DNA of 64,000 bases from Salipaludibacillus daqingensis (lineage in GTDB: Bacteria > Bacillota > Bacilli > Bacillales > Salisediminibacteriaceae), in contig NZ_JARZHF010000006.1 in NCBI RefSeq assembly GCF_029891575.1, forward strand, positions 62,001-126,000. Reading direction: 5' to 3'. The notes under the pieces are model-generated. The model ran no database searches, was not told where the DNA came from, and saw nothing but the letters and a program-made list of their open reading frames with translations. Positions 1 through 64,000 of the stretch are shown here, piece after piece; positions within the stretch are counted from its first letter, which is position 1, and each line of letters starts with the position of its first letter. Made by a program: the position numbers and the translations under genes.

Positions 1-116
1 AACGAGCAGAGCGCCGCCTAGAGGAAGCAAAAAGAGACAACATCGACTTCAAACGCGCGGAAATGGCCCTCAAACGAGCCGTCAACCGTCTAGAAGTCTC
101 AGAGAACAAAATGTAA
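1..116 (+). CDS. atpC: F1Fo ATP synthase epsilon subunit, 3' end only
   Basis: The reading frame starting at base 3 is open from the window edge to a TAA at 114–116. It encodes about 37 residues ending in a charged two-helix segment ([10 protein letters not shown] ... [15 protein letters not shown]). This is the C-terminal helical hairpin of bacterial ATP synthase epsilon, the rotor subunit that couples F1 to the c-ring and can inhibit ATP hydrolysis. The nuo operon and ywzB/murA further downstream fit the usual Bacillaceae order after the atp operon. Only the tail is visible, so the call rests on this motif plus context. Confidence 0.85.
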
Positions 117-131
117 TTCAGTTCTATCCGA

Positions 132-170
132 GCGCCGTTCACCCTCATACGAGGCTGGACGGCGTTTTTG
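132..170 (+). terminator. Rho-independent terminator of the atp operon
   Basis: A GCGCCGT arm pairs with ACGGCG(T) across a roughly 20-base loop and is followed by TTTTTG. It lies 16 bases after the atpC stop codon, so it probably ends the atp operon. Confidence 0.75.
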
Positions 171-279
171 TGTTTCATCTAAAGGCAAATCAATCATTAC
201 CTCATATGTACGGGAAATAATATCGTTAAAGGCTGTGAGAGGCTAACTTAGGCACGCATTTGCTTTTAGTTTGTCTGGA

Positions 280-1026
280 CGACTCTCTTGTGACGGTTAC
301 GAGCTAATTTTGATGAAAGACGGTCACAAGAGGAGGGCGCTTGTGTCCGTAGCGAGCTATTTTTGGTAAAAGACGGTCACAAGAGAGAGCGTCTTGTGCC
401 CGATGCGAGTTGATTTTGGTGAAAGACGGTCACAAGAGGAGTCTGCTTGTGACCGATGCGAGTTGATTTTAATGAAAGACGGTCACAAGAGGAGTCTGCT
501 TGTGCCCGTTGCGAGCCGATTTTAATGAAAGACGGTCACAAGAGGAGTCTGCTTGTGCCCGTTGCGAGCCGATTTTAATGAAAGACGGTCACAAGAGAGA
601 GCGCCTTGTGCCTGTAGTGAGCCGATTTTAATGAAAGACGGTCACAAGAGAGAGCGTCTTGTGCCCGTTGCGAGTTGATTTTGGTGAAAGACGGTCACAA
701 GAGGAGTCTGCTTGTGCCCGTTGCGAGCCGATTTTAATGAAAGACGGTCACAAGAGGGAGCGCCTTGTGCCTGTAGCGAGCGGATTTTGATGAAAGACGG
801 TCACAAGAGAGAGCGCCTTGTGCCTGTAGCGAGAAGATTTTGATGAAAGACGGTCACAAGAGGAGTCTGCTTGTGCCCGATGCGAGTTGATTTTGATGAA
901 AGACGGTCACAAGAGGGAGCGTTTTGTGACAGTTGCGAGCTATTTTTGGTAAAAGACGGTCACAAGAGAGAGCGTCTTATGACCGATGCGAGTTGATTTT
1001 GGTAAAAGACGGTCACAAGAAAGATG
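280..1026. repeat. Array 1 of 53-bp palindromic tandem repeats (14 units)
   Basis: The core CGGTCACAAG recurs at 321, 374, 427, 480, 533, 586, 639, 692, 745, 798, 851, 904, 957 and 1010, exactly 53 bp apart each time. In complete units the core is followed 8–9 bases later by CTTGTGACCG or CTTGTGCCCG, making an imperfect palindrome, then by GCGAG and an AT-rich spacer ending in GAAAGA. There are no unique spacers and no coding frame. The units differ by point changes only. The function is unknown. The array begins soon after the atpC terminator. Confidence 0.9.
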
Positions 1027-1139
1027 CATTATGCATGTTAAGTCGTAGTTAGTTCTTTACCAAAAATAGGTATTTAATTTTGGTTTTAAAATAATGAAGG
1101 ACGAATCCCTTTTGAATTTCCTTTCTCAATAAATATAAT

Positions 1140-2066
1140 TCATAGTGTACCTTCATAGACAAAAAATGTTCCAGCACCATAACCAACTCTATTACAATTT
1201 TTAATTAAAAGTTGCCTGATCGTTTTCCTTCCAGCAACATGGCCAATCCAATCATAAATGTCTTTAGATTTTATTTTTTTATCAGGGAAAAGAAGTTGAA
1301 ACTCATTAATGCTCCTAATAATTCCAATACTTTTTGGTTCAATAAAACCACATGAGTCACAGGTGAACTTATGCTGTTGTGCAGACATAAAAGATTGGCA
1401 CTGGGGACATACAACACCTTTATCAAGGTGATCAAATTCATATTTTGGCAACCGTGAATATGGTGATTTTTCTATGTGAGAAGCTAGTAATTTGTTTGCT
1501 AAATCGTAATACTGCTGAGTTAAATTAGAAGTGGAAGTATTGTTAAGTTTGTACATAAAGTGATTTATCTGGTTAGGTAATATCAAAGGGAGATTTAACG
1601 GTGTTTGAAACAACGTAAATTCTTGATTTGTAAAAATCACGAAGGGTTTTAATTGAAAATGAGGGGAACGATATTGCCGAAGTAATTGTTTAAAAAGTGT
1701 TTCAGCTCTCTGGACTTGAAGAATTGGATTTTGAATATCTTTATTTGAGATTGTAAACCATTTTCCATTTTGATCAATATAAAAATCACCTCTATAGTTC
1801 TTAACTTCAAAAATGATGATTCCTTTTGAATAAATTAGCAGTGAATCTATTTGAAATTCACTCTGATTTACCTTTAAAAGCAGGTCATTTAAAATGATTG
1901 AATCGAAAGTTATGTTCTTAAGCCAGGAGTCAAATATGACTTCCCCTTCGTATCCTTTCTCCATATTTTCGTACTGGAGTGTATGCTCTTCTGAAAAAAG
2001 CATACGAGGTTTTAACATCCGGAGGAGTAATAATTCCTTCGGTAGTTTTCGTGGTTTCATAATCAT
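1140..2066 (-). CDS. NERD-domain protein with C-terminal zinc ribbon
   Basis: The protein has about 308 residues. Residues ~40–150 carry the nuclease-related NERD pattern: KGYEGE, then QIDSLLIYSKGIIIFEVKN with the Asp and the Glu-x-Lys expected of the restriction-endonuclease-like fold. Near residue 220 a CPQC/CDSC pair separated by ~14 residues forms a zinc ribbon. NERD proteins are widespread in Bacillus and presumed DNA-processing, but a precise role is not known. I chose the ATG at 2066 because AGGATGA lies 5 bases upstream; in-frame ATGs at 2075 and 2060 are alternatives. The gene runs against its neighbours and sits between two 53-bp repeat arrays, as if inserted between atpC and nuoA. 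Confidence 0.75.
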   Translation of the reverse strand: MIMKPRKLPKELLLLRMLKPRMLFSEEHTLQYENMEKGYEGEVIFDSWLKNITFDSIILNDLLLKVNQSEFQIDSLLIYSKGIIIFEVKNYRGDFYIDQNGKWFTISNKDIQNPILQVQRAETLFKQLLRQYRSPHFQLKPFVIFTNQEFTLFQTPLNLPLILPNQINHFMYKLNNTSTSNLTQQYYDLANKLLASHIEKSPYSRLPKYEFDHLDKGVVCPQCQSFMSAQQHKFTCDSCGFIEPKSIGIIRSINEFQLLFPDKKIKSKDIYDWIGHVAGRKTIRQLLIKNCNRVGYGAGTFFVYEGTL

Positions 2067-2302
2067 AAGCATCATCCTGTTCTAAATTATTGAACGTTTT
2101 TAAATCTGATAGTTTATGACAGACGGATAGGTATGTGAGGGAGTTTCTCTTCAATAAATGAAATCATTAAATATACAGATTTAGATCGTACGTTCCCTTA
2201 TATATTATGATAAGTAGAAATATTTAACAAGTAAAATTTGATAATTGATAGAAATAATAAAAACAGGAATGAATTTGATAGATAAAGTTAAATGGGCAAA
2301 GA

Positions 2303-2577
2303 CGGTCACAAAAGAGGACGTCTTGAGACCGTTGCGAGCTAATTTTGATGAAAGACGGTCACAAAAGAGGACGTCTTGAGACCGACATGAGTTGATTTTG
2401 ATGAAAGACGGTCACAAGAGCAGCCTGCTTGAGACCGACATGAGCTAATTTTGATGAAAGACGGTCACAAGAGCAGCCTGCTTGTGCCCGACATGAGCTA
2501 ATTTTGATGAAAGACGGTCACAAGAGCAGCCTGCTTGTGCCCGACATGAGCCGATTTTAATGAAAGACGGTCACAAG
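2303..2577. repeat. Array 2 of the same 53-bp palindromic repeat (6 units)
   Basis: The core CGGTCACAA occurs at 2303, 2356, 2409, 2462, 2515 and 2568, again exactly 53 bp apart. Several units end in GACATGAG instead of the TTGCGAG usual in array 1, so this array has diversified locally. Together with array 1 it brackets the NERD gene. Confidence 0.9.
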
Positions 2578-3122
2578 TCCCCCCGCCACTGTCTCCGCAC
2601 ACCAAAATTCACCATTGAGAATGAACACGCAAAAAAATAAATTTTCAGCTCAAATAAGATTCATGAAACGGACACATTTTCAAAACTAAACAGACTAAAA
2701 TATATCAAAAGGAACTGTTATATTAATAGATATACTACTGTTATAGTACTTGAATATACTTTCACAAATCAGTTATAATAAACGTACCCACTAACAAATA
2801 CAGGTTTTATAATGAAAAATGTAAAAATACATTCAAATCTGTAGCAACGAAATAAATGGTAATAAATCCCACCTACTATAAACAGCAAATGAGAAAGATC
2901 AAAACACCCATTAAATAAGTTTAGAAATAATAATTATCATATAATAATTATTATTGCCAAAACAACAGCTCAAACAACACCTACCAACACCTATCAAGAC
3001 AGTCTAAATCCTTATACACCAACATTTTACAGGACATCCATATTCCCAAATCTCACATAAACAAACGCTTAAACGATATTAACACTATATATACAGTATT
3101 TATCTGAGAATTCCGAATCATA
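2578..3122. other. AT-rich, G-poor intergenic region upstream of nuoA
   Basis: No convincing gene is present in about 545 bases. The + strand is strikingly poor in G, especially at 2950–3090. At 2925–2939 and 2942–2956 lie two Fur/PerR-like 7-1-7 sequences in a run of AATAATAATTAT ... ATAATTATTATT. The nuo promoter follows directly. Confidence 0.5.
2925..2956. promoter_or_regulatory. Possible tandem Fur-family operator
   Basis: By eye, 2925–2939 matches the Bacillus Fur box TGATAATnATTATCA at 12 of 14 positions, and 2942–2956 at 11 of 14. The pair forms a 12-bp inverted repeat around CATATA. Complex I is iron-rich, so iron control of nuo would make sense. The site is nearly pure A/T and lies about 170 bp from the predicted nuo promoter, so chance is a serious alternative. 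Confidence 0.25.
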
Positions 3123-3152
3123 TAGACATCATTTTCATTGCTTTGTTATAAT
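3123..3152 (+). promoter_or_regulatory. SigA-type promoter for the nuo operon
   Basis: TAGACA (3123–3128) is separated by 18 bases from a consensus TATAAT (3147–3152), 54 bases before the nuoA ATG. It is the last good promoter before the operon. Confidence 0.6.
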
Positions 3153-3205
3153 TCTAGTGTGAGTTGGTGTAAAAATGAAAATACTTTACGGAGGGGAGTG
3201 AACGT

Positions 3206-3577
3206 ATGGGGTTAAGTGTTTATTATGACAATTATATACTTGTCTTGATTTTTATGTTACTAGGGGTTGCCTTACCAATCGTGTCGATAACATTTGGACG
3301 ATTCGTAAGACCGAAGAACCCGTATGCTGATAAAATCACGACATACGAAAGCGGAATTCAGCCTGAAGGAGACGCTCAGGTTCGATATCATGTAGCCTAC
3401 TATATAGTAGCGTTAGAATTCATAATCTTTGATATTGAAACCGTTTTCTTAATTCCTTGGGCTGTAACGCTTGATCAGTTAGGTTGGGTTGGATTAAACA
3501 TGGGTCTCGTATTCATCTTTATCCTAGCTTTAGGTCTCGTTTATTCTTGGAAAAAGAAGGTGCTAGAATGGAACTAA
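3206..3577 (+). CDS. nuoA: NADH-quinone oxidoreductase subunit A
   Basis: The 123-residue protein has three hydrophobic helices and the NuoA loop motif [17 protein letters not shown] followed by [18 protein letters not shown], which lies at the quinone/antiporter junction of complex I. GGAGGGG lies 9 bases upstream of the ATG. First gene of an 11-gene operon whose product transfers electrons to quinone and pumps ions. Its 3' end overlaps nuoB by 10 bases. Confidence 0.95.
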
Positions 3578-4095
3578 AAGGGTTTAGTGAAACAGAACAG
3601 TATGATCCGAGAATCCTTGAGGATGTAAAGAAGAACGTCTTTTTTACAAAAGTCGATCAGTTAAAAGCCTGGTCACGCACACGCTCATTCTGGCCATTGA
3701 GTTTCGGCTTAGCGTGTTGTGCGATTGAAATGATGACAACAGGTGGATCGAGGTACGACTTTGATAGGTTTGGAGTTATTTTCCGAGCATCGCCTCGTCA
3801 TTCCGATGTCATGATCGTTGCAGGGACAGTAACAGGTAAGATGGCTCCTGTACTAAGAACGTTGTACGATCAAATGCCTGAGCCTAAATGGGTGATTGCG
3901 ATGGGTTCCTGTGCGACGTGTGGAGGACCATACAAGGAAGCATACAGCGTCCTGAACGGTGTCGATAAAATTGTTCCGGTCGATGTCTATGTGTCCGGTT
4001 GCCCACCAACTCCACCGGCTTTATTAGACGGCGTAGACAAACTACGTGAAAAGATTCGCTTAGAAGCAAAAGGAGAGAGGGTGCCAAAAGGATGA
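3568..4095 (+). CDS. nuoB: NADH-quinone oxidoreductase subunit B (cluster N2)
   Basis: The 175-residue protein carries the N2 [4Fe-4S] ligands: [15 protein letters not shown] and SGCPPTPP. N2 is the last iron-sulfur cluster before quinone. The frame is open from 3484, but the ATG at 3568 ([11 protein letters not shown]) has an AGAAGG Shine-Dalgarno and gives the family's normal length with a short nuoA overlap. The stop overlaps the nuoC ATG (ATGA). Confidence 0.95.
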
Positions 4096-4571
4096 GCCAA
4101 GAGCTTCTCGACCTGATTGTTGAAAAATTTAACACACTCCACGGAGAAGAATCAATAGTAGAATCCAAATTAAACTTCGGGAAGCCGATGGTCATTCTCG
4201 GTACTGAAAAGTGGGATTTAGCTACTGCAAAACTTCTTCACGATGATGAACAACTCCAGTTTGATTTTCTAACTTGCGTCACTGGCGTAGATTACGAAGA
4301 ACATATGGAGGTCATTTACAATTTTTACTCAACAACGTTAGATCAGTATTTATATGTGAAAGTGAACACATCCAGAGAAGAACCAACTGTAATGTCAGCA
4401 GAACCTATCTGGAAATCAGCAGACTACATGGAACGCGAAACATTTGACCTTCTAGGGATAGACTTCCCAGGTCACTGGCGTTTGAAACGTATTTTGCTCG
4501 AAGACGACTGGGAAGGATATCCGCTCAGAAAAGATTATATTACAGATAAAAAAGCTCTGGGCTTGGATTAG
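4092..4571 (+). CDS. nuoC: NADH-quinone oxidoreductase subunit C (30 kDa)
   Basis: The 159-residue soluble arm subunit contains the 30-kDa signature near residues 115–135 ([15 protein letters not shown]) and ends with the family's GYPLRKDY. It packs against NuoD near the quinone chamber. Translation is coupled to nuoB by a 4-base ATGA overlap. Confidence 0.95.
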
Positions 4572-4585
4572 GGGGTGCAAAGTAA

Positions 4586-5698
4586 ATGTCGGAGTTAAAA
4601 ACAGAAACGATGACGCTCAATATGGGTCCTCAGCACCCAAGTACACACGGAGTATTCCGTTTGCAGCTAAAAGTTGATGGGGAGACAATCAAAGAAGCGA
4701 TTCCAGTTATGGGATATTTGCACCGTGGATCGGAAAAATTAGCAGAGAGATTTTTATATTCACAGTTTATCCCGTATACAGACCGTCTCGATTATTTGAA
4801 CGCTATGACCAATAACTATGTGTATTGTTCAGCTATTGAAGAACTACTTGAGTGGGAAGTTCCAGAACGTGCAGAATATTTACGTGTGATTACGATGGAA
4901 TTAAACCGAATCGCCAGTCACCTTGTATGGTGGGGAACATATTTATTAGATATTGGCGCAATGAGTCCATTCTTATATGCATTCCGTGACCGCGAAACGA
5001 TCCTCGATCGTCTCAACGAAATAAGCGGAGCGAGAATGACGTTTAACTACCATCGTATTGGTGGAGTGAAATGGGATGCACCTGAGGGATGGATCGAAAA
5101 AGTACAAGAAACAGTAAAAGAGTTGCACACGAACATTCAAGAGTTCGATGTACTCGTTACTGGAAATGAAATATTTCAAGCCCGAACCATTGGAGTCGGA
5201 ATATTGTCAAAAGAGAAAGTGATCAATTGGGGCTTATCCGGTCCAATTGCACGAGGAAGTGGCGTTGCGATCGACGTTCGTAAAACAGAACCATATTCGA
5301 TTTATGACCGATTTGATTTCGATATCCCTACTCGTGAAGAAGGGGATGTTTTTGCAAGATACAAAGTTCGCATTGCTGAAATGTTCGAATCATTAAAGAT
5401 TATCGAGCAAGCTTGTGAGCAAATTCCAGAAGGCGACATCATTACGAAAAAAGGGAAACGATTAATGATGATCAAACCGCCGGCTGGGGAAGTTTATCGA
5501 AGAGCGGAAGCTTCTAAAGGTGAAATTGGCGTTTACGCTATCAGTAATGGAAAAAATAAGCCTTACCGAATTAAACTTCGTCGTCCATCTTTCGTAAACG
5601 TATCGATTCTTCAAGATCTACTCGTCGGAGAATCTATTCAAAATCTCGTTGCGATCTTTGGAAGCCTAGACGTCGTTCTCGGGGAGGTCGATGCATAG
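4586..5698 (+). CDS. nuoD: NADH-quinone oxidoreductase subunit D (49 kDa)
   Basis: The 370-residue protein shows the 49-kDa start MTLNMGPQHPSTHGVFR, whose HPSTHG loop lines the quinone site, and YLHRGSEKLAE. It lacks the nickel-binding cysteines of related hydrogenases, as expected for NuoD. GGGGGTGC lies upstream of the ATG. The TAG shares its G with the GTG start of nuoH. Confidence 0.95.
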   Translation: MSELKTETMTLNMGPQHPSTHGVFRLQLKVDGETIKEAIPVMGYLHRGSEKLAERFLYSQFIPYTDRLDYLNAMTNNYVYCSAIEELLEWEVPERAEYLRVITMELNRIASHLVWWGTYLLDIGAMSPFLYAFRDRETILDRLNEISGARMTFNYHRIGGVKWDAPEGWIEKVQETVKELHTNIQEFDVLVTGNEIFQARTIGVGILSKEKVINWGLSGPIARGSGVAIDVRKTEPYSIYDRFDFDIPTREEGDVFARYKVRIAEMFESLKIIEQACEQIPEGDIITKKGKRLMMIKPPAGEVYRRAEASKGEIGVYAISNGKNKPYRIKLRRPSFVNVSILQDLLVGESIQNLVAIFGSLDVVLGEVDA

Positions 5699-6657
5699 TG
5701 GATTATTTGATGATGTTTATATATGCCGTAACCGTGATGGGTGTGTTATTAGGCGGTGTAACGTTCGCTATCCTTGCAGAACGTAAAGTCATCGGTGCGA
5801 TTCAACTAAGAAACGGTCCGAACCGCCACGGTCCATGGGGACTTTTTCAAACGATCGCGGACGTATTAAAACTATTGTTAAAAGAAGACGTGATACCTGC
5901 AAAAGCAGACAAACCAATCTTTGTCCTTGCACCTGTATTGGCGTTTGCGCCAGCCTTTTCAGTCATGGCTGTGCTCGTCTACAGTAGTTCAATAGGTGGA
6001 GCAGATCTTAACATCGGCGTCCTTTATTTCTTAGGGGTGTCTTCGATTACAATGCTAGGTGTGTTAATGGGTGGTTGGAGTTCCAATAACAAATACTCGT
6101 TACTAGGTTCCATTCGTGGGGTTGCTCAAATGGTTAGTTACGAGCTACCACTCGTCTTATCGATTATTGGGATTATCATCATGGTAGGATCATTGAACTT
6201 AACAGATATCGTTAACTATCAAGCAAGCATGGGCGTTTGGTTTATCGTTCCGCAATTCCTTGGATTTGTTGTTTACATGATTTCCTCGATTGCCGAATTA
6301 AACCGTTCACCATTTGACTTACCAGAAGCTGAATCAGAATTAGTCGGTGGTTTCTTTACCGAATACTCAGGGTTCCGCTTCGCTATGTTTATGTTGGCAG
6401 AGTACACGTACGCGATTGCCATTGCAGGACTTGCAACAATATTATTTTTGGGCGGATGGTTAGGACCTGCGTTCTTACCAGGGATCGTTTGGTTCATGCT
6501 TAAAGTTGTTGGAGTTATGTTCATTTGGTTCTGGCTAACAGCGACATTGCCAAGAGCTCGTGTTGACCAGCTTATGAACTTCGGCTGGAAAGTGCTCATC
6601 CCGATAGCATTACTCAACATTGTGATTACGGCGATTATCAAAGTGTGGATGGGGTGA
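5698..6657 (+). CDS. nuoH: NADH-quinone oxidoreductase subunit H
   Basis: The 319-residue membrane protein has about eight helices and the NuoH motifs AERKVIGAIQLRNGPNRHGPWG and FDLPEAESELVGGFFTEY, which form the quinone channel with NuoB and NuoD. It starts with GTG, 1 base overlapping the nuoD stop, with GGGGAGG upstream inside nuoD. Confidence 0.95.
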   Translation: MDYLMMFIYAVTVMGVLLGGVTFAILAERKVIGAIQLRNGPNRHGPWGLFQTIADVLKLLLKEDVIPAKADKPIFVLAPVLAFAPAFSVMAVLVYSSSIGGADLNIGVLYFLGVSSITMLGVLMGGWSSNNKYSLLGSIRGVAQMVSYELPLVLSIIGIIIMVGSLNLTDIVNYQASMGVWFIVPQFLGFVVYMISSIAELNRSPFDLPEAESELVGGFFTEYSGFRFAMFMLAEYTYAIAIAGLATILFLGGWLGPAFLPGIVWFMLKVVGVMFIWFWLTATLPRARVDQLMNFGWKVLIPIALLNIVITAIIKVWMG

Positions 6658-6661
6658 TAAA

Positions 6662-7450
6662 ATGTTTCGATTATTAAAGGGGTTTGGCGTAACCTTAAAC
6701 TATTTTAGAAAAAAGAATATTACCATCCAATATCCTGAGGAAAAAGTGGTTATGCCTGAAAGATTCCGCGGTATACACCGGTTTTTTCCGGAAAAATGTA
6801 TTGTATGTAATTTATGTGTGCAGGCATGTCCAACGGACGTTATCACGTTGACAGGTAAAAAGAGCGAAGAAAACCCGAAGAAAAAAATAATTGATACGTA
6901 TAATATTGATTTCCAAGGGTGTATCCTTTGTGACTTCTGTACAGAAGTTTGTCCAACAGAAGCGATTGTCATGACCGCTCGTTACGACAACTTAAGTGAA
7001 TTCAACCGTTCTGCTCACTTCAAAGATATTCACTGGTTAACGGATAACCATGTGTATGGAAACTACACAGAGCCAGATCCAGAAGAAGAAGCGAAAAAAG
7101 CGGCGAAAGAAAAAGAAGCAGCGGAAAAGAAAAAGAAAGCTGCCGCAGAAAAGAAAGAAAAAGAAGCCGTGACGGCTGGAGCGAAAGCGGAAGACAAGAC
7201 AGCGGACGCAGAAAAGCCTAAATCGGAATCGGCAAAGCCAGACACAGCTAAAACGGCAGACACAGCTGAGCCAAAAGCTGACACTGCAAAAACAGCAGAT
7301 ACAGAAAAGCCAATTGCTGAAGCGAAAAAAGAAGATGTAGAAGAAAAGCCGTCAGATAAGACAGGGAAGTCGGAAGAAACAGAAAAGCAGTCAAAAGAAA
7401 ATCCTGAAAAAACCGACGATGCCACTAAGGGAAGAGGTGACGATAAGTGA
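6662..7450 (+). CDS. nuoI: NADH-quinone oxidoreductase subunit I with long charged tail
   Basis: Residues ~1–135 form a standard NuoI with two 4Fe-4S motifs, CIVCNLCVQACPTDV and CILCDFCTEVCPTEA (clusters N6a/N6b). Residues ~140–262 are a low-complexity Lys/Glu/Ala tail containing near-repeats of the type AKTADTAEPKADTAKTADT. The family is usually about 140–180 residues, so the tail nearly doubles it. The tail is in frame, follows the codon style of the operon and overlaps the nuoJ GTG. Its role is unknown; a flexible cytoplasmic docking segment is one possibility. Confidence 0.93.
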   Translation: MFRLLKGFGVTLNYFRKKNITIQYPEEKVVMPERFRGIHRFFPEKCIVCNLCVQACPTDVITLTGKKSEENPKKKIIDTYNIDFQGCILCDFCTEVCPTEAIVMTARYDNLSEFNRSAHFKDIHWLTDNHVYGNYTEPDPEEEAKKAAKEKEAAEKKKKAAAEKKEKEAVTAGAKAEDKTADAEKPKSESAKPDTAKTADTAEPKADTAKTADTEKPIAEAKKEDVEEKPSDKTGKSEETEKQSKENPEKTDDATKGRGDDK

Positions 7451-7947
7451 CCGCGCAAATGACTTTCTTTATTATCCTTGCACTAATCGCCATTGTGTCT
7501 TCTGTTCTAGTTATGGCCTTAAGAACCATCTCACACCGAGTGGTATCGATGGCTTTCAGCTTTTTTGCCATAGCTGGGTTGTACTTTCTATTAGGTGCAG
7601 AATTTATCGGGATTATTCAAATCATGGTTTACGTGGGAGCCATCACAATCTTGTTCGTTTTCGGTATGATGATGACCGAGCACAGAAACATTGGGTTCGG
7701 TCCTGATCCCCGAAAAATACAACAAGTAGTCAGTTTTCTAGGGGTTGCCACACTACTTGGAATCATGCTTTACGGCATCTTTTCAATGGATCTGCCAACT
7801 ACACCACAGCCGTACGTTGGTAGCGTGGAAGCGATCGGTCTTGAGCTATATGGACACTATTTCATCGCATTTCTTGGATCGGCTTTCCTTTTAACATCTG
7901 CCCTTATCGGAGCAGTTGTCATCGCACGAAAGGAGGCTGACGAATAA
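7447..7947 (+). CDS. nuoJ: NADH-quinone oxidoreductase subunit J
   Basis: The 166-residue protein has five predicted helices and the NuoJ signature [18 protein letters not shown], which contains the pi-bulge helix. It starts with GTG, overlapping nuoI by 4 bases. The end ([10 protein letters not shown]) leads into the nuoK Shine-Dalgarno AAAGGAGG. Confidence 0.93.
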
Positions 7948-7948
7948 T

Positions 7949-8257
7949 ATGGTGCCTATTACGCTATTTTTGGCCCTCGCAGCCATTTTATTTTGTATCG
8001 GATTATACGGGGTGTTAACGAGACGCCACTTAGTTATTGTTCTAGCTAGTATTGAAATTATGCTCAACTCAGTGAATATTAACCTTGTCGCCTTTTCAGC
8101 GATCGGACCGTTTGCGAATATTTCAGGGCAAGTGTTCAGCCTATTTATCATAACTGTTGCAGCAGCAGAAGCAGCAGTAGGGCTAGCCATTTTAATCGCC
8201 TTGTATCGCAACCGAAACTCCATCGATGTCATTAAACATGACCTGTTACGGTGGTAA
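7949..8257 (+). CDS. nuoK: NADH-quinone oxidoreductase subunit K
   Basis: The 102-residue, three-helix protein carries the conserved membrane glutamates in [14 protein letters not shown] and [11 protein letters not shown], part of the ion path shared with Mrp subunit C. The ATG at 7949 follows AAAGGAGG by 11 bases; a longer frame from 7916 lies inside nuoJ and lacks support. Confidence 0.93.
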
Positions 8258-8295
8258 ATGGTAATTCATAGAACAGAAAATCAGACGTGCTTGAA

Positions 8296-8324
8296 AAGCA
8301 GAACAACCTGTTCTCGACTTTTTA
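8296..8324 (+). other. Hairpin in the nuoK–nuoL gap
   Basis: AGAACA-ACC-TGTTCT is a perfect 6-bp stem, followed within a few bases by CTTTTT. This 110-base gap is the only wide one in the operon. The hairpin may cause partial termination or mark an mRNA processing site, but it is short. Confidence 0.35.
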
Positions 8325-8367
8325 ACACCCTTTATAGTAAGAGACTAATCGAAGAAAAGGTGATGGT

Positions 8368-10368
8368 ATGATACAAAATGCCTGGTTAATCCCGGTTTTT
8401 CCGCTTATCGCCTTCCTTATTCTGTTATTCATCGGAAGATTTCTTAAAGAAAAATCTTCATATGTCGGGATAACAGCTTTGGCCCTGTCGTTCATCCTTT
8501 CCGTAATGGTTTTGTTTGAACGAATTGGCGGAGAAACGTACACATACGTAATTGACTGGATAACCTTTGGAGAACTTACGATCAGCATGGGATATGAAGT
8601 AACACCATTGAACGCGATGATGCTCATTGTCGTTACTCTCGTCAGCTTGGTCGTTCACATTTTCTCCCGTGAATACATGCATGACGATAAGCGAATTCAT
8701 ATATTCTTTGCTTATCTTGGACTATTTTCATTCTCGATGCTAGGACTTATTCTAGCTCCGAACGTATTACAACTCTTTATTTTCTGGGAACTTGTAGGGC
8801 TCATGTCTTACTTACTCGTTGGTTTCTGGTACTTTAAACCAGAAGCTGCCGCAGCTGCCAAAAAAGCGTTTTTAACGACTCGAATCGGGGACGTTGGGTT
8901 ATTGATTGGTTTAGTGATTCTCTTCAATCAAACCGGAAGTTTCGATTACGCAGACATTTACGCAGCAGTGGAAGGCGGAATGATCAACGAAACGTTGATT
9001 ACGACAATCGCACTCCTTATTTTCATGGGTGCTGTCGGTAAATCCGCACAATTCCCGCTTCACGTCTGGTTGCCGGATGCAATGGAAGGTCCGACACCGG
9101 TAAGTGCTTTAATCCACGCCGCAACAATGGTTGCCGCAGGGGTATACTTAGTAGGCGTAATGTATCCTTTATTCTTAGCTTCGTCTACAGCGATGACTGT
9201 TGTCGCATATACAGGTGCAATTACTGCCTTTTTTGCTGCAACGATGGCGTTAGTCATGACCGATATCAAAAGGGTATTGGCTTACTCCACCATCAGTCAG
9301 CTAGGGTTTATGATTTTAGCATTAGGAACAGCCGGCTATGTCGCAGGTTTGTTCCACTTAATGACGCATGCCTTCTTTAAAGCGCTCCTTTTCCTCGGAG
9401 CAGGAAGTGTGATTTATGCGGTTCACCACCGTCAAGATATTCGAGACATGGGTGGACTTTGGGGAAAAATGAAGATTACATCGATCACATTTTTGATTGG
9501 TGCCTTAGCGATCTCAGGGGTATTCCCATTAGCAGGGTTCTGGAGTAAGGAAGAAATTCTCGCTTCCGCTTTGTTAAATGGAGATGGATTCTTATTTACC
9601 ATCGCTCTTGTGACAGCATTTATGACAGCATTTTATATGTTCCGCTTGTTTTTCAAAACGTTCACAGGAGAGTATCGCGGTGGAGACCACGACGATGCGC
9701 ATGCTAATGATCCAGGCGTTGACGCCTATGGAGCAGCAGATGTAGCAGAAGCGGATAACCCGCGGGATGACTCGATGGACGAAGAAACTCACGTCTCACC
9801 GGCAGAAGATCATGATCATCATGATTCGCCAAAAGAGAACTCAGGTTTCATGACATTCCCACTGATTGTGTTGGCATCCATGGCAGTCGTTGCTGGTTTC
9901 GTCAATTTACCATTCCTGGGATATCCATTAGAAGGATTCTTAACAGAAGGAATCAATGTAGGATCACAGCCACACGGTGAACTATGGCTCGCTTTTGTTT
10001 CCTTAGCCGTTGCCGGGGCAGGTATCGCCTTAGCATGGGCAATGTACTATAAAGGTTCGATTTCAGAAGACTACTTTGCCAGTAAAGCACCTGGCGTTCA
10101 TAAACTTCTCATAAACAAATATTATTTAGACGAAGTTTATACCGCTGTTTTTGTTCGACCAACCGTCGCAATCGGAAGATTCTTCTGGGAAATGGACAAA
10201 AGCATCGTCGATGGCATTGTCAACTTGATCGGTCGTTCAACGAGTAGCACTGGACGTACTGCCGGAAGACGGCATAATGGCCAACTACAGACGTATGGTC
10301 TCGTGTCTATCCTCGGAGGAATTGTTGTCATCGCACTTGCCTTCGTTCTAAGGGGGTATTTCGGATGA
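8368..10368 (+). CDS. nuoL: NADH-quinone oxidoreductase subunit L
   Basis: The 666-residue antiporter-like subunit has the proton_antipo core with the charged motifs FIFWELVGLMSYLLVGFW and HAATMVAAGVYLV, and a C-terminal amphipathic/lateral helix region. Residues ~430–490 form a hydrophilic insert rich in Asp, Glu and His (e.g. GGDHDDAHAND and PAEDHDHHDSP) between two membrane helices. AAAGGTGATGGT precedes the ATG. The stop overlaps the nuoM start. Confidence 0.95.
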   Translation: MIQNAWLIPVFPLIAFLILLFIGRFLKEKSSYVGITALALSFILSVMVLFERIGGETYTYVIDWITFGELTISMGYEVTPLNAMMLIVVTLVSLVVHIFSREYMHDDKRIHIFFAYLGLFSFSMLGLILAPNVLQLFIFWELVGLMSYLLVGFWYFKPEAAAAAKKAFLTTRIGDVGLLIGLVILFNQTGSFDYADIYAAVEGGMINETLITTIALLIFMGAVGKSAQFPLHVWLPDAMEGPTPVSALIHAATMVAAGVYLVGVMYPLFLASSTAMTVVAYTGAITAFFAATMALVMTDIKRVLAYSTISQLGFMILALGTAGYVAGLFHLMTHAFFKALLFLGAGSVIYAVHHRQDIRDMGGLWGKMKITSITFLIGALAISGVFPLAGFWSKEEILASALLNGDGFLFTIALVTAFMTAFYMFRLFFKTFTGEYRGGDHDDAHANDPGVDAYGAADVAEADNPRDDSMDEETHVSPAEDHDHHDSPKENSGFMTFPLIVLASMAVVAGFVNLPFLGYPLEGFLTEGINVGSQPHGELWLAFVSLAVAGAGIALAWAMYYKGSISEDYFASKAPGVHKLLINKYYLDEVYTAVFVRPTVAIGRFFWEMDKSIVDGIVNLIGRSTSSTGRTAGRRHNGQLQTYGLVSILGGIVVIALAFVLRGYFG

Positions 10369-11897
10369 TGCTAAACATTTTGACATGGCTCGTATTTTTA
10401 CCACTCATCGGTGCGATTATCATCATGACGATTCCTAAGGAAAACGTCAATGTGATTCGTTCACTAGCTGCCATCACATCAGGAATTGCATTGGTCATCT
10501 CGCTCGTCTTGTGGGCAGGATTTGAACGAGGCGCTACTGGATTGCAATATGCAACAACAGCAGAATGGTTCAACATTGGCTTTTTACAAATCAACTATGA
10601 AATTGGATTGGATGGCTTGTCGTTACCACTCATTGTGTTAACAACGATTGTCACAACACTAGCAATCTTTGCTTCCTTTTCAATTGAAAAACGCGTCAAA
10701 GAGTTTTATCTTTGGACACTCGTTTTATTAACAGGGATGCTCGGGGTTTTCGTTGCCCTAGACATGTTCCTATTCTTCCTATTCTTTGAGCTAACGCTTA
10801 TCCCAATGTTCTTCTTAATTGGTATATGGGGAGGAAAAATGAAAGAGTACGCATCCTTTAAGTTCTTGCTTTACACAGGACTGGGAAGTGCGATTATGTT
10901 CATGACTTTCATCGCTATGTTCTACAAAGCGTATGAAGCAATGAACATGCAAGAAACAACCTTTAGTATGATTCGAATGGCTGAAATTTTTGCAGACCCA
11001 GCTAATCCAGACGTGTTAACAGGTGCCGTCAAAGGTGCGCTATTCCTAGCATTGTTTGTAGCGTTTGCGATCAAACTACCAGTCTTCCCGTTCCATACAT
11101 GGTTACCGAACGCTCACGTAGAAGCACCAACAGCAGCAAGTATGATTCTTGCCGGTGTCCTTCTAAAAATGGGTGGTTACGGATTAATCCGAGTTGGGGT
11201 TGGTATCTTACCAGACCAAGCAGCACGATTCGCATCCTTAATTGCGCTACTCGGTGTCATTAACATTATTTACGGGGCGTTACTAGCGCTCGTTCAGACA
11301 GACTTAAAGTCTTTGGTGGCTTACTCAAGTATCAGTCACATGGGGATCGTTCTACTAGGAATTGCATCCTTCACGACAGCCGGCATGCAAGGGGCGATTT
11401 TCCAACTCGTCTCTCACGGATTTATTTCCGCACTGCTGTTCTTCATGGTAGGAGCTATTTACGAACGAACAAAAACACGCACGATCTCAGAGCTTGGCGG
11501 CTTATCCAAGTCTGTTCCAATCTTAGCCGGGTTTACGTTAGCGGCAGCCATGGCTTCTGTTGGACTTCCGGGACTATCTGGGTTCGTCAGTGAATTGCTC
11601 GCCTTCATCGGAATCTTTGGCGCATCCGCAGAGATCCTTCCAGCGGCAACCGTATTTGGTGTCATCGCCGGACTTGGAATTATCTTAACGGCTGCCTACT
11701 TATTGTGGGCGGTGCAACGGACAACATTTGGACCAATGAAAGAGAAATTCGTTGGCTTAGCAGATGCCCGTCCGATGGAATATGTACCAATGATTGGCTT
11801 GCTCGCGTTAAGCATTGTCATTGGCGTATACCCACACATCTTAAGTGACGTAATAAACACTACAGTAATCGACATCGTGTCGAAGATAGGGGGTTAA
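10365..11897 (+). CDS. nuoM: NADH-quinone oxidoreductase subunit M
   Basis: The 510-residue antiporter-like subunit contains FFLFFELTLIPMFFLIGIWGG, PFHTWLPNAHVEAPTAASMIL and ISHMGIVLLG, with the family's key Glu and Lys residues. It is one of three ion-translocating modules of the membrane arm. It overlaps nuoL by ATGA. Confidence 0.95.
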   Translation: MMLNILTWLVFLPLIGAIIIMTIPKENVNVIRSLAAITSGIALVISLVLWAGFERGATGLQYATTAEWFNIGFLQINYEIGLDGLSLPLIVLTTIVTTLAIFASFSIEKRVKEFYLWTLVLLTGMLGVFVALDMFLFFLFFELTLIPMFFLIGIWGGKMKEYASFKFLLYTGLGSAIMFMTFIAMFYKAYEAMNMQETTFSMIRMAEIFADPANPDVLTGAVKGALFLALFVAFAIKLPVFPFHTWLPNAHVEAPTAASMILAGVLLKMGGYGLIRVGVGILPDQAARFASLIALLGVINIIYGALLALVQTDLKSLVAYSSISHMGIVLLGIASFTTAGMQGAIFQLVSHGFISALLFFMVGAIYERTKTRTISELGGLSKSVPILAGFTLAAAMASVGLPGLSGFVSELLAFIGIFGASAEILPAATVFGVIAGLGIILTAAYLLWAVQRTTFGPMKEKFVGLADARPMEYVPMIGLLALSIVIGVYPHILSDVINTTVIDIVSKIGG

Positions 11898-11902
11898 AGA
11901 CA

Positions 11903-13363
11903 ATGACAGCTTTTGATGCCAACTGGTCTTTATTAACTCCGGAAATGGTTTTGGCCGCTTTAGCCTTATTAGTATTTACGATTGACTTTATGACCGGCAT
12001 TCATGGAAAAAAACCGTTTATAGGTAAACTATCGGTGCTTTCCTTGCTTGTGACCGCAGTCCTTGTTCTTTTCATGAACAACTCCGGCGGACAAATTGCC
12101 GATCTATACTTGATAGACTCATTCGCGATGGTGTTTAAACTCATCATATTAGTTGGTGTAGCGATGGTCATTATGATCAGCCTTCACTACCTAGACCGGA
12201 ACGAAGAAATATATCAAGGCGAATATTATTCGATTCTCTTGTTTGCCACATTAGGTGCAATGATCATGGTCTCATCTGCAGACTTGATCACGTTGTTCAT
12301 CGGTTTGGAAATCTTAAGTATTTCCTCTTACGCCCTCGTAGGGTTTAAAAAACATCACCGTCACTCAACGGAAGCAGCACTGAAATATGTCATACTCGGA
12401 GGAGCGGCTTCAGCGTTTATCCTTTACGGAATGTCGTTCTTATACGGCCTAACAGGATCGACCAGTTTACTAGAAATCGGGCAAGTCATGCCGACGTTAT
12501 TTGCAGATTACACCGTGATTATGACAATCAGTTTAATCTTTATGTTAGTTGGATTCGGGTTCAAAATTTCCATCGTTCCATTCCATATGTGGGCACCAGA
12601 CGTATATGAAGGAGCACCAACACCCGTCACTGCCTTTCTATCGGTTGTCTCAAAAATCGCCGGATTCGCCATTGTCTTACGTGTCTTCACCTTCGGATTC
12701 CTAGGAGTTCACGAAGAGTGGGTGATGATCATTGCGGTATTAGCAGCCGTAACAATGGTATTAGGAAACATCATTGCACTAACACAGAAAAACACAAAAC
12801 GACTGATGGCATATTCAGGAATTGCACAAGCAGGATATCTACTCGTTCCGGTTGCAGCCTTGCCATTTATCGGAACATTTTCCATCAACATGATCTTGTT
12901 CTATAGCATCGCATACTTGATGATGACATTAGGCGCATTCGCCGTCATCTCCCTCGTCACAGAAGATGCAGGAACAAACGATTTAAGCAGTTTCGCAGGG
13001 TTATTCCAGCGCGCACCATATTTAGCGATCTCCATGACCGTCTTCCTCGTATCCCTTGCAGGTCTTCCACTGACTGCTGGGTTTATCGGGAAAGCACACA
13101 TTTTCTTTGGAGCAGCAGCCGCTGATATGCTCTGGCTTGCGATCATCATGATCGTCATGAGCGTCGTGTCATTCTTCTATTACTTTGGCTTTATCAAGCA
13201 AATGTTTATGACCGCGCCAAAAGCAAACGACGAAGAACTGAAAGTACCAACAAGCTTAAATGCTGTGATTACCGTTGCCCTAGCCGTAACGCTAATCCTC
13301 GGTATTTTGCCAAACATCGTACTCGACGTCTTCAACACATTTAACTGGTTCGCATTATTCTAG
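11903..13363 (+). CDS. nuoN: NADH-quinone oxidoreductase subunit N
   Basis: The 486-residue antiporter-like subunit carries LFIGLEILSISSYALVGF, PFHMWAPDVYEGAPTPVTAFL and YSGIAQAGYLLVPV. It is the last gene of the operon and is followed by a strong terminator. A GGGGG Shine-Dalgarno spans the nuoM stop region. No nuoE, nuoF or nuoG is present. Confidence 0.95.
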   Translation: MTAFDANWSLLTPEMVLAALALLVFTIDFMTGIHGKKPFIGKLSVLSLLVTAVLVLFMNNSGGQIADLYLIDSFAMVFKLIILVGVAMVIMISLHYLDRNEEIYQGEYYSILLFATLGAMIMVSSADLITLFIGLEILSISSYALVGFKKHHRHSTEAALKYVILGGAASAFILYGMSFLYGLTGSTSLLEIGQVMPTLFADYTVIMTISLIFMLVGFGFKISIVPFHMWAPDVYEGAPTPVTAFLSVVSKIAGFAIVLRVFTFGFLGVHEEWVMIIAVLAAVTMVLGNIIALTQKNTKRLMAYSGIAQAGYLLVPVAALPFIGTFSINMILFYSIAYLMMTLGAFAVISLVTEDAGTNDLSSFAGLFQRAPYLAISMTVFLVSLAGLPLTAGFIGKAHIFFGAAAADMLWLAIIMIVMSVVSFFYYFGFIKQMFMTAPKANDEELKVPTSLNAVITVALAVTLILGILPNIVLDVFNTFNWFALF

Positions 13364-13394
13364 AAAACGTTTAAAAATTAACGGACAAAACAAG

Positions 13395-13446
13395 ACCTCT
13401 TTCGACGAACGTTACCCATAGTGGTGTCGAAAGAGGTTTTTTGTTT
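13395..13446 (+). terminator. Terminator of the nuo operon
   Basis: ACCTCTTTCGAC pairs with GTCGAAAGAGGT across a ~18-base loop and is followed by TTTTTTGTTTT. Confidence 0.92.
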
Positions 13447-14155
13447 TACCTACGTTTTAAATGATTTTCGTTGAAAACAATAGCCAATGACAGCGCACAA
13501 CGGAAGAAAAAAAGCCTTTCTTCTCATTTCATCAGATTTCGACATACCTTAAGATACATCAAGTCGAATTTTGCCAAATTGTGAGTGATCGTTTTGTTGG
13601 AAAATATCAGTATTAAATATTTCTTTGACATCATAAGTTAACGTGTCAATCAGATTTTTACGAGTGGTGTATCACCTTTGTGAAAGGTGTGTCTAGTCAG
13701 TGTTTAATAAAAACCCTTTTTTTAGATAAAAATAAAAAAAATCCCTAAAAAAGGTTTGACGATGAACAAAACTGTGAAATGTACTCGTAAGGAGCTGAGG
13801 TACCTTTAAAGAAAAAAACAGACACGCGTGAAATCATTTCAAATGGAAAATTCGATATGTACCGATATTATCAGACAATTCCAACAATTGACGATTAACT
13901 AGGAACGATTAGGAAGAGGTCGTGATAGCGCTCTCATTTAAAAATCGTACAAAAGACCTATTTAAAAAAGCTGGAAAAAGTTAAATAATCAGTAGCGTTA
14001 TTGGACTTTATCCGTTATGATTAGGTTTGTGCCAGGTTATCCATTGTATTTTTCAAGGATAAACAATGAGTAACATGTGCACACGTTTGAGGCATTCCAA
14101 CACACACTGGAATCGATCTCACAAAAGGTCAGTACATCTCGGAGGGTATCACATC
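13447..14155. other. Gene-poor region between nuoN and ywzB
   Basis: About 700 bases hold no intact gene in any frame. Short open stretches with Bacillus-like codon use (for example ~33 codons ending at 13901, and ~19 codons ending near 13983) are closed by stops, which could be remnants of a decayed gene; I could not recognise a family. Confidence 0.4.
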
Positions 14156-14389
14156 ATGATCGAATCAATGGGACAACAGTCATTATTCAACATTTTAATA
14201 AGTCTGATGGTTCTCGTTGTCGTATGGTGGTCAATCCAGTCGATTAAAATCGACTTGTTTGTCAAAGATCCTGACGGGGTAAAGGCAAAGAGCTTGATGA
14301 TTATTCTTACCATTTCGCTAACGTATATGGTAACCAGCTTTTTACTGAATTATTTAAACTGGTCTACATCGATCCGTTACCTCTTTTAA
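14156..14389 (+). CDS. ywzB: DUF1146 small membrane protein, YwzB-like
   Basis: The 77-residue protein has two membrane helices (about residues 10–28 and 47–65). The start MIESMGQQSLFNI and the end FLLNYLNWSTSIRYLF match the DUF1146 family, which lies between atpC and murA in Bacillus. GGAGGG lies 9 bases before the chosen ATG; the frame runs open further upstream without a ribosome site. Its function is unknown. Confidence 0.85.
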   Translation: MIESMGQQSLFNILISLMVLVVVWWSIQSIKIDLFVKDPDGVKAKSLMIILTISLTYMVTSFLLNYLNWSTSIRYLF

Positions 14390-14903
14390 TGAAATGATTA
14401 AAGATAGGAGTGGATGACAGTCGCTGTGCTTTCCGTTTATTAACGGATACTTCCATGTATGCTTAGCCCATTCAAGGCAACAATTTTAATAAGAGCATTA
14501 TTGAACGAGGCAGTTTTATTAAAAAAATGGGAAACATGTTCGGCGGAAGAAATGTCAGTAACTTCTATAAGACACTTGATTACTAAAATTAGAACTGAAT
14601 AGCATCAATATTGCAACGATATATGACAACGCTTATGGAACTATTCCTAGCAACGAACCCACATTGAATGAAACTTAATCCCAGTAATGATCGTACTACC
14701 ATACAGACTAATTAGCGTCGTAATGACAAAAATAATGGTAAATGAGCAATATGTTATTTTGAACCGAGCAATTATTGTGTGAACAAACGACGCAACAACT
14801 GGATTTATTTATGCAAAAACAAAAGAATGCCAATGAAATGGCACACGAAAGAATATGATTGAATATTATTAAAGTATACAATCAGGACGCGGAGGGGAAT
14901 ATA
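14390..14903. other. Gene-free region before murA
   Basis: About 510 bases with many stops in all frames. Where many Bacillus genomes carry ywmB next to murA, none is recognisable here. I see no terminator for ywzB. The murA Shine-Dalgarno lies at its end. Confidence 0.4.
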
Positions 14904-16229
14904 TTGGAAAAAATAATCGTCCGTGGTGGCCGGCAACTAAGTGGCACTGTCCGTGTCGAAGGAGCTAAAAACGCTGTTTTGCCAGTCATCGCTGCATCTA
15001 TTCTAGCAAGTAAAGGAAAGAGTCACATTTATGATGTACCAGCTTTAGCTGACGTATTCACGATAAACGAAGTTTTACGGAACCTAAATGCAGAAGTAAC
15101 TTATGATGGAAGAAACCATATAGAAGTTAATGCAGAAAACGAGTTAAATATTGAGGCACCATTTGAGTATGTCCGAAAAATGCGCGCATCATTCCTCGTC
15201 ATGGGACCATTATTGGCTCGTGTCGGTCATGCACGTATTGCATTGCCAGGCGGTTGCGCAATTGGATCACGCCCAATCGACCAGCATTTAAAAGGCTTTG
15301 AAGCCATGGGTGCCAAGGTTGAAATTGGAAATGGTTACATTGAAGCAAAAGTGGACGACCGTCTAGTTGGAAACAAAATTTACATGGACTTTCCAAGTGT
15401 TGGAGCAACAGAGAACATTATGATGGCCGCTACTACTGCTCTTGGAACAACGATCATCGAGAACGCAGCAGAAGAGCCAGAAATTGTTTGCCTTGCTAAC
15501 TATTTAAACGCCATGGGCGCAAAAGTTCGCGGAGCAGGTACTGGAACAATCCGCATCGATGGGGTAGATGAACTTGTAGGTGCTGAGCACACAATCATCC
15601 CTGACAGAATTGAAGCAGGAACGTACATGGTTGCCGCAGCAATTTCAAAAGGTAATGTATTTGTCGATAACGTTTTAACTGAACACTTACGTCCTTTAAT
15701 TGCAAAAATGAAAGAAATGGGCGTTGAAATCATTGAAGAAGACAACGGCGTTCGCGTCATTGGACCAGATAAACTAAAGGCTGTCGACATCAAAACGATG
15801 CCACATCCTGGTTTCCCAACAGATATGCAGGCGCAAATGATGGCCCTCATGCTAAGAGCAGAAGGTGCCAGCGTCATCACAGAAACTGTCTTTGAGAACC
15901 GTTTCATGCACGTGGAAGAATTCCGCCGTATGAACGGAAACATTAAAATTGAAGGTCGCGCTGCGATCATCAATGGACCAATGGATCTTCAAGGAGCGGA
16001 AGTAGCTTCTACTGACCTTCGAGCAGGCGCAGCCCTCGTATTAACTGGTCTCGTAGCAGATGGTTACACCCGCGTAACAGAATTGAAGCACATTGACCGT
16101 GGTTATGTTGATTTTGCTGAAAAGCTTCACCAACTAGGTGCAGATATTGAACGCATTAATGAAGAAGCTGAATTAGAAAACTTAGAAGCACCAGCACCAC
16201 TAAGACTAGATCCAAACTTTGCTTCCTAA
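14904..16229 (+). CDS. murA: UDP-N-acetylglucosamine 1-carboxyvinyltransferase
   Basis: The 441-residue enzyme transfers enolpyruvate from PEP to UDP-GlcNAc, the first committed step of peptidoglycan synthesis. Visible features are [21 protein letters not shown] at the start, the catalytic cysteine loop in [18 protein letters not shown] and [15 protein letters not shown]. The TTG at 14904 has GGAGGGG 6 bases upstream and gives the family's usual start (MEKIIVRGG); the frame extends upstream to 14859 without support. Terminated at 16308–16363. Confidence 0.95.
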
Positions 16230-16307
16230 TTTCTTAATACATTCTTCTTGCTATCTTATTTATATCGATTAATATCGATGAACACCGAAGAATAACGAAG
16301 ATTACCC

Positions 16308-16363
16308 AAACCTCCATGGGGGAGCCGTCTGAACAACAGACTCTCCCTCATGGAGGTTTTTTG
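16308..16363 (+). terminator. Terminator after murA
   Basis: AACCTCCATG pairs with CATGGAGGTT around an inner GGGGGAG/CTCTCCC stem and is followed by TTTTTTG. Confidence 0.92.
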
Positions 16364-16666
16364 TGGTTAAAACATTACAAACACACACCGCAAAGTGCCT
16401 GAAGAGCGAGAGGATTTGCGATGAAAGGCACCAAGGGAAAGTAGACACAACGATAATCAAATCTCAAAGCGGTTACTATACACATTAATAGAGTCCACCC
16501 GAATAAAAGTCCAAGCCTTCGTCGACGCTAGCGATAAAAGCGTTTTTGACCGACTTGCTAGCATGTTTCTATTAAATGATCTCTGTTTTGTTCTAATCAT
16601 TCAATAGAGTTCATAGATATGTGATGAGACGTGCTTAAGCAAGGGGACGAAAAAGGAGGACATCGA

Positions 16667-17755
16667 ATGATCAGAGGAATGATGGCAGTGGTTTTAATTT
16701 TTATGATGGGGATATTAGTTGTGCCCGTCATCCTAGTTACAGCTTTTTCAAGTGACTCTCCAGGAAACAATCTGGAAGTAACAATGCAAGAGAATGAACA
16801 ACAATTCGGTCAAACAGAAATGGAATTAGAAGAAGGGAACAATGAGGATGCTAATAGACAAGATGGGATGTCTATCGAAAGTGTATCAGTTTTCCGATCT
16901 AATAATGAAATGATAGAAGAAGTTCCTTTGGAAGAATATATCATTGGTGTGGTTGCATCAGAAATGCCAGCATCTTATGAGATGGAAGCACTGAAGGCAC
17001 AGGCATTGACGGCAAGAACTTACTTAGTCCGACAAATGATAGATGGAAATGACTTGAATTTGCCAGAAGGGGCCGACGTGACTGACACCGTAATGCACCA
17101 AGTTTACAAAAACGACGATGAACTGAAAGAAACATGGGGAAATGATTATGAGTGGAAAATTTCACGAGTACGTAAAGCTGCGCTAGAAACGGAAGGGCAA
17201 ATAATTACCTATGAAGAAGAACCGATTACAGCAACGTTTTTCTCAACGAGCAATGGTTACACGGAAAACTCAGAAGAATATTGGGAAAATGAAATTCCAT
17301 ACTTGCGAAGTGTGGAAAGTCCATGGGATAAAGATTCTCCTCGCTATGAAGGAGATCGACAAATGACAGTAAATGAATTTGAACAAGAACTTGGTGTCCA
17401 ACTAGCAGATGGGGAAGTAGGGAAGATTATTTCTAGAACAACGGGTGGCAGAGTGGCCAAAGTGGAAATTGGGGAACAGACTTTTTCAGGTAGAGAGATT
17501 CGTGACGCTTTGGAATTAGATTCTAGCGATTTTGACTGGGAACGAAATGGAGACAATGTAGTCATTCAAACACGAGGTTGGGGTCACGGTGTTGGCATGA
17601 GTCAATATGGTGCAGATAGCATGGCCAAGTCTGGAAAAACATACCGAGAGATTATCGATCACTACTATCACAACGTCCACATTGAAGAGGCTTCATCGGT
17701 GCTCGTAAATAATGAAATGCTAGATGGCGATCAAGTGAGTTTTGCGAATGAGTAG
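16667..17755 (+). CDS. spoIID: Stage II sporulation protein D
   Basis: The 362-residue lytic transglycosylase acts during engulfment, cutting denuded glycan strands with SpoIIP and SpoIIM. A signal anchor covers residues ~1–25. The catalytic-Glu region VPLEEYIIGVVASEMPASYE is followed by ALKAQALTARTY and, near the C-terminus, the signature GWGHGVGMSQYGADSMA. The start MIRGMMAVV at 16667 has AAAGGAGG 8 bases upstream, better than the upstream in-frame codon at 16631. The region before residue 90 is acidic. Confidence 0.95.
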   Translation: MIRGMMAVVLIFMMGILVVPVILVTAFSSDSPGNNLEVTMQENEQQFGQTEMELEEGNNEDANRQDGMSIESVSVFRSNNEMIEEVPLEEYIIGVVASEMPASYEMEALKAQALTARTYLVRQMIDGNDLNLPEGADVTDTVMHQVYKNDDELKETWGNDYEWKISRVRKAALETEGQIITYEEEPITATFFSTSNGYTENSEEYWENEIPYLRSVESPWDKDSPRYEGDRQMTVNEFEQELGVQLADGEVGKIISRTTGGRVAKVEIGEQTFSGREIRDALELDSSDFDWERNGDNVVIQTRGWGHGVGMSQYGADSMAKSGKTYREIIDHYYHNVHIEEASSVLVNNEMLDGDQVSFANE

Positions 17756-17808
17756 ATGGGGGATCACCCCATCGTGACTTGTTCGTAAATGATAAGTAAT
17801 GGTTACAT

Positions 17809-17854
17809 AAAAGGAAAAGTAGTACCCACGCCGGTGCTACTTTTCCTTTTATGT
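17809..17854 (+). terminator. Terminator after spoIID
   Basis: AAAAGGAAAAGTAG pairs with CTACTTTTCCTTTT around ACCCACGCCGGTG. It ends in a mixed T tract and is followed by array 3. Confidence 0.85.
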
Positions 17855-17929
17855 TAGCGAATGGCTTATCCAAAAATGTCTTAGCAAATAATGGTCAATA
17901 ATTAGTATTGTTTTTAGGGAGAAAAGGGT

Positions 17930-18208
17930 TCTTGTGACCGTTGCAAGCTGGTTTTGGTAAAAGAGGGTCACAAGAGGAGGCCGCTTGTGACCGTAGCGAG
18001 TTGATTTTAGTGAAAGAGGGTCACAAGAGGAGGCCGCTTGTGCCCGTTGCGAGCTGATTTTGGTAAAAGAGGGTCAAAAGAGGAGGGCGCTTGTGACCGT
18101 AGCGAGCTGATTTTTGGTAAAAGACGGTCACAAGAGAGAGCCGCTTGTGACCAAGATGAGTTGATTTTAGTGAAAGACGGTCACAAGAGCAGCCCGCTTG
18201 TGCCAACA
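17930..18208. repeat. Array 3 of the 53-bp palindromic repeat (5 units)
   Basis: The core (C/G)GGTCACAAG occurs at 17965, 18018, 18071, 18125 and 18178; one interval is 54 bp because of an extra T. The first three units have AGAGGGTCA instead of AGACGGTCA, a change private to this array. Same family as at 280–1026 and 2303–2577, 15 kb away. Confidence 0.9.
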
Positions 18209-18474
18209 AACAGATCACCGCTCCTCCAACCAAAAACTAACCAAAACAAATAAAGGTACACCTTAACAGACTAGTTAAGCGGCTAAACGACGTGGGATTG
18301 CTAGATGCTAGTTTTGCTCAAGTATATAGCAAAGGTTGGTGCATCGATTCATTCATTCTATCAAGTAATCTTGCTAGGTTTCATTCCTCGCAATCACTCT
18401 AGTAAATAAAATTTTCTAAATAATGTATAAACTTTCAGTGATTTGATCAGAATGATTGCTGAGGTGGTGATTAC

Positions 18475-19368
18475 ATGAACAATCATGAAGAAAACAAAGC
18501 TTCCAAGTGGGAGCAACTAAAGGCGAATACGAAACGCCTAATGAAAAAACGCTGGGCAATGCCCGCATTGTATTTAGGATTATCCGCAATCGTATTAACG
18601 ACATTTTTGTGGATGTCCGCAACAGATGAAGATTTAGCTGACCTAGAACGAGACTCTGAGTTTGATATAGAAGGTCTCGACGAGGAAAATGCTGAGAATC
18701 CATTTGGAGAAGAAAACGGTGACGAAGAAGCAGTCCCAGCAGTATCCCATGATGAGGTATTTGATATGCCTGTTGTGGATGACGAAGAAGTTGCAGTTGT
18801 AGGTACCTTTCATGACTATGAAGCATCAGTAGAGGAGCAAAAACAATCATTGATCCACTACGACAACTATTACTATCAGAACAAAGGAATTGACTTAGCG
18901 AAAGAAGATGAATCGACTTTTGACGTGACTGCAACCTTAAGTGGTACAGTCGTAAAAGCAGAAGAAGATCCGCTATTTGGCCAAGTCATCCACATCGAAC
19001 ACGATGAGGATACGCTAACGATCTATCAAAGTCTTGAAAATGTGACAGTTGAGACAGGACAGTCGGTAAGACAAGGAGATGTTCTTGGACAAGCAGGTAG
19101 AAACCTTTATAATCGTGACGCAGGTGTCCATGCTCACTTTGAAATTCGAAAAGCAGGAGTTCCAGTGAATCCATTAGATTTTATGGACAAACAATTATCG
19201 GACTTGCCTGACTTCTCGGAAGAAGAGCAAGAGGAGCAACAAGCTCCAGAGCAAATGCCAGATCCTGAAGAAGATTTCTCAGATTCATCTGAAGGCTCAA
19301 ATAACGACTCAAACGAAAACGAGCAAGAAGATTCGAATGAAAATGATGAGAATGATTCTGACGAATAA
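18475..19368 (+). CDS. spoIIQ: Stage II sporulation protein Q
   Basis: The 297-residue forespore membrane protein forms the channel between forespore and mother cell with SpoIIIAH. One membrane helix spans ~29–47; a LytM/M23 fold covers ~140–235. The first zinc-ligand His of active LytM enzymes is replaced (YQNKGIDLA), while HAHFEIRK retains both histidines, so endopeptidase activity is unlikely, as in B. subtilis SpoIIQ. A linker (~50–100) and a tail (~240–297) are extremely acidic. GAGGTGGTGA precedes the ATG. Confidence 0.93.
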   Translation: MNNHEENKASKWEQLKANTKRLMKKRWAMPALYLGLSAIVLTTFLWMSATDEDLADLERDSEFDIEGLDEENAENPFGEENGDEEAVPAVSHDEVFDMPVVDDEEVAVVGTFHDYEASVEEQKQSLIHYDNYYYQNKGIDLAKEDESTFDVTATLSGTVVKAEEDPLFGQVIHIEHDEDTLTIYQSLENVTVETGQSVRQGDVLGQAGRNLYNRDAGVHAHFEIRKAGVPVNPLDFMDKQLSDLPDFSEEEQEEQQAPEQMPDPEEDFSDSSEGSNNDSNENEQEDSNENDENDSDE

Positions 19369-19468
19369 TTAGTAAGCACATCTCCATAAAAAACGATCGG
19401 GAAAATCTACAGCAATAGCGGTAGCAAAGCGCTTCTGTTATGGTTTTAGACTAGGTTCTATCGTTAAA

Positions 19469-19517
19469 GCAAAAGGAAAAAGCACGGAGGACAACCCTCT
19501 AGCTTTTTCCTTTTTGT
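19469..19517 (+). terminator. Terminator after spoIIQ
   Basis: AAAGGAAAAAGC pairs with GCTTTTTCCTTTTT across CACGGAGGACAACCCTCTA, which itself contains a small GAGG/CCTC stem. Confidence 0.9.
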
Positions 19518-19738
19518 GCTTTTTAGGCATATCTTCCCTCATTGTCTAATAAAATTTAACAAACCTTAGCACAACCATTACAACATGAGAAGGTCGTTCA
19601 AAGAGAATGAGGGTGATGACAGACGAGCGGGACGAAGGAAGAAAGGGAGAGGGATATTACACTCATCATCGGACCGCTAACGAGACTGTCTTTTTCTCCG
19701 TCTTTTTGGATTGCAGAATGATGAGGGAGGCGAGAGAT

Positions 19739-20023
19739 GTGCACGATTACATCAAAGAGAGGACCATCAAGATAGGAAGGTACATCGTAGAGACGAGAAA
19801 AACAGTCCGGACCATCGCAAAGGAGTTTGGTGTTTCCAAAAGCACCGTCCATAAAGATTTGACAGAACGCTTGCCTGAAATTAATCCGGAGTTAGCCAAC
19901 GAAGTGAAGGCAGTGCTTAACTATCACAAATCGATCCGACACCTTCGCGGGGGAGAAGCAACAAAAGTCAAATACAGACAGCCAGGAGGAGAACAATCGA
20001 ACATGGTAAAAACAAAATTGTAG
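19739..20023 (+). CDS. spoIIID: Sporulation transcriptional regulator SpoIIID
   Basis: The 94-residue protein is nearly identical by eye to B. subtilis SpoIIID: HDYIKERTIKIG, a helix-turn-helix at ~22–43 (TIAKEFGVSKSTVHKDL) and the basic segment HKSIRHLRGGEATK that contacts the minor groove. It activates or represses mother-cell SigE genes. The GTG at 19739 has GGGAGG 8 bases upstream and matches the known N-terminus; the frame is open further upstream to 19607 without family support. Confidence 0.95.
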   Translation: MHDYIKERTIKIGRYIVETRKTVRTIAKEFGVSKSTVHKDLTERLPEINPELANEVKAVLNYHKSIRHLRGGEATKVKYRQPGGEQSNMVKTKL

Positions 20024-20059
20024 ACATCCTCACCGTTTACTAACGGCAAGGTGAAAGAA

Positions 20060-20095
20060 AAAGCACCCGCCCTATTGGAAGAGTGGGTGTTCCCT
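20060..20095 (+). terminator. Possible weak terminator after spoIIID
   Basis: GCACCCGCCC can pair with GAGTGGGTGT around CTATTGGAA. There is no real T tract, so it may only be a stabilising 3' hairpin. Confidence 0.4.
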
Positions 20096-20228
20096 GTCGT
20101 TGCCATTTTTGGTGGTGCGAGTGACCCATGATTTTTCAGATAAAGAAATAAAGAGGACGGAGTGTTCTAGTTTTCATGGAAACATCCGTTCATATTCCTA
20201 TAAAAGATTCCATAACCTTCCCTTAGTT

Positions 20229-20256
20229 ATGACAAATTGTGATAAAATAATATAAT
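20229..20256 (+). promoter_or_regulatory. SigA-type promoter for mbl
   Basis: ATGACA (20229–20234), a 16-base spacer and a consensus TATAAT (20251–20256) lie about 125 bases before the mbl start. Confidence 0.5.
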
Positions 20257-20379
20257 GAATGCAGAGACTACACATATGTGTTCAAAAAGAGACGCTTTTT
20301 GAACCGGACATATATTGCAACTAACGACACTTAAATGATCTAACACCACATTCAAAATGAACCGGGGAGGAAATTACAG

Positions 20380-21384
20380 ATGTTTGGAAGGGATATTGGA
20401 ATTGATTTAGGGACGGCGAACGTATTGATTCACGTAAAAGGCAGAGGGATTGTGTTAAATGAACCTGCTGTCGTGGCGATTGATACATCAACAAAAAGGG
20501 TATTGGCAGTCGGAGAAGAGGCGTTTCGGATGGTCGGAAGAACGCCAGGAAATATTGTTGCCATTCGCCCATTGAAAGATGGGGTGATCGCAGATTTCGA
20601 AACGACAGAACAAATGCTTAAACACTTCCTTGAAAAAATACGAGTTAAAAGCTGGTTCGTTAAACCGAGGATTCTTATTTGCTGTCCGACAAACATCACG
20701 TCTGTGGAACAAAAAGCAATTCGTGAAGCAGCGGAAAAAAGTGGTGGCAAAAACGTATACTTAGAAGAAGAACCAAAAGTTGCAGCAGTAGGCGCTGGCA
20801 TGGATATTTATCAACCGAGCGGAAACATGGTTGTCGATATCGGTGGCGGAACAACCGACGTGGCTGTTCTATCAATGGGAGACATCGTGACCGCATCTTC
20901 CATTAAAATTGCTGGTGACCGTTTTGATGCTGACATTCTTCATTATATAAAGAAGAAGTACAAGCTATTAATCGGAGAACGGACAGCAGAGACGATCAAG
21001 AAAGAAGTCGGAACCGTATTTCCAGGTGCCCGTAATGAAGAAATAGACATTCGCGGACGAGACATGGTTAACGGCTTGCCAAAAACGATCAATATAAAAT
21101 CAGAAGAAATTCGCGTAGCCATGGAAGAGGCGGTTTATCATATCGTCCACGCAGCGAAAAATGTTCTCGAAAAGACACCTCCGGAACTATCCGCAGACAT
21201 TATCGATCGCGGTGTGATCATTACAGGTGGGGGAGCTTATTTGCACGGCATCGATCAACTTCTTGCTGAAGAGTTGAAAGTGCCTGTCTTTATTGCCGAA
21301 AATCCAATGGACTGCGTTGCAAATGGGACAGGTATGATGTTGGAAAACTTAGATCGTATTAATAAAAACAGAGTGAAAGTATAA
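20380..21384 (+). CDS. mbl: MreB-family cell-shape protein Mbl
   Basis: The 334-residue bacterial actin guides the lateral-wall elongation machinery. It shows the phosphate-1 motif FGRDIGIDLGTANVLIHVKG, phosphate-2 MVVDIGGGTTDVAVLS and the adenosine motif GVIITGGGAYLHGID. Its position between spoIIID and flhO identifies Mbl rather than MreB or MreBH. GGGGAGG lies 9 bases before the ATG. Confidence 0.93.
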   Translation: MFGRDIGIDLGTANVLIHVKGRGIVLNEPAVVAIDTSTKRVLAVGEEAFRMVGRTPGNIVAIRPLKDGVIADFETTEQMLKHFLEKIRVKSWFVKPRILICCPTNITSVEQKAIREAAEKSGGKNVYLEEEPKVAAVGAGMDIYQPSGNMVVDIGGGTTDVAVLSMGDIVTASSIKIAGDRFDADILHYIKKKYKLLIGERTAETIKKEVGTVFPGARNEEIDIRGRDMVNGLPKTINIKSEEIRVAMEEAVYHIVHAAKNVLEKTPPELSADIIDRGVIITGGGAYLHGIDQLLAEELKVPVFIAENPMDCVANGTGMMLENLDRINKNRVKV

Positions 21385-21541
21385 GATAATAAAGAGATAC
21401 TAAAACGAATACGTTTGCGGAGTTTATAAACAGGCTTTGCCAACCGATATAGAAGATAGGCCGTATGATTGACCCGCTACAACAATGGGGGCTAGTCATC
21501 AACATTGTTTTTCAAAGCCATTAAAAAACGAGGTGAAGTCT

Positions 21542-22366
21542 ATGTTACGAGGGTTATATGCAGCGGGGTCAGGGATGATTGCCCAGCAGCGTCGTCAAGA
21601 AATGTTGACGAATAATTTATCAAATATTAATACGCCAGGTTACAAAGGCGATCAAGGATCGATGAGAACATTTCCGAAAATGATGATTCAAGCGATGGGA
21701 ACAGACCATCAGAAATTTGGACGATCCAATCACGTTGGTGAGTTAGCGACAGGTGTTTACATGCAGGAAAGAACGCCTAACTTCCGCCAAGGAGATATGC
21801 AAGAAACAGGCAATAATACAGATATCGCCCTGATTCAAGGACTCGTCCCAACAGATGAAGAGTCAGGGCAAGATGCGATGCTCGTTTATGAAACGTTGAA
21901 TAACGACGGTGATATTCGCTATACGCGTAACGGAAACTTCACCATCGATGGACAAGGATTTCTGACTTCTTCCAAAGGTCATTACATTCTTGGCGATGAT
22001 GGCGAACAGATCAACGTGCAAAACGAAAACATTCGTGTCACAAGGGAAGGCGAGATTTTTTCAGCTGACGACGAACTACTCGGGCAAATCGGGGTATCTG
22101 TCATCGCTGATCCAACGCAGCTAGTAAAAGAAGGCGATGGCTTCCTTCGTTACGAAGGGGAAAATGATGTCGTTACCGCTATCGGCAACGGAGACGTCAC
22201 GTACCAGTTACAACAAGGATTTATCGAGCGCTCCAACGTGGATGCTCAGCAAACGACAACAGAAATGATGAATGCCCTTCGATCATTTGAAGCGAACCAG
22301 AAAATGCTTCAAGCCTACGACCAAAGCATGGAACGAGCAGTGAACGATATCGGCCGCATTGGCTAA
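21542..22366 (+). CDS. flhO: Flagellar basal-body rod protein FlhO
   Basis: The 274-residue FlgF/FlgG-like distal-rod protein starts MLRGLYAAGSGMIAQQRRQ with the basal-body rod motif NNLSNINTPGYKG, and ends in the family's helix ERSNVDAQQTTTEMMNALRSFEANQKMLQAYD. GAGGTGAAG precedes the ATG; an upstream in-frame codon at 21485 is unsupported. Paired with flhP as in Bacillus. Confidence 0.93.
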   Translation: MLRGLYAAGSGMIAQQRRQEMLTNNLSNINTPGYKGDQGSMRTFPKMMIQAMGTDHQKFGRSNHVGELATGVYMQERTPNFRQGDMQETGNNTDIALIQGLVPTDEESGQDAMLVYETLNNDGDIRYTRNGNFTIDGQGFLTSSKGHYILGDDGEQINVQNENIRVTREGEIFSADDELLGQIGVSVIADPTQLVKEGDGFLRYEGENDVVTAIGNGDVTYQLQQGFIERSNVDAQQTTTEMMNALRSFEANQKMLQAYDQSMERAVNDIGRIG

Positions 22367-22476
22367 CCGATTGCTCCGTGGAACGGCATAAAGCCGGAAC
22401 TCTCTGCTATATTTTTAGGGTAGCAAAAAATAAATACGGACAGCACGTCCATTATAAAAAAAGCAGGTGAATCAGA

Positions 22477-23301
22477 TTGAATCAATCGATGATTAATTCC
22501 GCTGTCACGATGGGACAGATTCAGAAAAAGTTAGATTCCACAGGTCATAACTTGGCCAATGCGAATACTCACGGGTATAAGCGTCGCGATACTAGTTTTT
22601 CTGACTTACTTATCCAACAAGTAAACAATCAATCGCAAGAAAGGTTTGAAACAGGACGAACGACACCGAATGGTATTCGTGTTGGCTCAGGAGCAGCTGT
22701 GGCCCAAACAGCGCTTCGTTTCGAACAAGGATCGATCCAGGAAACAGGACGTGACCTTGATGTCGGGTTAACTCAACCAGGTTATTTCTTTGAAATCTCG
22801 CCTACAGAAGAAGGCGAACGGAGATTTACGAGAGATGGTGCGTTTTATTTAAGTCCGAATGGTGAAGGCGAAAACTTCCTCGTGAATTCCGAAGGAGAAT
22901 ATGTCTTATCTGCAGATGGCAATCCAATATTACTCCCAGCAAACTATGAAAGTTTTAACATTACGGAGTCAGGGAATATCCAAGTTACAAATGAAGATGG
23001 CGTGGAAGAAAACGTTGGCCAACTTCAACTTGTGAATATTACGAAACCTCAGCTCTTACAGCATAACGGAGAAAACAACTTTGTTTTTCCAGACCTTGAA
23101 GAATTAGAATTAGAGGTAGCTGACGTATTAGAAGAAGCGGCGGGCACAGACGTATTCCGACAATCTTCATTAGAAATGTCCAACGTAGATATGTCAAAGG
23201 AAATGACAAACATGCTTGAGGCGCAACGATTTTATCAGTTTAATTCCCAAGCCATCAGCATTACAGACCAAATGATGGGATTAGTGACAAATTTAAGGTA
23301 A
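22477..23301 (+). CDS. flhP: Flagellar hook-basal body protein FlhP
   Basis: The 274-residue paralogue of FlhO has the rod motif HNLANANTHGYKR at ~23–35 and the C-terminal SNVDMSKEMTNMLEAQRFYQFNSQAI. It starts with TTG, with AGGTGA 7 bases upstream, giving the family start MNQSMI. It forms the distal rod with FlhO. The linking gap of 110 bases has no clear terminator. Confidence 0.92.
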   Translation: MNQSMINSAVTMGQIQKKLDSTGHNLANANTHGYKRRDTSFSDLLIQQVNNQSQERFETGRTTPNGIRVGSGAAVAQTALRFEQGSIQETGRDLDVGLTQPGYFFEISPTEEGERRFTRDGAFYLSPNGEGENFLVNSEGEYVLSADGNPILLPANYESFNITESGNIQVTNEDGVEENVGQLQLVNITKPQLLQHNGENNFVFPDLEELELEVADVLEEAAGTDVFRQSSLEMSNVDMSKEMTNMLEAQRFYQFNSQAISITDQMMGLVTNLR

Positions 23302-23423
23302 AAATATTGACGATTTGTTTAAGTAGGTCGGAAAATCTGTTAAGAAGAGCGTTTTTTGCTTCATCCTTCTTTAAATCAGTGTTATGATAGTTGGGGAAAA
23401 ACGTAACAGACGAGGAGTTAGTC

Positions 23424-24191
23424 ATGAGTAAAGAGAACGATCAACAGTTCCAGTCGGAAGAAGAGCAAGGAAACGAGCATTCTTCTGAAAAGGAGTCTGA
23501 TCATAACCACCAAGCACAATCAAATAAATCACACGATCAAAAGACAGAAGATGACTACATGAGACCGTTTATTTCTGATAAAAGCGATCAGTCATCGACT
23601 GCCGAATCTGCTGAACCATCTGAGTCAACAACGGAAACCTCTGATGAGGGAAGTCCGTCTAAAAACGAAGAGAACGAGCAGGAAAGGAAACCTTCGGAGG
23701 GTGAAACCGATACGTCGATGGAAAACGATGCATCTAATCATTCGGTAAAGGACTCTCAGTCAGAGGATCTTACGGAAACGATTGAAATGAAGCCAATCAA
23801 GTCGGAGGAGCAACAGGATAGCGTAGAAGAAAATGACGCCGACACTGTGGAATATCATAAGACGGCTGTGGCAGTCCCTCTAGAAACAGATGAAGAGGAG
23901 ATCTCACGCGATCTTGAAGAAGAGGAAGCGGAAGAGACGGTGGAAACAGGGGAAGAAAAGAAACAAAAACGAAAAGAACGAAAGCGTGAGAAAAAAGGAC
24001 GCATTCGTTTAATTCCAATTTGGGTTCGTCTCGTCATTGTTATCGCAGCACTTCTAGGAAGTTTAGCATTAGGCGCGATGATAGGGTACGGAATTATTGG
24101 AGGAGGCGGTAATCCAATGGATGTGTTTAAAGAAGATACTTGGTATCATATATATGACTTAATTTTTCAAGGAACAGATAGACAACGATAA
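23424..24191 (+). CDS. EpuA-type small membrane protein with long acidic N-terminus
   Basis: The C-terminal ~55 residues match the EpuA family (misleadingly annotated 'RNA polymerase subunit beta' in many Bacilli): a basic stretch, IPIWVRLVIVIAALLG as a membrane helix and the family end DTWYHIYDLIFQGTDR. Residues ~1–195 are a hydrophilic Glu/Ser/Asp-rich region, much longer than the family's usual leader. The start at 23424 has GAGGAG upstream; the frame is open to 23391. Located between flhP and fabZ as in relatives. Role unknown. Confidence 0.85.
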   Translation: MSKENDQQFQSEEEQGNEHSSEKESDHNHQAQSNKSHDQKTEDDYMRPFISDKSDQSSTAESAEPSESTTETSDEGSPSKNEENEQERKPSEGETDTSMENDASNHSVKDSQSEDLTETIEMKPIKSEEQQDSVEENDADTVEYHKTAVAVPLETDEEEISRDLEEEEAEETVETGEEKKQKRKERKREKKGRIRLIPIWVRLVIVIAALLGSLALGAMIGYGIIGGGGNPMDVFKEDTWYHIYDLIFQGTDRQR

Positions 24192-24210
24192 TTTTCATTT
24201 TATGATAAAT

Positions 24211-24262
24211 AGGAGCTGGACATGAGTGCGGATATTTTCCGTGAACGTGTTCAGCTCCTCTT
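24211..24262 (+). terminator. Terminator after the EpuA-like gene
   Basis: AGGAGCTG(GACA) pairs with (TGTT)CAGCTCCT across a ~25-base loop and is followed by CTTGTGTC, a weak T tract. Confidence 0.7.
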
Positions 24263-24336
24263 GTGTCTCCTCGAAAAAACACGTAAACTAAAGGCAGGAG
24301 AATCATTGCCTATTAATATGAGGAGGTCATAAAGAG

Positions 24337-24771
24337 ATGTTAAATATTGAAGAAATAAAGGAAATCATCCCGCATCGTTATCCATTCTTACTCGTCGATC
24401 GCATTTTAGAAGTAGAAGAAGGGCAACGCGCGGTAGGTATAAAAAACGTGACAGCAAATGAAGAGTTCTTTAACGGTCATTTCCCAGATTATCCGGTTAT
24501 GCCTGGTGTCCTAATCATTGAAGCGTTGGCGCAAGTTGGTGCCGTGGCGATGCTGAAAAAAGAAGAGAATCGCGGAAGACTTGCTTTCTTTGCAGGGATT
24601 GACGGTTGTCGTTTCAAAGGGCAAGTTAAACCTGGTGATCAGCTTCGACTTGAAGTCGTCATGACTCGCCTACGTGGCTCGATTGGAAAAGGGAAAGCAA
24701 CAGCATCCGTAGACGGCCAAACGGTTGCTGAAGCGGAGCTCATGTTTGCCTTAGGAGAAAAACAACAGTAA
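24337..24771 (+). CDS. fabZ: 3-hydroxyacyl-ACP dehydratase FabZ
   Basis: The 144-residue hot-dog-fold enzyme dehydrates 3-hydroxyacyl-ACP in fatty-acid elongation. It has [11 protein letters not shown], the catalytic-His motif [14 protein letters not shown], and the catalytic Glu in [18 protein letters not shown] precedes the ATG by ~12 bases. It closes the conserved atp–fabZ neighbourhood. Confidence 0.95.
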
Positions 24772-24779
24772 TCATCATA

Positions 24780-24820
24780 AACTTCTCAGTTACGATTAAT
24801 CGTAGCTGGGAAGTTTTTTG
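24780..24820 (+). terminator. Terminator after fabZ
   Basis: AACTTCTCAGTTACGAT pairs imperfectly with ATCGTAGCTGGGAAGTT around TA and is followed by TTTTTG. Confidence 0.9.
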
Positions 24821-24846
24821 TGTTGGTTTTATCGTTTAATGCAACG

Positions 24847-25030
24847 GATTAGTGACCCTAGACGAGGATTTGTGATTGATTTAGGGCAGTAGAGCAGACG
24901 ATTAGTGACCTTAAAAGAGCATTTAGGTAAAAGAAAGGGCAGTAGAGCGACCGATTAGTGACCCTAAACGAGCAATAAATGAAAATAAGGGCAACTAAAC
25001 TACACCGATCGACAAGTATCACCTTAAAAG
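24847..25030. repeat. Second 53-bp repeat family (3–4 units)
   Basis: GATTAGTGACC recurs at 24847, 24900 and 24953, exactly 53 bp apart, with a decayed fourth copy (GATCGACAAGTATCACC) at 25007. Each unit has TGACC..TA..ACGAG or AAGAG, an AT-rich spacer and AAGGGCAGTAGAGC. The order of boxes parallels the first family (TGACCG..GCGAG.., AAAGACGGTCAC) although the sequence differs. Confidence 0.75.
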
Positions 25031-25349
25031 AATCGCCGATAATTACAAAAATCAAAATAACCCTTTAGATTGTATTTTTTAAACACTAATTAGCTAATTT
25101 TCTCTTCTAAACTAAACCTGTTTATCAAACATTCTTTCATTCCAGCTCTAATTGTAAATGAAATCAGCTATAAAAAGCCTGTTGTGTAGGCTTTTTTATA
25201 TAAATATGTGACTCTGTGTGAGAAATGTGGGAGATTATCAAAATAACACGATATACGTTTTGAAGACGAGGTCACGTGAAATAGACTGTATAGAAACAAT
25301 GCTATTATAGCAATTTCAATCTTAGAAAATCATACAGGAGGAATTATTT
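25031..25349. other. Intergenic region before the lipoprotein genes
   Basis: This stretch holds no gene. It contains one terminator-like hairpin (25172–25198) without an obvious upstream gene and a possible weak promoter (TAGACT ... TATTAT, ~25283–25309) before the first lipoprotein. Confidence 0.4.
25172..25198 (+). terminator. Orphan Rho-independent terminator
   Basis: AAAAGCCT-GTTGTGT-AGGCTTTTTT is a classic intrinsic terminator. The nearest upstream gene (fabZ) already has its own, so it may end a small RNA from the repeat region. Confidence 0.75.
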
Positions 25350-25685
25350 ATGCGTAAAAAGGCAATATTAACAGCAGCATCAGCAGTACTATCTTTAGGA
25401 ATTTTAGCTGCATGCGGAGATCAAGATCAAGAAGTAGAAATTAACGATAATAACGGAACAAATGGTGGAGCTGACGTGGAAGAGAACAATAGCGACATTG
25501 ATGTAGAGAATGAAGGAAACGAAGGAAATGACGTTAATGTTGATACGAACAACAACGACGGCAACATGAACCATGACGAGAATAACGACATGGATAATGA
25601 CATGAATGACGATATGGATGACGACATGGATAATGATATGAACAACGATTTTGATGATAACGAAGACGATAACAACGATTATTAA
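25350..25685 (+). CDS. Acidic Asp/Asn-rich lipoprotein, paralogue 1
   Basis: The 111-residue product has a lipoprotein signal with lipobox LAAC (Cys ~22), then a mature part of almost only Asp, Asn, Glu, Gly and Met with a DDMDNDMN-like periodicity. AGGAGG lies 9 bases before the ATG. It belongs to a run of five paralogues that share their signal peptides. The function is unknown; a polyanionic cell-surface or cation-binding role is conceivable. Confidence 0.8.
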   Translation: MRKKAILTAASAVLSLGILAACGDQDQEVEINDNNGTNGGADVEENNSDIDVENEGNEGNDVNVDTNNNDGNMNHDENNDMDNDMNDDMDDDMDNDMNNDFDDNEDDNNDY

Positions 25686-25776
25686 TAAGCAGTTGAATTA
25701 AATCATCAAAATTATCAATAAAATTGCTTAAAAAGTATCACAATATACAGTAAGAAATAATAAGGAGGAAATTAAA

Positions 25777-26040
25777 ATGAAAAAGAAATTAATGATATCA
25801 GTATTGTCTAGTGTTTTAGCGTTAGGTGTATTAGGAGCTTGTGGAGACGCGGAGAATGAACCTGTGGAAAATGACCCAGCTATCAATGACAATGGTGGAA
25901 TGAATGACGACATGAATAATGACGGAATGAACAACGACATGAATAACGATGGCATGGATGACAACATGGATAACGATGGCATGAATAACGACATGAACGA
26001 TGATATGAACAACGATATGGATAATGAGGATAACGCATAA
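25777..26040 (+). CDS. Acidic Asp/Asn/Met-rich lipoprotein, paralogue 2
   Basis: The 87-residue protein has the signal MKKKLMISVLSSVLALGVLG and lipobox LGAC, then ENEPVENDPAINDNGG and (N/D)DMNND repeats. AAGGAGG precedes the ATG. It is closest to paralogues 3 and 4. Confidence 0.8.
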   Translation: MKKKLMISVLSSVLALGVLGACGDAENEPVENDPAINDNGGMNDDMNNDGMNNDMNNDGMDDNMDNDGMNNDMNDDMNNDMDNEDNA

Positions 26041-26106
26041 TTTTTTAAAACTCGTGTCTGCAAGTTTTTATTAATATAAATTACTTTGCAAAGGGAGGAA
26101 TAAAAA

Positions 26107-26268
26107 ATGAAGAAAAAGCTAATGGTAACAGCATTGTCTAGTGTATTGGCGTTAGGTGTTTTAGGAGCTTGTGGTGACGTGGAAAATGAACCGTTAAACA
26201 ATGATCCGATGAATGACAATGGCGGCATGAACGATGACATGAATGATGATATGAACAACGACATGTAA
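26107..26268 (+). CDS. Acidic lipoprotein, paralogue 3 (53 residues)
   Basis: A 53-residue member with the same signal sequence and lipobox LGAC, followed by GDVENEPLNNDPMNDNGG and a short NDDM tail. AGGGAGGAA lies upstream of the ATG. The mature protein is only about 33 residues, a shortened copy of paralogue 2. Confidence 0.72.
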   Translation: MKKKLMVTALSSVLALGVLGACGDVENEPLNNDPMNDNGGMNDDMNDDMNNDM

Positions 26269-26358
26269 GTTGACGTTCATAATGGTGTTAGATAAGCTAA
26301 ACAGCTTTTGACGATTGTTTCAAGTTTGATTTTAAAAAAATCGAAGGAGGAAGAAGTC

Positions 26359-26490
26359 ATGAAGAAAAAGCTTATGTTAACGATGTTGTCCAGTGTTTTG
26401 GCATTAGGGTTTTTAGGCGCATGCGGTGATGTGAACGACGAGCCGTTAAATAATGACCCAATGGAAGAAAACATGAACAACGACATGTAA
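26359..26490 (+). CDS. Acidic lipoprotein, paralogue 4 (43 residues)
   Basis: The shortest copy: signal, lipobox LGAC and about 22 mature residues ending EENMNNDM. GAAGGAGG precedes the ATG. It keeps ribosome site, signal and frame, so it is probably expressed, not decayed. Confidence 0.68.
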   Translation: MKKKLMLTMLSSVLALGFLGACGDVNDEPLNNDPMEENMNNDM

Positions 26491-26501
26491 ATGATATCAT
26501 G

Positions 26502-26534
26502 GGAAAAGGCGTGCATCTGTGCACGCCTTTTTTC
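26502..26534 (+). terminator. Terminator after lipoprotein paralogue 4
   Basis: AAAAGGCGTGCA-TCTG-TGCACGCCTTTTTT is a near-perfect hairpin with T tract, suggesting that paralogues 1–4 share transcripts ending here. Confidence 0.92.
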
Positions 26535-26878
26535 ATTTGTCTGTTTGCTAAACCTATTCTCCTGAACATCAGAAGTAGGTAGAACGTATTTCGCTTTAGT
26601 TTTAGGATCTCTACCACACGCTAAGAGAGCCTTCTGAAAAAGTACTATGCAAGGATAAGCACACAATAAAAACAATCGATAAAGTTATATCATAGTTTGC
26701 GACAACAATATGAGAAAATATGGAAGAGTAACGAAAAGTAGAGGATGCTATTGTAACAATTGATTTCTCGCGTTAAGCTTATCGCAGTTGATCAAAAGAA
26801 ATAAGGTCAACCTTGTGAGTCGGAAAGAACATAAAAAGATTACTCACATGTAGCACCAAAAATCAGGAGGAATAAATA
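26535..26878. other. Intergenic region before lipoprotein paralogue 5
   Basis: No gene is supported in these ~340 bases; the open frames seen on the reverse strand are unsupported. A promoter for paralogue 5 is expected here but none is clear. Confidence 0.35.
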
Positions 26879-27130
26879 ATGAAGAAAAAATTATCACTTT
26901 CAATCTTATCAGGCGTTTTAGCAGTAGGTGTTTTAGCAGCATGTGGAGACAACAATGTAGAAAACAATGATCCAGGTCTTAACAATGACAATGGCATGAA
27001 CGTAGAGAATAACGACGGCATGGAAAACGACCCAATGGATGAAAATGAAGGCATGAACAACGAAGACCCAATGGATGAAAATGAAGACATGGGTAACGAC
27101 ATGGAAGATAACAACGCAGCAAACGAATAA
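26879..27130 (+). CDS. Acidic lipoprotein, paralogue 5
   Basis: The 83-residue protein has signal MKKKLSLSILSGVLAVGVLA, lipobox LAAC and a mature segment with two PMDENEGM/DM repeats. AGGAGG lies 7 bases before the ATG. It is set apart from the other four by a terminator and 390 bases, and ends at its own terminator. Confidence 0.8.
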   Translation: MKKKLSLSILSGVLAVGVLAACGDNNVENNDPGLNNDNGMNVENNDGMENDPMDENEGMNNEDPMDENEDMGNDMEDNNAANE

Positions 27131-27154
27131 TAAATAGAAATGATTTGATTATAC

Positions 27155-27183
27155 GAGATGAGCTCTGCTCATCTCTTTTTTTT
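27155..27183 (+). terminator. Terminator after lipoprotein paralogue 5
   Basis: GAGATGAGC-TCT-GCTCATCTC followed by eight T residues. Confidence 0.92.
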
Positions 27184-27564
27184 ATGGACTGCTCCAGTGA
27201 ATTTTAAGTGGGTTTTCGTATTCTTGAGGCGAAAAGCTACGGAAAAGGCTTATGATTGCTCAGAGAAGAGATCTATAGATGAGAGGAACAAAGATGTCTC
27301 ACTCTATCCTTGAGTGACAGCGGCACATCTGAGAGTGAGAGAACCATAAGAATTTCAACCACTTAACAAAAACCTGAATAAATGAAATAACTCCTATGTT
27401 TCTTCAAAAAACAATCGTTTCGTTCAGCACTTGAAGCATCTAAATTCCATATGGTGATTATCAAGGAAACAAACATGTTAAGAATAGAAAATCAAGATTG
27501 TTGATACATTGTTCATTATTCTAATCTGCAAAATAATAAGAATGATACTATTAAAACGACAAAA

Positions 27565-27613
27565 AGAAAAAAGCGACCACTCCTTGGGACGAAGGAGAGT
27601 CGCTTTTTTCTTG
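27565..27613. terminator. Orphan terminator hairpin, bidirectional
   Basis: AAAAAGCGACTCTCC-like arms: AAAAAAGCGAC.ACTCCTT pairs with GAAGGAGAGTCGCTTTTTT. A-tract and T-tract flank the stem on both sides. No gene ends close by on either strand. Confidence 0.85.
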
Positions 27614-27670
27614 CTTATCGAAGGAACGGTCCTTCGAATGCATATTTATAAAAAATGATAGGGGGGAGAG

Positions 27671-27727
27671 ATGAAAGTGGTGGATTTCAACTCCTACTTT
27701 AATTGTACCCGCCTAGAAAATAAATGA
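27671..27727 (+). CDS. Possible 18-residue peptide
   Basis: ATG-initiated frame (MKVVDFNSYFNCTRLENK) with GGGGGGAG directly before the start at good spacing. No homology can be judged at this length, and chance is plausible; listed because the Shine-Dalgarno is exceptionally strong for noncoding DNA. Confidence 0.25.
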   Translation: MKVVDFNSYFNCTRLENK

Positions 27728-28247
27728 AACATATTTTAAAGAAAAAAATAATAAATAATAAAATTTAATTAATAAATGCTTCAAAATGAAAGGTGAAATT
27801 ATATTTTTAATCTTTTGAGGTTAATAGACTAAATATTAGGTGGTGCAATGTAGGTGGTAATCGAAATTAAGCCAAATAACATTTTTAAGCAGGGGCATCT
27901 CAACTTTGTAAAATCCTCCAAATTTAACGGACTCAAATTTCATTTGCAAAAGATGGAGGAAATCGATACATCTAGTGATAAATTTTATCCATAGATTGTC
28001 ACGCGTCACTAATTTTACTGACTAGTAACGAGAACGATAACTAATCTAAGTCGAAAATCAGGACATTTTTTGTTACTAAAAAGCAAGTCAACAATCTTAA
28101 GACGTGACTTTTTACCAAATATTATAAAATAGTACAAACGAACCTACTAATATATCAGATAATTTGGTAAGATGGTTGCAACTATAGTCTATTATAACTA
28201 ATTTAAGCCGTATATTTGAAGTAAAATTACATAAAAGGGGTGAATGT

Positions 28248-29843
28248 ATGTCTTTTTTTGAATCTAAAGTTCGATCGACACTGTTTGTTTCCGCTGCTTC
28301 AGTCGGTGCAGCTTTGTTTGCGCCTAACTTAGCCGAAGCATCTTTTGGTGACAATACGTTACGAATGGGCATGGAAAATGACGAAGTGAAAGTGCTACAA
28401 GAGCGTTTAAAGGAGGAAGGTTATTTCAACTTTCACACAGCAACTGGCTACTTTGGAGAAATAACGAGAGAAGCAGTCCGGAATTTCCAGAGAGATCACA
28501 ATCTTTCTCGAGATGGCATTGTAGGTCCACAAACATTCAGCGTGCTAAACGGCAATCGTTCAAGTTCGTCATCCTCTAACAGTAGTTCAAGTTCAAGCAG
28601 CTCATCATCATCAAGTGCATCCAATTCTAGTAATTCCACATCTGTATCGCCTATCAACAATACGAGTCAAGTGATGAGGGCTGGTACAAGAAATAACGAT
28701 GTGCAGAGACTACAAGCATTTTTGAAAAGAGCAGGGTTTTATGACAATGGAAATGTAACAGGGAGCTACGGTAATCTCACGCAACAGGCTGTTCGGAAAT
28801 TTCAACAAGCCCGTGGTTTGACTGTAGACGGGTTAGCTGGGCCACAAACGTTGACTATAGTGAACAGAGAAATCTCCGGAACGTCTAGTTCGTCGAGTTC
28901 TTCTAGTTCATCAAGCAGTTCCGCATCAAACGTGTCAAATAACAGTGGGTCAACAGATATTTCTGGTGTAGTATTACGTCAAGGTGCAAGGGGTAGCCAA
29001 GTGAGAGAACTTCAAACACGATTAAAAGACCTAGGTTACTATACTTCATCCGTTGATGGATCTTACGGTCCTCTAACAGTAAATGCTGTCCGTCAATTGC
29101 AGCGTCAAGCGAACATCTCCGTCGATGGTGTATTTGGGCCACAAACATTCCGCGAGCTTGATAAAGGTGTGAAGAGTAGCTCTTCTGGCAGTTCTTCCTC
29201 ATCTAGCTCTTCTAGTAGCTCATCGTCACCTTCAACATTGAAAGAAGGTGTTCGAAGCGAAGGTGTAACGGAATTGCAAAATATGTTGAAAGCTACCGGT
29301 CACTTTGGTGGAAATCCAACAGGATATTTTGGACCAGTTACAAAAGAAGCGGTAAAGAAATTCCAAAAGCAATGGGGATTAATCGATGATGGGATTGCGA
29401 CAAAAGCGACATTGGACAAGCTAGAAGAAGTAGCAGCTGTTCATATGAGCGAATCAACGTCGGGGTCTGGGTCGAGTCAAAGTTTCAATGCCATGAACCT
29501 TATTGCTGATGCGTCGAACTTTATTGGCGTGCCTTATTTGTGGGGAGGAACAACAGCGTCAGGATTTGATTGTAGTGGATTTATTCAACACGTTTTCCGA
29601 AGCAACAGTGTTAATTTACCAAGAACCGTTGCACAACAATGGAATGCGACGAAATCTGTATCAAAACCACGAGTAGGGGATATTGTTTTCTTTGAAACTT
29701 ATAAAACAGGTCCATCACATAATGGAATTTATATTGGTAATAATCAATTTATCCATAGTGGATCGTCCACAGGTGTCACTGTGACGAGTTTAAGCAATAG
29801 TTACTGGTCTCAGCGTTATTTAGGTGCAAGACGAGCAAACTAA
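28248..29843 (+). CDS. Secreted NlpC/P60 endopeptidase with four peptidoglycan-binding repeats
   Basis: The 531-residue protein has a signal peptide (~1–31, ending NLAEASFG), then four PG_binding_1 repeats (~35–100, 138–200, 240–300, 320–385) joined by Ser-rich linkers, and an NlpC/P60 domain (~415–531). Catalytic Cys is in SGFDCSGF, His in GPSHNGIYIG, third residue in FIHSG. It should cut gamma-D-Glu-meso-DAP links in wall peptides. GGGGTGAA precedes the ATG. Serine linkers use varied Ser codons and are the low-complexity part. Confidence 0.9.
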   Translation: MSFFESKVRSTLFVSAASVGAALFAPNLAEASFGDNTLRMGMENDEVKVLQERLKEEGYFNFHTATGYFGEITREAVRNFQRDHNLSRDGIVGPQTFSVLNGNRSSSSSSNSSSSSSSSSSSSASNSSNSTSVSPINNTSQVMRAGTRNNDVQRLQAFLKRAGFYDNGNVTGSYGNLTQQAVRKFQQARGLTVDGLAGPQTLTIVNREISGTSSSSSSSSSSSSSASNVSNNSGSTDISGVVLRQGARGSQVRELQTRLKDLGYYTSSVDGSYGPLTVNAVRQLQRQANISVDGVFGPQTFRELDKGVKSSSSGSSSSSSSSSSSSSPSTLKEGVRSEGVTELQNMLKATGHFGGNPTGYFGPVTKEAVKKFQKQWGLIDDGIATKATLDKLEEVAAVHMSESTSGSGSSQSFNAMNLIADASNFIGVPYLWGGTTASGFDCSGFIQHVFRSNSVNLPRTVAQQWNATKSVSKPRVGDIVFFETYKTGPSHNGIYIGNNQFIHSGSSTGVTVTSLSNSYWSQRYLGARRAN

Positions 29844-29863
29844 CACTATAGGATAAGATTAAG

Positions 29864-29898
29864 AGCTGTATGCGGTGTTCCGCGTGCAGTTTTTTCTA
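29864..29898 (+). terminator. Terminator after the NlpC/P60 gene
   Basis: CTGTATGCGG-TGTT-CCGCGTGCAG followed by TTTTTTC; one internal mismatch. Confidence 0.88.
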
Positions 29899-30061
29899 TT
29901 TAGAGAACATTAACACATAAAAGAGTAGAATTAGCATGGATTTTTAACGGGTCGTATCGTATTATCCTGTTGCAAAATCATAAATGACAATCAAAAGGTA
30001 GTTAAAGTTATGCCAATATTTTGCATGTGAATTTGTGTCTATCCATCAATCATTAGATAAA

Positions 30062-30637
30062 CTACTCAATGACTTTAAAATCGACTGCTGCTTCTATTTT
30101 AAATCTCTCTCGGCTTCCTTCATTTTCCTCTGCATCAACAGAAAAGTCCGCATAGGCACCTACAACATAGTAGCCAGAAGGAAAATCATCTCTATTTAAA
30201 AAATCTCGAATAAAGCTAACGTAATCTTCTGGGTCTTGATCTGGACTATAACTACCGCTTTTTACATACTTCTCTTGATAAGGTTCACCTTGCTTAAGCG
30301 TTGTAGATAATCCGATATCATCAACAGCAAACCCTATGTCATAACCTCGTATCTTTTCTTCCATTGGAAAAAGGACAGCCGAAGAAGAATGATAAATTGT
30401 TACCTCATCTTTTTCGCCAATGTATTCTATTTCTCCATATAATGCCACTTCTTCCCCTTCGTTATATTCTTTCTTTTCGCTAACAAGCCGAAAGATAAAA
30501 TCATCTTGGATAGTCTCATCTGTTGTTTGAGAAACAACATACTCATCTAATTCACTGCTAGAAATGGAATCGGATGAATGACATCCTACTAGAAAAAATA
30601 GTGACGTTATTATACTTCCTATAAAATATTTATTCAC
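30062..30637 (-). CDS. Putative lipoprotein of unknown function
   Basis: The 191-residue product has a signal with lipobox LVGC (FFLVGCHSS), a short linker and a beta-rich domain with EYNEGEEVALYGEIEYIG, resembling secreted beta-sandwich proteins; I do not recognise a family. The ATG at 30652 is followed at once by AGGAGGG, which is instead an ideal Shine-Dalgarno for the in-frame GTG at 30637 (MNKYFIGSII), so I place the start there. Confidence 0.7.
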   Translation of the reverse strand: MNKYFIGSIITSLFFLVGCHSSDSISSSELDEYVVSQTTDETIQDDFIFRLVSEKKEYNEGEEVALYGEIEYIGEKDEVTIYHSSSAVLFPMEEKIRGYDIGFAVDDIGLSTTLKQGEPYQEKYVKSGSYSPDQDPEDYVSFIRDFLNRDDFPSGYYVVGAYADFSVDAEENEGSRERFKIEAAVDFKVIE

Positions 30638-30792
30638 AAAATCCCTCCTCATATGCTTAGTCGGAAAATCGTTCTAACATGTTTCAGCTTTTATGAATAA
30701 ACTTCCTGTTCGTTTAAGAAAATCATGTCCCAAACGGAGTATTTACATCCCTATCAGTCTTCCTACGAAACAATAAACCAATAAACGCCATA

Positions 30793-30824
30793 AAAAAATC
30801 CCCCCCTGGACGAGGGGGGATTTC
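30793..30824 (-). terminator. Terminator of the reverse-strand NlpC/P60 gene
   Basis: Read on the minus strand, AAATCCCCCC-TCGTCCA-GGGGGGATTTTTTT is a strong G/C stem with T tract, 120 bases after the stop at 30944. Confidence 0.88.
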
Positions 30825-30943
30825 ATGGATGTTTGTATCATGATGTTTAGAGAATATATTATCGGGAAAAGGGTTAGTAGTTGTTGAATAGTATAGTCGT
30901 GATGTTTAGTAGATTGAATGTAGTGTATTAGTAAGTTGATTGA

Positions 30944-31906
30944 TTATAGTCGTCCAGCACCCATGTAATGACTGCTCCAGTAGCCGCTGTTCAAGTTAGA
31001 AATGGTTACACCAGTAGAAGAACCAGCGTGGATGAACTCTCCATTTCCGATATAAATTCCTGCGTGTGATGGAGCTCTTGAAATATTAAAGAATACGATG
31101 TCTCCAACTTGTGGGTTAGAAACTTTTGTTGCTGCACTATACATTTGAGCAGTTGTTCTTGGCGTGCTCTTGCCTTGTTGGTTGAATACATACTGGATGA
31201 AACCACTGCAGTCAAATCCTGAAGTTGTTGTACCACCCCATACGTAAGGAGTACCTATATGACTTTTTGCAGCTGAAACTAATCCACTGTTGCTACCTGA
31301 CGAACTGCTTACCGTTGTAGCACTGCTTGAGCTAGAGCTTGAAGAACTGCTTGAACTAGCTGACGTACCATTAATTGCACTATATGTTTGTGGTCCAGCA
31401 ATTCCGTCTACAGTAATTCCAGCACTGCGTTGGAAATCACGAACAGATTGTTGTGTTTTAGGTCCGTATATGCCTGAGTTACCACCAGAGAATCCACGGT
31501 CTGCTAAAGCTTGTTGTAATTGACGAACTTGGCTTCCACGAGCACCAGAACGTAAGATAGTGCTGAAAGAAATCGTAGAATTAGAGTTTGATACTGTTGT
31601 TGCACTAGAGTTTGACGAGTTAGAAACGCCTAAAGCACGAAACGTTTGAGGTCCAACGATGCCATCTACAGTAATACCGGCACTACGTTGAAAATCACGA
31701 ACTGCTGCTCTTGTTTCATTTCCGAAAAAATTAGTTGATGCGTTGTATGTATAATGCCCTGTGTCCCGCAAAGCACTTTTCAATTCTACAACGTCTCCGT
31801 GTCGAACTCCTTCTCTTAATGTCTGATCTCCCAATGCTGCGTCTGATAATGTTGGCATAGCGAACAAGCTACCTGCCAAAATAACACTCATAACTACTCT
31901 TTTCAT
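30944..31906 (-). CDS. Secreted NlpC/P60 endopeptidase with two peptidoglycan-binding repeats
   Basis: The 320-residue protein has a signal peptide (~1–23, LSDAALGDQ), two PG_binding_1 repeats (~30–90 and ~112–175) with Ser/Thr-rich linkers, and an NlpC/P60 domain (~205–320) with DCSGF, PSHAGIYIG and FIHAGSS. It is a shorter relative of the protein at 28248–29843 but lies on the opposite strand. The ATG has GGGGAG upstream on the minus strand. Confidence 0.9.
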   Translation of the reverse strand: MKRVVMSVILAGSLFAMPTLSDAALGDQTLREGVRHGDVVELKSALRDTGHYTYNASTNFFGNETRAAVRDFQRSAGITVDGIVGPQTFRALGVSNSSNSSATTVSNSNSTISFSTILRSGARGSQVRQLQQALADRGFSGGNSGIYGPKTQQSVRDFQRSAGITVDGIAGPQTYSAINGTSASSSSSSSSSSSSATTVSSSSGSNSGLVSAAKSHIGTPYVWGGTTTSGFDCSGFIQYVFNQQGKSTPRTTAQMYSAATKVSNPQVGDIVFFNISRAPSHAGIYIGNGEFIHAGSSTGVTISNLNSGYWSSHYMGAGRL

Positions 31907-32161
31907 AAACTTAACTCTCCCCTTGTTTTTAAATCTATTTGATTACAAGACCAAGTCTATCTAATAATTTCCCAACAAACAATAGATTTTCCCATAAGTT
32001 AACTAACTCTAATCTCTCTGTAATATTTGTAATATGATTTAATATTTTGACTAGTTTCCGTAATAGTTTTGACACAATACGATAAGTTTTTTACTTAGTT
32101 GGTAATTAGTTCGTCTTCTTTTACCAACAAAGGGAGACTTGTATAACTGTCAGTTAATATA

Positions 32162-32212
32162 AAATCTCTTGTTTTTTATCTACTATATGATAGAAAACAA
32201 GAGATTTTTTTA
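32162..32212. terminator. Orphan bidirectional terminator hairpin
   Basis: AAATCTCTTGTTTTTTATC pairs with GATAGAAAACAAGAGATTT around TACTATAT, followed by TTTTTTA on the + strand and an AT-rich tract on the minus strand. No gene ends nearby; it insulates the polymer locus from upstream transcription. Confidence 0.8.
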
Positions 32213-32329
32213 TATGAAATTATAAATTAAATCAATAAACTGTCTTTGATAATTTATTAAAGAGACAAAAGGTATCAAATTAAGAACCAATATCCTACTT
32301 GATTAAAAATATAATCTGCACATTTTCTA

Positions 32330-32338
32330 TGATATAAT
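32330..32338 (+). promoter_or_regulatory. Extended -10 promoter of the polymer locus
   Basis: TGATATAAT is a consensus extended -10 (TGnTATAAT), 57 bases before the first glycosyltransferase start. No good -35 is visible at 16–18 bases, as is common for this class. Confidence 0.6.
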
Positions 32339-32394
32339 GTTCAATTGAATACTTACTCAAAATAGAGAGTTGCATGTCGAGAGGAAGATATATC

Positions 32395-33510
32395 ATGAAG
32401 AAAGTTAAAATACTTTTCTATATATACGAAATGGGAGCTGGTGGCGCTGCGCGTACCCTTCTCAATATTATTAATAATTTAGATCGGGATAAATTTCAAC
32501 CGGTCTTAGTTACGTTAGATTTTGACGGAAGTTATGAGAAAGATATTGAAAGGGATGTTACTTTTATCAAGCTTAAAACGAAGCGGTTGAGCAAATCTAT
32601 TTTTAAGTTAGCTAAAATTATCAGAGATGAAGAGGTAGACCTTGTATTCAGCACGATTCCAAGAGTGAATACGATTGCTACCCTGGCAAATAAACTTTCG
32701 TTTACGAAAAGTAAAAATGTCGTTAGAGAAGCCGATAATTTAGGCGGTACCTTAAAGGAAGATATTCAACTTATTTTTTTTGGAATGGTATATCGTCTTT
32801 CAAACCAAGTTGTCTCCCTTTCAGAAGGTGTAAAAAATAACCTCGTAAACAAATATAAATTGAAAGCAGATAGTATCAAAGTTATTTATAACCCGGTTGA
32901 CTTAAAAAAAATCGACCAGCAATTAATAGAAGAGATTCCAGAAAAGCACCGAGAGGCTTTTGACACTGATGAAAAGGTTATTATTACTGCTGGAAGACTC
33001 GTTGAACAAAAAGATCAACGGACATTAATTGAAGCTTTCAGAAAAGTTCAAGACAGAGTGGATTCGAGACTCGTGATTTTAGGGGTAGGACACTTGGAAA
33101 ACGATCTTAAAGCATTGGCCGATCAGTATAACCTTCTCGACCGCGTATACTTTTATGGATTTCAACAAAACCCTTATAAGTATATTCATCAAGCAGATTT
33201 ATTCGCTCTTAGCTCTAAACATGAAGGGTTCAGTCATGTTATCGCGGAATCATTGGCGACTGGAACGATGGTCGTTTCGACAGACTGTAAATCGGGACCT
33301 TCTGAAGTGTTAGACAAAGGAAAATACGGTTATTTATGCGAAGTAGGGAATGCAGAAGAAATGAGTAAACACATGATTGAAGCTTTAACGTTAACCGAAG
33401 AACAAAAGCAGAAAAACGTTGCAGAGGGTAAGAAAAGAGCAAGAGACTTTGACGCTAATATTATCGTCAAACAATACGAAGAAGTTTTTTTAGAAGTATT
33501 AAGTAAGTAG
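32395..33510 (+). CDS. GT4-family glycosyltransferase
   Basis: The 371-residue GT-B enzyme begins with KILFYIYEMGAGGAARTLLNI, a Gly-rich N-domain loop, and has the donor-binding C-domain with SKHEGFSHVIAESLATGTMVVS, including the E-x7-E motif. It should transfer a sugar from a nucleotide-sugar donor to the growing polymer. The ATG at 32395 follows AGAGGAAG; the frame is open to 32374. First gene of the polymer locus, 17 bases before the next. Confidence 0.88.
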   Translation: MKKVKILFYIYEMGAGGAARTLLNIINNLDRDKFQPVLVTLDFDGSYEKDIERDVTFIKLKTKRLSKSIFKLAKIIRDEEVDLVFSTIPRVNTIATLANKLSFTKSKNVVREADNLGGTLKEDIQLIFFGMVYRLSNQVVSLSEGVKNNLVNKYKLKADSIKVIYNPVDLKKIDQQLIEEIPEKHREAFDTDEKVIITAGRLVEQKDQRTLIEAFRKVQDRVDSRLVILGVGHLENDLKALADQYNLLDRVYFYGFQQNPYKYIHQADLFALSSKHEGFSHVIAESLATGTMVVSTDCKSGPSEVLDKGKYGYLCEVGNAEEMSKHMIEALTLTEEQKQKNVAEGKKRARDFDANIIVKQYEEVFLEVLSK

Positions 33511-33527
33511 TTGGAGAAGGTGACACT

Positions 33528-34652
33528 ATGAGGGATAAAGGCAAAGTAGTACATATTTCGACCGTGCATCATCCGATGGACCCAAGAATTATGTTTAAGG
33601 AGTGCCAGTCTCTAGCTCAAAATGGCTTTGATGTCTCACTATTAGTGAGAGAGACAGACAATGTTCCAACAGAATTTCATGGGGTAAAACTTATTTTTCT
33701 CAAAAAGTACAAAAATAGGTTTGTCAGTATGCTTCTTTCCCCTATAGAGGCTTATCGTAAGGCAAAGCAACTAGAAGCGGATTATTATCATTTTCATGAC
33801 CCGGAATTACTTCCTGTAGGGCGTTTATTAAAAAAGAAAAATAATACTGTTGTATACGACGTTCATGAAGATTATGAAAGTGGTATTGTCACGAGAGATT
33901 ACTTTATTAAATCGGTGCGTATCATGTTTAGTAAGGTTTATAAATTAGTCGAAAAAATGACGATTTCTCCGATGAAAGTAGTTTTAGCAGAAAAATATTA
34001 TAAAGAAAAGTATCCTATGGGTACATGTATCTTGAACTACCCGAAAGTGTCGGAGGCCTCCATTGTAAACGTAGATAGAGATTTCTCCAGTAAGCGGCAC
34101 TTGCTATATACAGGGAATGTAACAGAAGATCGTGGGGCGATGCTCCATGCGTTACTTCCAGCGATTGACGAGGATATTCACGTTCATCTCATTGGAAAGT
34201 GTTCAAGTGATCTTTACCGAGCGATGAAGAGCCTAGCTGGGGACTACTCTGAACGCTTGTCGGTGACTGGAATTGACCAGTTTATTACGAAAGACATTAT
34301 CGATCAAACGTATGAGGAGAACCGGTGGTTAGCTGGAATTGCGATTTTCCCTGACTCGGAACACTATAGAAGGAAAGAATTGACAAAGTTCTTTGAGTAT
34401 ATGCTTGCAGGAATGCCAATCATCTGCTCTGATTTTCCGAAGTGGAAAGAATTTATTGAGAAGTATCAATGTGGAATAGTGGTTGACCCTAATAGTAAAG
34501 AAGAAATAAAAGCAGCTATTATGTATTTAAAAGAGAATCCACTCAAAGCAAAAGAAATGGGTGAGAAGGGCAGGAAGGCTGTGTTGAATGAACTGAATTG
34601 GGAAGCAGAAGCAGAAAAATTAAAAGAGCTTTATATAAATGAAAGAAAATAA
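33528..34652 (+). CDS. Glycosyltransferase, GT4-like
   Basis: The 374-residue protein has the N-terminal motif VHISTVHHPMDPRIMFKEC, HFHDPELLPVGR and a C-domain with FFEYMLAGMPIICSDFPKW, typical of GT-B wall/capsule glycosyltransferases. GGAGAAGGTGA lies before the ATG. Donor and acceptor cannot be read from the sequence. Confidence 0.8.
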   Translation: MRDKGKVVHISTVHHPMDPRIMFKECQSLAQNGFDVSLLVRETDNVPTEFHGVKLIFLKKYKNRFVSMLLSPIEAYRKAKQLEADYYHFHDPELLPVGRLLKKKNNTVVYDVHEDYESGIVTRDYFIKSVRIMFSKVYKLVEKMTISPMKVVLAEKYYKEKYPMGTCILNYPKVSEASIVNVDRDFSSKRHLLYTGNVTEDRGAMLHALLPAIDEDIHVHLIGKCSSDLYRAMKSLAGDYSERLSVTGIDQFITKDIIDQTYEENRWLAGIAIFPDSEHYRRKELTKFFEYMLAGMPIICSDFPKWKEFIEKYQCGIVVDPNSKEEIKAAIMYLKENPLKAKEMGEKGRKAVLNELNWEAEAEKLKELYINERK

Positions 34653-34675
34653 TATATAATGGTGGAGAGAATTTT

Positions 34676-35446
34676 ATGAATTCACGTATCAACAGCCAAC
34701 CGAAAGTATCTGTTATCACACCTTCATATAACTCAGAGAAATTTATTAGTAAAACCATTAATTCTGTTTTACAACAGACGTATCAAAACTGGGAAATGAT
34801 TATTGTTGATGATGCATCCTCTGATGAGACGGTCTCCCTAATCAACGAATATAAAGAAAAAGACAGACGTATTCGTGTCGTTCCTCTCGAAGAAAATAAA
34901 GGTGCAGCAAATGCTCGAAATATCGGAATTCGTGAAAGCACTGGGCGGTTTATTGCTTTCTTAGATAGCGATGACGAATGGATGCCAGAAAAAATTGAAA
35001 AACAACTTAGTTTCATGTTAAAGAAGAACATTGGATTTTCCCATACTGCTTATTCTATCGTTGATGAAACGGGACAATGGATAAAAGCAAGTGAAAAAGT
35101 TCCACCTTCGACCAACTATAAAGATTTGTTAAAACAAAATACAATCGGTTGCCTAACGGTAATGCTAGACAAAGAAAAAGTTGGGGAAGTGGAAATGGTT
35201 GATATTAGAGCAAGGCAAGACTATGTACTATGGTTGGAGATAACGAAAAAAGGACAACTAGCATACGGGTTGAACGAATCTCTCGCAAAATACAGACAGA
35301 TGAGTAGTTCCTTGTCTAGTAACAAGCTAAATATGGTGAAACTTAACTGGAAAGTGTATCGAGACATAGAGAAATTAAGTTTATTGAAAAGTATTTGGTA
35401 CTTTGCTCACTTTGCTATAAACAAAACGATGAAATATATGAAATAG
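34676..35446 (+). CDS. GT2-family glycosyltransferase, TuaG-like
   Basis: The 256-residue single-domain GT-A enzyme starts VSVITPSYNSEKFISKTI, then IIVDDASSDET and the metal-binding FLDSDDEW. Length and layout resemble TuaG, a teichuronic acid transferase. GGTGGAGAG precedes the ATG. Confidence 0.83.
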   Translation: MNSRINSQPKVSVITPSYNSEKFISKTINSVLQQTYQNWEMIIVDDASSDETVSLINEYKEKDRRIRVVPLEENKGAANARNIGIRESTGRFIAFLDSDDEWMPEKIEKQLSFMLKKNIGFSHTAYSIVDETGQWIKASEKVPPSTNYKDLLKQNTIGCLTVMLDKEKVGEVEMVDIRARQDYVLWLEITKKGQLAYGLNESLAKYRQMSSSLSSNKLNMVKLNWKVYRDIEKLSLLKSIWYFAHFAINKTMKYMK

Positions 35447-35473
35447 TAGTTATGTTTCTAATGAGAATAGGCG

Positions 35474-36271
35474 GTGTCTAAAGAAAGTATGAAAACGTAT
35501 ATTGCTGAAATGATAAAAAGAAAAGATTTATTAATGTACTTAGTAAAATCAGGCTTAAAAGCAGAACATAGAAATAGTTATTTAGGCTATTTTTGGTGGT
35601 TGTTAGATCCATTATTGAATGTGGTTGTTTATTATTTCTTGGTTTCAGTTATTTTGGGTAGGGGGAGCGATGAATTCAACTTTGCTGTTTTCCTTGTTAT
35701 TGGTTTAATTGCATGGAGATGGATTATGACAACAATCAATACGTCATCAAAAGCAATTATTAAATACTCTTCCATCATAAATCAAGTCTATCTACCGAAG
35801 TCTATTTTCCCTTTATCTTTTACATTTACGCAGATGTTCAATTTTGCATTTGGCGTCGTGGTCATTGCAATCTTCCTTATCGTGAATGGAATTGTCCCAG
35901 GATGGCAAGTTATTTTTATGCCACTAATTATCGTAGTTCAACTGGTTTTTTTAATTGCAATAAGTTTTATATTAGCTTATGTGACCGTATTTATCAGAGA
36001 TATGGATCATTTGCTGACTCATGTGACGAGAGTATTATTCTATTCTTCCCCGATCATTTGGGAAGGTGGGAGATTGCCACCTGAATATGGGTGGGTATTA
36101 GAGATTAACCCTGTTGCAATCATAGTTACGTCATACCGAGATGTACTCATGTTTCAATCAACACCGAATATATCCAGTTTGTTGATTATAGGAGTAACAA
36201 GTATATTAGTAAGTATCCTTGCACTTTATTACTACAGTAAAAATGAACATAAAATCATAAAAGCGTTATAA
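35474..36271 (+). CDS. ABC-2 type polysaccharide exporter permease, TagG/Wzm-like
   Basis: The 265-residue protein has six hydrophobic segments and the ABC2 signature KSGLKAEHRNSYLGYFWWLLDPLLN near the start. Such permeases flip lipid-linked teichoic acid or O-antigen-like polymers across the membrane. The start is GTG at 35474 behind ATAGGCG; an ATG five codons later is an alternative. The ATPase gene follows after 14 bases. Confidence 0.88.
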   Translation: MSKESMKTYIAEMIKRKDLLMYLVKSGLKAEHRNSYLGYFWWLLDPLLNVVVYYFLVSVILGRGSDEFNFAVFLVIGLIAWRWIMTTINTSSKAIIKYSSIINQVYLPKSIFPLSFTFTQMFNFAFGVVVIAIFLIVNGIVPGWQVIFMPLIIVVQLVFLIAISFILAYVTVFIRDMDHLLTHVTRVLFYSSPIIWEGGRLPPEYGWVLEINPVAIIVTSYRDVLMFQSTPNISSLLIIGVTSILVSILALYYYSKNEHKIIKAL

Positions 36272-36285
36272 AGAGGGTTTGTAAA

Positions 36286-37797
36286 ATGGAAAATCAACCG
36301 CAAGATCGACAAGTAATTATAGATGCAAAAGGTCTAGGAGTTTTTTTCAATGCAAGTCACCATAAAGACGATTATAAATCGAAAATGATGAATGTACTTA
36401 CAATGAAAAAAACGGAAAAAACTGATGATAAGTTTTGGCCAATCAAAGACTTGGATTTCAAAGCATATAAAGGGGAAATTCTCGGGATTATCGGATCGAA
36501 TGGTTCTGGGAAAACAACCTTATGTAAAATGCTTACAGGAATTCTCCATCCAGACTCAGGAAGCCTTCAAATCAATGGAAAAGTATCATCCCTTTTTTCT
36601 CTAGGAATGGGATTCAAAAAAGAATTGACTGGGAGAGAGAATGTTTATTTAAATGGAATGATGCTTGGAATCGATCGTAAGACGATTGACGAATATCTTG
36701 AAATAATTAAAGACTTTTCCGGACTGAATGAGTTTTTTGAACGTCCAATGAAATACTACTCAAGTGGAATGAAAGCAAGGTTAGGTTTCAGTGTTGCTTC
36801 TCATTTAGACCCAGAAATCTTGATTTTGGATGAAGCACTAAATACGGGTGACCGTCAATTTGGGGAAAAAGCTGCAGAAAAAATGCAGGAACTAGTTAAA
36901 AAAGCGAAGATGGTTATTATTGTGACGCACAGTATGAGGTTTGCTAAGAAAAACTGTGACCGATTGATTTGGCTTGATCAAGGTGTAATTAAAGGAGATG
37001 GCAAACCAGCTGATGTCATCAAAGAATATAAGAAAACTGTTCCACCTAGAAGGCAAAGAACAGCGAAAGTTGAATTACAAAAAATCACAACAACTGTAAA
37101 AAATGACTCCGTGATTAAAGCTGAAAATATGGGTGTTTCATTTAAAATGAATCGAAATGAATTTTGGGCGTTGCGAAACATATCTGTTGATATTAAAGAA
37201 GGACAAGTGGTAGGAATTATCGGGCATAATGGGGCTGGGAAAAGCACGATGTGTAAAGTCCTAACGAACATTTTAAGCCCTGATGAAGGGACGCTTGAAA
37301 TGACCGGCGAAACAACATCGCTACTAAGTTATGGTGCTGGATTTAATGAGCAACTATCTGGCGAAGACAACATTTATTTAAATGGGATGCTACTAGGAAT
37401 CCCTAAGCAAAAAATAGATAATAGTTACGAGGAAATCGTAGACTTTTCAGAACTAAATAAACACATAGATAAACCTGTGAAGCAATATTCCAGTGGAATG
37501 AAAGCGAGATTAGGTTTTAGTATTGCTGCCATGCTCAAGCCAGATATTTTTATTATTGATGAAGCATTATCAACGGGAGACATGGCGTTTAAACAAAAAG
37601 CGAGTGAAAAGATTCAGGAAATCATGGGTCAATCCAAAGCAGTAATCATTGTGACTCATAGTATGAGCACAGCTAAGAAGATGTGTAATCGCGTCATCTG
37701 GATGGAACAAGGTCAAATCATGTATGACGGAGAGCCAGAAGAGGCTGTAGAGAAATACCGTTCAAGAATAGAAGAACTAAAAGCTAAAAAGAGATAA
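36286..37797 (+). CDS. Polysaccharide exporter ATPase with two fused ABC domains
   Basis: The 503-residue protein contains two complete TagH/Wzt-type ATPases. Domain 1 (~10–250) has Walker A GSNGSGKTT, signature YYSSGMKARLG and Walker B ILILDEALNTGD. Domain 2 (~270–495) has GHNGAGKST, QYSSGMKARLG and IFIIDEALSTGD. Both keep the switch His (IVTHSM). TagH and Wzt carry one ATPase domain and dimerise; here both are on one chain. It should power the permease encoded upstream. Confidence 0.9.
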   Translation: MENQPQDRQVIIDAKGLGVFFNASHHKDDYKSKMMNVLTMKKTEKTDDKFWPIKDLDFKAYKGEILGIIGSNGSGKTTLCKMLTGILHPDSGSLQINGKVSSLFSLGMGFKKELTGRENVYLNGMMLGIDRKTIDEYLEIIKDFSGLNEFFERPMKYYSSGMKARLGFSVASHLDPEILILDEALNTGDRQFGEKAAEKMQELVKKAKMVIIVTHSMRFAKKNCDRLIWLDQGVIKGDGKPADVIKEYKKTVPPRRQRTAKVELQKITTTVKNDSVIKAENMGVSFKMNRNEFWALRNISVDIKEGQVVGIIGHNGAGKSTMCKVLTNILSPDEGTLEMTGETTSLLSYGAGFNEQLSGEDNIYLNGMLLGIPKQKIDNSYEEIVDFSELNKHIDKPVKQYSSGMKARLGFSIAAMLKPDIFIIDEALSTGDMAFKQKASEKIQEIMGQSKAVIIVTHSMSTAKKMCNRVIWMEQGQIMYDGEPEEAVEKYRSRIEELKAKKR

Positions 37798-37810
37798 AGG
37801 TGGTGAAAAT

Positions 37811-40342
37811 ATGATCAAGCAAGCAAAGAAGTCAGTGTCAAATGCCATAGAATGGATTCTTTACAAGAAATTGAAGTCCAGCCAAAAAGAGAGACTGTCT
37901 AAAATATTAACGACAGATCAAAAAGAATTTTTAAAAAAGATACTTAAACCAGGCGATAAACGTGGCAAATTAAAGAAAGTAGATAGATTAAAATTCCGTT
38001 TGACAAGCCTAGGTTTTCAAGAGAAAGCATTAGAAGATTTAGAAGCTCTCTTCAAGCAAGAGGAAGATCTTTTCTTGAAGAAAATGGCTGGGTATGAGCT
38101 GATTGTTTGGCATGCCAACTTACAGAATGAAGAGGCGGCTAAAAAAGTAATAGACCTAGGTTCACAATTACTTACAGTAGAGAAAGATAGTGACCGACTG
38201 CGTAAGCTGATCATCATGTTGACGGAAAGCTATCATATTTTAGGGAAAGCAGAGACGGCTGTCAAAATTATCGCAAGGTTACTTAAAAGTGACACCCACC
38301 ATGACACAGTGTTCGCCATGGCGAATTTGGAAGAGGAAGACGAAAAGAAACTAGAATGGGTTAATCAAATCTACCGAAAAGAAGGTAGGAAAGAAATAGC
38401 TCTTATGAATAACCCTCAAGCAGAACATAAATATGATTTATTAACGACGATACCTTCCACGACTCATGAGGATACTAGTAATCAAGATGCAAAAGTGACC
38501 ATTATTGTACCGGTCTATAATGCGGAAGACAAAGTTGCTTCTGCGTTACATTCATTACTAAATCAAACGTGGAAAAACATCGAGATCATTGTTGTTGATG
38601 ACTGCAGTACGGATAACACAGTCACCGTTATAGAAGGTTTAATGAGAGAAAATTCAGCTGTTAAATTTTATCAAACACCTATCAATAGTGGGGCATATGT
38701 GGCGAGAAACGTTGCCTTACAACATGCTACAGGAAAATACGTCACGATCAATGATGCAGATGATTGGTCTCACCCAGAAAAAATCGAACTGCAAGTTCGC
38801 CATTTAGAAAAAAATCAAAAGTTAATTGGGAACTTTAGTAATCAGGCACGATTATCGAATGATTTAAATTTTTATCGCCGTGGCAAGTTTGGCGTTTATA
38901 TGTTCGCGAACTTTTCTTCCTTTATGTTTCGAAGAGAAGAAGTGTTTAATAAACTAGGCTTTTGGGACTCTGTCCGATTTGCCGGAGATTCTGAATACGT
39001 AAAGAGAATCAAAAAAACTTTTGGTGAGAAGGCGATAGAAGAAATATCGTCTGCACCGATGTCTTTCCAACGACAAACAGAGGATTCGTTAACTGGAAAT
39101 TCTGCTTTTGGTTTTCCAGGTTTCTTTATGGGAGCTAGAAAAGAATATGCTGAGTCTCATGAACACTATCACGAGAGCGGAGCGAGTTTAACATACCCTT
39201 TTCCTATGGAATCAAGGCCTTTTCCTGTTCCCGTGCCAATGAAACCTGATGGAAAACCGCAAAAGGGTGAAAGAAGACACTTTGATGTGATCATCGCCTC
39301 TGAGTTTCGCCTTTTAGGTGGAACGAACATGTCTAATATTGAAGAAATCAAAGCACAGAAACGAGAAGGGCTTCGAACCGGACTCATCCAGCTTTCTAGG
39401 TATGATTTAAACTCGGTGGAACGAGTCAATTCGAACGTCCGAGATGTCATCGATGGCGATCTCGTGCAGATGCTTGTGTACGGAGAAGAAGTGAGTTGTG
39501 ACGTTCTTATTGTGCGACATCCACCTGCCTTACAAGAGTGGCAAAAATACGTGCCGGATGTGAAAGCGAACAAGGTGGAAGTGATCGTCAACCAACCGCC
39601 GAAACGGGACTACAGCGAAACGGGGGAAACCCTTTACTATATCAAAGATTGTTTACAAAACTTGAAAACGTATTTTGGACAAAGTGGCACATGGTACCCG
39701 ATTGGACCAGAAATCCGTAAAGCATTAGAACAACATCATAAAGATGATTTAGCTGCGATCAACTTAGCAACAGAAGATTGGGTGAACATCATTGATGTGG
39801 AGGAATGGAAACGAGACGAGTATATTCCAAAACAAGATATGATTCGTGTTGGGCGTCACTCGAGAGATCAATACGTAAAATGGCCAGAAACTCGAGAGCA
39901 AATGGAGAAAGTTTATCCGTCCACATCGCCTTATGAAATTCATGTATTAGGTGGCGCAAACAGTGCCAAGAAAGTCATGGGAGAACTCCCAAAAAACTGG
40001 CATGTAAAACAATTTGGAGAACAATCCCCACGAGACTTTTTGAAAGATCTGGATGTGTTTGTCTACTATACGCATTCTGGCTGGGTCGAAGCGTTTGGCC
40101 GCGTGATTTTTGAAGCGATGGCAGCCGGTGTGCCAGTCATTATTGAACCAAAATATAAGGATTTATTCGGAGAAGCAGCGATATATGCCGAAGCAGATAA
40201 CGTGCAAGAGACGATAGACAAACTAATGGACGATCCAACGATGTACAAAGCACAAGTGGACAAAGCGCTAGCCTATGTCGAAAGTAATTTTGGCTATTCC
40301 AAACATATCGCACGGATTGCGAGGGATGGAAGTGGGGCGTAA
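37811..40342 (+). CDS. Large dual glycosyltransferase (GT2 + GT4), copy 1
   Basis: The 843-residue protein has an alpha-helical, TPR-like N-terminus (~1–215), a GT2 domain (~227–440; TIIVPVYNAEDK, IIVVDDCSTDN, NDADDWSHPEK) and a GT4-type C-domain (~452–835; HVLGGANSAKKVMG, AFGRVIFEAMAAGVPVI). The last 1.17 kb nearly equals that of the next gene. Two catalytic domains suggest a polymerase adding alternating sugars. AAAGGTGGTGA precedes the ATG. Confidence 0.85.
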   Translation: MIKQAKKSVSNAIEWILYKKLKSSQKERLSKILTTDQKEFLKKILKPGDKRGKLKKVDRLKFRLTSLGFQEKALEDLEALFKQEEDLFLKKMAGYELIVWHANLQNEEAAKKVIDLGSQLLTVEKDSDRLRKLIIMLTESYHILGKAETAVKIIARLLKSDTHHDTVFAMANLEEEDEKKLEWVNQIYRKEGRKEIALMNNPQAEHKYDLLTTIPSTTHEDTSNQDAKVTIIVPVYNAEDKVASALHSLLNQTWKNIEIIVVDDCSTDNTVTVIEGLMRENSAVKFYQTPINSGAYVARNVALQHATGKYVTINDADDWSHPEKIELQVRHLEKNQKLIGNFSNQARLSNDLNFYRRGKFGVYMFANFSSFMFRREEVFNKLGFWDSVRFAGDSEYVKRIKKTFGEKAIEEISSAPMSFQRQTEDSLTGNSAFGFPGFFMGARKEYAESHEHYHESGASLTYPFPMESRPFPVPVPMKPDGKPQKGERRHFDVIIASEFRLLGGTNMSNIEEIKAQKREGLRTGLIQLSRYDLNSVERVNSNVRDVIDGDLVQMLVYGEEVSCDVLIVRHPPALQEWQKYVPDVKANKVEVIVNQPPKRDYSETGETLYYIKDCLQNLKTYFGQSGTWYPIGPEIRKALEQHHKDDLAAINLATEDWVNIIDVEEWKRDEYIPKQDMIRVGRHSRDQYVKWPETREQMEKVYPSTSPYEIHVLGGANSAKKVMGELPKNWHVKQFGEQSPRDFLKDLDVFVYYTHSGWVEAFGRVIFEAMAAGVPVIIEPKYKDLFGEAAIYAEADNVQETIDKLMDDPTMYKAQVDKALAYVESNFGYSKHIARIARDGSGA
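39167..40336 (+). repeat. 1.17-kb near-identical duplication, copy 1
   Basis: Bases 39167 to about 40336 match 41808 to about 42977 at a constant offset of 2641 with no gaps and roughly 15 mismatches seen by eye (about 98–99% identity). It starts in the middle of a codon run (YHESGASLTYPF) and ends at the gene's 3' end, spilling into the start of the next gene. Confidence 0.92.
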
Positions 40343-42980
40343 AACTTCATATAATCATGATCACACCAAGCCGAATGATTTGGAACATCAATGGAAGCAT
40401 GAGGCCATCCTTCATGAAAAACTGCTAGAAGAAAACAGAGAGCTGGAGAAACAATTTGAATCGTATCAAAAGTCTTTACCGATGCGAGTTGCTAGAAAGA
40501 TGAAGAAGGTTAAATATTACATTAGGCAAATCTTAAAAATCATTACTGGAAAAAGAAACTATAAAGACGTTTTCAGTAAGCCATATAAAAAGCAAAAAGC
40601 CAAAAAACGGATCAAGCAATTAACTTATCGTCTGTATGAATTAGGTTTTGAAGATAAAGCGGTGAAGGAACTGGAAACAGTTATTGAACGGTCAGACAAC
40701 CAGTACCTTGTCGAACTTGCTCAGTGGGAACTAGTTAGTTGGTATGCAAATAAAGGGACGGTTAAAGACTTGCAAAAGGCTATGATGTATTTGACCCAAC
40801 TAACTAAAATGCCTTCCGGGATCATCCCAAAAAGAAAAATGGTGTTAATGGAATCCGAAATATACGCTGGTTTAGGAATGAAAGAATTAGCTGTGAATAA
40901 ATTAGATGAACGTATGAAAAAAGAAACACACGTTGATCTATTTTTTGGCATGGCTAATTTGAAAGAAAATATTTCTGATAAGGTCAACGTCATCAATGAA
41001 GCTTTATCAATGAACGGGCAAATGAGCATAGACGTGGGGACTGACAATGATGGCGACGAGACAACTGTTTATGATAGATTGCGGGTAATGCTGGATGAAA
41101 AGAGCGATCACGAGAGGCAATTAGAAGATAAAAAAATTTCCATCATCATTCCAGCTTATAATTCGGAATCGAATTTATCGACAGCGATAGAAAGTTTACT
41201 TCATCAAACGTGGAGGAATATAGAAATCATTGTCGTAGATGATTGTAGTACAGATCAAACGTTTGAAGTGGCAAAGGCCTATACAAAAAGGGACTCTAGA
41301 GTGACTTGTTATCAAAACGTAGTAAATTCTGGACCTTATATAGCAAGGAACAAAGGGTTAAACGTGGCAAACGGGGATTATATTACGGTTCATGATGCGG
41401 ATGATTGGTCACACCCTGAAAAAATTGCGTATCAAGCAAATCATTTATCCACTCATCCAGAAGTGATTGCAAATACATCGTTGCAAGCAAGAGTAACAGA
41501 AGAATTGACGTTTTTTAGAAGAGGGAAACCAGGAGTATATGCGTTCCCGAATATGTCTTCATTGATGTTTAAAGCGGAGAAGGTAAGAGAACAAATCGGG
41601 TATTGGGATAGCGTCAGATTCGGTGCGGATGCTGAATTTAAAAAGCGGATGATTCGAGTGTTTGGAAAAGGTGCTGTGACAGATTTAAAAGACGGTATTT
41701 ATTCGTTTCAACGACAAACTGCCAATTCACTTACAGGAAGTTCGAAGTTTGGTTATCATGGTTTTTTCATGGGCGCACGAAAAGAACATCGTGAAGCCTA
41801 TTTGACTTATCACGAGAGCGGAGCGAGTTTAACATACCCTTTTCCTATGAAATCAAGGCCTTTTCCTGTTCCCGTGCCAATGAAACCTGATGGAAAACCG
41901 CAAAAGGGTGAAAGAAGACACTTTGATGTGATCATCGCCTCTGAGTTTCGCCTTTTAGGTGGAACGAACATGTCTAATATTGAAGAAATCAAAGCACAGA
42001 AACGAGAAGGGCTTCGAACCGGACTCATCCAGCTTTCTAGGTATGATTTAAACTCGGTGGAACGAGTAAATTCCAACGTCCGAGATGTCATCGATGGCGA
42101 TCTCGTGCAGATGCTTGTGTACGGAGAAGAAGTGAGTTGTGACGTTCTTATTGTGCGACATCCACCTGCCTTACAAGAGTGGCAGAAATACGTGCCGGAT
42201 GTGAAAGCGAACAAGGTGGAAGTGATCGTCAACCAACCGCCGAAACGGGACTACAGCGAAACGGGGGAAACCCTTTACTATATCAAAGACTGTTTACAAA
42301 ACTTGAAAACATACTTTGGACAAAGTGGCACATGGTACCCGATTGGACCAGAAATCCGTAAAGCATTAGAACAACATCATAAAGATGATTTAGCTGCGAT
42401 CAACTTAGCAAGAGAAGATTGGGTGAACATCATTGATGTGGAGGAATGGAAACGAGACGAGTATATTCCAAAACAAGATGTGATTCGTGTTGGGCGTCAC
42501 TCGAGAGATCAATACGTAAAATGGCCAGAAACTCGAGAGCAAATGGAGAAAGTTTATCCGTCCACATCGCCTTATGAAATTCATGTGTTAGGTGGCGCAA
42601 ACAGTGCCAAGAAAGTCATGGGAGAACTCCCAAAAAACTGGCATGTAAAACAATTTGGAGAACAATCCCCACAAGACTTTTTGAAAGATCTGGATGTGTT
42701 TGTCTACTATACGCATTCTGGCTGGGTCGAAGCATTTGGCCGCGTGATTTTTGAAGCGATGGCAGCCGGTGTGCCAGTCATTATTGAACCAAAATATAAG
42801 GATTTATTCGGAGAAGCAGCGATATATGCCGAAGCAGATAACGTGCAAGAGACGATAGACAAACTAATGAACGATCCAACGATGTACAAAGGACAAGTGG
42901 ACAAAGCGCTAGCCTATGTCGAAAGTAATTTTGGCTATTCCAAACATATCGCACGGATTGCGGGGAATGGAAATGGATGA
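40332..42980 (+). CDS. Large dual glycosyltransferase (GT2 + GT4), copy 2
   Basis: The 882-residue paralogue of the preceding gene has a charged helix and SLPMRVARKMKK near residues 40–60, a helical region, GT2 (~264–480; IIIPAYNSESN, VVDDCSTDQT, HDADDWSHPEK) and GT4 (~492–875). The frame is open upstream, but the N-terminus would lie inside the previous gene. GAGGG at 40321 is ideally spaced for the GTG at 40332; the ATG at 40326 is too close. The region before residue 490 is clearly diverged from copy 1, the rest is almost identical. Confidence 0.83.
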   Translation: MGRKTSYNHDHTKPNDLEHQWKHEAILHEKLLEENRELEKQFESYQKSLPMRVARKMKKVKYYIRQILKIITGKRNYKDVFSKPYKKQKAKKRIKQLTYRLYELGFEDKAVKELETVIERSDNQYLVELAQWELVSWYANKGTVKDLQKAMMYLTQLTKMPSGIIPKRKMVLMESEIYAGLGMKELAVNKLDERMKKETHVDLFFGMANLKENISDKVNVINEALSMNGQMSIDVGTDNDGDETTVYDRLRVMLDEKSDHERQLEDKKISIIIPAYNSESNLSTAIESLLHQTWRNIEIIVVDDCSTDQTFEVAKAYTKRDSRVTCYQNVVNSGPYIARNKGLNVANGDYITVHDADDWSHPEKIAYQANHLSTHPEVIANTSLQARVTEELTFFRRGKPGVYAFPNMSSLMFKAEKVREQIGYWDSVRFGADAEFKKRMIRVFGKGAVTDLKDGIYSFQRQTANSLTGSSKFGYHGFFMGARKEHREAYLTYHESGASLTYPFPMKSRPFPVPVPMKPDGKPQKGERRHFDVIIASEFRLLGGTNMSNIEEIKAQKREGLRTGLIQLSRYDLNSVERVNSNVRDVIDGDLVQMLVYGEEVSCDVLIVRHPPALQEWQKYVPDVKANKVEVIVNQPPKRDYSETGETLYYIKDCLQNLKTYFGQSGTWYPIGPEIRKALEQHHKDDLAAINLAREDWVNIIDVEEWKRDEYIPKQDVIRVGRHSRDQYVKWPETREQMEKVYPSTSPYEIHVLGGANSAKKVMGELPKNWHVKQFGEQSPQDFLKDLDVFVYYTHSGWVEAFGRVIFEAMAAGVPVIIEPKYKDLFGEAAIYAEADNVQETIDKLMNDPTMYKGQVDKALAYVESNFGYSKHIARIAGNGNG
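41808..42977 (+). repeat. 1.17-kb near-identical duplication, copy 2
   Basis: Partner of 39167–40336 at offset +2641. Protein differences noted are about six residues (for example E/K in PFPMESR, T/R in LATED, R/Q in SPRDF). Flanking upstream DNA is unlike copy 1. Confidence 0.92.
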
Positions 42981-44397
42981 TCAACAAAGAAACCAAATAA
43001 TAGATAAGGTGAAAAAAGAAAACGATTGGAAAAAGGTAAAGGAAGAAAATCGGCAGTTAGAAAAAAGAAATAAACATATTAAAAATAGTAAAGTATGGAA
43101 AATCGGAACACTCATCCTAAAACCTTTCAGGATTTTATCACGAATACTTAATTGGAAACCAACCACAAAAAAACAACGCATTCATGAACTAGAAAAAGAT
43201 AACTACTACTTAACTCAGCAAATTTCCTTTTTAACAGAAAAGCTTGAAATCCGTAATGATCACCTGCGCATCATGTCTAATGAATCTGAGAAAATACCAA
43301 AAGAGACGATTAGAAAAATCAGTAAAGAAACAGAATCAATGGAAATGCTATTCTCAATCATAGAAGACGTAAAACAAACGAAAAAAAATAAAAAACTAAT
43401 TTTGGATGCTATAGTGAATCAATATAACTATACAAATGACTTTGACAAAAAGAACCTCATCTATACGAAAGTTATGGAATCATATGATATAGGGGAAATT
43501 CCCGAAAAAATGATTCGCCATCTAGAAGACGAGCGTACTGAAAAACATCAGCTCGTTTCTTCTTTTAAAACGAGTTTGGCTTTTCGTTCAACAATGAGAA
43601 AGAATCGCCATATTTCGTATGAACAGATGTTGGATACGAAATCGAGTGCATACGAGTTCGTCGATGAATTAAATATTCGTAGACCAGAAACGAGCTCAAA
43701 AACTTATGGATTAGATAAAGTTCCGTTCAAGGAAAAAATAGTCGTGAAACCAGTTGATTCAGCTGGTGGAAGAGGCGTTTATATCATATATTCGGAAAAA
43801 AAGATCCAAAGAGTAAAAGATTCCACTATTTTTCAAGGGTACGATGAATTAAAATATAGGATGGGTAAAGATTTGTCGAACGGTCTGGTGAAAAATGACG
43901 AATGGTTCATGGAGGAACTGGTCATTGAACATGAAACTGAAACACCTGCGAGGGATATGAAGTTCTATTGTTTTTATGGAAAAATAGGTCTCGTTCTCGA
44001 AATTGTTCGATCACCTCGCATCCAATATTGTTGGTGGGATGGTCTAGGAAATCAGATTATTACTGGCAAATATGAAGAAGATTCTTTTCTAGGTAGTGGT
44101 TTTACAGAAAAAGAATTACAGATAGCTTTAGATATTAGTACCGAAATCCCTGTACCGTTTATGAGAGTCGATTTTTTAAAGACTGAAAGGGATTTTGTTT
44201 TTGGAGAATTCACTCCGAAACCAGGTAACTATGATGAATTTGACGGTGAAACAGATCGTCGTTTAGGTCAGCTCTATTTGGACGCTGAATATAGAATAGT
44301 AGAAGACTTAATGAACGGAAAAGAGTTTAGTCAGTTTAAAGATATATACTACAAACATGAAAAGACTTGGAAGGTCGATGAGGAGGAACAACCATGA
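42973..44397 (+). CDS. TupA-like ATP-grasp ligase
   Basis: The 474-residue protein has a charged N-terminal helix and NSKVWKIGTLILKPFR (~35–50), then a helical region and a C-terminal ATP-grasp domain (~225–470): IVVKPVDSAGGRGVYI, ARDMKFYCFYGK and FGEFTPKPGNYDEFDGE. This matches the TupA-like family, named after the B. halodurans (C-125) teichuronopeptide gene. ATP-grasp enzymes make amides through acyl-phosphates. The start overlaps the previous stop by 8 bases with GGGG upstream. It ends in an ATGA overlap with the next ligase gene. Confidence 0.75.
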   Translation: MDDQQRNQIIDKVKKENDWKKVKEENRQLEKRNKHIKNSKVWKIGTLILKPFRILSRILNWKPTTKKQRIHELEKDNYYLTQQISFLTEKLEIRNDHLRIMSNESEKIPKETIRKISKETESMEMLFSIIEDVKQTKKNKKLILDAIVNQYNYTNDFDKKNLIYTKVMESYDIGEIPEKMIRHLEDERTEKHQLVSSFKTSLAFRSTMRKNRHISYEQMLDTKSSAYEFVDELNIRRPETSSKTYGLDKVPFKEKIVVKPVDSAGGRGVYIIYSEKKIQRVKDSTIFQGYDELKYRMGKDLSNGLVKNDEWFMEELVIEHETETPARDMKFYCFYGKIGLVLEIVRSPRIQYCWWDGLGNQIITGKYEEDSFLGSGFTEKELQIALDISTEIPVPFMRVDFLKTERDFVFGEFTPKPGNYDEFDGETDRRLGQLYLDAEYRIVEDLMNGKEFSQFKDIYYKHEKTWKVDEEEQP

Positions 44398-46028
44398 TTG
44401 AGGATAAGCCCAACGAAAACTTTTTGCCCCACTTAACTGAAGAAATGGTGACAGAAGCAAAAGGACCTGAATTAGATGCTTTCGCTATCGCATTAGAAGG
44501 ATGGCGGAGAGGCTTAACGCTAAAGTGGTATGCAAAAAATGCGCCAACGTTTCAGGGTATGAACGTATGGAATGTGGAAAAGCCAGGTAAATTATTTTCG
44601 CTCGCTTCAGATGAACAGTTTCATTGTTTTTTTAGAAGTAGAGGCGATCGCGTATCGAATGAAGCGGTTGAAGTTTGTATGGACAAGCATCGTACAAAAG
44701 ATGTTCTCCAAAAAAATGGTGTTTCTGTTCCAGGTGGGAAAACTTTCGAGGCGGAAGCGGAGATTGAAATTGTGTTACAGTACGCAAGCGAACTTGGTTT
44801 CCCTATTGTCGTAAAGCCGATCGATGGAAGTTTTGGTCGTGGTGTATACTCTAACATTAAGAGTTCAGAAGAATTAACGAACGTGTTAGAAAAACAAAAG
44901 AACGCAGAAGAACCTGGAGATTATCTTGTTGAACGATTTATCCCAGGAGATGAATATCGGGTATATGTTGTCGATCAAGAGGTCGTCGGAGTCATTATGA
45001 GAATCCCAGCTAATGTAATGGGCGACGGAGAACATACGATTAAACAATTAATCGACATCAAAAATGCAGAAAGGGATATGAACCCTAGACTTTCTAGTTG
45101 TCCCATCGTTATTAATGAGGAAGTTGTTAAATATTTACAAGAAAATAGCCTCACTCTTGATGATGTGGTCAAAGAAAATGAAATCGTAAAATTAACAGAG
45201 AAAAGTAATATTTCCATTGGTGGCGATCCTATTAGTATGGATATTGACTCTGTTGAGAAAGTTTGTGAAGTTTCTATACAAGCTGTAAATGCTATAGATG
45301 ACTTGCCTCATGCTGCAGTTGACGTGATTTGGGATAAAGTAAGTGGCGAAGTAGCGGTATTGGAAATTAATCCATCTGCTCAACTTGGATCGCTGTTATT
45401 TCCTATGGAAGGTCCTTCATTTGATGTTCCTTCTGCAATTATAGATTATTATTTTCCTGAGACAAAAGATGTGAAAGTAGAAAAAGAAAAATTGTATTTT
45501 GATCTATCGGATGTGTTGTTCCCATTGAAATCGAAAACGAGTTTGATTACAACGGTTAGTCCTGCTTTTTTGAGTAAGGTTCATGTAGTGAAATATACAG
45601 TATATGGAGATGTAGGTGGAATAGATTACCACAGAGGACTTAGAAAACAGGCATTTGAGCGAGATCTAAGCGGATTTGTTATGAATCTAAGTGATGGTTC
45701 AATGGAAGTTATTGTCGCTGGGGAAGATATAGAATGTGTTAATGACTTTGAAAATGCGATTTGGGAAGATCCTGAACGATCTGAGGTAGAGCGGGTAGAA
45801 TCATCTGCCTATGATGGCCCTGTGAAGATAGGATTTGAAATAAAAGCTGATTTAAAAACACAATTGGAAGAATTAAAGACGTTAAAAGTAGAAGTGGAAC
45901 AAACGGAAAAAAAATATAAAAAATTAAAGAAAAGAAATGAAGAGTTGAGAAATAGTATTTCTTGGAAAATCTCTTCCCCTATAAGAGTTGTAGGAGACAC
46001 ATTTAAGATGTTTAGGGTGAAAAGGTGA
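44394..46028 (+). CDS. Cyanophycin-synthetase-like ATP-grasp ligase with degenerate acylphosphatase domain
   Basis: The 544-residue protein has an N-domain with the family-wide ALEGWRRGL motif (~residues 32–40) and RSRGDRVSNEAVEVC, an ATP-grasp domain (~100–350; IVVKPIDGSFGRGV, VERFIPGDEYRVYVV, metal-site LEINPSAQLG), and an acylphosphatase-like domain (~395–470). There the catalytic Arg is His (VGGIDYHR). The C-terminus has a coiled coil and NSISWKISSPIR. AGGAGGAA precedes the ATG. Likely forms an amide bond between amino acids or amino acid and glycan; substrate unknown. Confidence 0.75.
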   Translation: MIEDKPNENFLPHLTEEMVTEAKGPELDAFAIALEGWRRGLTLKWYAKNAPTFQGMNVWNVEKPGKLFSLASDEQFHCFFRSRGDRVSNEAVEVCMDKHRTKDVLQKNGVSVPGGKTFEAEAEIEIVLQYASELGFPIVVKPIDGSFGRGVYSNIKSSEELTNVLEKQKNAEEPGDYLVERFIPGDEYRVYVVDQEVVGVIMRIPANVMGDGEHTIKQLIDIKNAERDMNPRLSSCPIVINEEVVKYLQENSLTLDDVVKENEIVKLTEKSNISIGGDPISMDIDSVEKVCEVSIQAVNAIDDLPHAAVDVIWDKVSGEVAVLEINPSAQLGSLLFPMEGPSFDVPSAIIDYYFPETKDVKVEKEKLYFDLSDVLFPLKSKTSLITTVSPAFLSKVHVVKYTVYGDVGGIDYHRGLRKQAFERDLSGFVMNLSDGSMEVIVAGEDIECVNDFENAIWEDPERSEVERVESSAYDGPVKIGFEIKADLKTQLEELKTLKVEVEQTEKKYKKLKKRNEELRNSISWKISSPIRVVGDTFKMFRVKR

Positions 46029-46053
46029 GAATGGTAACTGGAGGTATATTATT

Positions 46054-47700
46054 ATGAATCAAGCAATCACATTGCCACATTTAACAAATGATATCGTAAA
46101 CAGTGCAAGGAAAACGAGACTATGTGCTTATACTGTTGCTTTGGAAGGTTGGCGACGGGGGTTAACCTTGAAATGGTACACAAAAGACAGTGACCATTTT
46201 AAAGATATGGTCGTATTTGGAGTGAATCCTCCAGGAAGACTATTTTCATTAAGTTCTGATACGAAAACGCATTATTTCTTTCGGACAAGAGGAGATAAGG
46301 TGACAAGTGAAGCGGTGGAAATAGGTTCTGACAAAGATTTAACGAAAGTATGGTTAGAAAAATCAGGTGTCCCTATTCCTAAAGGGTTTGGGTTTGATGA
46401 AACTCATAGCGAAGATGATATCGTTGAAGCATCAAAACAATTAACATATCCTGTTGTATTAAAGCCGACGAATGGAAGTTTAGGTTATGGTGTAGTAACG
46501 AACATCCAATCAGAAAAGCAATTAAGGAAAACGATTAATTACGTTAGAAATCATTTAGAATATGTCGAAGTAGTATTAGAAGAACACAAAAAAGGCTTGG
46601 AATACCGTGTGTATGTCATTGAAGATAAAGTCATTGCAGCCTATAACCGTGTTCCAGCAAATATAAAAGGTGATGGCATTCATACGATTGAAGAATTAAT
46701 TACCTTGAAAAACTTGGAGCGTAAAAAGAACGCTAGGCTCCATAGCTGTTTAATTGATATAGATATAGAAATAAAAGAGTTTTTGGAAAAAGCAGATTAT
46801 GACTTTGAAAGTATTCCTCCTAAAGGAGAAAAAATATATTTAAGAGAAAAAACAAACGTTTCTTCTGGTGGCGATCCGATCGATGTCACGGACGAGATGC
46901 CAGAGCATTATAAAAATGTTGCGATTGAAGCGGTTAAAGCGATACCTGGATTTAACCATGGTGGAGTAGATATTATTGTTGATGACTCAAAACCACTTGA
47001 AGAATCTGCCGTTGTTATTGAATTAAATGCTACAGCACAAATTGGAGGTATTTTATACCCTCTGAGAGGAAAAGCTCGTGATATACCTAAAGCAATTGTA
47101 GACTACTATTTTCCAGAAACGAAAGATATAGATACATCAAAATCAAAAGTTTACTTTGATTTTTTGACAGCAATGGAACCGTTAGAAAATCGATCAGCCA
47201 TTGAGGTCCAAATTAACGAGGCTCCTAAAGGAGAACTCATTAGAAAGAAATACTCGTTAACAGGAGATGTTAATCGTCAAAGTTTTCATCATGCAATTAG
47301 CATTTATGCGCAAAATAATGGAATTCACGGCGGAATAAATAAAAACTTCAATGGTGAAATTGATTTGATTGTCGGATGTGACCAAAAGGAAACATTAAAT
47401 GATTTCAAAAAATATATAAAAGGACTAACGCATCTTGCTAAAGTTGAAAAAATAAATGAAGAATCATGGAAAGAACCAATAAAAGTTGGATTTGAAATTA
47501 ATGAAAACTTTAATGTCAGTAAAAAAGAAAGCGTCAATCAGGCACTTAAGCGACTAAGAAGAGAACACAAGAAGCTAACGAAAGAAGTGTATCATTTAGA
47601 GAAAGATAATATAAACATTGTCACAAGTAGATCTTGGAAAGCGAGTGGACTTCTGCGCTCTGCAAAAAATAATCTCAAAAAGACTATTAAAAAAGAATAA
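46054..47700 (+). CDS. Cyanophycin-synthetase-like ATP-grasp ligase, paralogue 2
   Basis: 548 residues with the same layout: ALEGWRRGL, RTRGDKVTSEAVE, VVLKPTNGSLGYGV, EEHKKGLEYRVYVI, KTNVSSGGDPIDVTD and metal-site VIELNATAQIG. The acylphosphatase-like region (SLTGDVNRQSFHH) has His for the catalytic Arg and is probably inactive. The tail carries a coiled coil then TSRSWKASGLLR. CTGGAGG lies upstream; 26 bases from the previous gene. Confidence 0.75.
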   Translation: MNQAITLPHLTNDIVNSARKTRLCAYTVALEGWRRGLTLKWYTKDSDHFKDMVVFGVNPPGRLFSLSSDTKTHYFFRTRGDKVTSEAVEIGSDKDLTKVWLEKSGVPIPKGFGFDETHSEDDIVEASKQLTYPVVLKPTNGSLGYGVVTNIQSEKQLRKTINYVRNHLEYVEVVLEEHKKGLEYRVYVIEDKVIAAYNRVPANIKGDGIHTIEELITLKNLERKKNARLHSCLIDIDIEIKEFLEKADYDFESIPPKGEKIYLREKTNVSSGGDPIDVTDEMPEHYKNVAIEAVKAIPGFNHGGVDIIVDDSKPLEESAVVIELNATAQIGGILYPLRGKARDIPKAIVDYYFPETKDIDTSKSKVYFDFLTAMEPLENRSAIEVQINEAPKGELIRKKYSLTGDVNRQSFHHAISIYAQNNGIHGGINKNFNGEIDLIVGCDQKETLNDFKKYIKGLTHLAKVEKINEESWKEPIKVGFEINENFNVSKKESVNQALKRLRREHKKLTKEVYHLEKDNINIVTSRSWKASGLLRSAKNNLKKTIKKE

Positions 47701-47711
47701 ATGGTAAAGTA

Positions 47712-47740
47712 TTGGCTCTGTTTAGTTTGATTGATATAAT
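47712..47740 (+). promoter_or_regulatory. Internal promoter before the third acylphosphatase-type ligase
   Basis: TTGGCT (47712–47717), a 17-base spacer and an extended -10 TGATATAAT (47732–47740) lie in a 106-base gap. This suggests that the downstream ligase genes can be transcribed separately. Confidence 0.55.
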
Positions 47741-47745
47741 CTACG

Positions 47746-47765
47746 GATTGTTTACATAAACAATC
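47746..47765. promoter_or_regulatory. 20-bp palindrome at the predicted transcription start
   Basis: GATTGTTTA-CA-TAAACAATC has perfect 9-bp arms and begins 5 bases after the -10, covering the expected start point. It looks like a repressor operator; an RNA hairpin is the alternative. Confidence 0.5.
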
Positions 47766-47806
47766 TAATGCTTTGAGAGTAACTTTATTATGAAGGGGAT
47801 AAAAAC

Positions 47807-49432
47807 ATGAGTGAAGAAAATTATGAGTGGTTACCCCATTTAAATAAATCTATACCAAAGATTGCGTACGGAGATAAAATTGATATGTATGTAATGGCCC
47901 TAGAAGGATGGAGAAGAGGTTTAACATTAACATTTGTAAGTGTAAGTAGTAAAAACTTAGTCAGATTTAAATTGAGTAATGGTAAAAGAGAACATAACTT
48001 CTCTGTCACTAGAGGAGATAAAGTTTCTGAAGAAGCAGTTGCAATTTGTGTTAATAAAAAATTAACCAAAGATTACCTGTTAAAAGCCGGAGTCTCTGTC
48101 CCTCTAGGCTCTAGTTTCAATAAAGATGTCTCTGATAGTCATATATTAAAATATTCAGAAGAATTAGGCTATCCTTTAGTTCTGAAACCGATTGATGGGA
48201 GAAGGGGAAGAGGAGTAATATCCAACATTCAAAATTCAGAAGAAATGTTAGATGCTTTGCAACAAGTGCGTATAAATATGAATTATTCAGAAGTAATTGT
48301 TGAACAATATTTTGCCGGGGAAGAATTCAGAGTTTATGTAGTTGATGGAAAAGTAGTTGGAGTTATAAAAAGAATCTCCGCCAATGTCGTCGGTGATGGG
48401 AAGCATACAATTAAAGAATTAATTGAAATAAAAAATAACAAAAGAAAAAAAGTTCCTAATATGCATACTAGACTAATTAATATAGATAGAGAAGTTCTAA
48501 AACATATTGAAAAGGCAAACTATACTCTAGAATCTGTACTAGAAGATGGAAAACTACTCTTCTTAAGACAAAAAGGAAATTTATCCACGGGTGGAGATTC
48601 TATTGATTATACAGATGAAATTGGGGAAGAAGTAAAAAAAACAGCGATTGAATCTTCTAAAGCGATCCCAGATTTAGGTCAATGTGGAGTGGATGTTTTA
48701 TACAACAAAAATAAAAATAAAGCTGTGGTGATAGAAGTTAATAGTCGAGCGGGGGTAGGAGGGCATTTATTCCCATTGTATGGGAAAGCTAGAGATGTTC
48801 CAAAAGCTATCATAGATTATTACTTTCCAGAAACATCATCAAAATATAATAATAATTATGACAAGGTATATTTTGACTTTAGCTCCTGCTGGGATATTAT
48901 TAAGAGTGGCAAAGTTAAAGAAGTAAAAGTTCAACCAATACCAAAAGAACCTTTAATTACAAAGCAATACAAAGTCTCGTCGATTACAAAAAGTAATACT
49001 TTCCTAGAAAGGGTTTATAAAAAGGCCACTAGGTTAAATATAAACGGATATATAAACAAAATAGGAAAGCAAGAATTTTCTATTGTTGCTGCTGGTAATA
49101 AAAAAAATATGGAAGAGTTTAAGGAAAGTATTTTAAATAATTTTGATAATGAAAATGTAGAAATGATAGAAAACGAATGGAAAGCATTAATCACTCAAGG
49201 GTTCGAAGTTCTTAATACTAGTCAGAACGCTAATGGCACCGTGAAAAAGAAAAAAAATAAAACCAATGAAAATAAAAAAATCGAGAAATATAAATCAGAC
49301 ATAGAAGATTTAAAGAAGCAATTATCTGAAAAAGATAAGAAATACAATGAAATAATTACAAGTAAGTATTGGAGATATACTTCACCCTTTAGGAAAGTTA
49401 GTGACACAATTAACAAGAACAAAAAGAAATAA
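47807..49432 (+). CDS. Cyanophycin-synthetase-like ATP-grasp ligase, paralogue 3
   Basis: 541 residues: ALEGWRRGLTLTF, VTRGDKVSEEAV, VLKPIDGRRGRGV, VEQYFAGEEFRVYVV, KGNLSTGGDSID and metal-site VIEVNSRAGVGG. The acylphosphatase-like region is the most degenerate of the four (SSITKSNTFLER; no Arg at the catalytic position). The tail has a Lys-rich coiled coil and TSKYWRYTSPFR. It is more AT- and Lys-rich than its upstream neighbours. Confidence 0.73.
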   Translation: MSEENYEWLPHLNKSIPKIAYGDKIDMYVMALEGWRRGLTLTFVSVSSKNLVRFKLSNGKREHNFSVTRGDKVSEEAVAICVNKKLTKDYLLKAGVSVPLGSSFNKDVSDSHILKYSEELGYPLVLKPIDGRRGRGVISNIQNSEEMLDALQQVRINMNYSEVIVEQYFAGEEFRVYVVDGKVVGVIKRISANVVGDGKHTIKELIEIKNNKRKKVPNMHTRLINIDREVLKHIEKANYTLESVLEDGKLLFLRQKGNLSTGGDSIDYTDEIGEEVKKTAIESSKAIPDLGQCGVDVLYNKNKNKAVVIEVNSRAGVGGHLFPLYGKARDVPKAIIDYYFPETSSKYNNNYDKVYFDFSSCWDIIKSGKVKEVKVQPIPKEPLITKQYKVSSITKSNTFLERVYKKATRLNINGYINKIGKQEFSIVAAGNKKNMEEFKESILNNFDNENVEMIENEWKALITQGFEVLNTSQNANGTVKKKKNKTNENKKIEKYKSDIEDLKKQLSEKDKKYNEIITSKYWRYTSPFRKVSDTINKNKKK

Positions 49433-49467
49433 ATTAAATAACTGTTTGACAATATGGGGGACTAATA

Positions 49468-50670
49468 ATGCTTGTAGGCTTTATGAGAAACTATATAAAA
49501 CCGCCTAAGATTGCAAAAGTTTTAGCGATGACTTGCCAATACCATAATCTAACATTTATCTATTTTAGACCAAAGGATATTGATATGAGTGGTCATAAAG
49601 TTAAAGGTAAAATGCTGTTGAATAATAAATGGATTTCAGTTGAAAAAGATATTCCAAGTTTTATAGATGTTACTAGCTATTCATTTAAATATACAGAAAT
49701 TATGAATTATCTAAATGATAAAGCAGAATTATCAGATGATGGAAAAAACCGGATGTCAAAGGAAAAGTTGCAAAAACTATTGTTAGACAATAATAATTTT
49801 AAACATCTCGCAATTCCAACGAAAAAGGTATCTGACCAAAGTAATATTGAAGAATTCCTTAATGACTATAATAAAGTAGTGTTAAAACCTATTTCAGGTC
49901 AACAAGGTAAAGGTGTTTATTCATTAACAAAAATCGATGATTATTATAAATGTGAATATCAAAAAACAGAATTTAATTTGTCAAAAGTGGAATTTTATGA
50001 TTTTTACAAGAAATATATAGAGAGTAATAATTATATTATTCAAAAATATGTATCTTCAAAAACATCTAGAGAAGACCCTTATGACTGTAGGGTTCACGTT
50101 GAAAAAAACGGAAAAGGTGAATGGGTCATAGCAAAAATGTATATCAGAATTGGTCTTGGACAAAAAATAACTTCCAATATCCACCAAGGCGGGGGAGTCT
50201 GTAATCCCAAAACATTTCTCAAAAGTAATTTTGGAGAGAAATGGGAGAGCATTTATCGAAATACAAAACAGGTGTGCCTTGGATTATCTCAAGAAATAGA
50301 AAAATATAGAGATCAAAAATTAATGGTATTAGGTTTTGATGTAGGTATTGATCAAAGTGGAGAGATATATTTATTTGAAGTGAATAGTGCTCCAATAGTT
50401 GATCATCTTAAAGCTGAAGTAGGTCTACTCAGGTCTGAGTATTATAAGTATATGGTAAGTGAAAATACTCAAGATGAAAAAGAAACAAAACCTCTTAAAA
50501 AGAAAAAGAGAAAACCTTTAAAAGTTAATAACAATAAAGAAAAGATTAAACAATTAGAAAAAGAAGTTTTAACGTATAAAAAAAGAATTGAAAATATAGA
50601 AAATAGTAGATCCTGGCGACTTACTAAACCAATTAGGAAACCTAGAGAAATTTTAAAAAATATGAAGTGA
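49468..50670 (+). CDS. YheC/YheD-type ATP-grasp protein
   Basis: The 400-residue protein has an N-domain (FIYFRPKDIDM, IPSFIDVTSYS), then an ATP-grasp domain with VVLKPISGQQGKGVYSL, DPYDCRVHVEKNGKGEW, SNIHQGGGVCNP and metal-site LFEVNSAPI. These features fit the YheC/YheD family found in Bacillus (YheC/D of the spore coat). The tail again carries a coiled coil and NSRSWRLTKPIR, shared with the unrelated ligases next to it. GGGGGAC precedes the ATG. Confidence 0.75.
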   Translation: MLVGFMRNYIKPPKIAKVLAMTCQYHNLTFIYFRPKDIDMSGHKVKGKMLLNNKWISVEKDIPSFIDVTSYSFKYTEIMNYLNDKAELSDDGKNRMSKEKLQKLLLDNNNFKHLAIPTKKVSDQSNIEEFLNDYNKVVLKPISGQQGKGVYSLTKIDDYYKCEYQKTEFNLSKVEFYDFYKKYIESNNYIIQKYVSSKTSREDPYDCRVHVEKNGKGEWVIAKMYIRIGLGQKITSNIHQGGGVCNPKTFLKSNFGEKWESIYRNTKQVCLGLSQEIEKYRDQKLMVLGFDVGIDQSGEIYLFEVNSAPIVDHLKAEVGLLRSEYYKYMVSENTQDEKETKPLKKKKRKPLKVNNNKEKIKQLEKEVLTYKKRIENIENSRSWRLTKPIRKPREILKNMK

Positions 50671-50810
50671 AAAAATAAATTTTTCTATACCTATTATCTA
50701 TGTTATATAGGAATATAATATACGTTTTAAGGGTGAATATTTTTAACATTAACTGTAAAAATTAACATGTAATTAATTATTATAACTACTAAAAATACGG
50801 AGGATTAAAT

Positions 50811-52415
50811 GTGAGTAATACTAATGACAACAATTTGGACTATGTAACGAATAAGATGGTTAAAGATGCTAGAGGAGTTTCTTTATGTCCATATTTGATA
50901 GCTCTAGAAGGTTGGCGACGCGGCTTAAAATTAGAGTGGTTTCCTAGTGATTCAAAAGAAGGAAATGTAAAGAAAGAAGGCAACCTTAATTTACCTACTA
51001 AACTTTATCGATTGAGCTCTGATAAAAGTGAGCATTTCTTTTTTAGGTCTAGAGGTGATGAAGTAAGTGAAGAAGCGATTAATATTTGTAAAAATAAAGA
51101 AGAAACAAAAGAACGCTTGAAAAAAAATGATGTACCAACTCCTGAAGGGAAAAGGTTTGGTAACGAAGCTACTATAGAAGAAATTATAGAATATGGTTTA
51201 AATCTAGGGTTCCCTATAGTGGTAAAACCAACAAATGGGAGCTTAGGAAAAGGTGTTATTGCGAATATAAATAATAAATCTGAATTAGAAAATGCATATA
51301 ATTATGTTCGTTATGAATTGAAATATTCTGATGTTATCGTTGAGAAATATGTTAATGGTAGTGAACATCGCGTCTATGTTGTCGGTGACAAAGTAATAGG
51401 GGCAATAAAAAAGCTTCCACCAAATGTCATCGGTGATGGTATGAGTAAGATCGAAACACTAATAAAAAATAAAAATACAGAAAGACTTTCAAACCCGCAT
51501 TTATCTAAACGTCCAATCAAAATAGATTATGAGGTTCTTAACTGTATTGAAGAGTATGGGTATAATTTAAATAGTATTATTAAAAAAGATGAACAAATAT
51601 TTTTAAGGAAGAAAAATAGTCTTTCTTCTGGCGGAGATCCCGTGGATTCTACAGATGAATTATCAGATAATATTAAGTCAATTGCTGTAAATGCAGTCGC
51701 ATCTATACCTAATCTTAATCAAGCTGGATTGGACCTAATTGTAGATATTGATAATGATATTGGTGTAGTAATAGAATTAAATGGAACTGCAATAATAGGG
51801 TCACATGTATTTCCAGGGAAAGGGCAAGCTCGAGATATTCCTTCTGCAATAATTGATTATTATTTTCCAGAGACGATTAATTTAGAAAAAAGCCAATTAT
51901 ACTTTGATTTTAAGAGTGTAAAACAAGTTTTTGAAAATAAGATCGTCAATTCCCTCACATTAGCTCCAGCACCTGAAGGGAAATTATTTACTCGCAAATA
52001 TATTGTAACTGGAAAAGTTCAACGTGTAGGCTACAGACAATGGATAAGAAAACAAGCGCTAAAACAAGGTTTAAACGGTTATACGAAAAATTTAATGAAC
52101 GGAAAAGTTGTAGTTGTCGTAGCGAGTGCAAATAAACAGCAGTTAGAAGATTTTAAAAAAGTATGTCTAAAAGGTTCTGTGAAATCAGATGTAGAAAAGG
52201 TAACTTCTCATGAATGGGATAGACCATTAAAGCTAGGTTTTGAAATAAAAAGTAATATGAAAGCACAGCCAAAGAAAAAAAATAAACAAACTAAAAACAT
52301 GAAGAATCCAAATAATCAATTCATAAGTGAAGAAAAATACAACGCTGTAATTAACAGTCGTTCTTGGAGATATACGTCTCCTTTAAGGACCATAATTAAG
52401 AAAATAAAAAATTGA
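50811..52415 (+). CDS. Cyanophycin-synthetase-like ATP-grasp ligase with intact acylphosphatase domain
   Basis: 534 residues: ALEGWRRGLKLEW, RSRGDEVSEEAIN, VVKPTNGSLGKGV, VEKYVNGSEHRVYVV, KNSLSSGGDPVDSTD and metal-site VIELNGTAIIG. The acylphosphatase domain (~390–465) keeps the catalytic Arg (TGKVQRVGYRQW) and the Asn (GYTKNLMNG), unlike its three paralogues. The tail has NSRSWRYTSPLR. It starts with GTG, with CGGAGG 7 bases upstream; no ATG is available there. Confidence 0.78.
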   Translation: MSNTNDNNLDYVTNKMVKDARGVSLCPYLIALEGWRRGLKLEWFPSDSKEGNVKKEGNLNLPTKLYRLSSDKSEHFFFRSRGDEVSEEAINICKNKEETKERLKKNDVPTPEGKRFGNEATIEEIIEYGLNLGFPIVVKPTNGSLGKGVIANINNKSELENAYNYVRYELKYSDVIVEKYVNGSEHRVYVVGDKVIGAIKKLPPNVIGDGMSKIETLIKNKNTERLSNPHLSKRPIKIDYEVLNCIEEYGYNLNSIIKKDEQIFLRKKNSLSSGGDPVDSTDELSDNIKSIAVNAVASIPNLNQAGLDLIVDIDNDIGVVIELNGTAIIGSHVFPGKGQARDIPSAIIDYYFPETINLEKSQLYFDFKSVKQVFENKIVNSLTLAPAPEGKLFTRKYIVTGKVQRVGYRQWIRKQALKQGLNGYTKNLMNGKVVVVVASANKQQLEDFKKVCLKGSVKSDVEKVTSHEWDRPLKLGFEIKSNMKAQPKKKNKQTKNMKNPNNQFISEEKYNAVINSRSWRYTSPLRTIIKKIKN

Positions 52416-52523
52416 TGTAATTTAAAAACTTGTGTACATGACCCTAGTCCTTTAAACTAAAATTGCAACGAATTTATCGAGTAAGAAAAATCATGATTTA
52501 GTTATAGTAGGAAGTGAATAGAG

Positions 52524-53246
52524 ATGGAATTACAAAATAAAACAATAGGAATTTTAGGAGGCATGGGGCCGGCAGCAACAGTGGAGTTATTTAGTCGAAT
52601 TGTGAATAACACTGTTGCTACTTCAGATCAAGAACATGTAAACATGGTAATAATTAATGACCCACAAATACCGGATCGATCAAAATATATTTTGGAAAAA
52701 GGAGAAAGTCCGCTCCCTAAACTGAAAGATAATCTTATCAAGCTATATAATGCTGGGGCTGACGTCGCAATTATTCCATGTATGACAGCTCATTCATTCA
52801 TCACTGAGTTACAATATCATTCGCCGATACCTATCATTAATGCTATTGAATTAGTCGAGAAGCACATTAAAGAAACTTTTCCATTTATTGAAAAGGTAGG
52901 ACTTTTAGCAACTACTGGTTCTGTCAAATCAGGAGTTTATCAGAAGTATTTAACTAAAACGATATACACACTGGATGAACACGAACAAAATAAATTGATG
53001 GGAGCAATTTATGATAAAGATGGTATTAAAGGTGGAAATATATCAGATGAATCAGCTAGTCGCGTATTAAATGTATTAGAAACATTAAAAGATAGAGATG
53101 TTGACGCTGTTATAGCAGGATGTACCGAGTTAGGTTTAGTGTTAAATGATGAAAATGCAAAAATCCCAGTCATTGATCCTATTTTTCTGTTAGCTAAAGA
53201 AGCGGTTAGAATTGGAAATCACTACACACTAGTGGAAAATAAATAG
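52524..53246 (+). CDS. Aspartate/glutamate racemase family protein
   Basis: The 240-residue protein has IGILGGMGPAATVEL, the first catalytic Cys in IIPCMTAHSF and the second in VIAGCTELG, so a two-cysteine cofactor-free racemase of the Asp/Glu type. The usual Asn after the first Cys is Met. In context it may supply D-Glu or D-Asp to the ATP-grasp ligases. GGAAGTGA precedes the ATG; a strong terminator follows, so it closes the polymer locus. Confidence 0.85.
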   Translation: MELQNKTIGILGGMGPAATVELFSRIVNNTVATSDQEHVNMVIINDPQIPDRSKYILEKGESPLPKLKDNLIKLYNAGADVAIIPCMTAHSFITELQYHSPIPIINAIELVEKHIKETFPFIEKVGLLATTGSVKSGVYQKYLTKTIYTLDEHEQNKLMGAIYDKDGIKGGNISDESASRVLNVLETLKDRDVDAVIAGCTELGLVLNDENAKIPVIDPIFLLAKEAVRIGNHYTLVENK

Positions 53247-53269
53247 CATTATTATTTTTATATAACTTA

Positions 53270-53327
53270 CCGCAAATCCATAATCTTGATTCTTAAATTC
53301 AAGATTATGGATTTGTGGTTTTTTTGG
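53270..53327 (+). terminator. Terminator of the polymer locus
   Basis: CCGCAAATCCATAATCTTGA pairs with TCAAGATTATGGATTTGTGG around a short AT loop and is followed by TTTTTTTGG. Confidence 0.93.
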
Positions 53328-53766
53328 TTAGATATATTATTAATTCTAGTAATAACGCACCTAGTTTAATACATAAGTGAAAATGAAACTATATAACTGA
53401 AACTAAGGGAAAAAGTCCCATTAAATGTATAAGAAAGTAAGATATAATTTAGTGGATGTTGTCAACTTATTTTCAAACAATTTTCTATAGTTACTGTGGT
53501 AATATATAACGCTTATAACTAGCAACTAAATCATCTTAATTTATATATCAATAAGTTTGGGACAGAATCAAAAATTCCTGTACTAATAGAATAATGTTGG
53601 TACTCAAATGGGGGTGGCTTAGTAAAATCAAAACAAAATATGATCTTATTTTCATGTTAAATCTATTCATATCTATAAATTAGAATTTAGATGTGGTTTT
53701 TGTGTTCTTTTTAGTGAACGGGATGTGAAGGTTTTTACTAGAGTCGATATGAAGGGGTGCTAATTA
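53328..53766. other. Intergenic region before the amidase gene
   Basis: About 440 AT-rich bases with no gene. A promoter for the amidase must lie here but I could not choose one. GAAGGGGTG at the end is its Shine-Dalgarno. Confidence 0.4.
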
Positions 53767-56700
53767 GTGAATAACAAAAAGATGGTGGTTATTTCTCTTG
53801 TTTTCCTTGTTTTTTCTTTATTCTACATACCTAGTCAAACAGCGAAAGCAATGGAGGAAGGGACAGTTTTACAGAATGGGGACAATAATGAGGAAGTTCA
53901 AACTTTAAAGGAAAACTTAATTAAACTTGGTTTTCAGGTGGGAATGAATTTCCCTACAAGCTATGGTCCATCAACAGAAAGTACAGTGAAAGAATTTCAA
54001 GAATATTATGGATTAACAGTTACAGGGATAGCAGATGAAGTGACGTTAACTAAGGTAAAAGACTCGTTAAATAGTTCTTTACGAAAAGGACAGAATAACG
54101 AAGAGACAAGAGTACTTAAAGAAAATTTAATGGAGCTTGGATTTGAAGTGGGAATGAATTTCCCGACAAGTTATGGTCCATCAACGGAAAGCTCCGTGAA
54201 AGAATTTCAAGAGTACTATGATTTAAAAGTCAATGGAATTGGTGATTCTATTACTTTAGGAAAAGTAGAAGAACTTGTAAATAGTTCACTAGAGTACGGT
54301 TTTCGAGCTCCAATTGTATACGAACTTAATAAGCAATTAAAGGCTTTATCATATGATGTTGCAACGGCGGATTATTACGACAGAAAAACAGAAGCAGCAA
54401 TTATGGAAGTTCAAAATGAATTCGGATTAGAAGTAACAGGAGTTGCTGATGTAGAAACTTTAAATCAATTAGACAAGTTGTCTGATAACCCTTTGAGAAA
54501 AGGCAAACACAGTGAAGAAGCAGTTATCCTTAAAGAAAACTTAAATCGACTCGGTTTTGAAGTAAGCATGAATTATCCAACAAGCTTCGGCCCATCTACG
54601 GAAAAAGCAGTAAAAGAATTTCAAGAATACTATTCACTATCAATAACAGGTATTGGTGATACTAAGACGTTAGCGAAAATCGAAGAAACGCTTAATAGCC
54701 CATTACAAAGAGGTAAAAATAATAATGAAACAGCAGTAATGAAAGAAAACTTGAATCTACTTGGGTTTAGTGTAGGGATGAGTTATCCAACAAGCTACGG
54801 ACCTTCAACAGAAAAAACGGTAAAAGAATTCCAAGAATATTACGGTTTAAAAGTTAACGGGATTGGAGATTCTGTTACATTAGCGAAATTGGAAGAGATA
54901 ACGGATTCTGAATTAACCTATGGATTGAAACGTCCAGATGTAACTATTTTGAAAGAGGATTTAAAAGAAGCTGGTTTTGAAGTTGTTGGTAATCCGATAG
55001 ATTACTATGGTGAAACGACAGAAAGAGCAGTAAGGGAATTCCAAGAATATTACGGATTGAAAGTAACAGGTGTTACAGACGATGAAACAAGAGCTAAATT
55101 GAATCAAGTGTTAAACAGCCCACTACGGATTGGAAATAATAACGATGAGACAGTAGTAATGAAAGAAAATTTAAACCGTTTGGGTTTCGAAGTGGGAATG
55201 AACTACCCAAATAGCTATGGTCCATCTACAGAAAGAACAGTGAGAGATTTCCAGGTATATTATGATTTAGTTGCTAATGGAATTGGTGATGATGTGACAT
55301 TGGCGAAAATGGATGAGATCTTGAACAGCTCATTGAGTCTTGGGAATAATAATAATGAAACGCAAAGTTTGAAAGAAACATTAAATTCAATTGGATTTGA
55401 AGTAGGGATGAATTTTCCTACTAGTTATGGTCCTTCAACGGAAAGCACAGTGAAAGAATTTCAAAAGTACTATGGGTTAAAAGTAAATGGAATTGGTGAT
55501 CAGGTAACTTTGGCTACATTGGAGAAAGTATCTAACGATGAACTTTCTTTCGGACTTAAAAGACCGGATGTATTGTCATTAAAATATAAGCTAAGTGACT
55601 TAGGTTTTCATGTCTCAAATAATCCGACAGATTATTATGGAAGTACAACAACAAAAATTGTAAAGGAATTTCAAACTTATTATGGATTAGAGCCTAGTGG
55701 GAATGCTGGAGAAGAGACAGTAGAAAAAATCGAAAATCTTTTAAATTCACCGTTAAGAAATGGTCAAAACAATCAAGAAACGGCTGATTTAAAAGAGACA
55801 CTTAATGAACTTGGGTTCAATGTTGGGATGAACTATCCTACGAGTTACGGTCCATCAACGGAAAGGACAGTTAAAGAATTTCAAGAGTATTTTTCACTAG
55901 TACCAAATGGTATAGGGGATGACATAACCAAAGCGAAAATAAATGAACTTCTAACTAGTCCACTAAGAAAAGGAAGGAACAGTGACGAAGCAGTCGCATT
56001 AAAGGAAAACCTTAATAAATTAGGATTTGAAGTAGGGATGAATTTCCCAACAAGCTATGGTCCTTCTACTGAAAAAGCTGTGCTTGATTTCCAAAAGTAC
56101 AACGGACTAAAAGCGACAGGTATCGGTGATGAGGTTACTTTGTCAAAAATCGATGAGATCTTAAACAGTCCATTAAGGTTAGGACAAAATAATAACGCAA
56201 CCGCCGAATTAAAAGAAAACTTAAATCTAATAGGCTTTTCAGTAAGCATGAATTTCCCGACTAGCTATGGACCTTCAACCGAAGCTGTAGTGAAAGATTT
56301 TCAAAAACAGAATAACTTAAAAGTCAGTGGGATTGCTGATGATAAAACGTTAACAAGAATAAAAGAATTGGTAGAAGCTTTTTCTTACAGTGAAAATGAT
56401 TTTGCTGATAACTCAATTATAGGATACTCAACGGCTAATTCATTAAATGTGCGATCCACACCAAATGGAAGTCAAGTAGACTCCATTCGAAGAGGTACAA
56501 GGGTAGAAATCTTATCAACTTATAGTGGTTCTCGCATAAATAGTTGGCATCGTATTAAATACGATGGTTATAAAACTGGTTATGTTTCTGCTGGTTACAT
56601 TCAACTAGCTATTAATAAGTCTGCCAATTCAGGGCCACTTGTTGGAAAAACAATTTACCTTGACCCAGGACACGGTGCACAAGATTCAGGTGGCATTGGT

Positions 56701-57177
56701 GGTGGAATGCTTGAGAAGGACTTAGTATTAGACATCAGCAACAGAGCAGAAAAACTTCTTAGAGATGCTGGGGCAACAGTAATAATGACTAGAAGGACAG
56801 ACTTTTTCTTGTCTTTGAGTCAACGATCATTTTTAGCTAATCGGTCTGATGCAGATGTTTTTGTTTCTGTTCATGCTAATGCGTTTAATGGTTCTGCTCA
56901 TGGAACAGAAACTTTTTGGCATGGTGGCTACAAAAGAGGAGATAGTCGAAGGCTTGCACATGCTTTGCAAGATGCAACTGTTGAAAAAATGGGTACTCAT
57001 TATAGAAGAGTTGAGGAAGCAAGCTATCACGTGATTAGAGAAACTCAAATCCCAAGTGCACTTCTAGAAGTCGGTTTTATGGATCATACAGGAGATGCAG
57101 CTAAATTAAGACAAAGCTCTTATCGTCAACGGTCTGCAGAAGCGATTAGAGATGGGTTAATTAACTACTTTAAATAA
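53767..57177 (+). CDS. Giant N-acetylmuramoyl-L-alanine amidase with 12 peptidoglycan-binding repeats
   Basis: The 1136-residue secreted protein has a signal peptide (~1–28), 12 PG_binding_1 repeats of ~70 residues (~33–875), an SH3_3 domain (~888–950; STANSLNVRSTPNGS) and an Amidase_3 domain (~958–1136). Amidase zinc ligands and catalytic Glu are visible: YLDPGHGAQDSGG, MLEKDLVLD, VSVHANAF and SALLEVGFMDH. Repeats 3, 6 and 9 are a distinct subtype (GLKRPDV ... DYYG). It should cut between muramic acid and the stem peptide. The start is GTG with AAGGGGTG upstream. Confidence 0.92.
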   Translation: MNNKKMVVISLVFLVFSLFYIPSQTAKAMEEGTVLQNGDNNEEVQTLKENLIKLGFQVGMNFPTSYGPSTESTVKEFQEYYGLTVTGIADEVTLTKVKDSLNSSLRKGQNNEETRVLKENLMELGFEVGMNFPTSYGPSTESSVKEFQEYYDLKVNGIGDSITLGKVEELVNSSLEYGFRAPIVYELNKQLKALSYDVATADYYDRKTEAAIMEVQNEFGLEVTGVADVETLNQLDKLSDNPLRKGKHSEEAVILKENLNRLGFEVSMNYPTSFGPSTEKAVKEFQEYYSLSITGIGDTKTLAKIEETLNSPLQRGKNNNETAVMKENLNLLGFSVGMSYPTSYGPSTEKTVKEFQEYYGLKVNGIGDSVTLAKLEEITDSELTYGLKRPDVTILKEDLKEAGFEVVGNPIDYYGETTERAVREFQEYYGLKVTGVTDDETRAKLNQVLNSPLRIGNNNDETVVMKENLNRLGFEVGMNYPNSYGPSTERTVRDFQVYYDLVANGIGDDVTLAKMDEILNSSLSLGNNNNETQSLKETLNSIGFEVGMNFPTSYGPSTESTVKEFQKYYGLKVNGIGDQVTLATLEKVSNDELSFGLKRPDVLSLKYKLSDLGFHVSNNPTDYYGSTTTKIVKEFQTYYGLEPSGNAGEETVEKIENLLNSPLRNGQNNQETADLKETLNELGFNVGMNYPTSYGPSTERTVKEFQEYFSLVPNGIGDDITKAKINELLTSPLRKGRNSDEAVALKENLNKLGFEVGMNFPTSYGPSTEKAVLDFQKYNGLKATGIGDEVTLSKIDEILNSPLRLGQNNNATAELKENLNLIGFSVSMNFPTSYGPSTEAVVKDFQKQNNLKVSGIADDKTLTRIKELVEAFSYSENDFADNSIIGYSTANSLNVRSTPNGSQVDSIRRGTRVEILSTYSGSRINSWHRIKYDGYKTGYVSAGYIQLAINKSANSGPLVGKTIYLDPGHGAQDSGGIGGGMLEKDLVLDISNRAEKLLRDAGATVIMTRRTDFFLSLSQRSFLANRSDADVFVSVHANAFNGSAHGTETFWHGGYKRGDSRRLAHALQDATVEKMGTHYRRVEEASYHVIRETQIPSALLEVGFMDHTGDAAKLRQSSYRQRSAEAIRDGLINYFK

Positions 57178-57234
57178 TCTTCATTAGTTATCTAAGGTAC
57201 AATTATTTTAATGAACAATATATGCCAGTATGTA

Positions 57235-57270
57235 TTGGAGCATGGACAATTTATATTGTCCATGCTCCAA
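57235..57270. other. Perfect 16-bp inverted repeat between the two hydrolase genes
   Basis: TTGGAGCATGGACAAT-TTAT-ATTGTCCATGCTCCAA is a perfect 16-bp stem with a 4-base loop. There is no T tract on either strand, so it is not a standard intrinsic terminator. Confidence 0.85.
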
Positions 57271-57330
57271 CAATAATAATGAGGAATCGCGAGCACTTAA
57301 TGTAGATTTCAAAGGGGAGAGACGCAAAAC

Positions 57331-60300
57331 ATGGTTTATCGAAATCTAATGATAATACTTACTATTTTAGTAGGATTAACAGTTATGTCGTTTGATAAAG
57401 TTGAAGCTGAAGAACAAGATAATACGGGAGAAACACAAGACCAAGAGAATGCGGAAGACACGCTAGATCAAGAGAATGTGGAAGAAACACAAGATCAAGA
57501 GAATGTGGAAGAAACACAAGATCAAGAAGAAACAGTTTTAAAAATAGGTGATAACAACGAGGAAACAAAAGAATTAAAGGAGAACCTAATTAAACTTGGT
57601 TTCAATGTGGGGATGAATTATCCAACTAGTTTCGGCCCATCGACAGAAAGTACGGTGAAGGAATTTCAAGAATACTATGGACTAGATATCACAGGAATGG
57701 GTGATGAAACGACGTTAGCTAAAGTTGAATCAACACTAAACAGTTCATTAAGAAGAGGTCAGAATAACGACGAGACAAGAAAGCTAAAAGAAGATTTAAT
57801 TAAGATTGGTTTTGAAGTGGGGATGAACTTCCCGACAAGTTATGGTCCTTCAACAGAAAGTACAGTGAAGGAATTTCAAGAGTACTATGAATTAAAAGTC
57901 AATGGAATTGGTGATTCTGTTACGCTAAGAAAATTAGACGAACTTGTGAATAGTCCTCTAGAACTTGGTCTTCGTGCGCCAATTATTAGTGAAATAAATG
58001 AGCAGTTAATGGAATTATCATATGATGTATCAAGTAATGACTATTTCAGTAGCGATACAGAAAAAGCGATTAAAGATATTCAAGAATATTACAGTCTTGA
58101 AGTGACAGGTATTGCTGATGAAGAAACGCTAGAAAAATTAGACTTACTTTTGGACAATCCTTTAAGATTAGGACAAAATAGTGAAGAAGCAGCAATACTA
58201 AAAGAAAACTTGAATAAACTGGGCTTTCACGTAAGTATGAATTTTCCTACGAGCTACGGTCCGTCAACGGAAAGAACAGTAAAAGAATTCCAAGACTATT
58301 TTGGATTACCAGTAACAGGTATTGGTGATGAAAAAACGTTAGCCAAAGTGCAAGAAACACTTAATAGTCCTTTAAGAAGAGGACAAAATAATAATGAAAC
58401 TGCAGATATGAAAGAAAAATTAAATAAACTTGGCTTTAGTGTAGGCATGAATTACCCAACAAGTTATGGGCCATCTACTGAAAGTACAGTAAAAGAATTT
58501 CAAGAATACTACGGGTTAAAAGTAAATGGGATTGGAGATACAGTTACTTTACCCAAATTAAATGAAGTCGTAAACTCGTTTTTAGAGCCAGGCTCAAGAA
58601 GTCCGAAAGTTTATGAATTGAATACAAAGTTAATTGAATTATTCCATTCTATTCCTGAAGAGTCGATGGATACTTTTGGGAGCGCAACTGAAAAGGCTCT
58701 TAGTGATTTTCAAAATGGTTTCGGATTAGAAGTGACGGGATTAGCTAACGAGGAAACTCTAAATAAACTTGATGAGATTATAAGTAACCCGTTAAGAAGA
58801 GGACAAAACAGTGAAGAAGCAGCAGTTCTCAAAGAGAAACTTAATCAAATCGGATTTGAAGTAAGTATGAATTATCCGACAAGTTATGGTCCATCAACAG
58901 AAAAAACGGTTAAAGAATTCCAAAAATATTATAGTTTAAATGTAAATGGTATAGGTGATGAAGCAACGTTAGCGAAAGTAGAGGAAATACGAAAAAGTTC
59001 TTTAAGAAGAGGTCAAAGTAACGAAGAAACTGCTGAATTAAAAGAAAACTTAAACAAGATTGGTTTTATTGTAAGTATGAATTCTCCAACAAGTTATGGT
59101 CCATCAACAGAAAAGACAGTGAAAGAATTTCAAAAATACTATGGATTGGTAGTTAATGGAATAGGTGATCAAGTCACCTTAGATAAACTAAATGACGTAT
59201 CTAAACAAAAGCTTTCTTTAGGTTTAAAAAGACCAGATGTATTATTGTTAAAACTTGATCTAAGTGAGGTAGGATTTCATATCTCCGATAATCCTACAGA
59301 TTATTATGGCAATACGACTAAAAGTGTCGTGAAAGATTTCCAAAAGCTTTATGGAATAGAAGAAACCGGAGTTGCTAACGAAGAGACGTTGGCAAAGCTA
59401 AAGGAATTAATGGCTAGTCCTTTAAGGCAAGGGAAAAATAATAGTGAGACTATACAGCTAAAAGAAAAATTAAATCAATTAGGGTTTCATGTAAGTATGA
59501 ACTACCCGGATAGTTTTGGCCCATCCACAAAAAGTACTTTAATGGAGTTCCAAGAATATTATGGATTAATTGTAAACGGCATAGGTGACACTGACACAAT
59601 GAATAAAATGGAAGAGATTTTTAATAGTTCATTAAGGCTAGGGCAAAGCAATGAAAAGACAGCCGAATTAAAAGAAGATTTAATTGACTTAGGGTTTGAA
59701 TTGACGATGAATAGCCCTAATAGTTATGGTTCATTGACAGAAAGAACAGTGAAGCAGTTTCAAAGATATTATGGATTACGAATAAATGGAATAGGTGATG
59801 AAGTCACTTTAGCTAAAATAGAAGAAATATTAAATAGTTCGTTAAGGCGAGGACAAAATAATAATGAAACAGCAGAGTTGAAACAAAATTTAAACAAACT
59901 TGGATTTGAAGTTGGCATGAATTTCCCGAATAGTTATGGACCGTCTACAGAAGAAACCGTAAGAGATTTTCAATTTCATTATAGGTTAAGAGTTAATGGT
60001 ATTGGAGATTCCGTCACGTTAGCAAAAATAGATGAAATACTTAATAGTCCATATCAAAACGGTAAAAGTCATTCTGATATGAAAGATTTCAAAAGAAAAT
60101 TAAATGATATTGGTTATGGTGGTATTAATATTACTGATTATTTTGGAGATTTTACTGAACGAAGAGTAAAAGAATTCCAAACAGATATGGAGTTGCCTGT
60201 AAGCGGAATATTAGATGAAATAACTATTGAAGTATTAAACCGTGTTTATGAAAGACAACCGGTTTTCACTCGTACTTCTTATGATATCTCACTTAATGAT

Positions 60301-61404
60301 GCATTTAACATTCAAATGGGTATGAGTTTACCACCGCAAACGGATAGATATCGAAACAATCCAGGTTTCGTTCGAACATCAGATTTAGATATTTTTGAAA
60401 GTGGTCAAATAACTGGTTCTAGTGTGAACGTCAGAACGGAGCCTGACTCAACAAAGGATAATATTGAAACTTCTTTAACTAATGGGACCAAGTTTGAATA
60501 TATTGAAACGGTTAGAGGGAACTCCGTTGGAGGGAATCGTGATTGGTATAAAATGAAATATTCAGGCAAAACTTTATACGTTCATAGCTCTTTATCTCGT
60601 ATAGATGGATCTTTTGCCAAAGTTAAAACAGCAACGAATGTCTATGAAACTGGAAGCACTAGTAGTCACCTTTACTACAGAACTACAAGCGGGAAAGAGT
60701 ATGCTGTTCGTGAAAAGGGTTCTACATGGACTCAATTGTCCGTTCAAACTTGGCGAAATGCAAAACGAGCAGACGCTTTTGAATTTTTTGACCCAGAGAA
60801 ACAAGATAACTTTCAACATTTAGTTCTTTCATCCAGTCCTAATGTTTCTAGTAATCAAATTAATCGGATTCTAGAAGATCAAGGAATTTTGAGTGGAAAA
60901 GGGCAAGCGTTTATCGATGGTGGAAGAAATCATGGTGTGAACGAAATCTACCTCATTGCACATGCTTTCTTAGAAACGAACCGAGGAAAGTCTGAGCTGG
61001 CAACAGGAATCAGAGTTGGAAAGAACTCAAGTGGTACGTTAGTTTTAGAGACAGAAAGAAATAAAGACAGCCTATCTGATACTAAAACTACCTACAATAT
61101 GTTCGGAATCGGAGCATTTGACGGAGATGCTCATCGAGCAGGGGCTGTTCGAGCTTACGAATTAGGATGGTTCACTCCAGAAGCTGCTATTAGAGGTGGT
61201 GCTAAATTTATTGGCGAGCGCTATATTCATAATCGTTATGGGCAAGATACTCTCTATAAAATGCGCTGGAATCCAGCAAATCCTGGCTTTCCACAATATG
61301 CTTCAGACATGGGATGGGCAGCAAAACAAGTGGCTACAATCAAAAACATGTACGATCGATTAGATCAGCCAATGATGGTTTTTGACATTCCAAAATATAA
61401 ATAA
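57331..61404 (+). CDS. Giant beta-N-acetylglucosaminidase with 13 peptidoglycan-binding repeats
   Basis: The 1357-residue secreted protein has a signal peptide (~1–26), a Glu/Asp/Gln-rich linker built of QDQENVEET repeats (~28–68), 13 PG_binding_1 repeats (~69–975), an SH3_3-type domain (SSVNVRTEPDS, ~1030–1090) and a LytD-like GH73 glucosaminidase domain (~1190–1345; YLIAHAFLETNRGKSELA, with the general-acid Glu, and YNMFGIGAFDG). Repeats 3, 6, 9 and 13 are variant. GGGGAGA precedes the ATG. It complements the amidase upstream. Confidence 0.92.
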   Translation: MVYRNLMIILTILVGLTVMSFDKVEAEEQDNTGETQDQENAEDTLDQENVEETQDQENVEETQDQEETVLKIGDNNEETKELKENLIKLGFNVGMNYPTSFGPSTESTVKEFQEYYGLDITGMGDETTLAKVESTLNSSLRRGQNNDETRKLKEDLIKIGFEVGMNFPTSYGPSTESTVKEFQEYYELKVNGIGDSVTLRKLDELVNSPLELGLRAPIISEINEQLMELSYDVSSNDYFSSDTEKAIKDIQEYYSLEVTGIADEETLEKLDLLLDNPLRLGQNSEEAAILKENLNKLGFHVSMNFPTSYGPSTERTVKEFQDYFGLPVTGIGDEKTLAKVQETLNSPLRRGQNNNETADMKEKLNKLGFSVGMNYPTSYGPSTESTVKEFQEYYGLKVNGIGDTVTLPKLNEVVNSFLEPGSRSPKVYELNTKLIELFHSIPEESMDTFGSATEKALSDFQNGFGLEVTGLANEETLNKLDEIISNPLRRGQNSEEAAVLKEKLNQIGFEVSMNYPTSYGPSTEKTVKEFQKYYSLNVNGIGDEATLAKVEEIRKSSLRRGQSNEETAELKENLNKIGFIVSMNSPTSYGPSTEKTVKEFQKYYGLVVNGIGDQVTLDKLNDVSKQKLSLGLKRPDVLLLKLDLSEVGFHISDNPTDYYGNTTKSVVKDFQKLYGIEETGVANEETLAKLKELMASPLRQGKNNSETIQLKEKLNQLGFHVSMNYPDSFGPSTKSTLMEFQEYYGLIVNGIGDTDTMNKMEEIFNSSLRLGQSNEKTAELKEDLIDLGFELTMNSPNSYGSLTERTVKQFQRYYGLRINGIGDEVTLAKIEEILNSSLRRGQNNNETAELKQNLNKLGFEVGMNFPNSYGPSTEETVRDFQFHYRLRVNGIGDSVTLAKIDEILNSPYQNGKSHSDMKDFKRKLNDIGYGGINITDYFGDFTERRVKEFQTDMELPVSGILDEITIEVLNRVYERQPVFTRTSYDISLNDAFNIQMGMSLPPQTDRYRNNPGFVRTSDLDIFESGQITGSSVNVRTEPDSTKDNIETSLTNGTKFEYIETVRGNSVGGNRDWYKMKYSGKTLYVHSSLSRIDGSFAKVKTATNVYETGSTSSHLYYRTTSGKEYAVREKGSTWTQLSVQTWRNAKRADAFEFFDPEKQDNFQHLVLSSSPNVSSNQINRILEDQGILSGKGQAFIDGGRNHGVNEIYLIAHAFLETNRGKSELATGIRVGKNSSGTLVLETERNKDSLSDTKTTYNMFGIGAFDGDAHRAGAVRAYELGWFTPEAAIRGGAKFIGERYIHNRYGQDTLYKMRWNPANPGFPQYASDMGWAAKQVATIKNMYDRLDQPMMVFDIPKYK

Positions 61405-61438
61405 TTTTTCATAGTTTCATAGATATTTGATGGATTAA

Positions 61439-61534
61439 AAAACGTCCGTTATTGAACTGCACCCCAATTGTTGGACAATCATCTAACAAGTAGGAGGTGC
61501 AGTTTTTATTTCATACACCATTCATGGACGTTTT
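61439..61534. repeat. Nested inverted repeats resembling IS3/IS150-type ends; also a terminator
   Basis: The outer arms AAAACGTCC (61439–61447) and GGACGTTTT (61526–61534) enclose inner arms AACTGCACC (61455–61463) and GGTGCAGTT (61496–61504). The inner left sequence AACTGCACCCCAATTGTTGG and its imperfect inverse resemble the terminal repeats of IS150-group elements, with no transposase between. GGTGCAGTTTTTATTT gives a T tract, so the hairpin can terminate the glucosaminidase transcript. Confidence 0.6.
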
Positions 61535-61720
61535 AAAATGTTATTTCCATCGATTTGTGTAAAAACTAGGATAAAATGTTCTCCAATTCATCCAATATTT
61601 AATTATGGTGGCTAAACCTTTTCATTAATATTATAATGTAAGTCGAGAAATGATTAGAAGAAGCGGATAATGGAAATAATGAACTGCCGCTTTTTAACGA
61701 TATAGAAAGAGGTTTTAACA

Positions 61721-63133
61721 ATGACGAACATGGAAGGTTCTAGAAATCATAAATTTATATTGATATTAGGGGATTTAGCGTGTTTATTAGCCGCTTATGT
61801 CAGTGCGTTTTACATTCGATATTTGGATTTCCCAGGCCGTAACTGGGAAGCATTTATTGCCTTATTGCCATGGATTTTACTGATCGGTTTGTTTTTTATT
61901 TCCGTTTATGAACTTTATTCATTAGACCGAAAACATTCGATAAGTGATATCGTACGAAAAATTCTCGTCGCCGTTGCGATGATGACATTCTTTACGATGG
62001 CAGCGTCGTATTTATTCCGTGAGTTTGCGATGCCGCGTTCTGTCGTTGTCATTGCCAGTGTATTCGCAGTTATTTTAATGGTCTCGTTTAAAGTTTTGTA
62101 TTTGAAACTGACTCGGGGAAATGTCATTGGCAAAGTACTATTGATTGGAAACGAAAACAATACGGCGAAACTAATTGATAAAATCAAACACCCGATGTTA
62201 AAAGGAACAAAAGTAAGGCATATACAAGAAGACGCAACGATTGAGCAGATTGACTACTATCTTGAAGAATCTGATTATGTTGTGTTGTGCACCGATATAT
62301 CCAAAGAAACGAAATCACAAGTCATATATCACGCGATGGAGCGAAACAAAGTCGTTTACGTTATTCCAACGCTGTATGAATTGCTACTACAGCGAGCGAC
62401 GATCACGCCACTGGAGGATACGCTCGTCATGGGAGTGAAGCCATTTGGCGTCACGTGGGACAAAGTGTTTGTGAAGCGAGTCTTTGACCTCGTTTCCTCC
62501 TTCATTATCCTTGTGGTCATATCACCAGTCCTACTCATTGTGTCGATTATTGTGAAGCTAGAAGATCCTAAGGGTAAGGTGATTTACTCACAAGAACGAT
62601 TAGGAAAATATGACAAACCGTTTACCATTTATAAATTCCGCTCGATGGTAAGCGACGCAGAAAATAGTACAGGTCCAATTTTAGCAACGTCTAATGATGA
62701 TCGTATTACGAAAGTTGGTAAGTTCATTCGTTCTACAAGACTGGACGAGCTACCGCAAATATTTAACGTAATTAAGGGAGACATGTCCCTTGTTGGTCCA
62801 AGACCGGAACGGGAATTTTTTATTAAACAACTATCGCAGAAATATTACCATTACGGTTACCGAAATCGAGTACAACCAGGAATTACTGGTTACGCGCAAG
62901 TAATGGGCAAGTATAGTACCCAAGTCGATGATAAGCTGAGATTTGACCTTTATTACATTCGTAATTATAGCCTTTGGTTAGATATCATTATTTTATTAAA
63001 AACGTTCCTCGTTATTTTTGACAAAACAAAAGCAGAAGGATCGGATGATAAGCCCGGTACGGATACTGGCAACGAAGATGAGAAAGATAAGTCAGAACAA
63101 AAAGAAAAATCACGCTCGAAATTGAACGTTTAA
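61721..63133 (+). CDS. Polyprenyl-phosphate sugar-phosphate transferase (initiating)
   Basis: The 470-residue protein has four N-terminal membrane helices (~12–115), a nucleotide-binding-like region (~135–230), another helix (~255–275) and a Bac_transf catalytic domain (~250–445; RLGKYDKPFTIYKFRSM, LDELPQIFNVIKGDMSLVGPRP, PGITGYAQVMGK). Such enzymes (WbaP/TuaA type) load the first sugar phosphate on undecaprenyl phosphate. The ~30-residue end is acidic and basic mixed. AGAGG lies upstream. The donor sugar is not predictable. Confidence 0.9.
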   Translation: MTNMEGSRNHKFILILGDLACLLAAYVSAFYIRYLDFPGRNWEAFIALLPWILLIGLFFISVYELYSLDRKHSISDIVRKILVAVAMMTFFTMAASYLFREFAMPRSVVVIASVFAVILMVSFKVLYLKLTRGNVIGKVLLIGNENNTAKLIDKIKHPMLKGTKVRHIQEDATIEQIDYYLEESDYVVLCTDISKETKSQVIYHAMERNKVVYVIPTLYELLLQRATITPLEDTLVMGVKPFGVTWDKVFVKRVFDLVSSFIILVVISPVLLIVSIIVKLEDPKGKVIYSQERLGKYDKPFTIYKFRSMVSDAENSTGPILATSNDDRITKVGKFIRSTRLDELPQIFNVIKGDMSLVGPRPEREFFIKQLSQKYYHYGYRNRVQPGITGYAQVMGKYSTQVDDKLRFDLYYIRNYSLWLDIIILLKTFLVIFDKTKAEGSDDKPGTDTGNEDEKDKSEQKEKSRSKLNV

Positions 63134-63163
63134 GTAGATGAAATAACAGGGAGGACGCTTGAT

Positions 63164-64000
63164 ATGAATAAAGTACTCGTCACTGGAGGAGCCGGTTTCA
63201 TTGGTTCACACGTCACAGATCTTCTTGTGGAGAAAGGACATGAAGTTGTGATTCTTGATAACCTTTCCTCTGGAGATAAGAAAAATATTAATCCAAGCTC
63301 CCTTGTAACGTTTGTGGAAGGCGATGTGAGGGATGAGAAAACCGTATCGGAAACATTCCGTCAACACGCAACGATTGACGCTGTCGTTCATTTAGCTGCT
63401 CAGAGTAAAGTAGGGCCTTCTCTCGAAAGTCCTCAGAACGACTTGGACATTAATATTCACGGAACAGTAAACGTGCTAGAAGGAGCGAGAAAGCACAACG
63501 TGTCGAACGTCGTCTATTCATCGTCCGCAGCGGTTTATGGACATGTAGAAGTTCTTCCTGTATCAGAACAAGCCAGCGCTGCTCCTCTTTCTCCTTATGG
63601 TGTTTCCAAGCTGGCCGGAGAGGAATATGTGAAAGCGTACGGAAGGTTATATGATCTAAACGTATCCGTTCTAAGGTTTGCGAACGTGTTTGGTCCGCGG
63701 CAAAGCGCGGCGACAGAAGCCGGTGTGATTACGATTTTTATTGAGCAACTAATCGAAGGGACACAGCCAACGATTCAAGGAGACGGCAAGCAAACCCGTG
63801 ACTTCGTGTACGTGAAAGATGTTGTCCGTGCTGTAGTAGACTGCCTTGAAAAAACAGATAAGATAGCCTCACCGAATCCAGTTTATAACGTGAGTACGGA
63901 AACGATGACAAGTGTGGAAGAGTTACTGAAACAGCTTTGTTCTGCCGTTGGTGAAAATTTCGATCCATTATACGTGGAAGAGAGAAAAGGCGACATCAAA
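63164..64000 (+). CDS. NAD-dependent nucleotide-sugar epimerase, truncated by the window
   Basis: 279 codons are visible with no stop. It is an extended SDR: VLVTGGAGFIGSH (NAD loop), HLAAQSKVG, YSSSAAVYG and the catalytic YGVSK. RDFVYVKDVVRAV is typical of UDP-glucose/UDP-glucuronate 4-epimerases; the exact substrate cannot be fixed. GGGAGG lies before the ATG; 30 bases after the sugar transferase gene, so likely one operon. The C-terminus is outside the window. Confidence 0.9.
   Translation, partial: MNKVLVTGGAGFIGSHVTDLLVEKGHEVVILDNLSSGDKKNINPSSLVTFVEGDVRDEKTVSETFRQHATIDAVVHLAAQSKVGPSLESPQNDLDINIHGTVNVLEGARKHNVSNVVYSSSAAVYGHVEVLPVSEQASAAPLSPYGVSKLAGEEYVKAYGRLYDLNVSVLRFANVFGPRQSAATEAGVITIFIEQLIEGTQPTIQGDGKQTRDFVYVKDVVRAVVDCLEKTDKIASPNPVYNVSTETMTSVEELLKQLCSAVGENFDPLYVEERKGDIK

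Follow-up and report, generated by a model that had tools for sequence, protein, structure and literature searches.

A conserved row of ATP-grasp ligases in Salipaludibacillus daqingensis and other genomes, with a proposed role in the synthesis of an amino-acid-bearing surface polymer

A row of six ATP-grasp genes and a racemase gene, preceded by glycosyltransferases and an ABC exporter, was analysed in a stretch of 64,000 nucleotides from Salipaludibacillus daqingensis (the window). We propose, with a probability of about 0.6, that this locus makes a teichuronopeptide-like acidic, amino-acid-bearing surface (wall) polymer. Before export, several ligases would form amides on its carboxylates in the cytoplasm. 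The proposal draws on protein domains and residues, on conserved gene order and orthology, and on the observed linkage of the ligases to CapA, TupA, racemases, an exporter and teichoic-type genes.

Gene organization of the locus

All window genes described here lie on the + strand. The run starts with a GT4 glycosyltransferase (32374–33510; PF00534, E 3e-37; relatives in loci L061 and L017), followed by a GT4-like glycosyltransferase (33528–34652; PF00534, E 3e-11; its protein cluster numbers 11 members from 11/72 records, window included), a GT2 glycosyltransferase (34676–35446; PF00535, E 4e-43), an ABC-2 type permease of the putative polymer exporter (35474–36271; PF01061, E 1e-8; 33 proteins in 33/72 records, window included), an ABC ATPase whose single chain carries two nucleotide-binding domains (36286–37797; two PF00005 stretches; 45 proteins in 45/72 records, window included) and two two-domain GT2 + GT1 glycosyltransferases (37811–40342, PF00535, E 1e-35, and PF00534, E 5e-9; 40275–42980, PF00535 and PF00534), the C-terminal halves of which are near-identical (97.6% identity, 379 aa). 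Seven intact open reading frames follow: a long-form TupA-like ATP-grasp ligase (42973–44397, the frame being open from 42916; PF14305, E 2e-57), LIG1 (44394–46028; Pfam, LIG1 clade), LIG2 (46054–47700; Pfam, second after TupA), LIG3 (47807–49432; Pfam, tree and motif scan), a YheC/D-like ATP-grasp enzyme with the tail NSRSWRLTKPIR (49468–50670; PF14398, E 5e-55), LIG4 (50811–52415) and an Asp/Glu-family racemase with catalytic-type C86 and C199 (52524–53246; PF01177, E 1e-36). LIG3 and LIG4 belong to a variable set. The open reading frame list and Pfam agree with the sequence-only reading of this row as one TupA-like, four cyanophycin-synthetase-like and one YheC/D-like gene plus a racemase, and Pfam likewise confirmed that glycosyltransferases and an ABC exporter precede it. 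TupA has two candidate start codons, 42916 and 42973; the latter, already chosen in that reading, is in our judgement likelier, because the stretch ahead of it is shared with the 3' end of the upstream gene.

Downstream are an N-acetylmuramoyl-L-alanine amidase with 12 peptidoglycan-binding repeats (53767–57177; PF01471 in 12 stretches, PF01520, E 1e-50, SH3_3), a second large protein of the same peptidoglycan-binding cluster (57331–61404), a bacterial sugar transferase of the priming enzyme type (61721–63133; PF02397, E 8e-68), which possibly belongs to the same pathway, and an NAD-dependent nucleotide-sugar epimerase/dehydratase (63164–64000; PF01370, E 1e-69), which runs off the window and continues in L092. 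Amidases of the 53767 type are frequent right-hand neighbours of the locus. A scan for promoter-like sites gave no excess (54 sites vs 59.4 expected); terminator-like sites were in excess on the two strands pooled (21 vs 9.8), the longest, with a 20-pair stem (32161–32208), standing immediately before the first gene.

Conservation of the locus

Comparison of the neighbourhoods of EGWRRG-type ligases, as proposed from the sequence alone, yielded 63 further loci besides the window and, with the window, 235 ligase proteins or fragments, in genera that we take to be mostly halophilic or alkaliphilic. Locus flanks end at 10 kb or at contig ends, and some loci are not independent (L013/L017 share one contig, L019/L020 one species, and L030/L057, L053/L066 and L054/L065 one assembly per pair). 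L006, which is a fragment of the genome that contains the window, was omitted from the residue counts, tree, order counts and pair tests and retained in the protein-cluster, tail motif and profile re-sorting counts; ligases shorter than 420 aa (14/235) were excluded from the residue counts and the tree.

The conserved core has the order exporter, glycosyltransferases, long TupA, LIG1 and LIG2, after which comes a variable set of further ligases, CapA (in some cases as a fusion with TupA), YheC/D enzymes or a racemase. The TupA–LIG–LIG order was found in 52 of the 64 loci; a glycosyltransferase precedes in 49, an ABC ATPase is present in 38 and a permease in 27. Among the 12 loci without this run some are cut at the flank or have a broken gene, and L051, L056, L058, L068 and L071 have another layout. 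L040 also carries Mur-ligase and Ddl-like genes, and distant relatives adjoin ABC genes and TagF-type glycerophosphotransferases (identified by Pfam in L051 and L104, by cluster in L056).

A single clade of 56 (LIG1, support 0.987) takes in all 54 ligases that stand directly after TupA, and 41 of the 54 second ligases form a clade of 41 (LIG2, support 0.991), the other 13 lying outside. Given this grouping, complete for LIG1 and predominant for LIG2, the tasks of these ligases, judged from their sequences, are probably distinct and fixed. That LIG1 and most LIG2 are orthologous groups upholds the earlier suggestion of several distinct ligase specificities, and the conserved linkage to an exporter, glycosyltransferases and peptidoglycan-binding hydrolases that of a surface-polymer locus; the hydrolases, being common beside wall genes, prove little. 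The core genes give no support for the identity of the sugars, and genes of the UDP-glucose dehydrogenase type lie outside the locus, the nearest ~46 kb past the window end.

The LIG ligases and their acylphosphatase domain

The four window LIG proteins (534–548 aa, vs ~870 aa for cyanophycin synthetase with its Mur-ligase-type M domain and its N domain) gave Pfam ATP-grasp matches of the RimK/CPSase/Ddl type. The ATP-binding lysine and E-x-N metal site noticed in the sequence-only reading are retained far beyond the window: K96, K139, R187, D308, E322 and N324 (numbering of LIG4, the 50811 protein) are each 99–100% conserved in 221 LIG proteins of at least 420 aa. The predicted structure of LIG4 has a pLDDT of 89 and a pTM of 0.84. 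The term cyanophycin-synthetase-like holds for the ATP-grasp part and fails as an identity, these being ATP-grasp + acylphosphatase proteins: over part of its length, each scores 184–244 bits with TIGR02068, the model for cyanophycin synthetase, vs a cut-off of 850, and no Mur-ligase domain was found in them by Pfam and the model scan. The P-loop histidine of cyanophycin synthetase (H267) is not retained in LIG; equivalents of its aspartate-holding residues R323, N394 and S396 are present in most LIG, and in most of them G, A, S or T takes the place of R458, which serves the alpha-carboxylate. Assignment of an amino acid from these pocket residues failed, the same residues being retained in a CphA2 (7ta5); since CphA2 keeps both the asparagine and the serine, their retention does not name the amino acid. 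Entry 7ta5 is titled CphA2 and bears the molecule name 'Glutathione synthase'.

An acylphosphatase domain (PF00708), overlooked in the sequence-only reading, lies at the C-terminal end of all four window LIG proteins (E 1e-14, 4e-8, 2e-7 and 4e-19, in gene order). A PHROGs search returned this part and a weak RimK-like match only. Both residues of the catalytic Arg–Asn pair are present in one of the four, LIG4 (R409, N427); LIG1 has H for R and retains N, LIG2 has H and K at the two positions, and LIG3, with L and K, has a degenerate domain. In the alignment the pair is kept in 38/221 LIG proteins and not kept in 183/221. At least one ligase with the pair occurs in 36/64 loci and none in 28/64, and a locus that has such ligases nearly always has just one. 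Among 113 variable ligases from 56 loci, 36 carry the pair, exactly one in 32 loci and two in 2 loci, vs 21.3 and 6.5 in label shuffles, which ignore relatedness; two further pair cases among second ligases were omitted from this test. On the tree the pair requires 16 parsimony changes vs 35.6 in shuffles, and is thus clustered without forming one clade; the idea that the acylphosphatase-active ligases arose once was rejected, as the best clade contains 12 of the 38. The fusion of acylphosphatase to ATP-grasp domains suggests that acyl phosphate intermediates are subject to a control step, which was not found in the literature searched; no description of this ligase type was found there either.

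The four LIG proteins and the YheC/D protein of the window also share a short C-terminal motif, likewise overlooked before. With a pattern composed after the window proteins had been viewed, and among proteins of at least 200 aa, it was found in 143/235 LIG, 31/99 TupA/CapA and 13/46 YheC/D proteins, vs 0/105 glycosyltransferases, 1/65 peptidoglycan-binding proteins, 0/89 exporter and GT4 proteins and 0/120 others; sequence shuffles gave at most 1.0 match per set. A tail-like NSKVWK, outside the pattern used, was seen by eye near the N terminus of the window TupA.

TupA, CapA, YheC/D and racemase

The window TupA matches PF14305 with 195 bits (cut-off 25). This profile scored above its cut-off in 21/21 ligase genomes vs 30/376 others in a sample of the order (Fisher 3e-21, which is not a true probability because the genomes are related). 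In one genome, G087, TupA and the ligase lie on separate contigs. CapA (PF09587, poly-gamma-glutamate capsule family) occurs in 31/64 loci, and nine proteins (717–744 aa; one checked by Pfam) match both the CapA and the TupA profile. Protein cluster 2 ('TUP', 100 proteins) could not be kept as pure TupA: it mixes TupA and CapA because the fusions link both, and re-sorting with profiles gave 69 TupA proteins in 57/72 records and 37 CapA proteins in 31. These profiles cross-match among ATP-grasp superfamily members: YheC/D is also hit by some TupA proteins, and by three additional long CapA proteins in place of TupA. YheC/D counts were therefore taken from protein clustering (50 proteins in 30/72 records, some of these being pieces of the window's own genome). 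CapA and CapC are absent from the window locus; this genome carries such genes on other contigs, CapC and a CapA standing together on one of them (CapC C9:130522, CapA C9:131145).

The window racemase matches TIGR00035 with 211 bits (cut-off 93) and the cysteate racemase model NF052483 with 210 bits (cut-off 190); the label CuyB (cysteate racemase) was not adopted, since a true MurI fills the same part of the locus in other species. Racemases occur in 6/64 loci, of the Asp/Glu type in four, window included, and as true glutamate racemase (MurI) in two; MurI was also found in G338, and a second MurI lies elsewhere in each of the three genomes whose locus includes one. The earlier idea of D-residues is thereby supported for some species, D-acidic ones being indicated by two racemase subfamilies in the variable part; the racemase itself is accessory.

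Proposed mechanism and alternative explanations

From these data we infer the polymer, its amino acids and sugars, its attachment to the wall, the order of reactions and the roles of the tail motif and the acylphosphatase. The glycan would be built in the cytoplasm by the glycosyltransferases, probably with a lipid as carrier. The ATP-grasp ligases would convert carboxylates on the glycan or peptide under construction to acyl phosphates and link these to amino acids by amide bonds. The fixed core would consist of TupA, LIG1 and LIG2, and the further ligases, in S. daqingensis together with the YheC/D enzyme and the racemase, would supply the finish particular to the species, with a D-acidic residue as a probable component. 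By their common C-terminal motif the ligases are probably anchored to the membrane or to an assembly complex. Acylphosphatase domains with the catalytic pair probably hydrolyse stalled or wrong acyl phosphates, and elsewhere the domain may be retained as a binding version. The ABC-2 permease and the two-domain ATPase would export the product, and the wall bearing it may be remodelled by the neighbouring peptidoglycan-binding amidases.

The locus might instead be identical with the teichuronopeptide pathway; its TupA and ligases would then make poly-gamma-L-glutamate and polyglucuronate as in strain C-125, and only the gene-by-gene description would be new. In the part of the review consulted, tupA is the sole gene named for teichuronopeptide, OB2920 of Oceanobacillus iheyensis is its homologue, and teichuronopeptide synthesizing enzymes are spoken of in the plural (PMC8153356); many Oceanobacillus loci carry the core, and CapA and the CapA–TupA fusions link the locus to polyglutamate. 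Against this, the one Halalkalibacterium halodurans-like genome, G170 (99% match to B. halodurans RNase H; a draft that may not be C-125), has a single short TupA of 292 aa in a different locus, where its neighbours are Wzx/Wzy-like exopolysaccharide genes (identified by eye), and lacks a full-length LIG (best E 7e-7), for which reason our locus is probably more than the known tupA locus; separate LIG1 and LIG2 clades and the racemases also require more than one kind of amide bond. We consider this explanation rather unlikely. Glucuronate plus glutamate, named in the sequence-only reading for B. halodurans, is no more than an analogy here, the G170 draft having no full-length LIG.

The remaining explanations appear less probable still. 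Transfer of another acyl group, e.g., carbamoyl, onto sugars, with cleavage of the acyl phosphate as in HypF, whose acylphosphatase domain hydrolyses carbamoyl phosphate, would fit the CPSase-type ATP-grasp model that matches 53/54 LIG members; yet the best-scoring relatives are amide-bond ligases (CphA, GshAB) and not carbamoyl phosphate synthases, and racemases and CapA indicate amino acids, which makes such a transfer improbable. YheC/D enzymes are annotated as spore-coat associated, and their cluster reaches the 30 records counted above, but a spore-coat or spore-surface pathway is very improbable, given that the core is also found in Salinicoccus and Lacicoccus (L016, L028–L030, L064), staphylococcal relatives not known to sporulate, and that the window genome has four separate tandem YheC/D genes on contig C11. 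We give hardly any credence to a function in cytoplasmic metabolism or nitrogen storage: cyanophycin synthetases are indeed the nearest solved structures by sequence and fold (7wac, E 9e-67; 7wae, E 3e-25), but the significant 7wac match covers the ATP-grasp part only (residues ~80–350), the Mur-ligase domain was not found, scores are far below the cyanophycin cut-offs, and exporter, glycosyltransferases and wall hydrolases adjoin the ligases in many loci.

The amino-acid-bearing surface polymer thus remains our preferred reading. More speculatively, and with considerable doubt, the locus may define a surface polymer of a new class, containing D-acidic residues: ATP-grasp enzymes tethered to the membrane in an ordered row would make it, and acylphosphatase domains in cis would edit or reset the acyl phosphate, usually with one editing ligase per pair-bearing locus and the other domains as binding modules. 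If true, the ligases would amount to an amide-forming system capable of proofreading, distinct from those of cyanophycin and poly-gamma-glutamate and from the known teichuronopeptide gene, and the control step would give the ATP-grasp/acylphosphatase ligases of these genomes a testable role. Knowledge of the synthesis of acidic glycan-peptide wall polymers in alkaliphilic and halophilic Gram-positive bacteria so far rests, as far as the consulted part of the review goes, on the one named gene; the locus offers a conserved candidate enzyme set with recognisable orthologous groups, each open to single deletion and assay.

Comparison with known systems

In agreement with the sequence-only reading, no described system of this composition was found in the literature searched. 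With the ATP-grasp domain of CphA1, CphA2 and GshAB, LIG shares the fold and the catalytic K, K, R, D and E of CphA1; unlike cyanophycin synthetase, it carries the EGWRRG segment on the N-terminal side, acylphosphatase as its C-terminal domain and the tail motif in many members, and has lost R458. Acylphosphatase (AcyP) is resembled in the domain itself and in the catalytic Arg and Asn of LIG4, but here the domain is fused to ATP-grasp in three arrangements (LIG; acylphosphatase–YheC/D in L019/L020; acylphosphatase–ATP-grasp in L104). CapBCA/PgsBCA poly-gamma-glutamate synthesis is resembled in the CapA-family proteins of other loci, nine of them matching TupA too, whereas the window locus has neither CapA nor CapC. 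With TagGH-type wall teichoic acid export the locus shares an ABC-2 permease (PF01061) and an ABC ATPase (PF00005, twice) adjoining glycosyltransferases, and some relatives adjoin TagF-type enzymes, none of which was detected by Pfam among the window proteins scanned; unlike TagGH, the window ATPase has two ABC domains in one chain. Teichuronopeptide synthesis in Halalkalibacterium halodurans C-125 has a TupA-type ATP-grasp ligase, an origin in alkaliphilic Bacillales and an expected acidic glycan-peptide polymer in common with the locus; whereas one gene, tupA, is named there in the consulted part of the review, the window has a long-form TupA followed by LIG1, LIG2 and variable ligases.

Gene organisation and distribution of the locus

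The window covers positions 62001–126000 of contig C6 in the 4.58 Mb genome of a Salipaludibacillus species. Its gene run encodes two GT4 glycosyltransferases, a GT2, an ABC-2 permease, an ATPase with two ABC domains and two GT2+GT1 proteins, followed by TupA, three cyanophycin-synthetase-like ligases (LIG1, 44394–46028; LIG2, 46054–47700; LIG3, 47807–49432), a YheC/D ATP-grasp protein, a fourth ligase (50811–52415, the 50811 protein), a racemase (52524–53246), a peptidoglycan-binding amidase, a second protein of the same cluster, a sugar transferase and an epimerase. A 20-pair hairpin (32161–32208), followed by a T-rich stretch, lies immediately 5′ of the first glycosyltransferase gene and is a possible operon boundary. 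Between the adjoining GT2+GT1 genes, the C-terminal halves (39064–40335 and 41706–42976) share 96% identity across 1273 nt (97.6% across 379 aa) and the N-terminal halves 41%; at 11 other loci with such a pair (two overlapping), the C-terminal halves share 58–77%. The window strain has therefore probably undergone a recent gene conversion or duplication here. Elsewhere in the same genome, an exopolysaccharide locus distinct from this one (L103:9053–11113, contig C7) has a short TupA (305 aa) next to a CapA protein (poly-gamma-glutamate capsule family, 375 aa), and four YheC/D genes lie in tandem on contig C11 (L094:11200–15836), which we take to be probably the usual spore-coat set.

Scanning named genomes, we identified 63 further loci in Evansella, Oceanobacillus, Virgibacillus, Salinicoccus, Alkalicoccus and others (among the best 80 of 115 places encoding relatives). 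The locus noticed in the sequence-only reading is real and conserved. Nearly all genera represented are halophilic, halotolerant or alkaliphilic, although these occurrences carry no weight for absence of the family from other genera. The full-length ligase family was present in 21 of 397 genomes sampled from the order (E < 1e-100) and, among the matches listed for the phylum sample, in 2 of 398, namely the window genome and one other, the remaining matches listed covering the ATP-grasp part only. In the order sample, TupA exceeded the cut-off in all 21 ligase-containing genomes versus 30 of the 376 others. Of these 21, 20 have a TupA open frame of at least 407 aa (the exception, G087, has 318 aa, on a different contig); in the other genomes TupA reaches at most 341 aa, except for a few weak matches (25–31 bits, 346–417 aa).

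Conserved core and variable part

The order TupA-ligase-ligase is found in 52 of the 64 loci, window included. In a tree of 221 ligases, all 54 first ligases after TupA fall within one clade of 56, and 41 of the 54 second ligases form another, with 13 outside. Ligases of at least 420 aa number one to eight per locus in total. The part after LIG1 and LIG2 is variable and also includes YheC/D in some loci; of the 64 loci, 31 have CapA and six a racemase, and nine proteins match both CapA and TupA. Within the window's genus, this part differs between genomes: the window has an Asp/Glu-type racemase, G338 a glutamate racemase, G400 CapA and G397 a CapA-TupA fusion. Three genomes encode a glutamate racemase in the locus, and each of them has another elsewhere. 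In one Oceanobacillus locus, genes for a Mur-ligase-type protein and a D-Ala-D-Ala-ligase-like protein lie 3′ of the ligases (L040:14309–16639). A family of 560–698 aa (10 proteins in nine loci, e.g., L021:5317–7038) resembles glucuronyl C5-epimerase and GH76 only below threshold, and is possibly a uronic-acid enzyme.

Architecture of the ligases

The four window proteins had been described as cyanophycin-like ligases, which holds for their ATP-grasp part but overlooked a C-terminal acylphosphatase domain, recognised with Pfam. Pfam detected this domain in 45 of 54 family members sampled, and a home-made profile detected it in 211 of 237. The structure model of the 50811 protein (mean pLDDT 89.3, pTM 0.84) has high confidence along most of the chain, with low-confidence stretches at residues 1–5, 54–59 and 484–504, and cyanophycin synthetases and GshAB come closest to it in fold. 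The ATP-grasp residues are near-invariant across 221 ligases, the ATP-binding and metal-site residues previously recognised by eye being kept almost throughout. The acylphosphatase Arg/Asn pair (R409 and N427 in the 50811 protein) is intact in 38 of 221, spread over 36 of the 64 loci.

Loci of this type also encode two further ATP-grasp proteins that bear an acylphosphatase at the opposite end: a Thalassobacillus YheC/D enzyme (L019, L020), with Arg and Asn present by eye, and a 936-aa protein of L104 (G457, same phylum, outside the order), with the acylphosphatase first and then an ATP-grasp part in two stretches (home-made profile). In this distant Firmicute, a ligase gene is grouped with TagF-type enzymes and the 936-aa protein. 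Two proteins (L052:13505–14506 and L027:7395–8276) combine the ligase N-terminal segment with a weak acylphosphatase match, with no ATP-grasp detected between them. Of all features of the locus, the fusion of acylphosphatase to ligase is the most original.

Putative reactions and substrates

ATP-grasp ligases phosphorylate a carboxylate, which is then attacked by an amine, as shown for CphA (passages of PMC9427784). Because the exporter and glycosyltransferases adjoin the ligases, the acceptor would most likely be a carboxylate on a glycan or glycan-peptide synthesised before export. We compared the positions that touch substrate or form the P-loop in CphA. The E215-equivalent (CphA numbering) is Glu in 39 of 41 LIG2 versus 22 of 56 LIG1 proteins, and the H267-equivalent is Phe in 52 of 56 LIG1 and Leu in 37 of 41 LIG2, differences that would fit two different reactions. 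The acylphosphatase Arg is replaced by His in 39 of 41 LIG2-clade members, so this position is probably not free to drift. Where a locus keeps the Arg/Asn pair, usually just one ligase has it, which suggests that the domain is functional; we guess that it edits. The window racemase scored 210 bits against the NCBI model for cysteate racemase CuyB (cut-off 190) and also passed a general amino-acid racemase model; the product may contain a sulfonated residue.

A tail motif derived from the window proteins themselves, [ST]xx[WY][KR]x[ASTG]xx[LIVMFY][RK], occurs near the C terminus of 143 of 235 ligases. Of the YheC/D and TupA/CapA cluster members with at least 200 aa, 13 of 46 and 31 of 99 have it; it matches none of 105 glycosyltransferases, a single one of 65 peptidoglycan-binding proteins and none of 120 other proteins. 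A similar tail may be present on glycosyltransferases for surface polysaccharides in other bacteria. We read the motif as a putative assembly or membrane tag.

Comparison with known systems

Teichuronopeptide consists of poly-gamma-L-glutamate and polyglucuronate, and passages of PMC8153356 name tupA of B. halodurans as its gene, assign tupA of O. iheyensis (OB2920) by homology, refer to "teichuronopeptide synthesizing enzymes" of the latter in the plural, leaving further genes unnamed there, and mention a polyglutamate gene cluster in C-125 in an ambiguously worded sentence. Linked ATP-grasp ligases in general, including those of teichuronopeptides, are mentioned in a passage of PMC4431377. 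Among the CC-licensed PMC papers searched, nothing closer to this gene set was found, in agreement with the initial statement that no described system of such composition was known. A B. halodurans-like genome (99% RNase H match) differs in that its single TupA is short and lies at a Wzx/Wzy-like locus, and no ligase of this family was found in it, which would place the tupA of that species outside the ligase system, at least in that strain. The locus is real, conserved and undescribed in the CC-licensed PMC literature searched, and it is probably of a recognisable kind, that of acidic glycan-peptide surface polymers.
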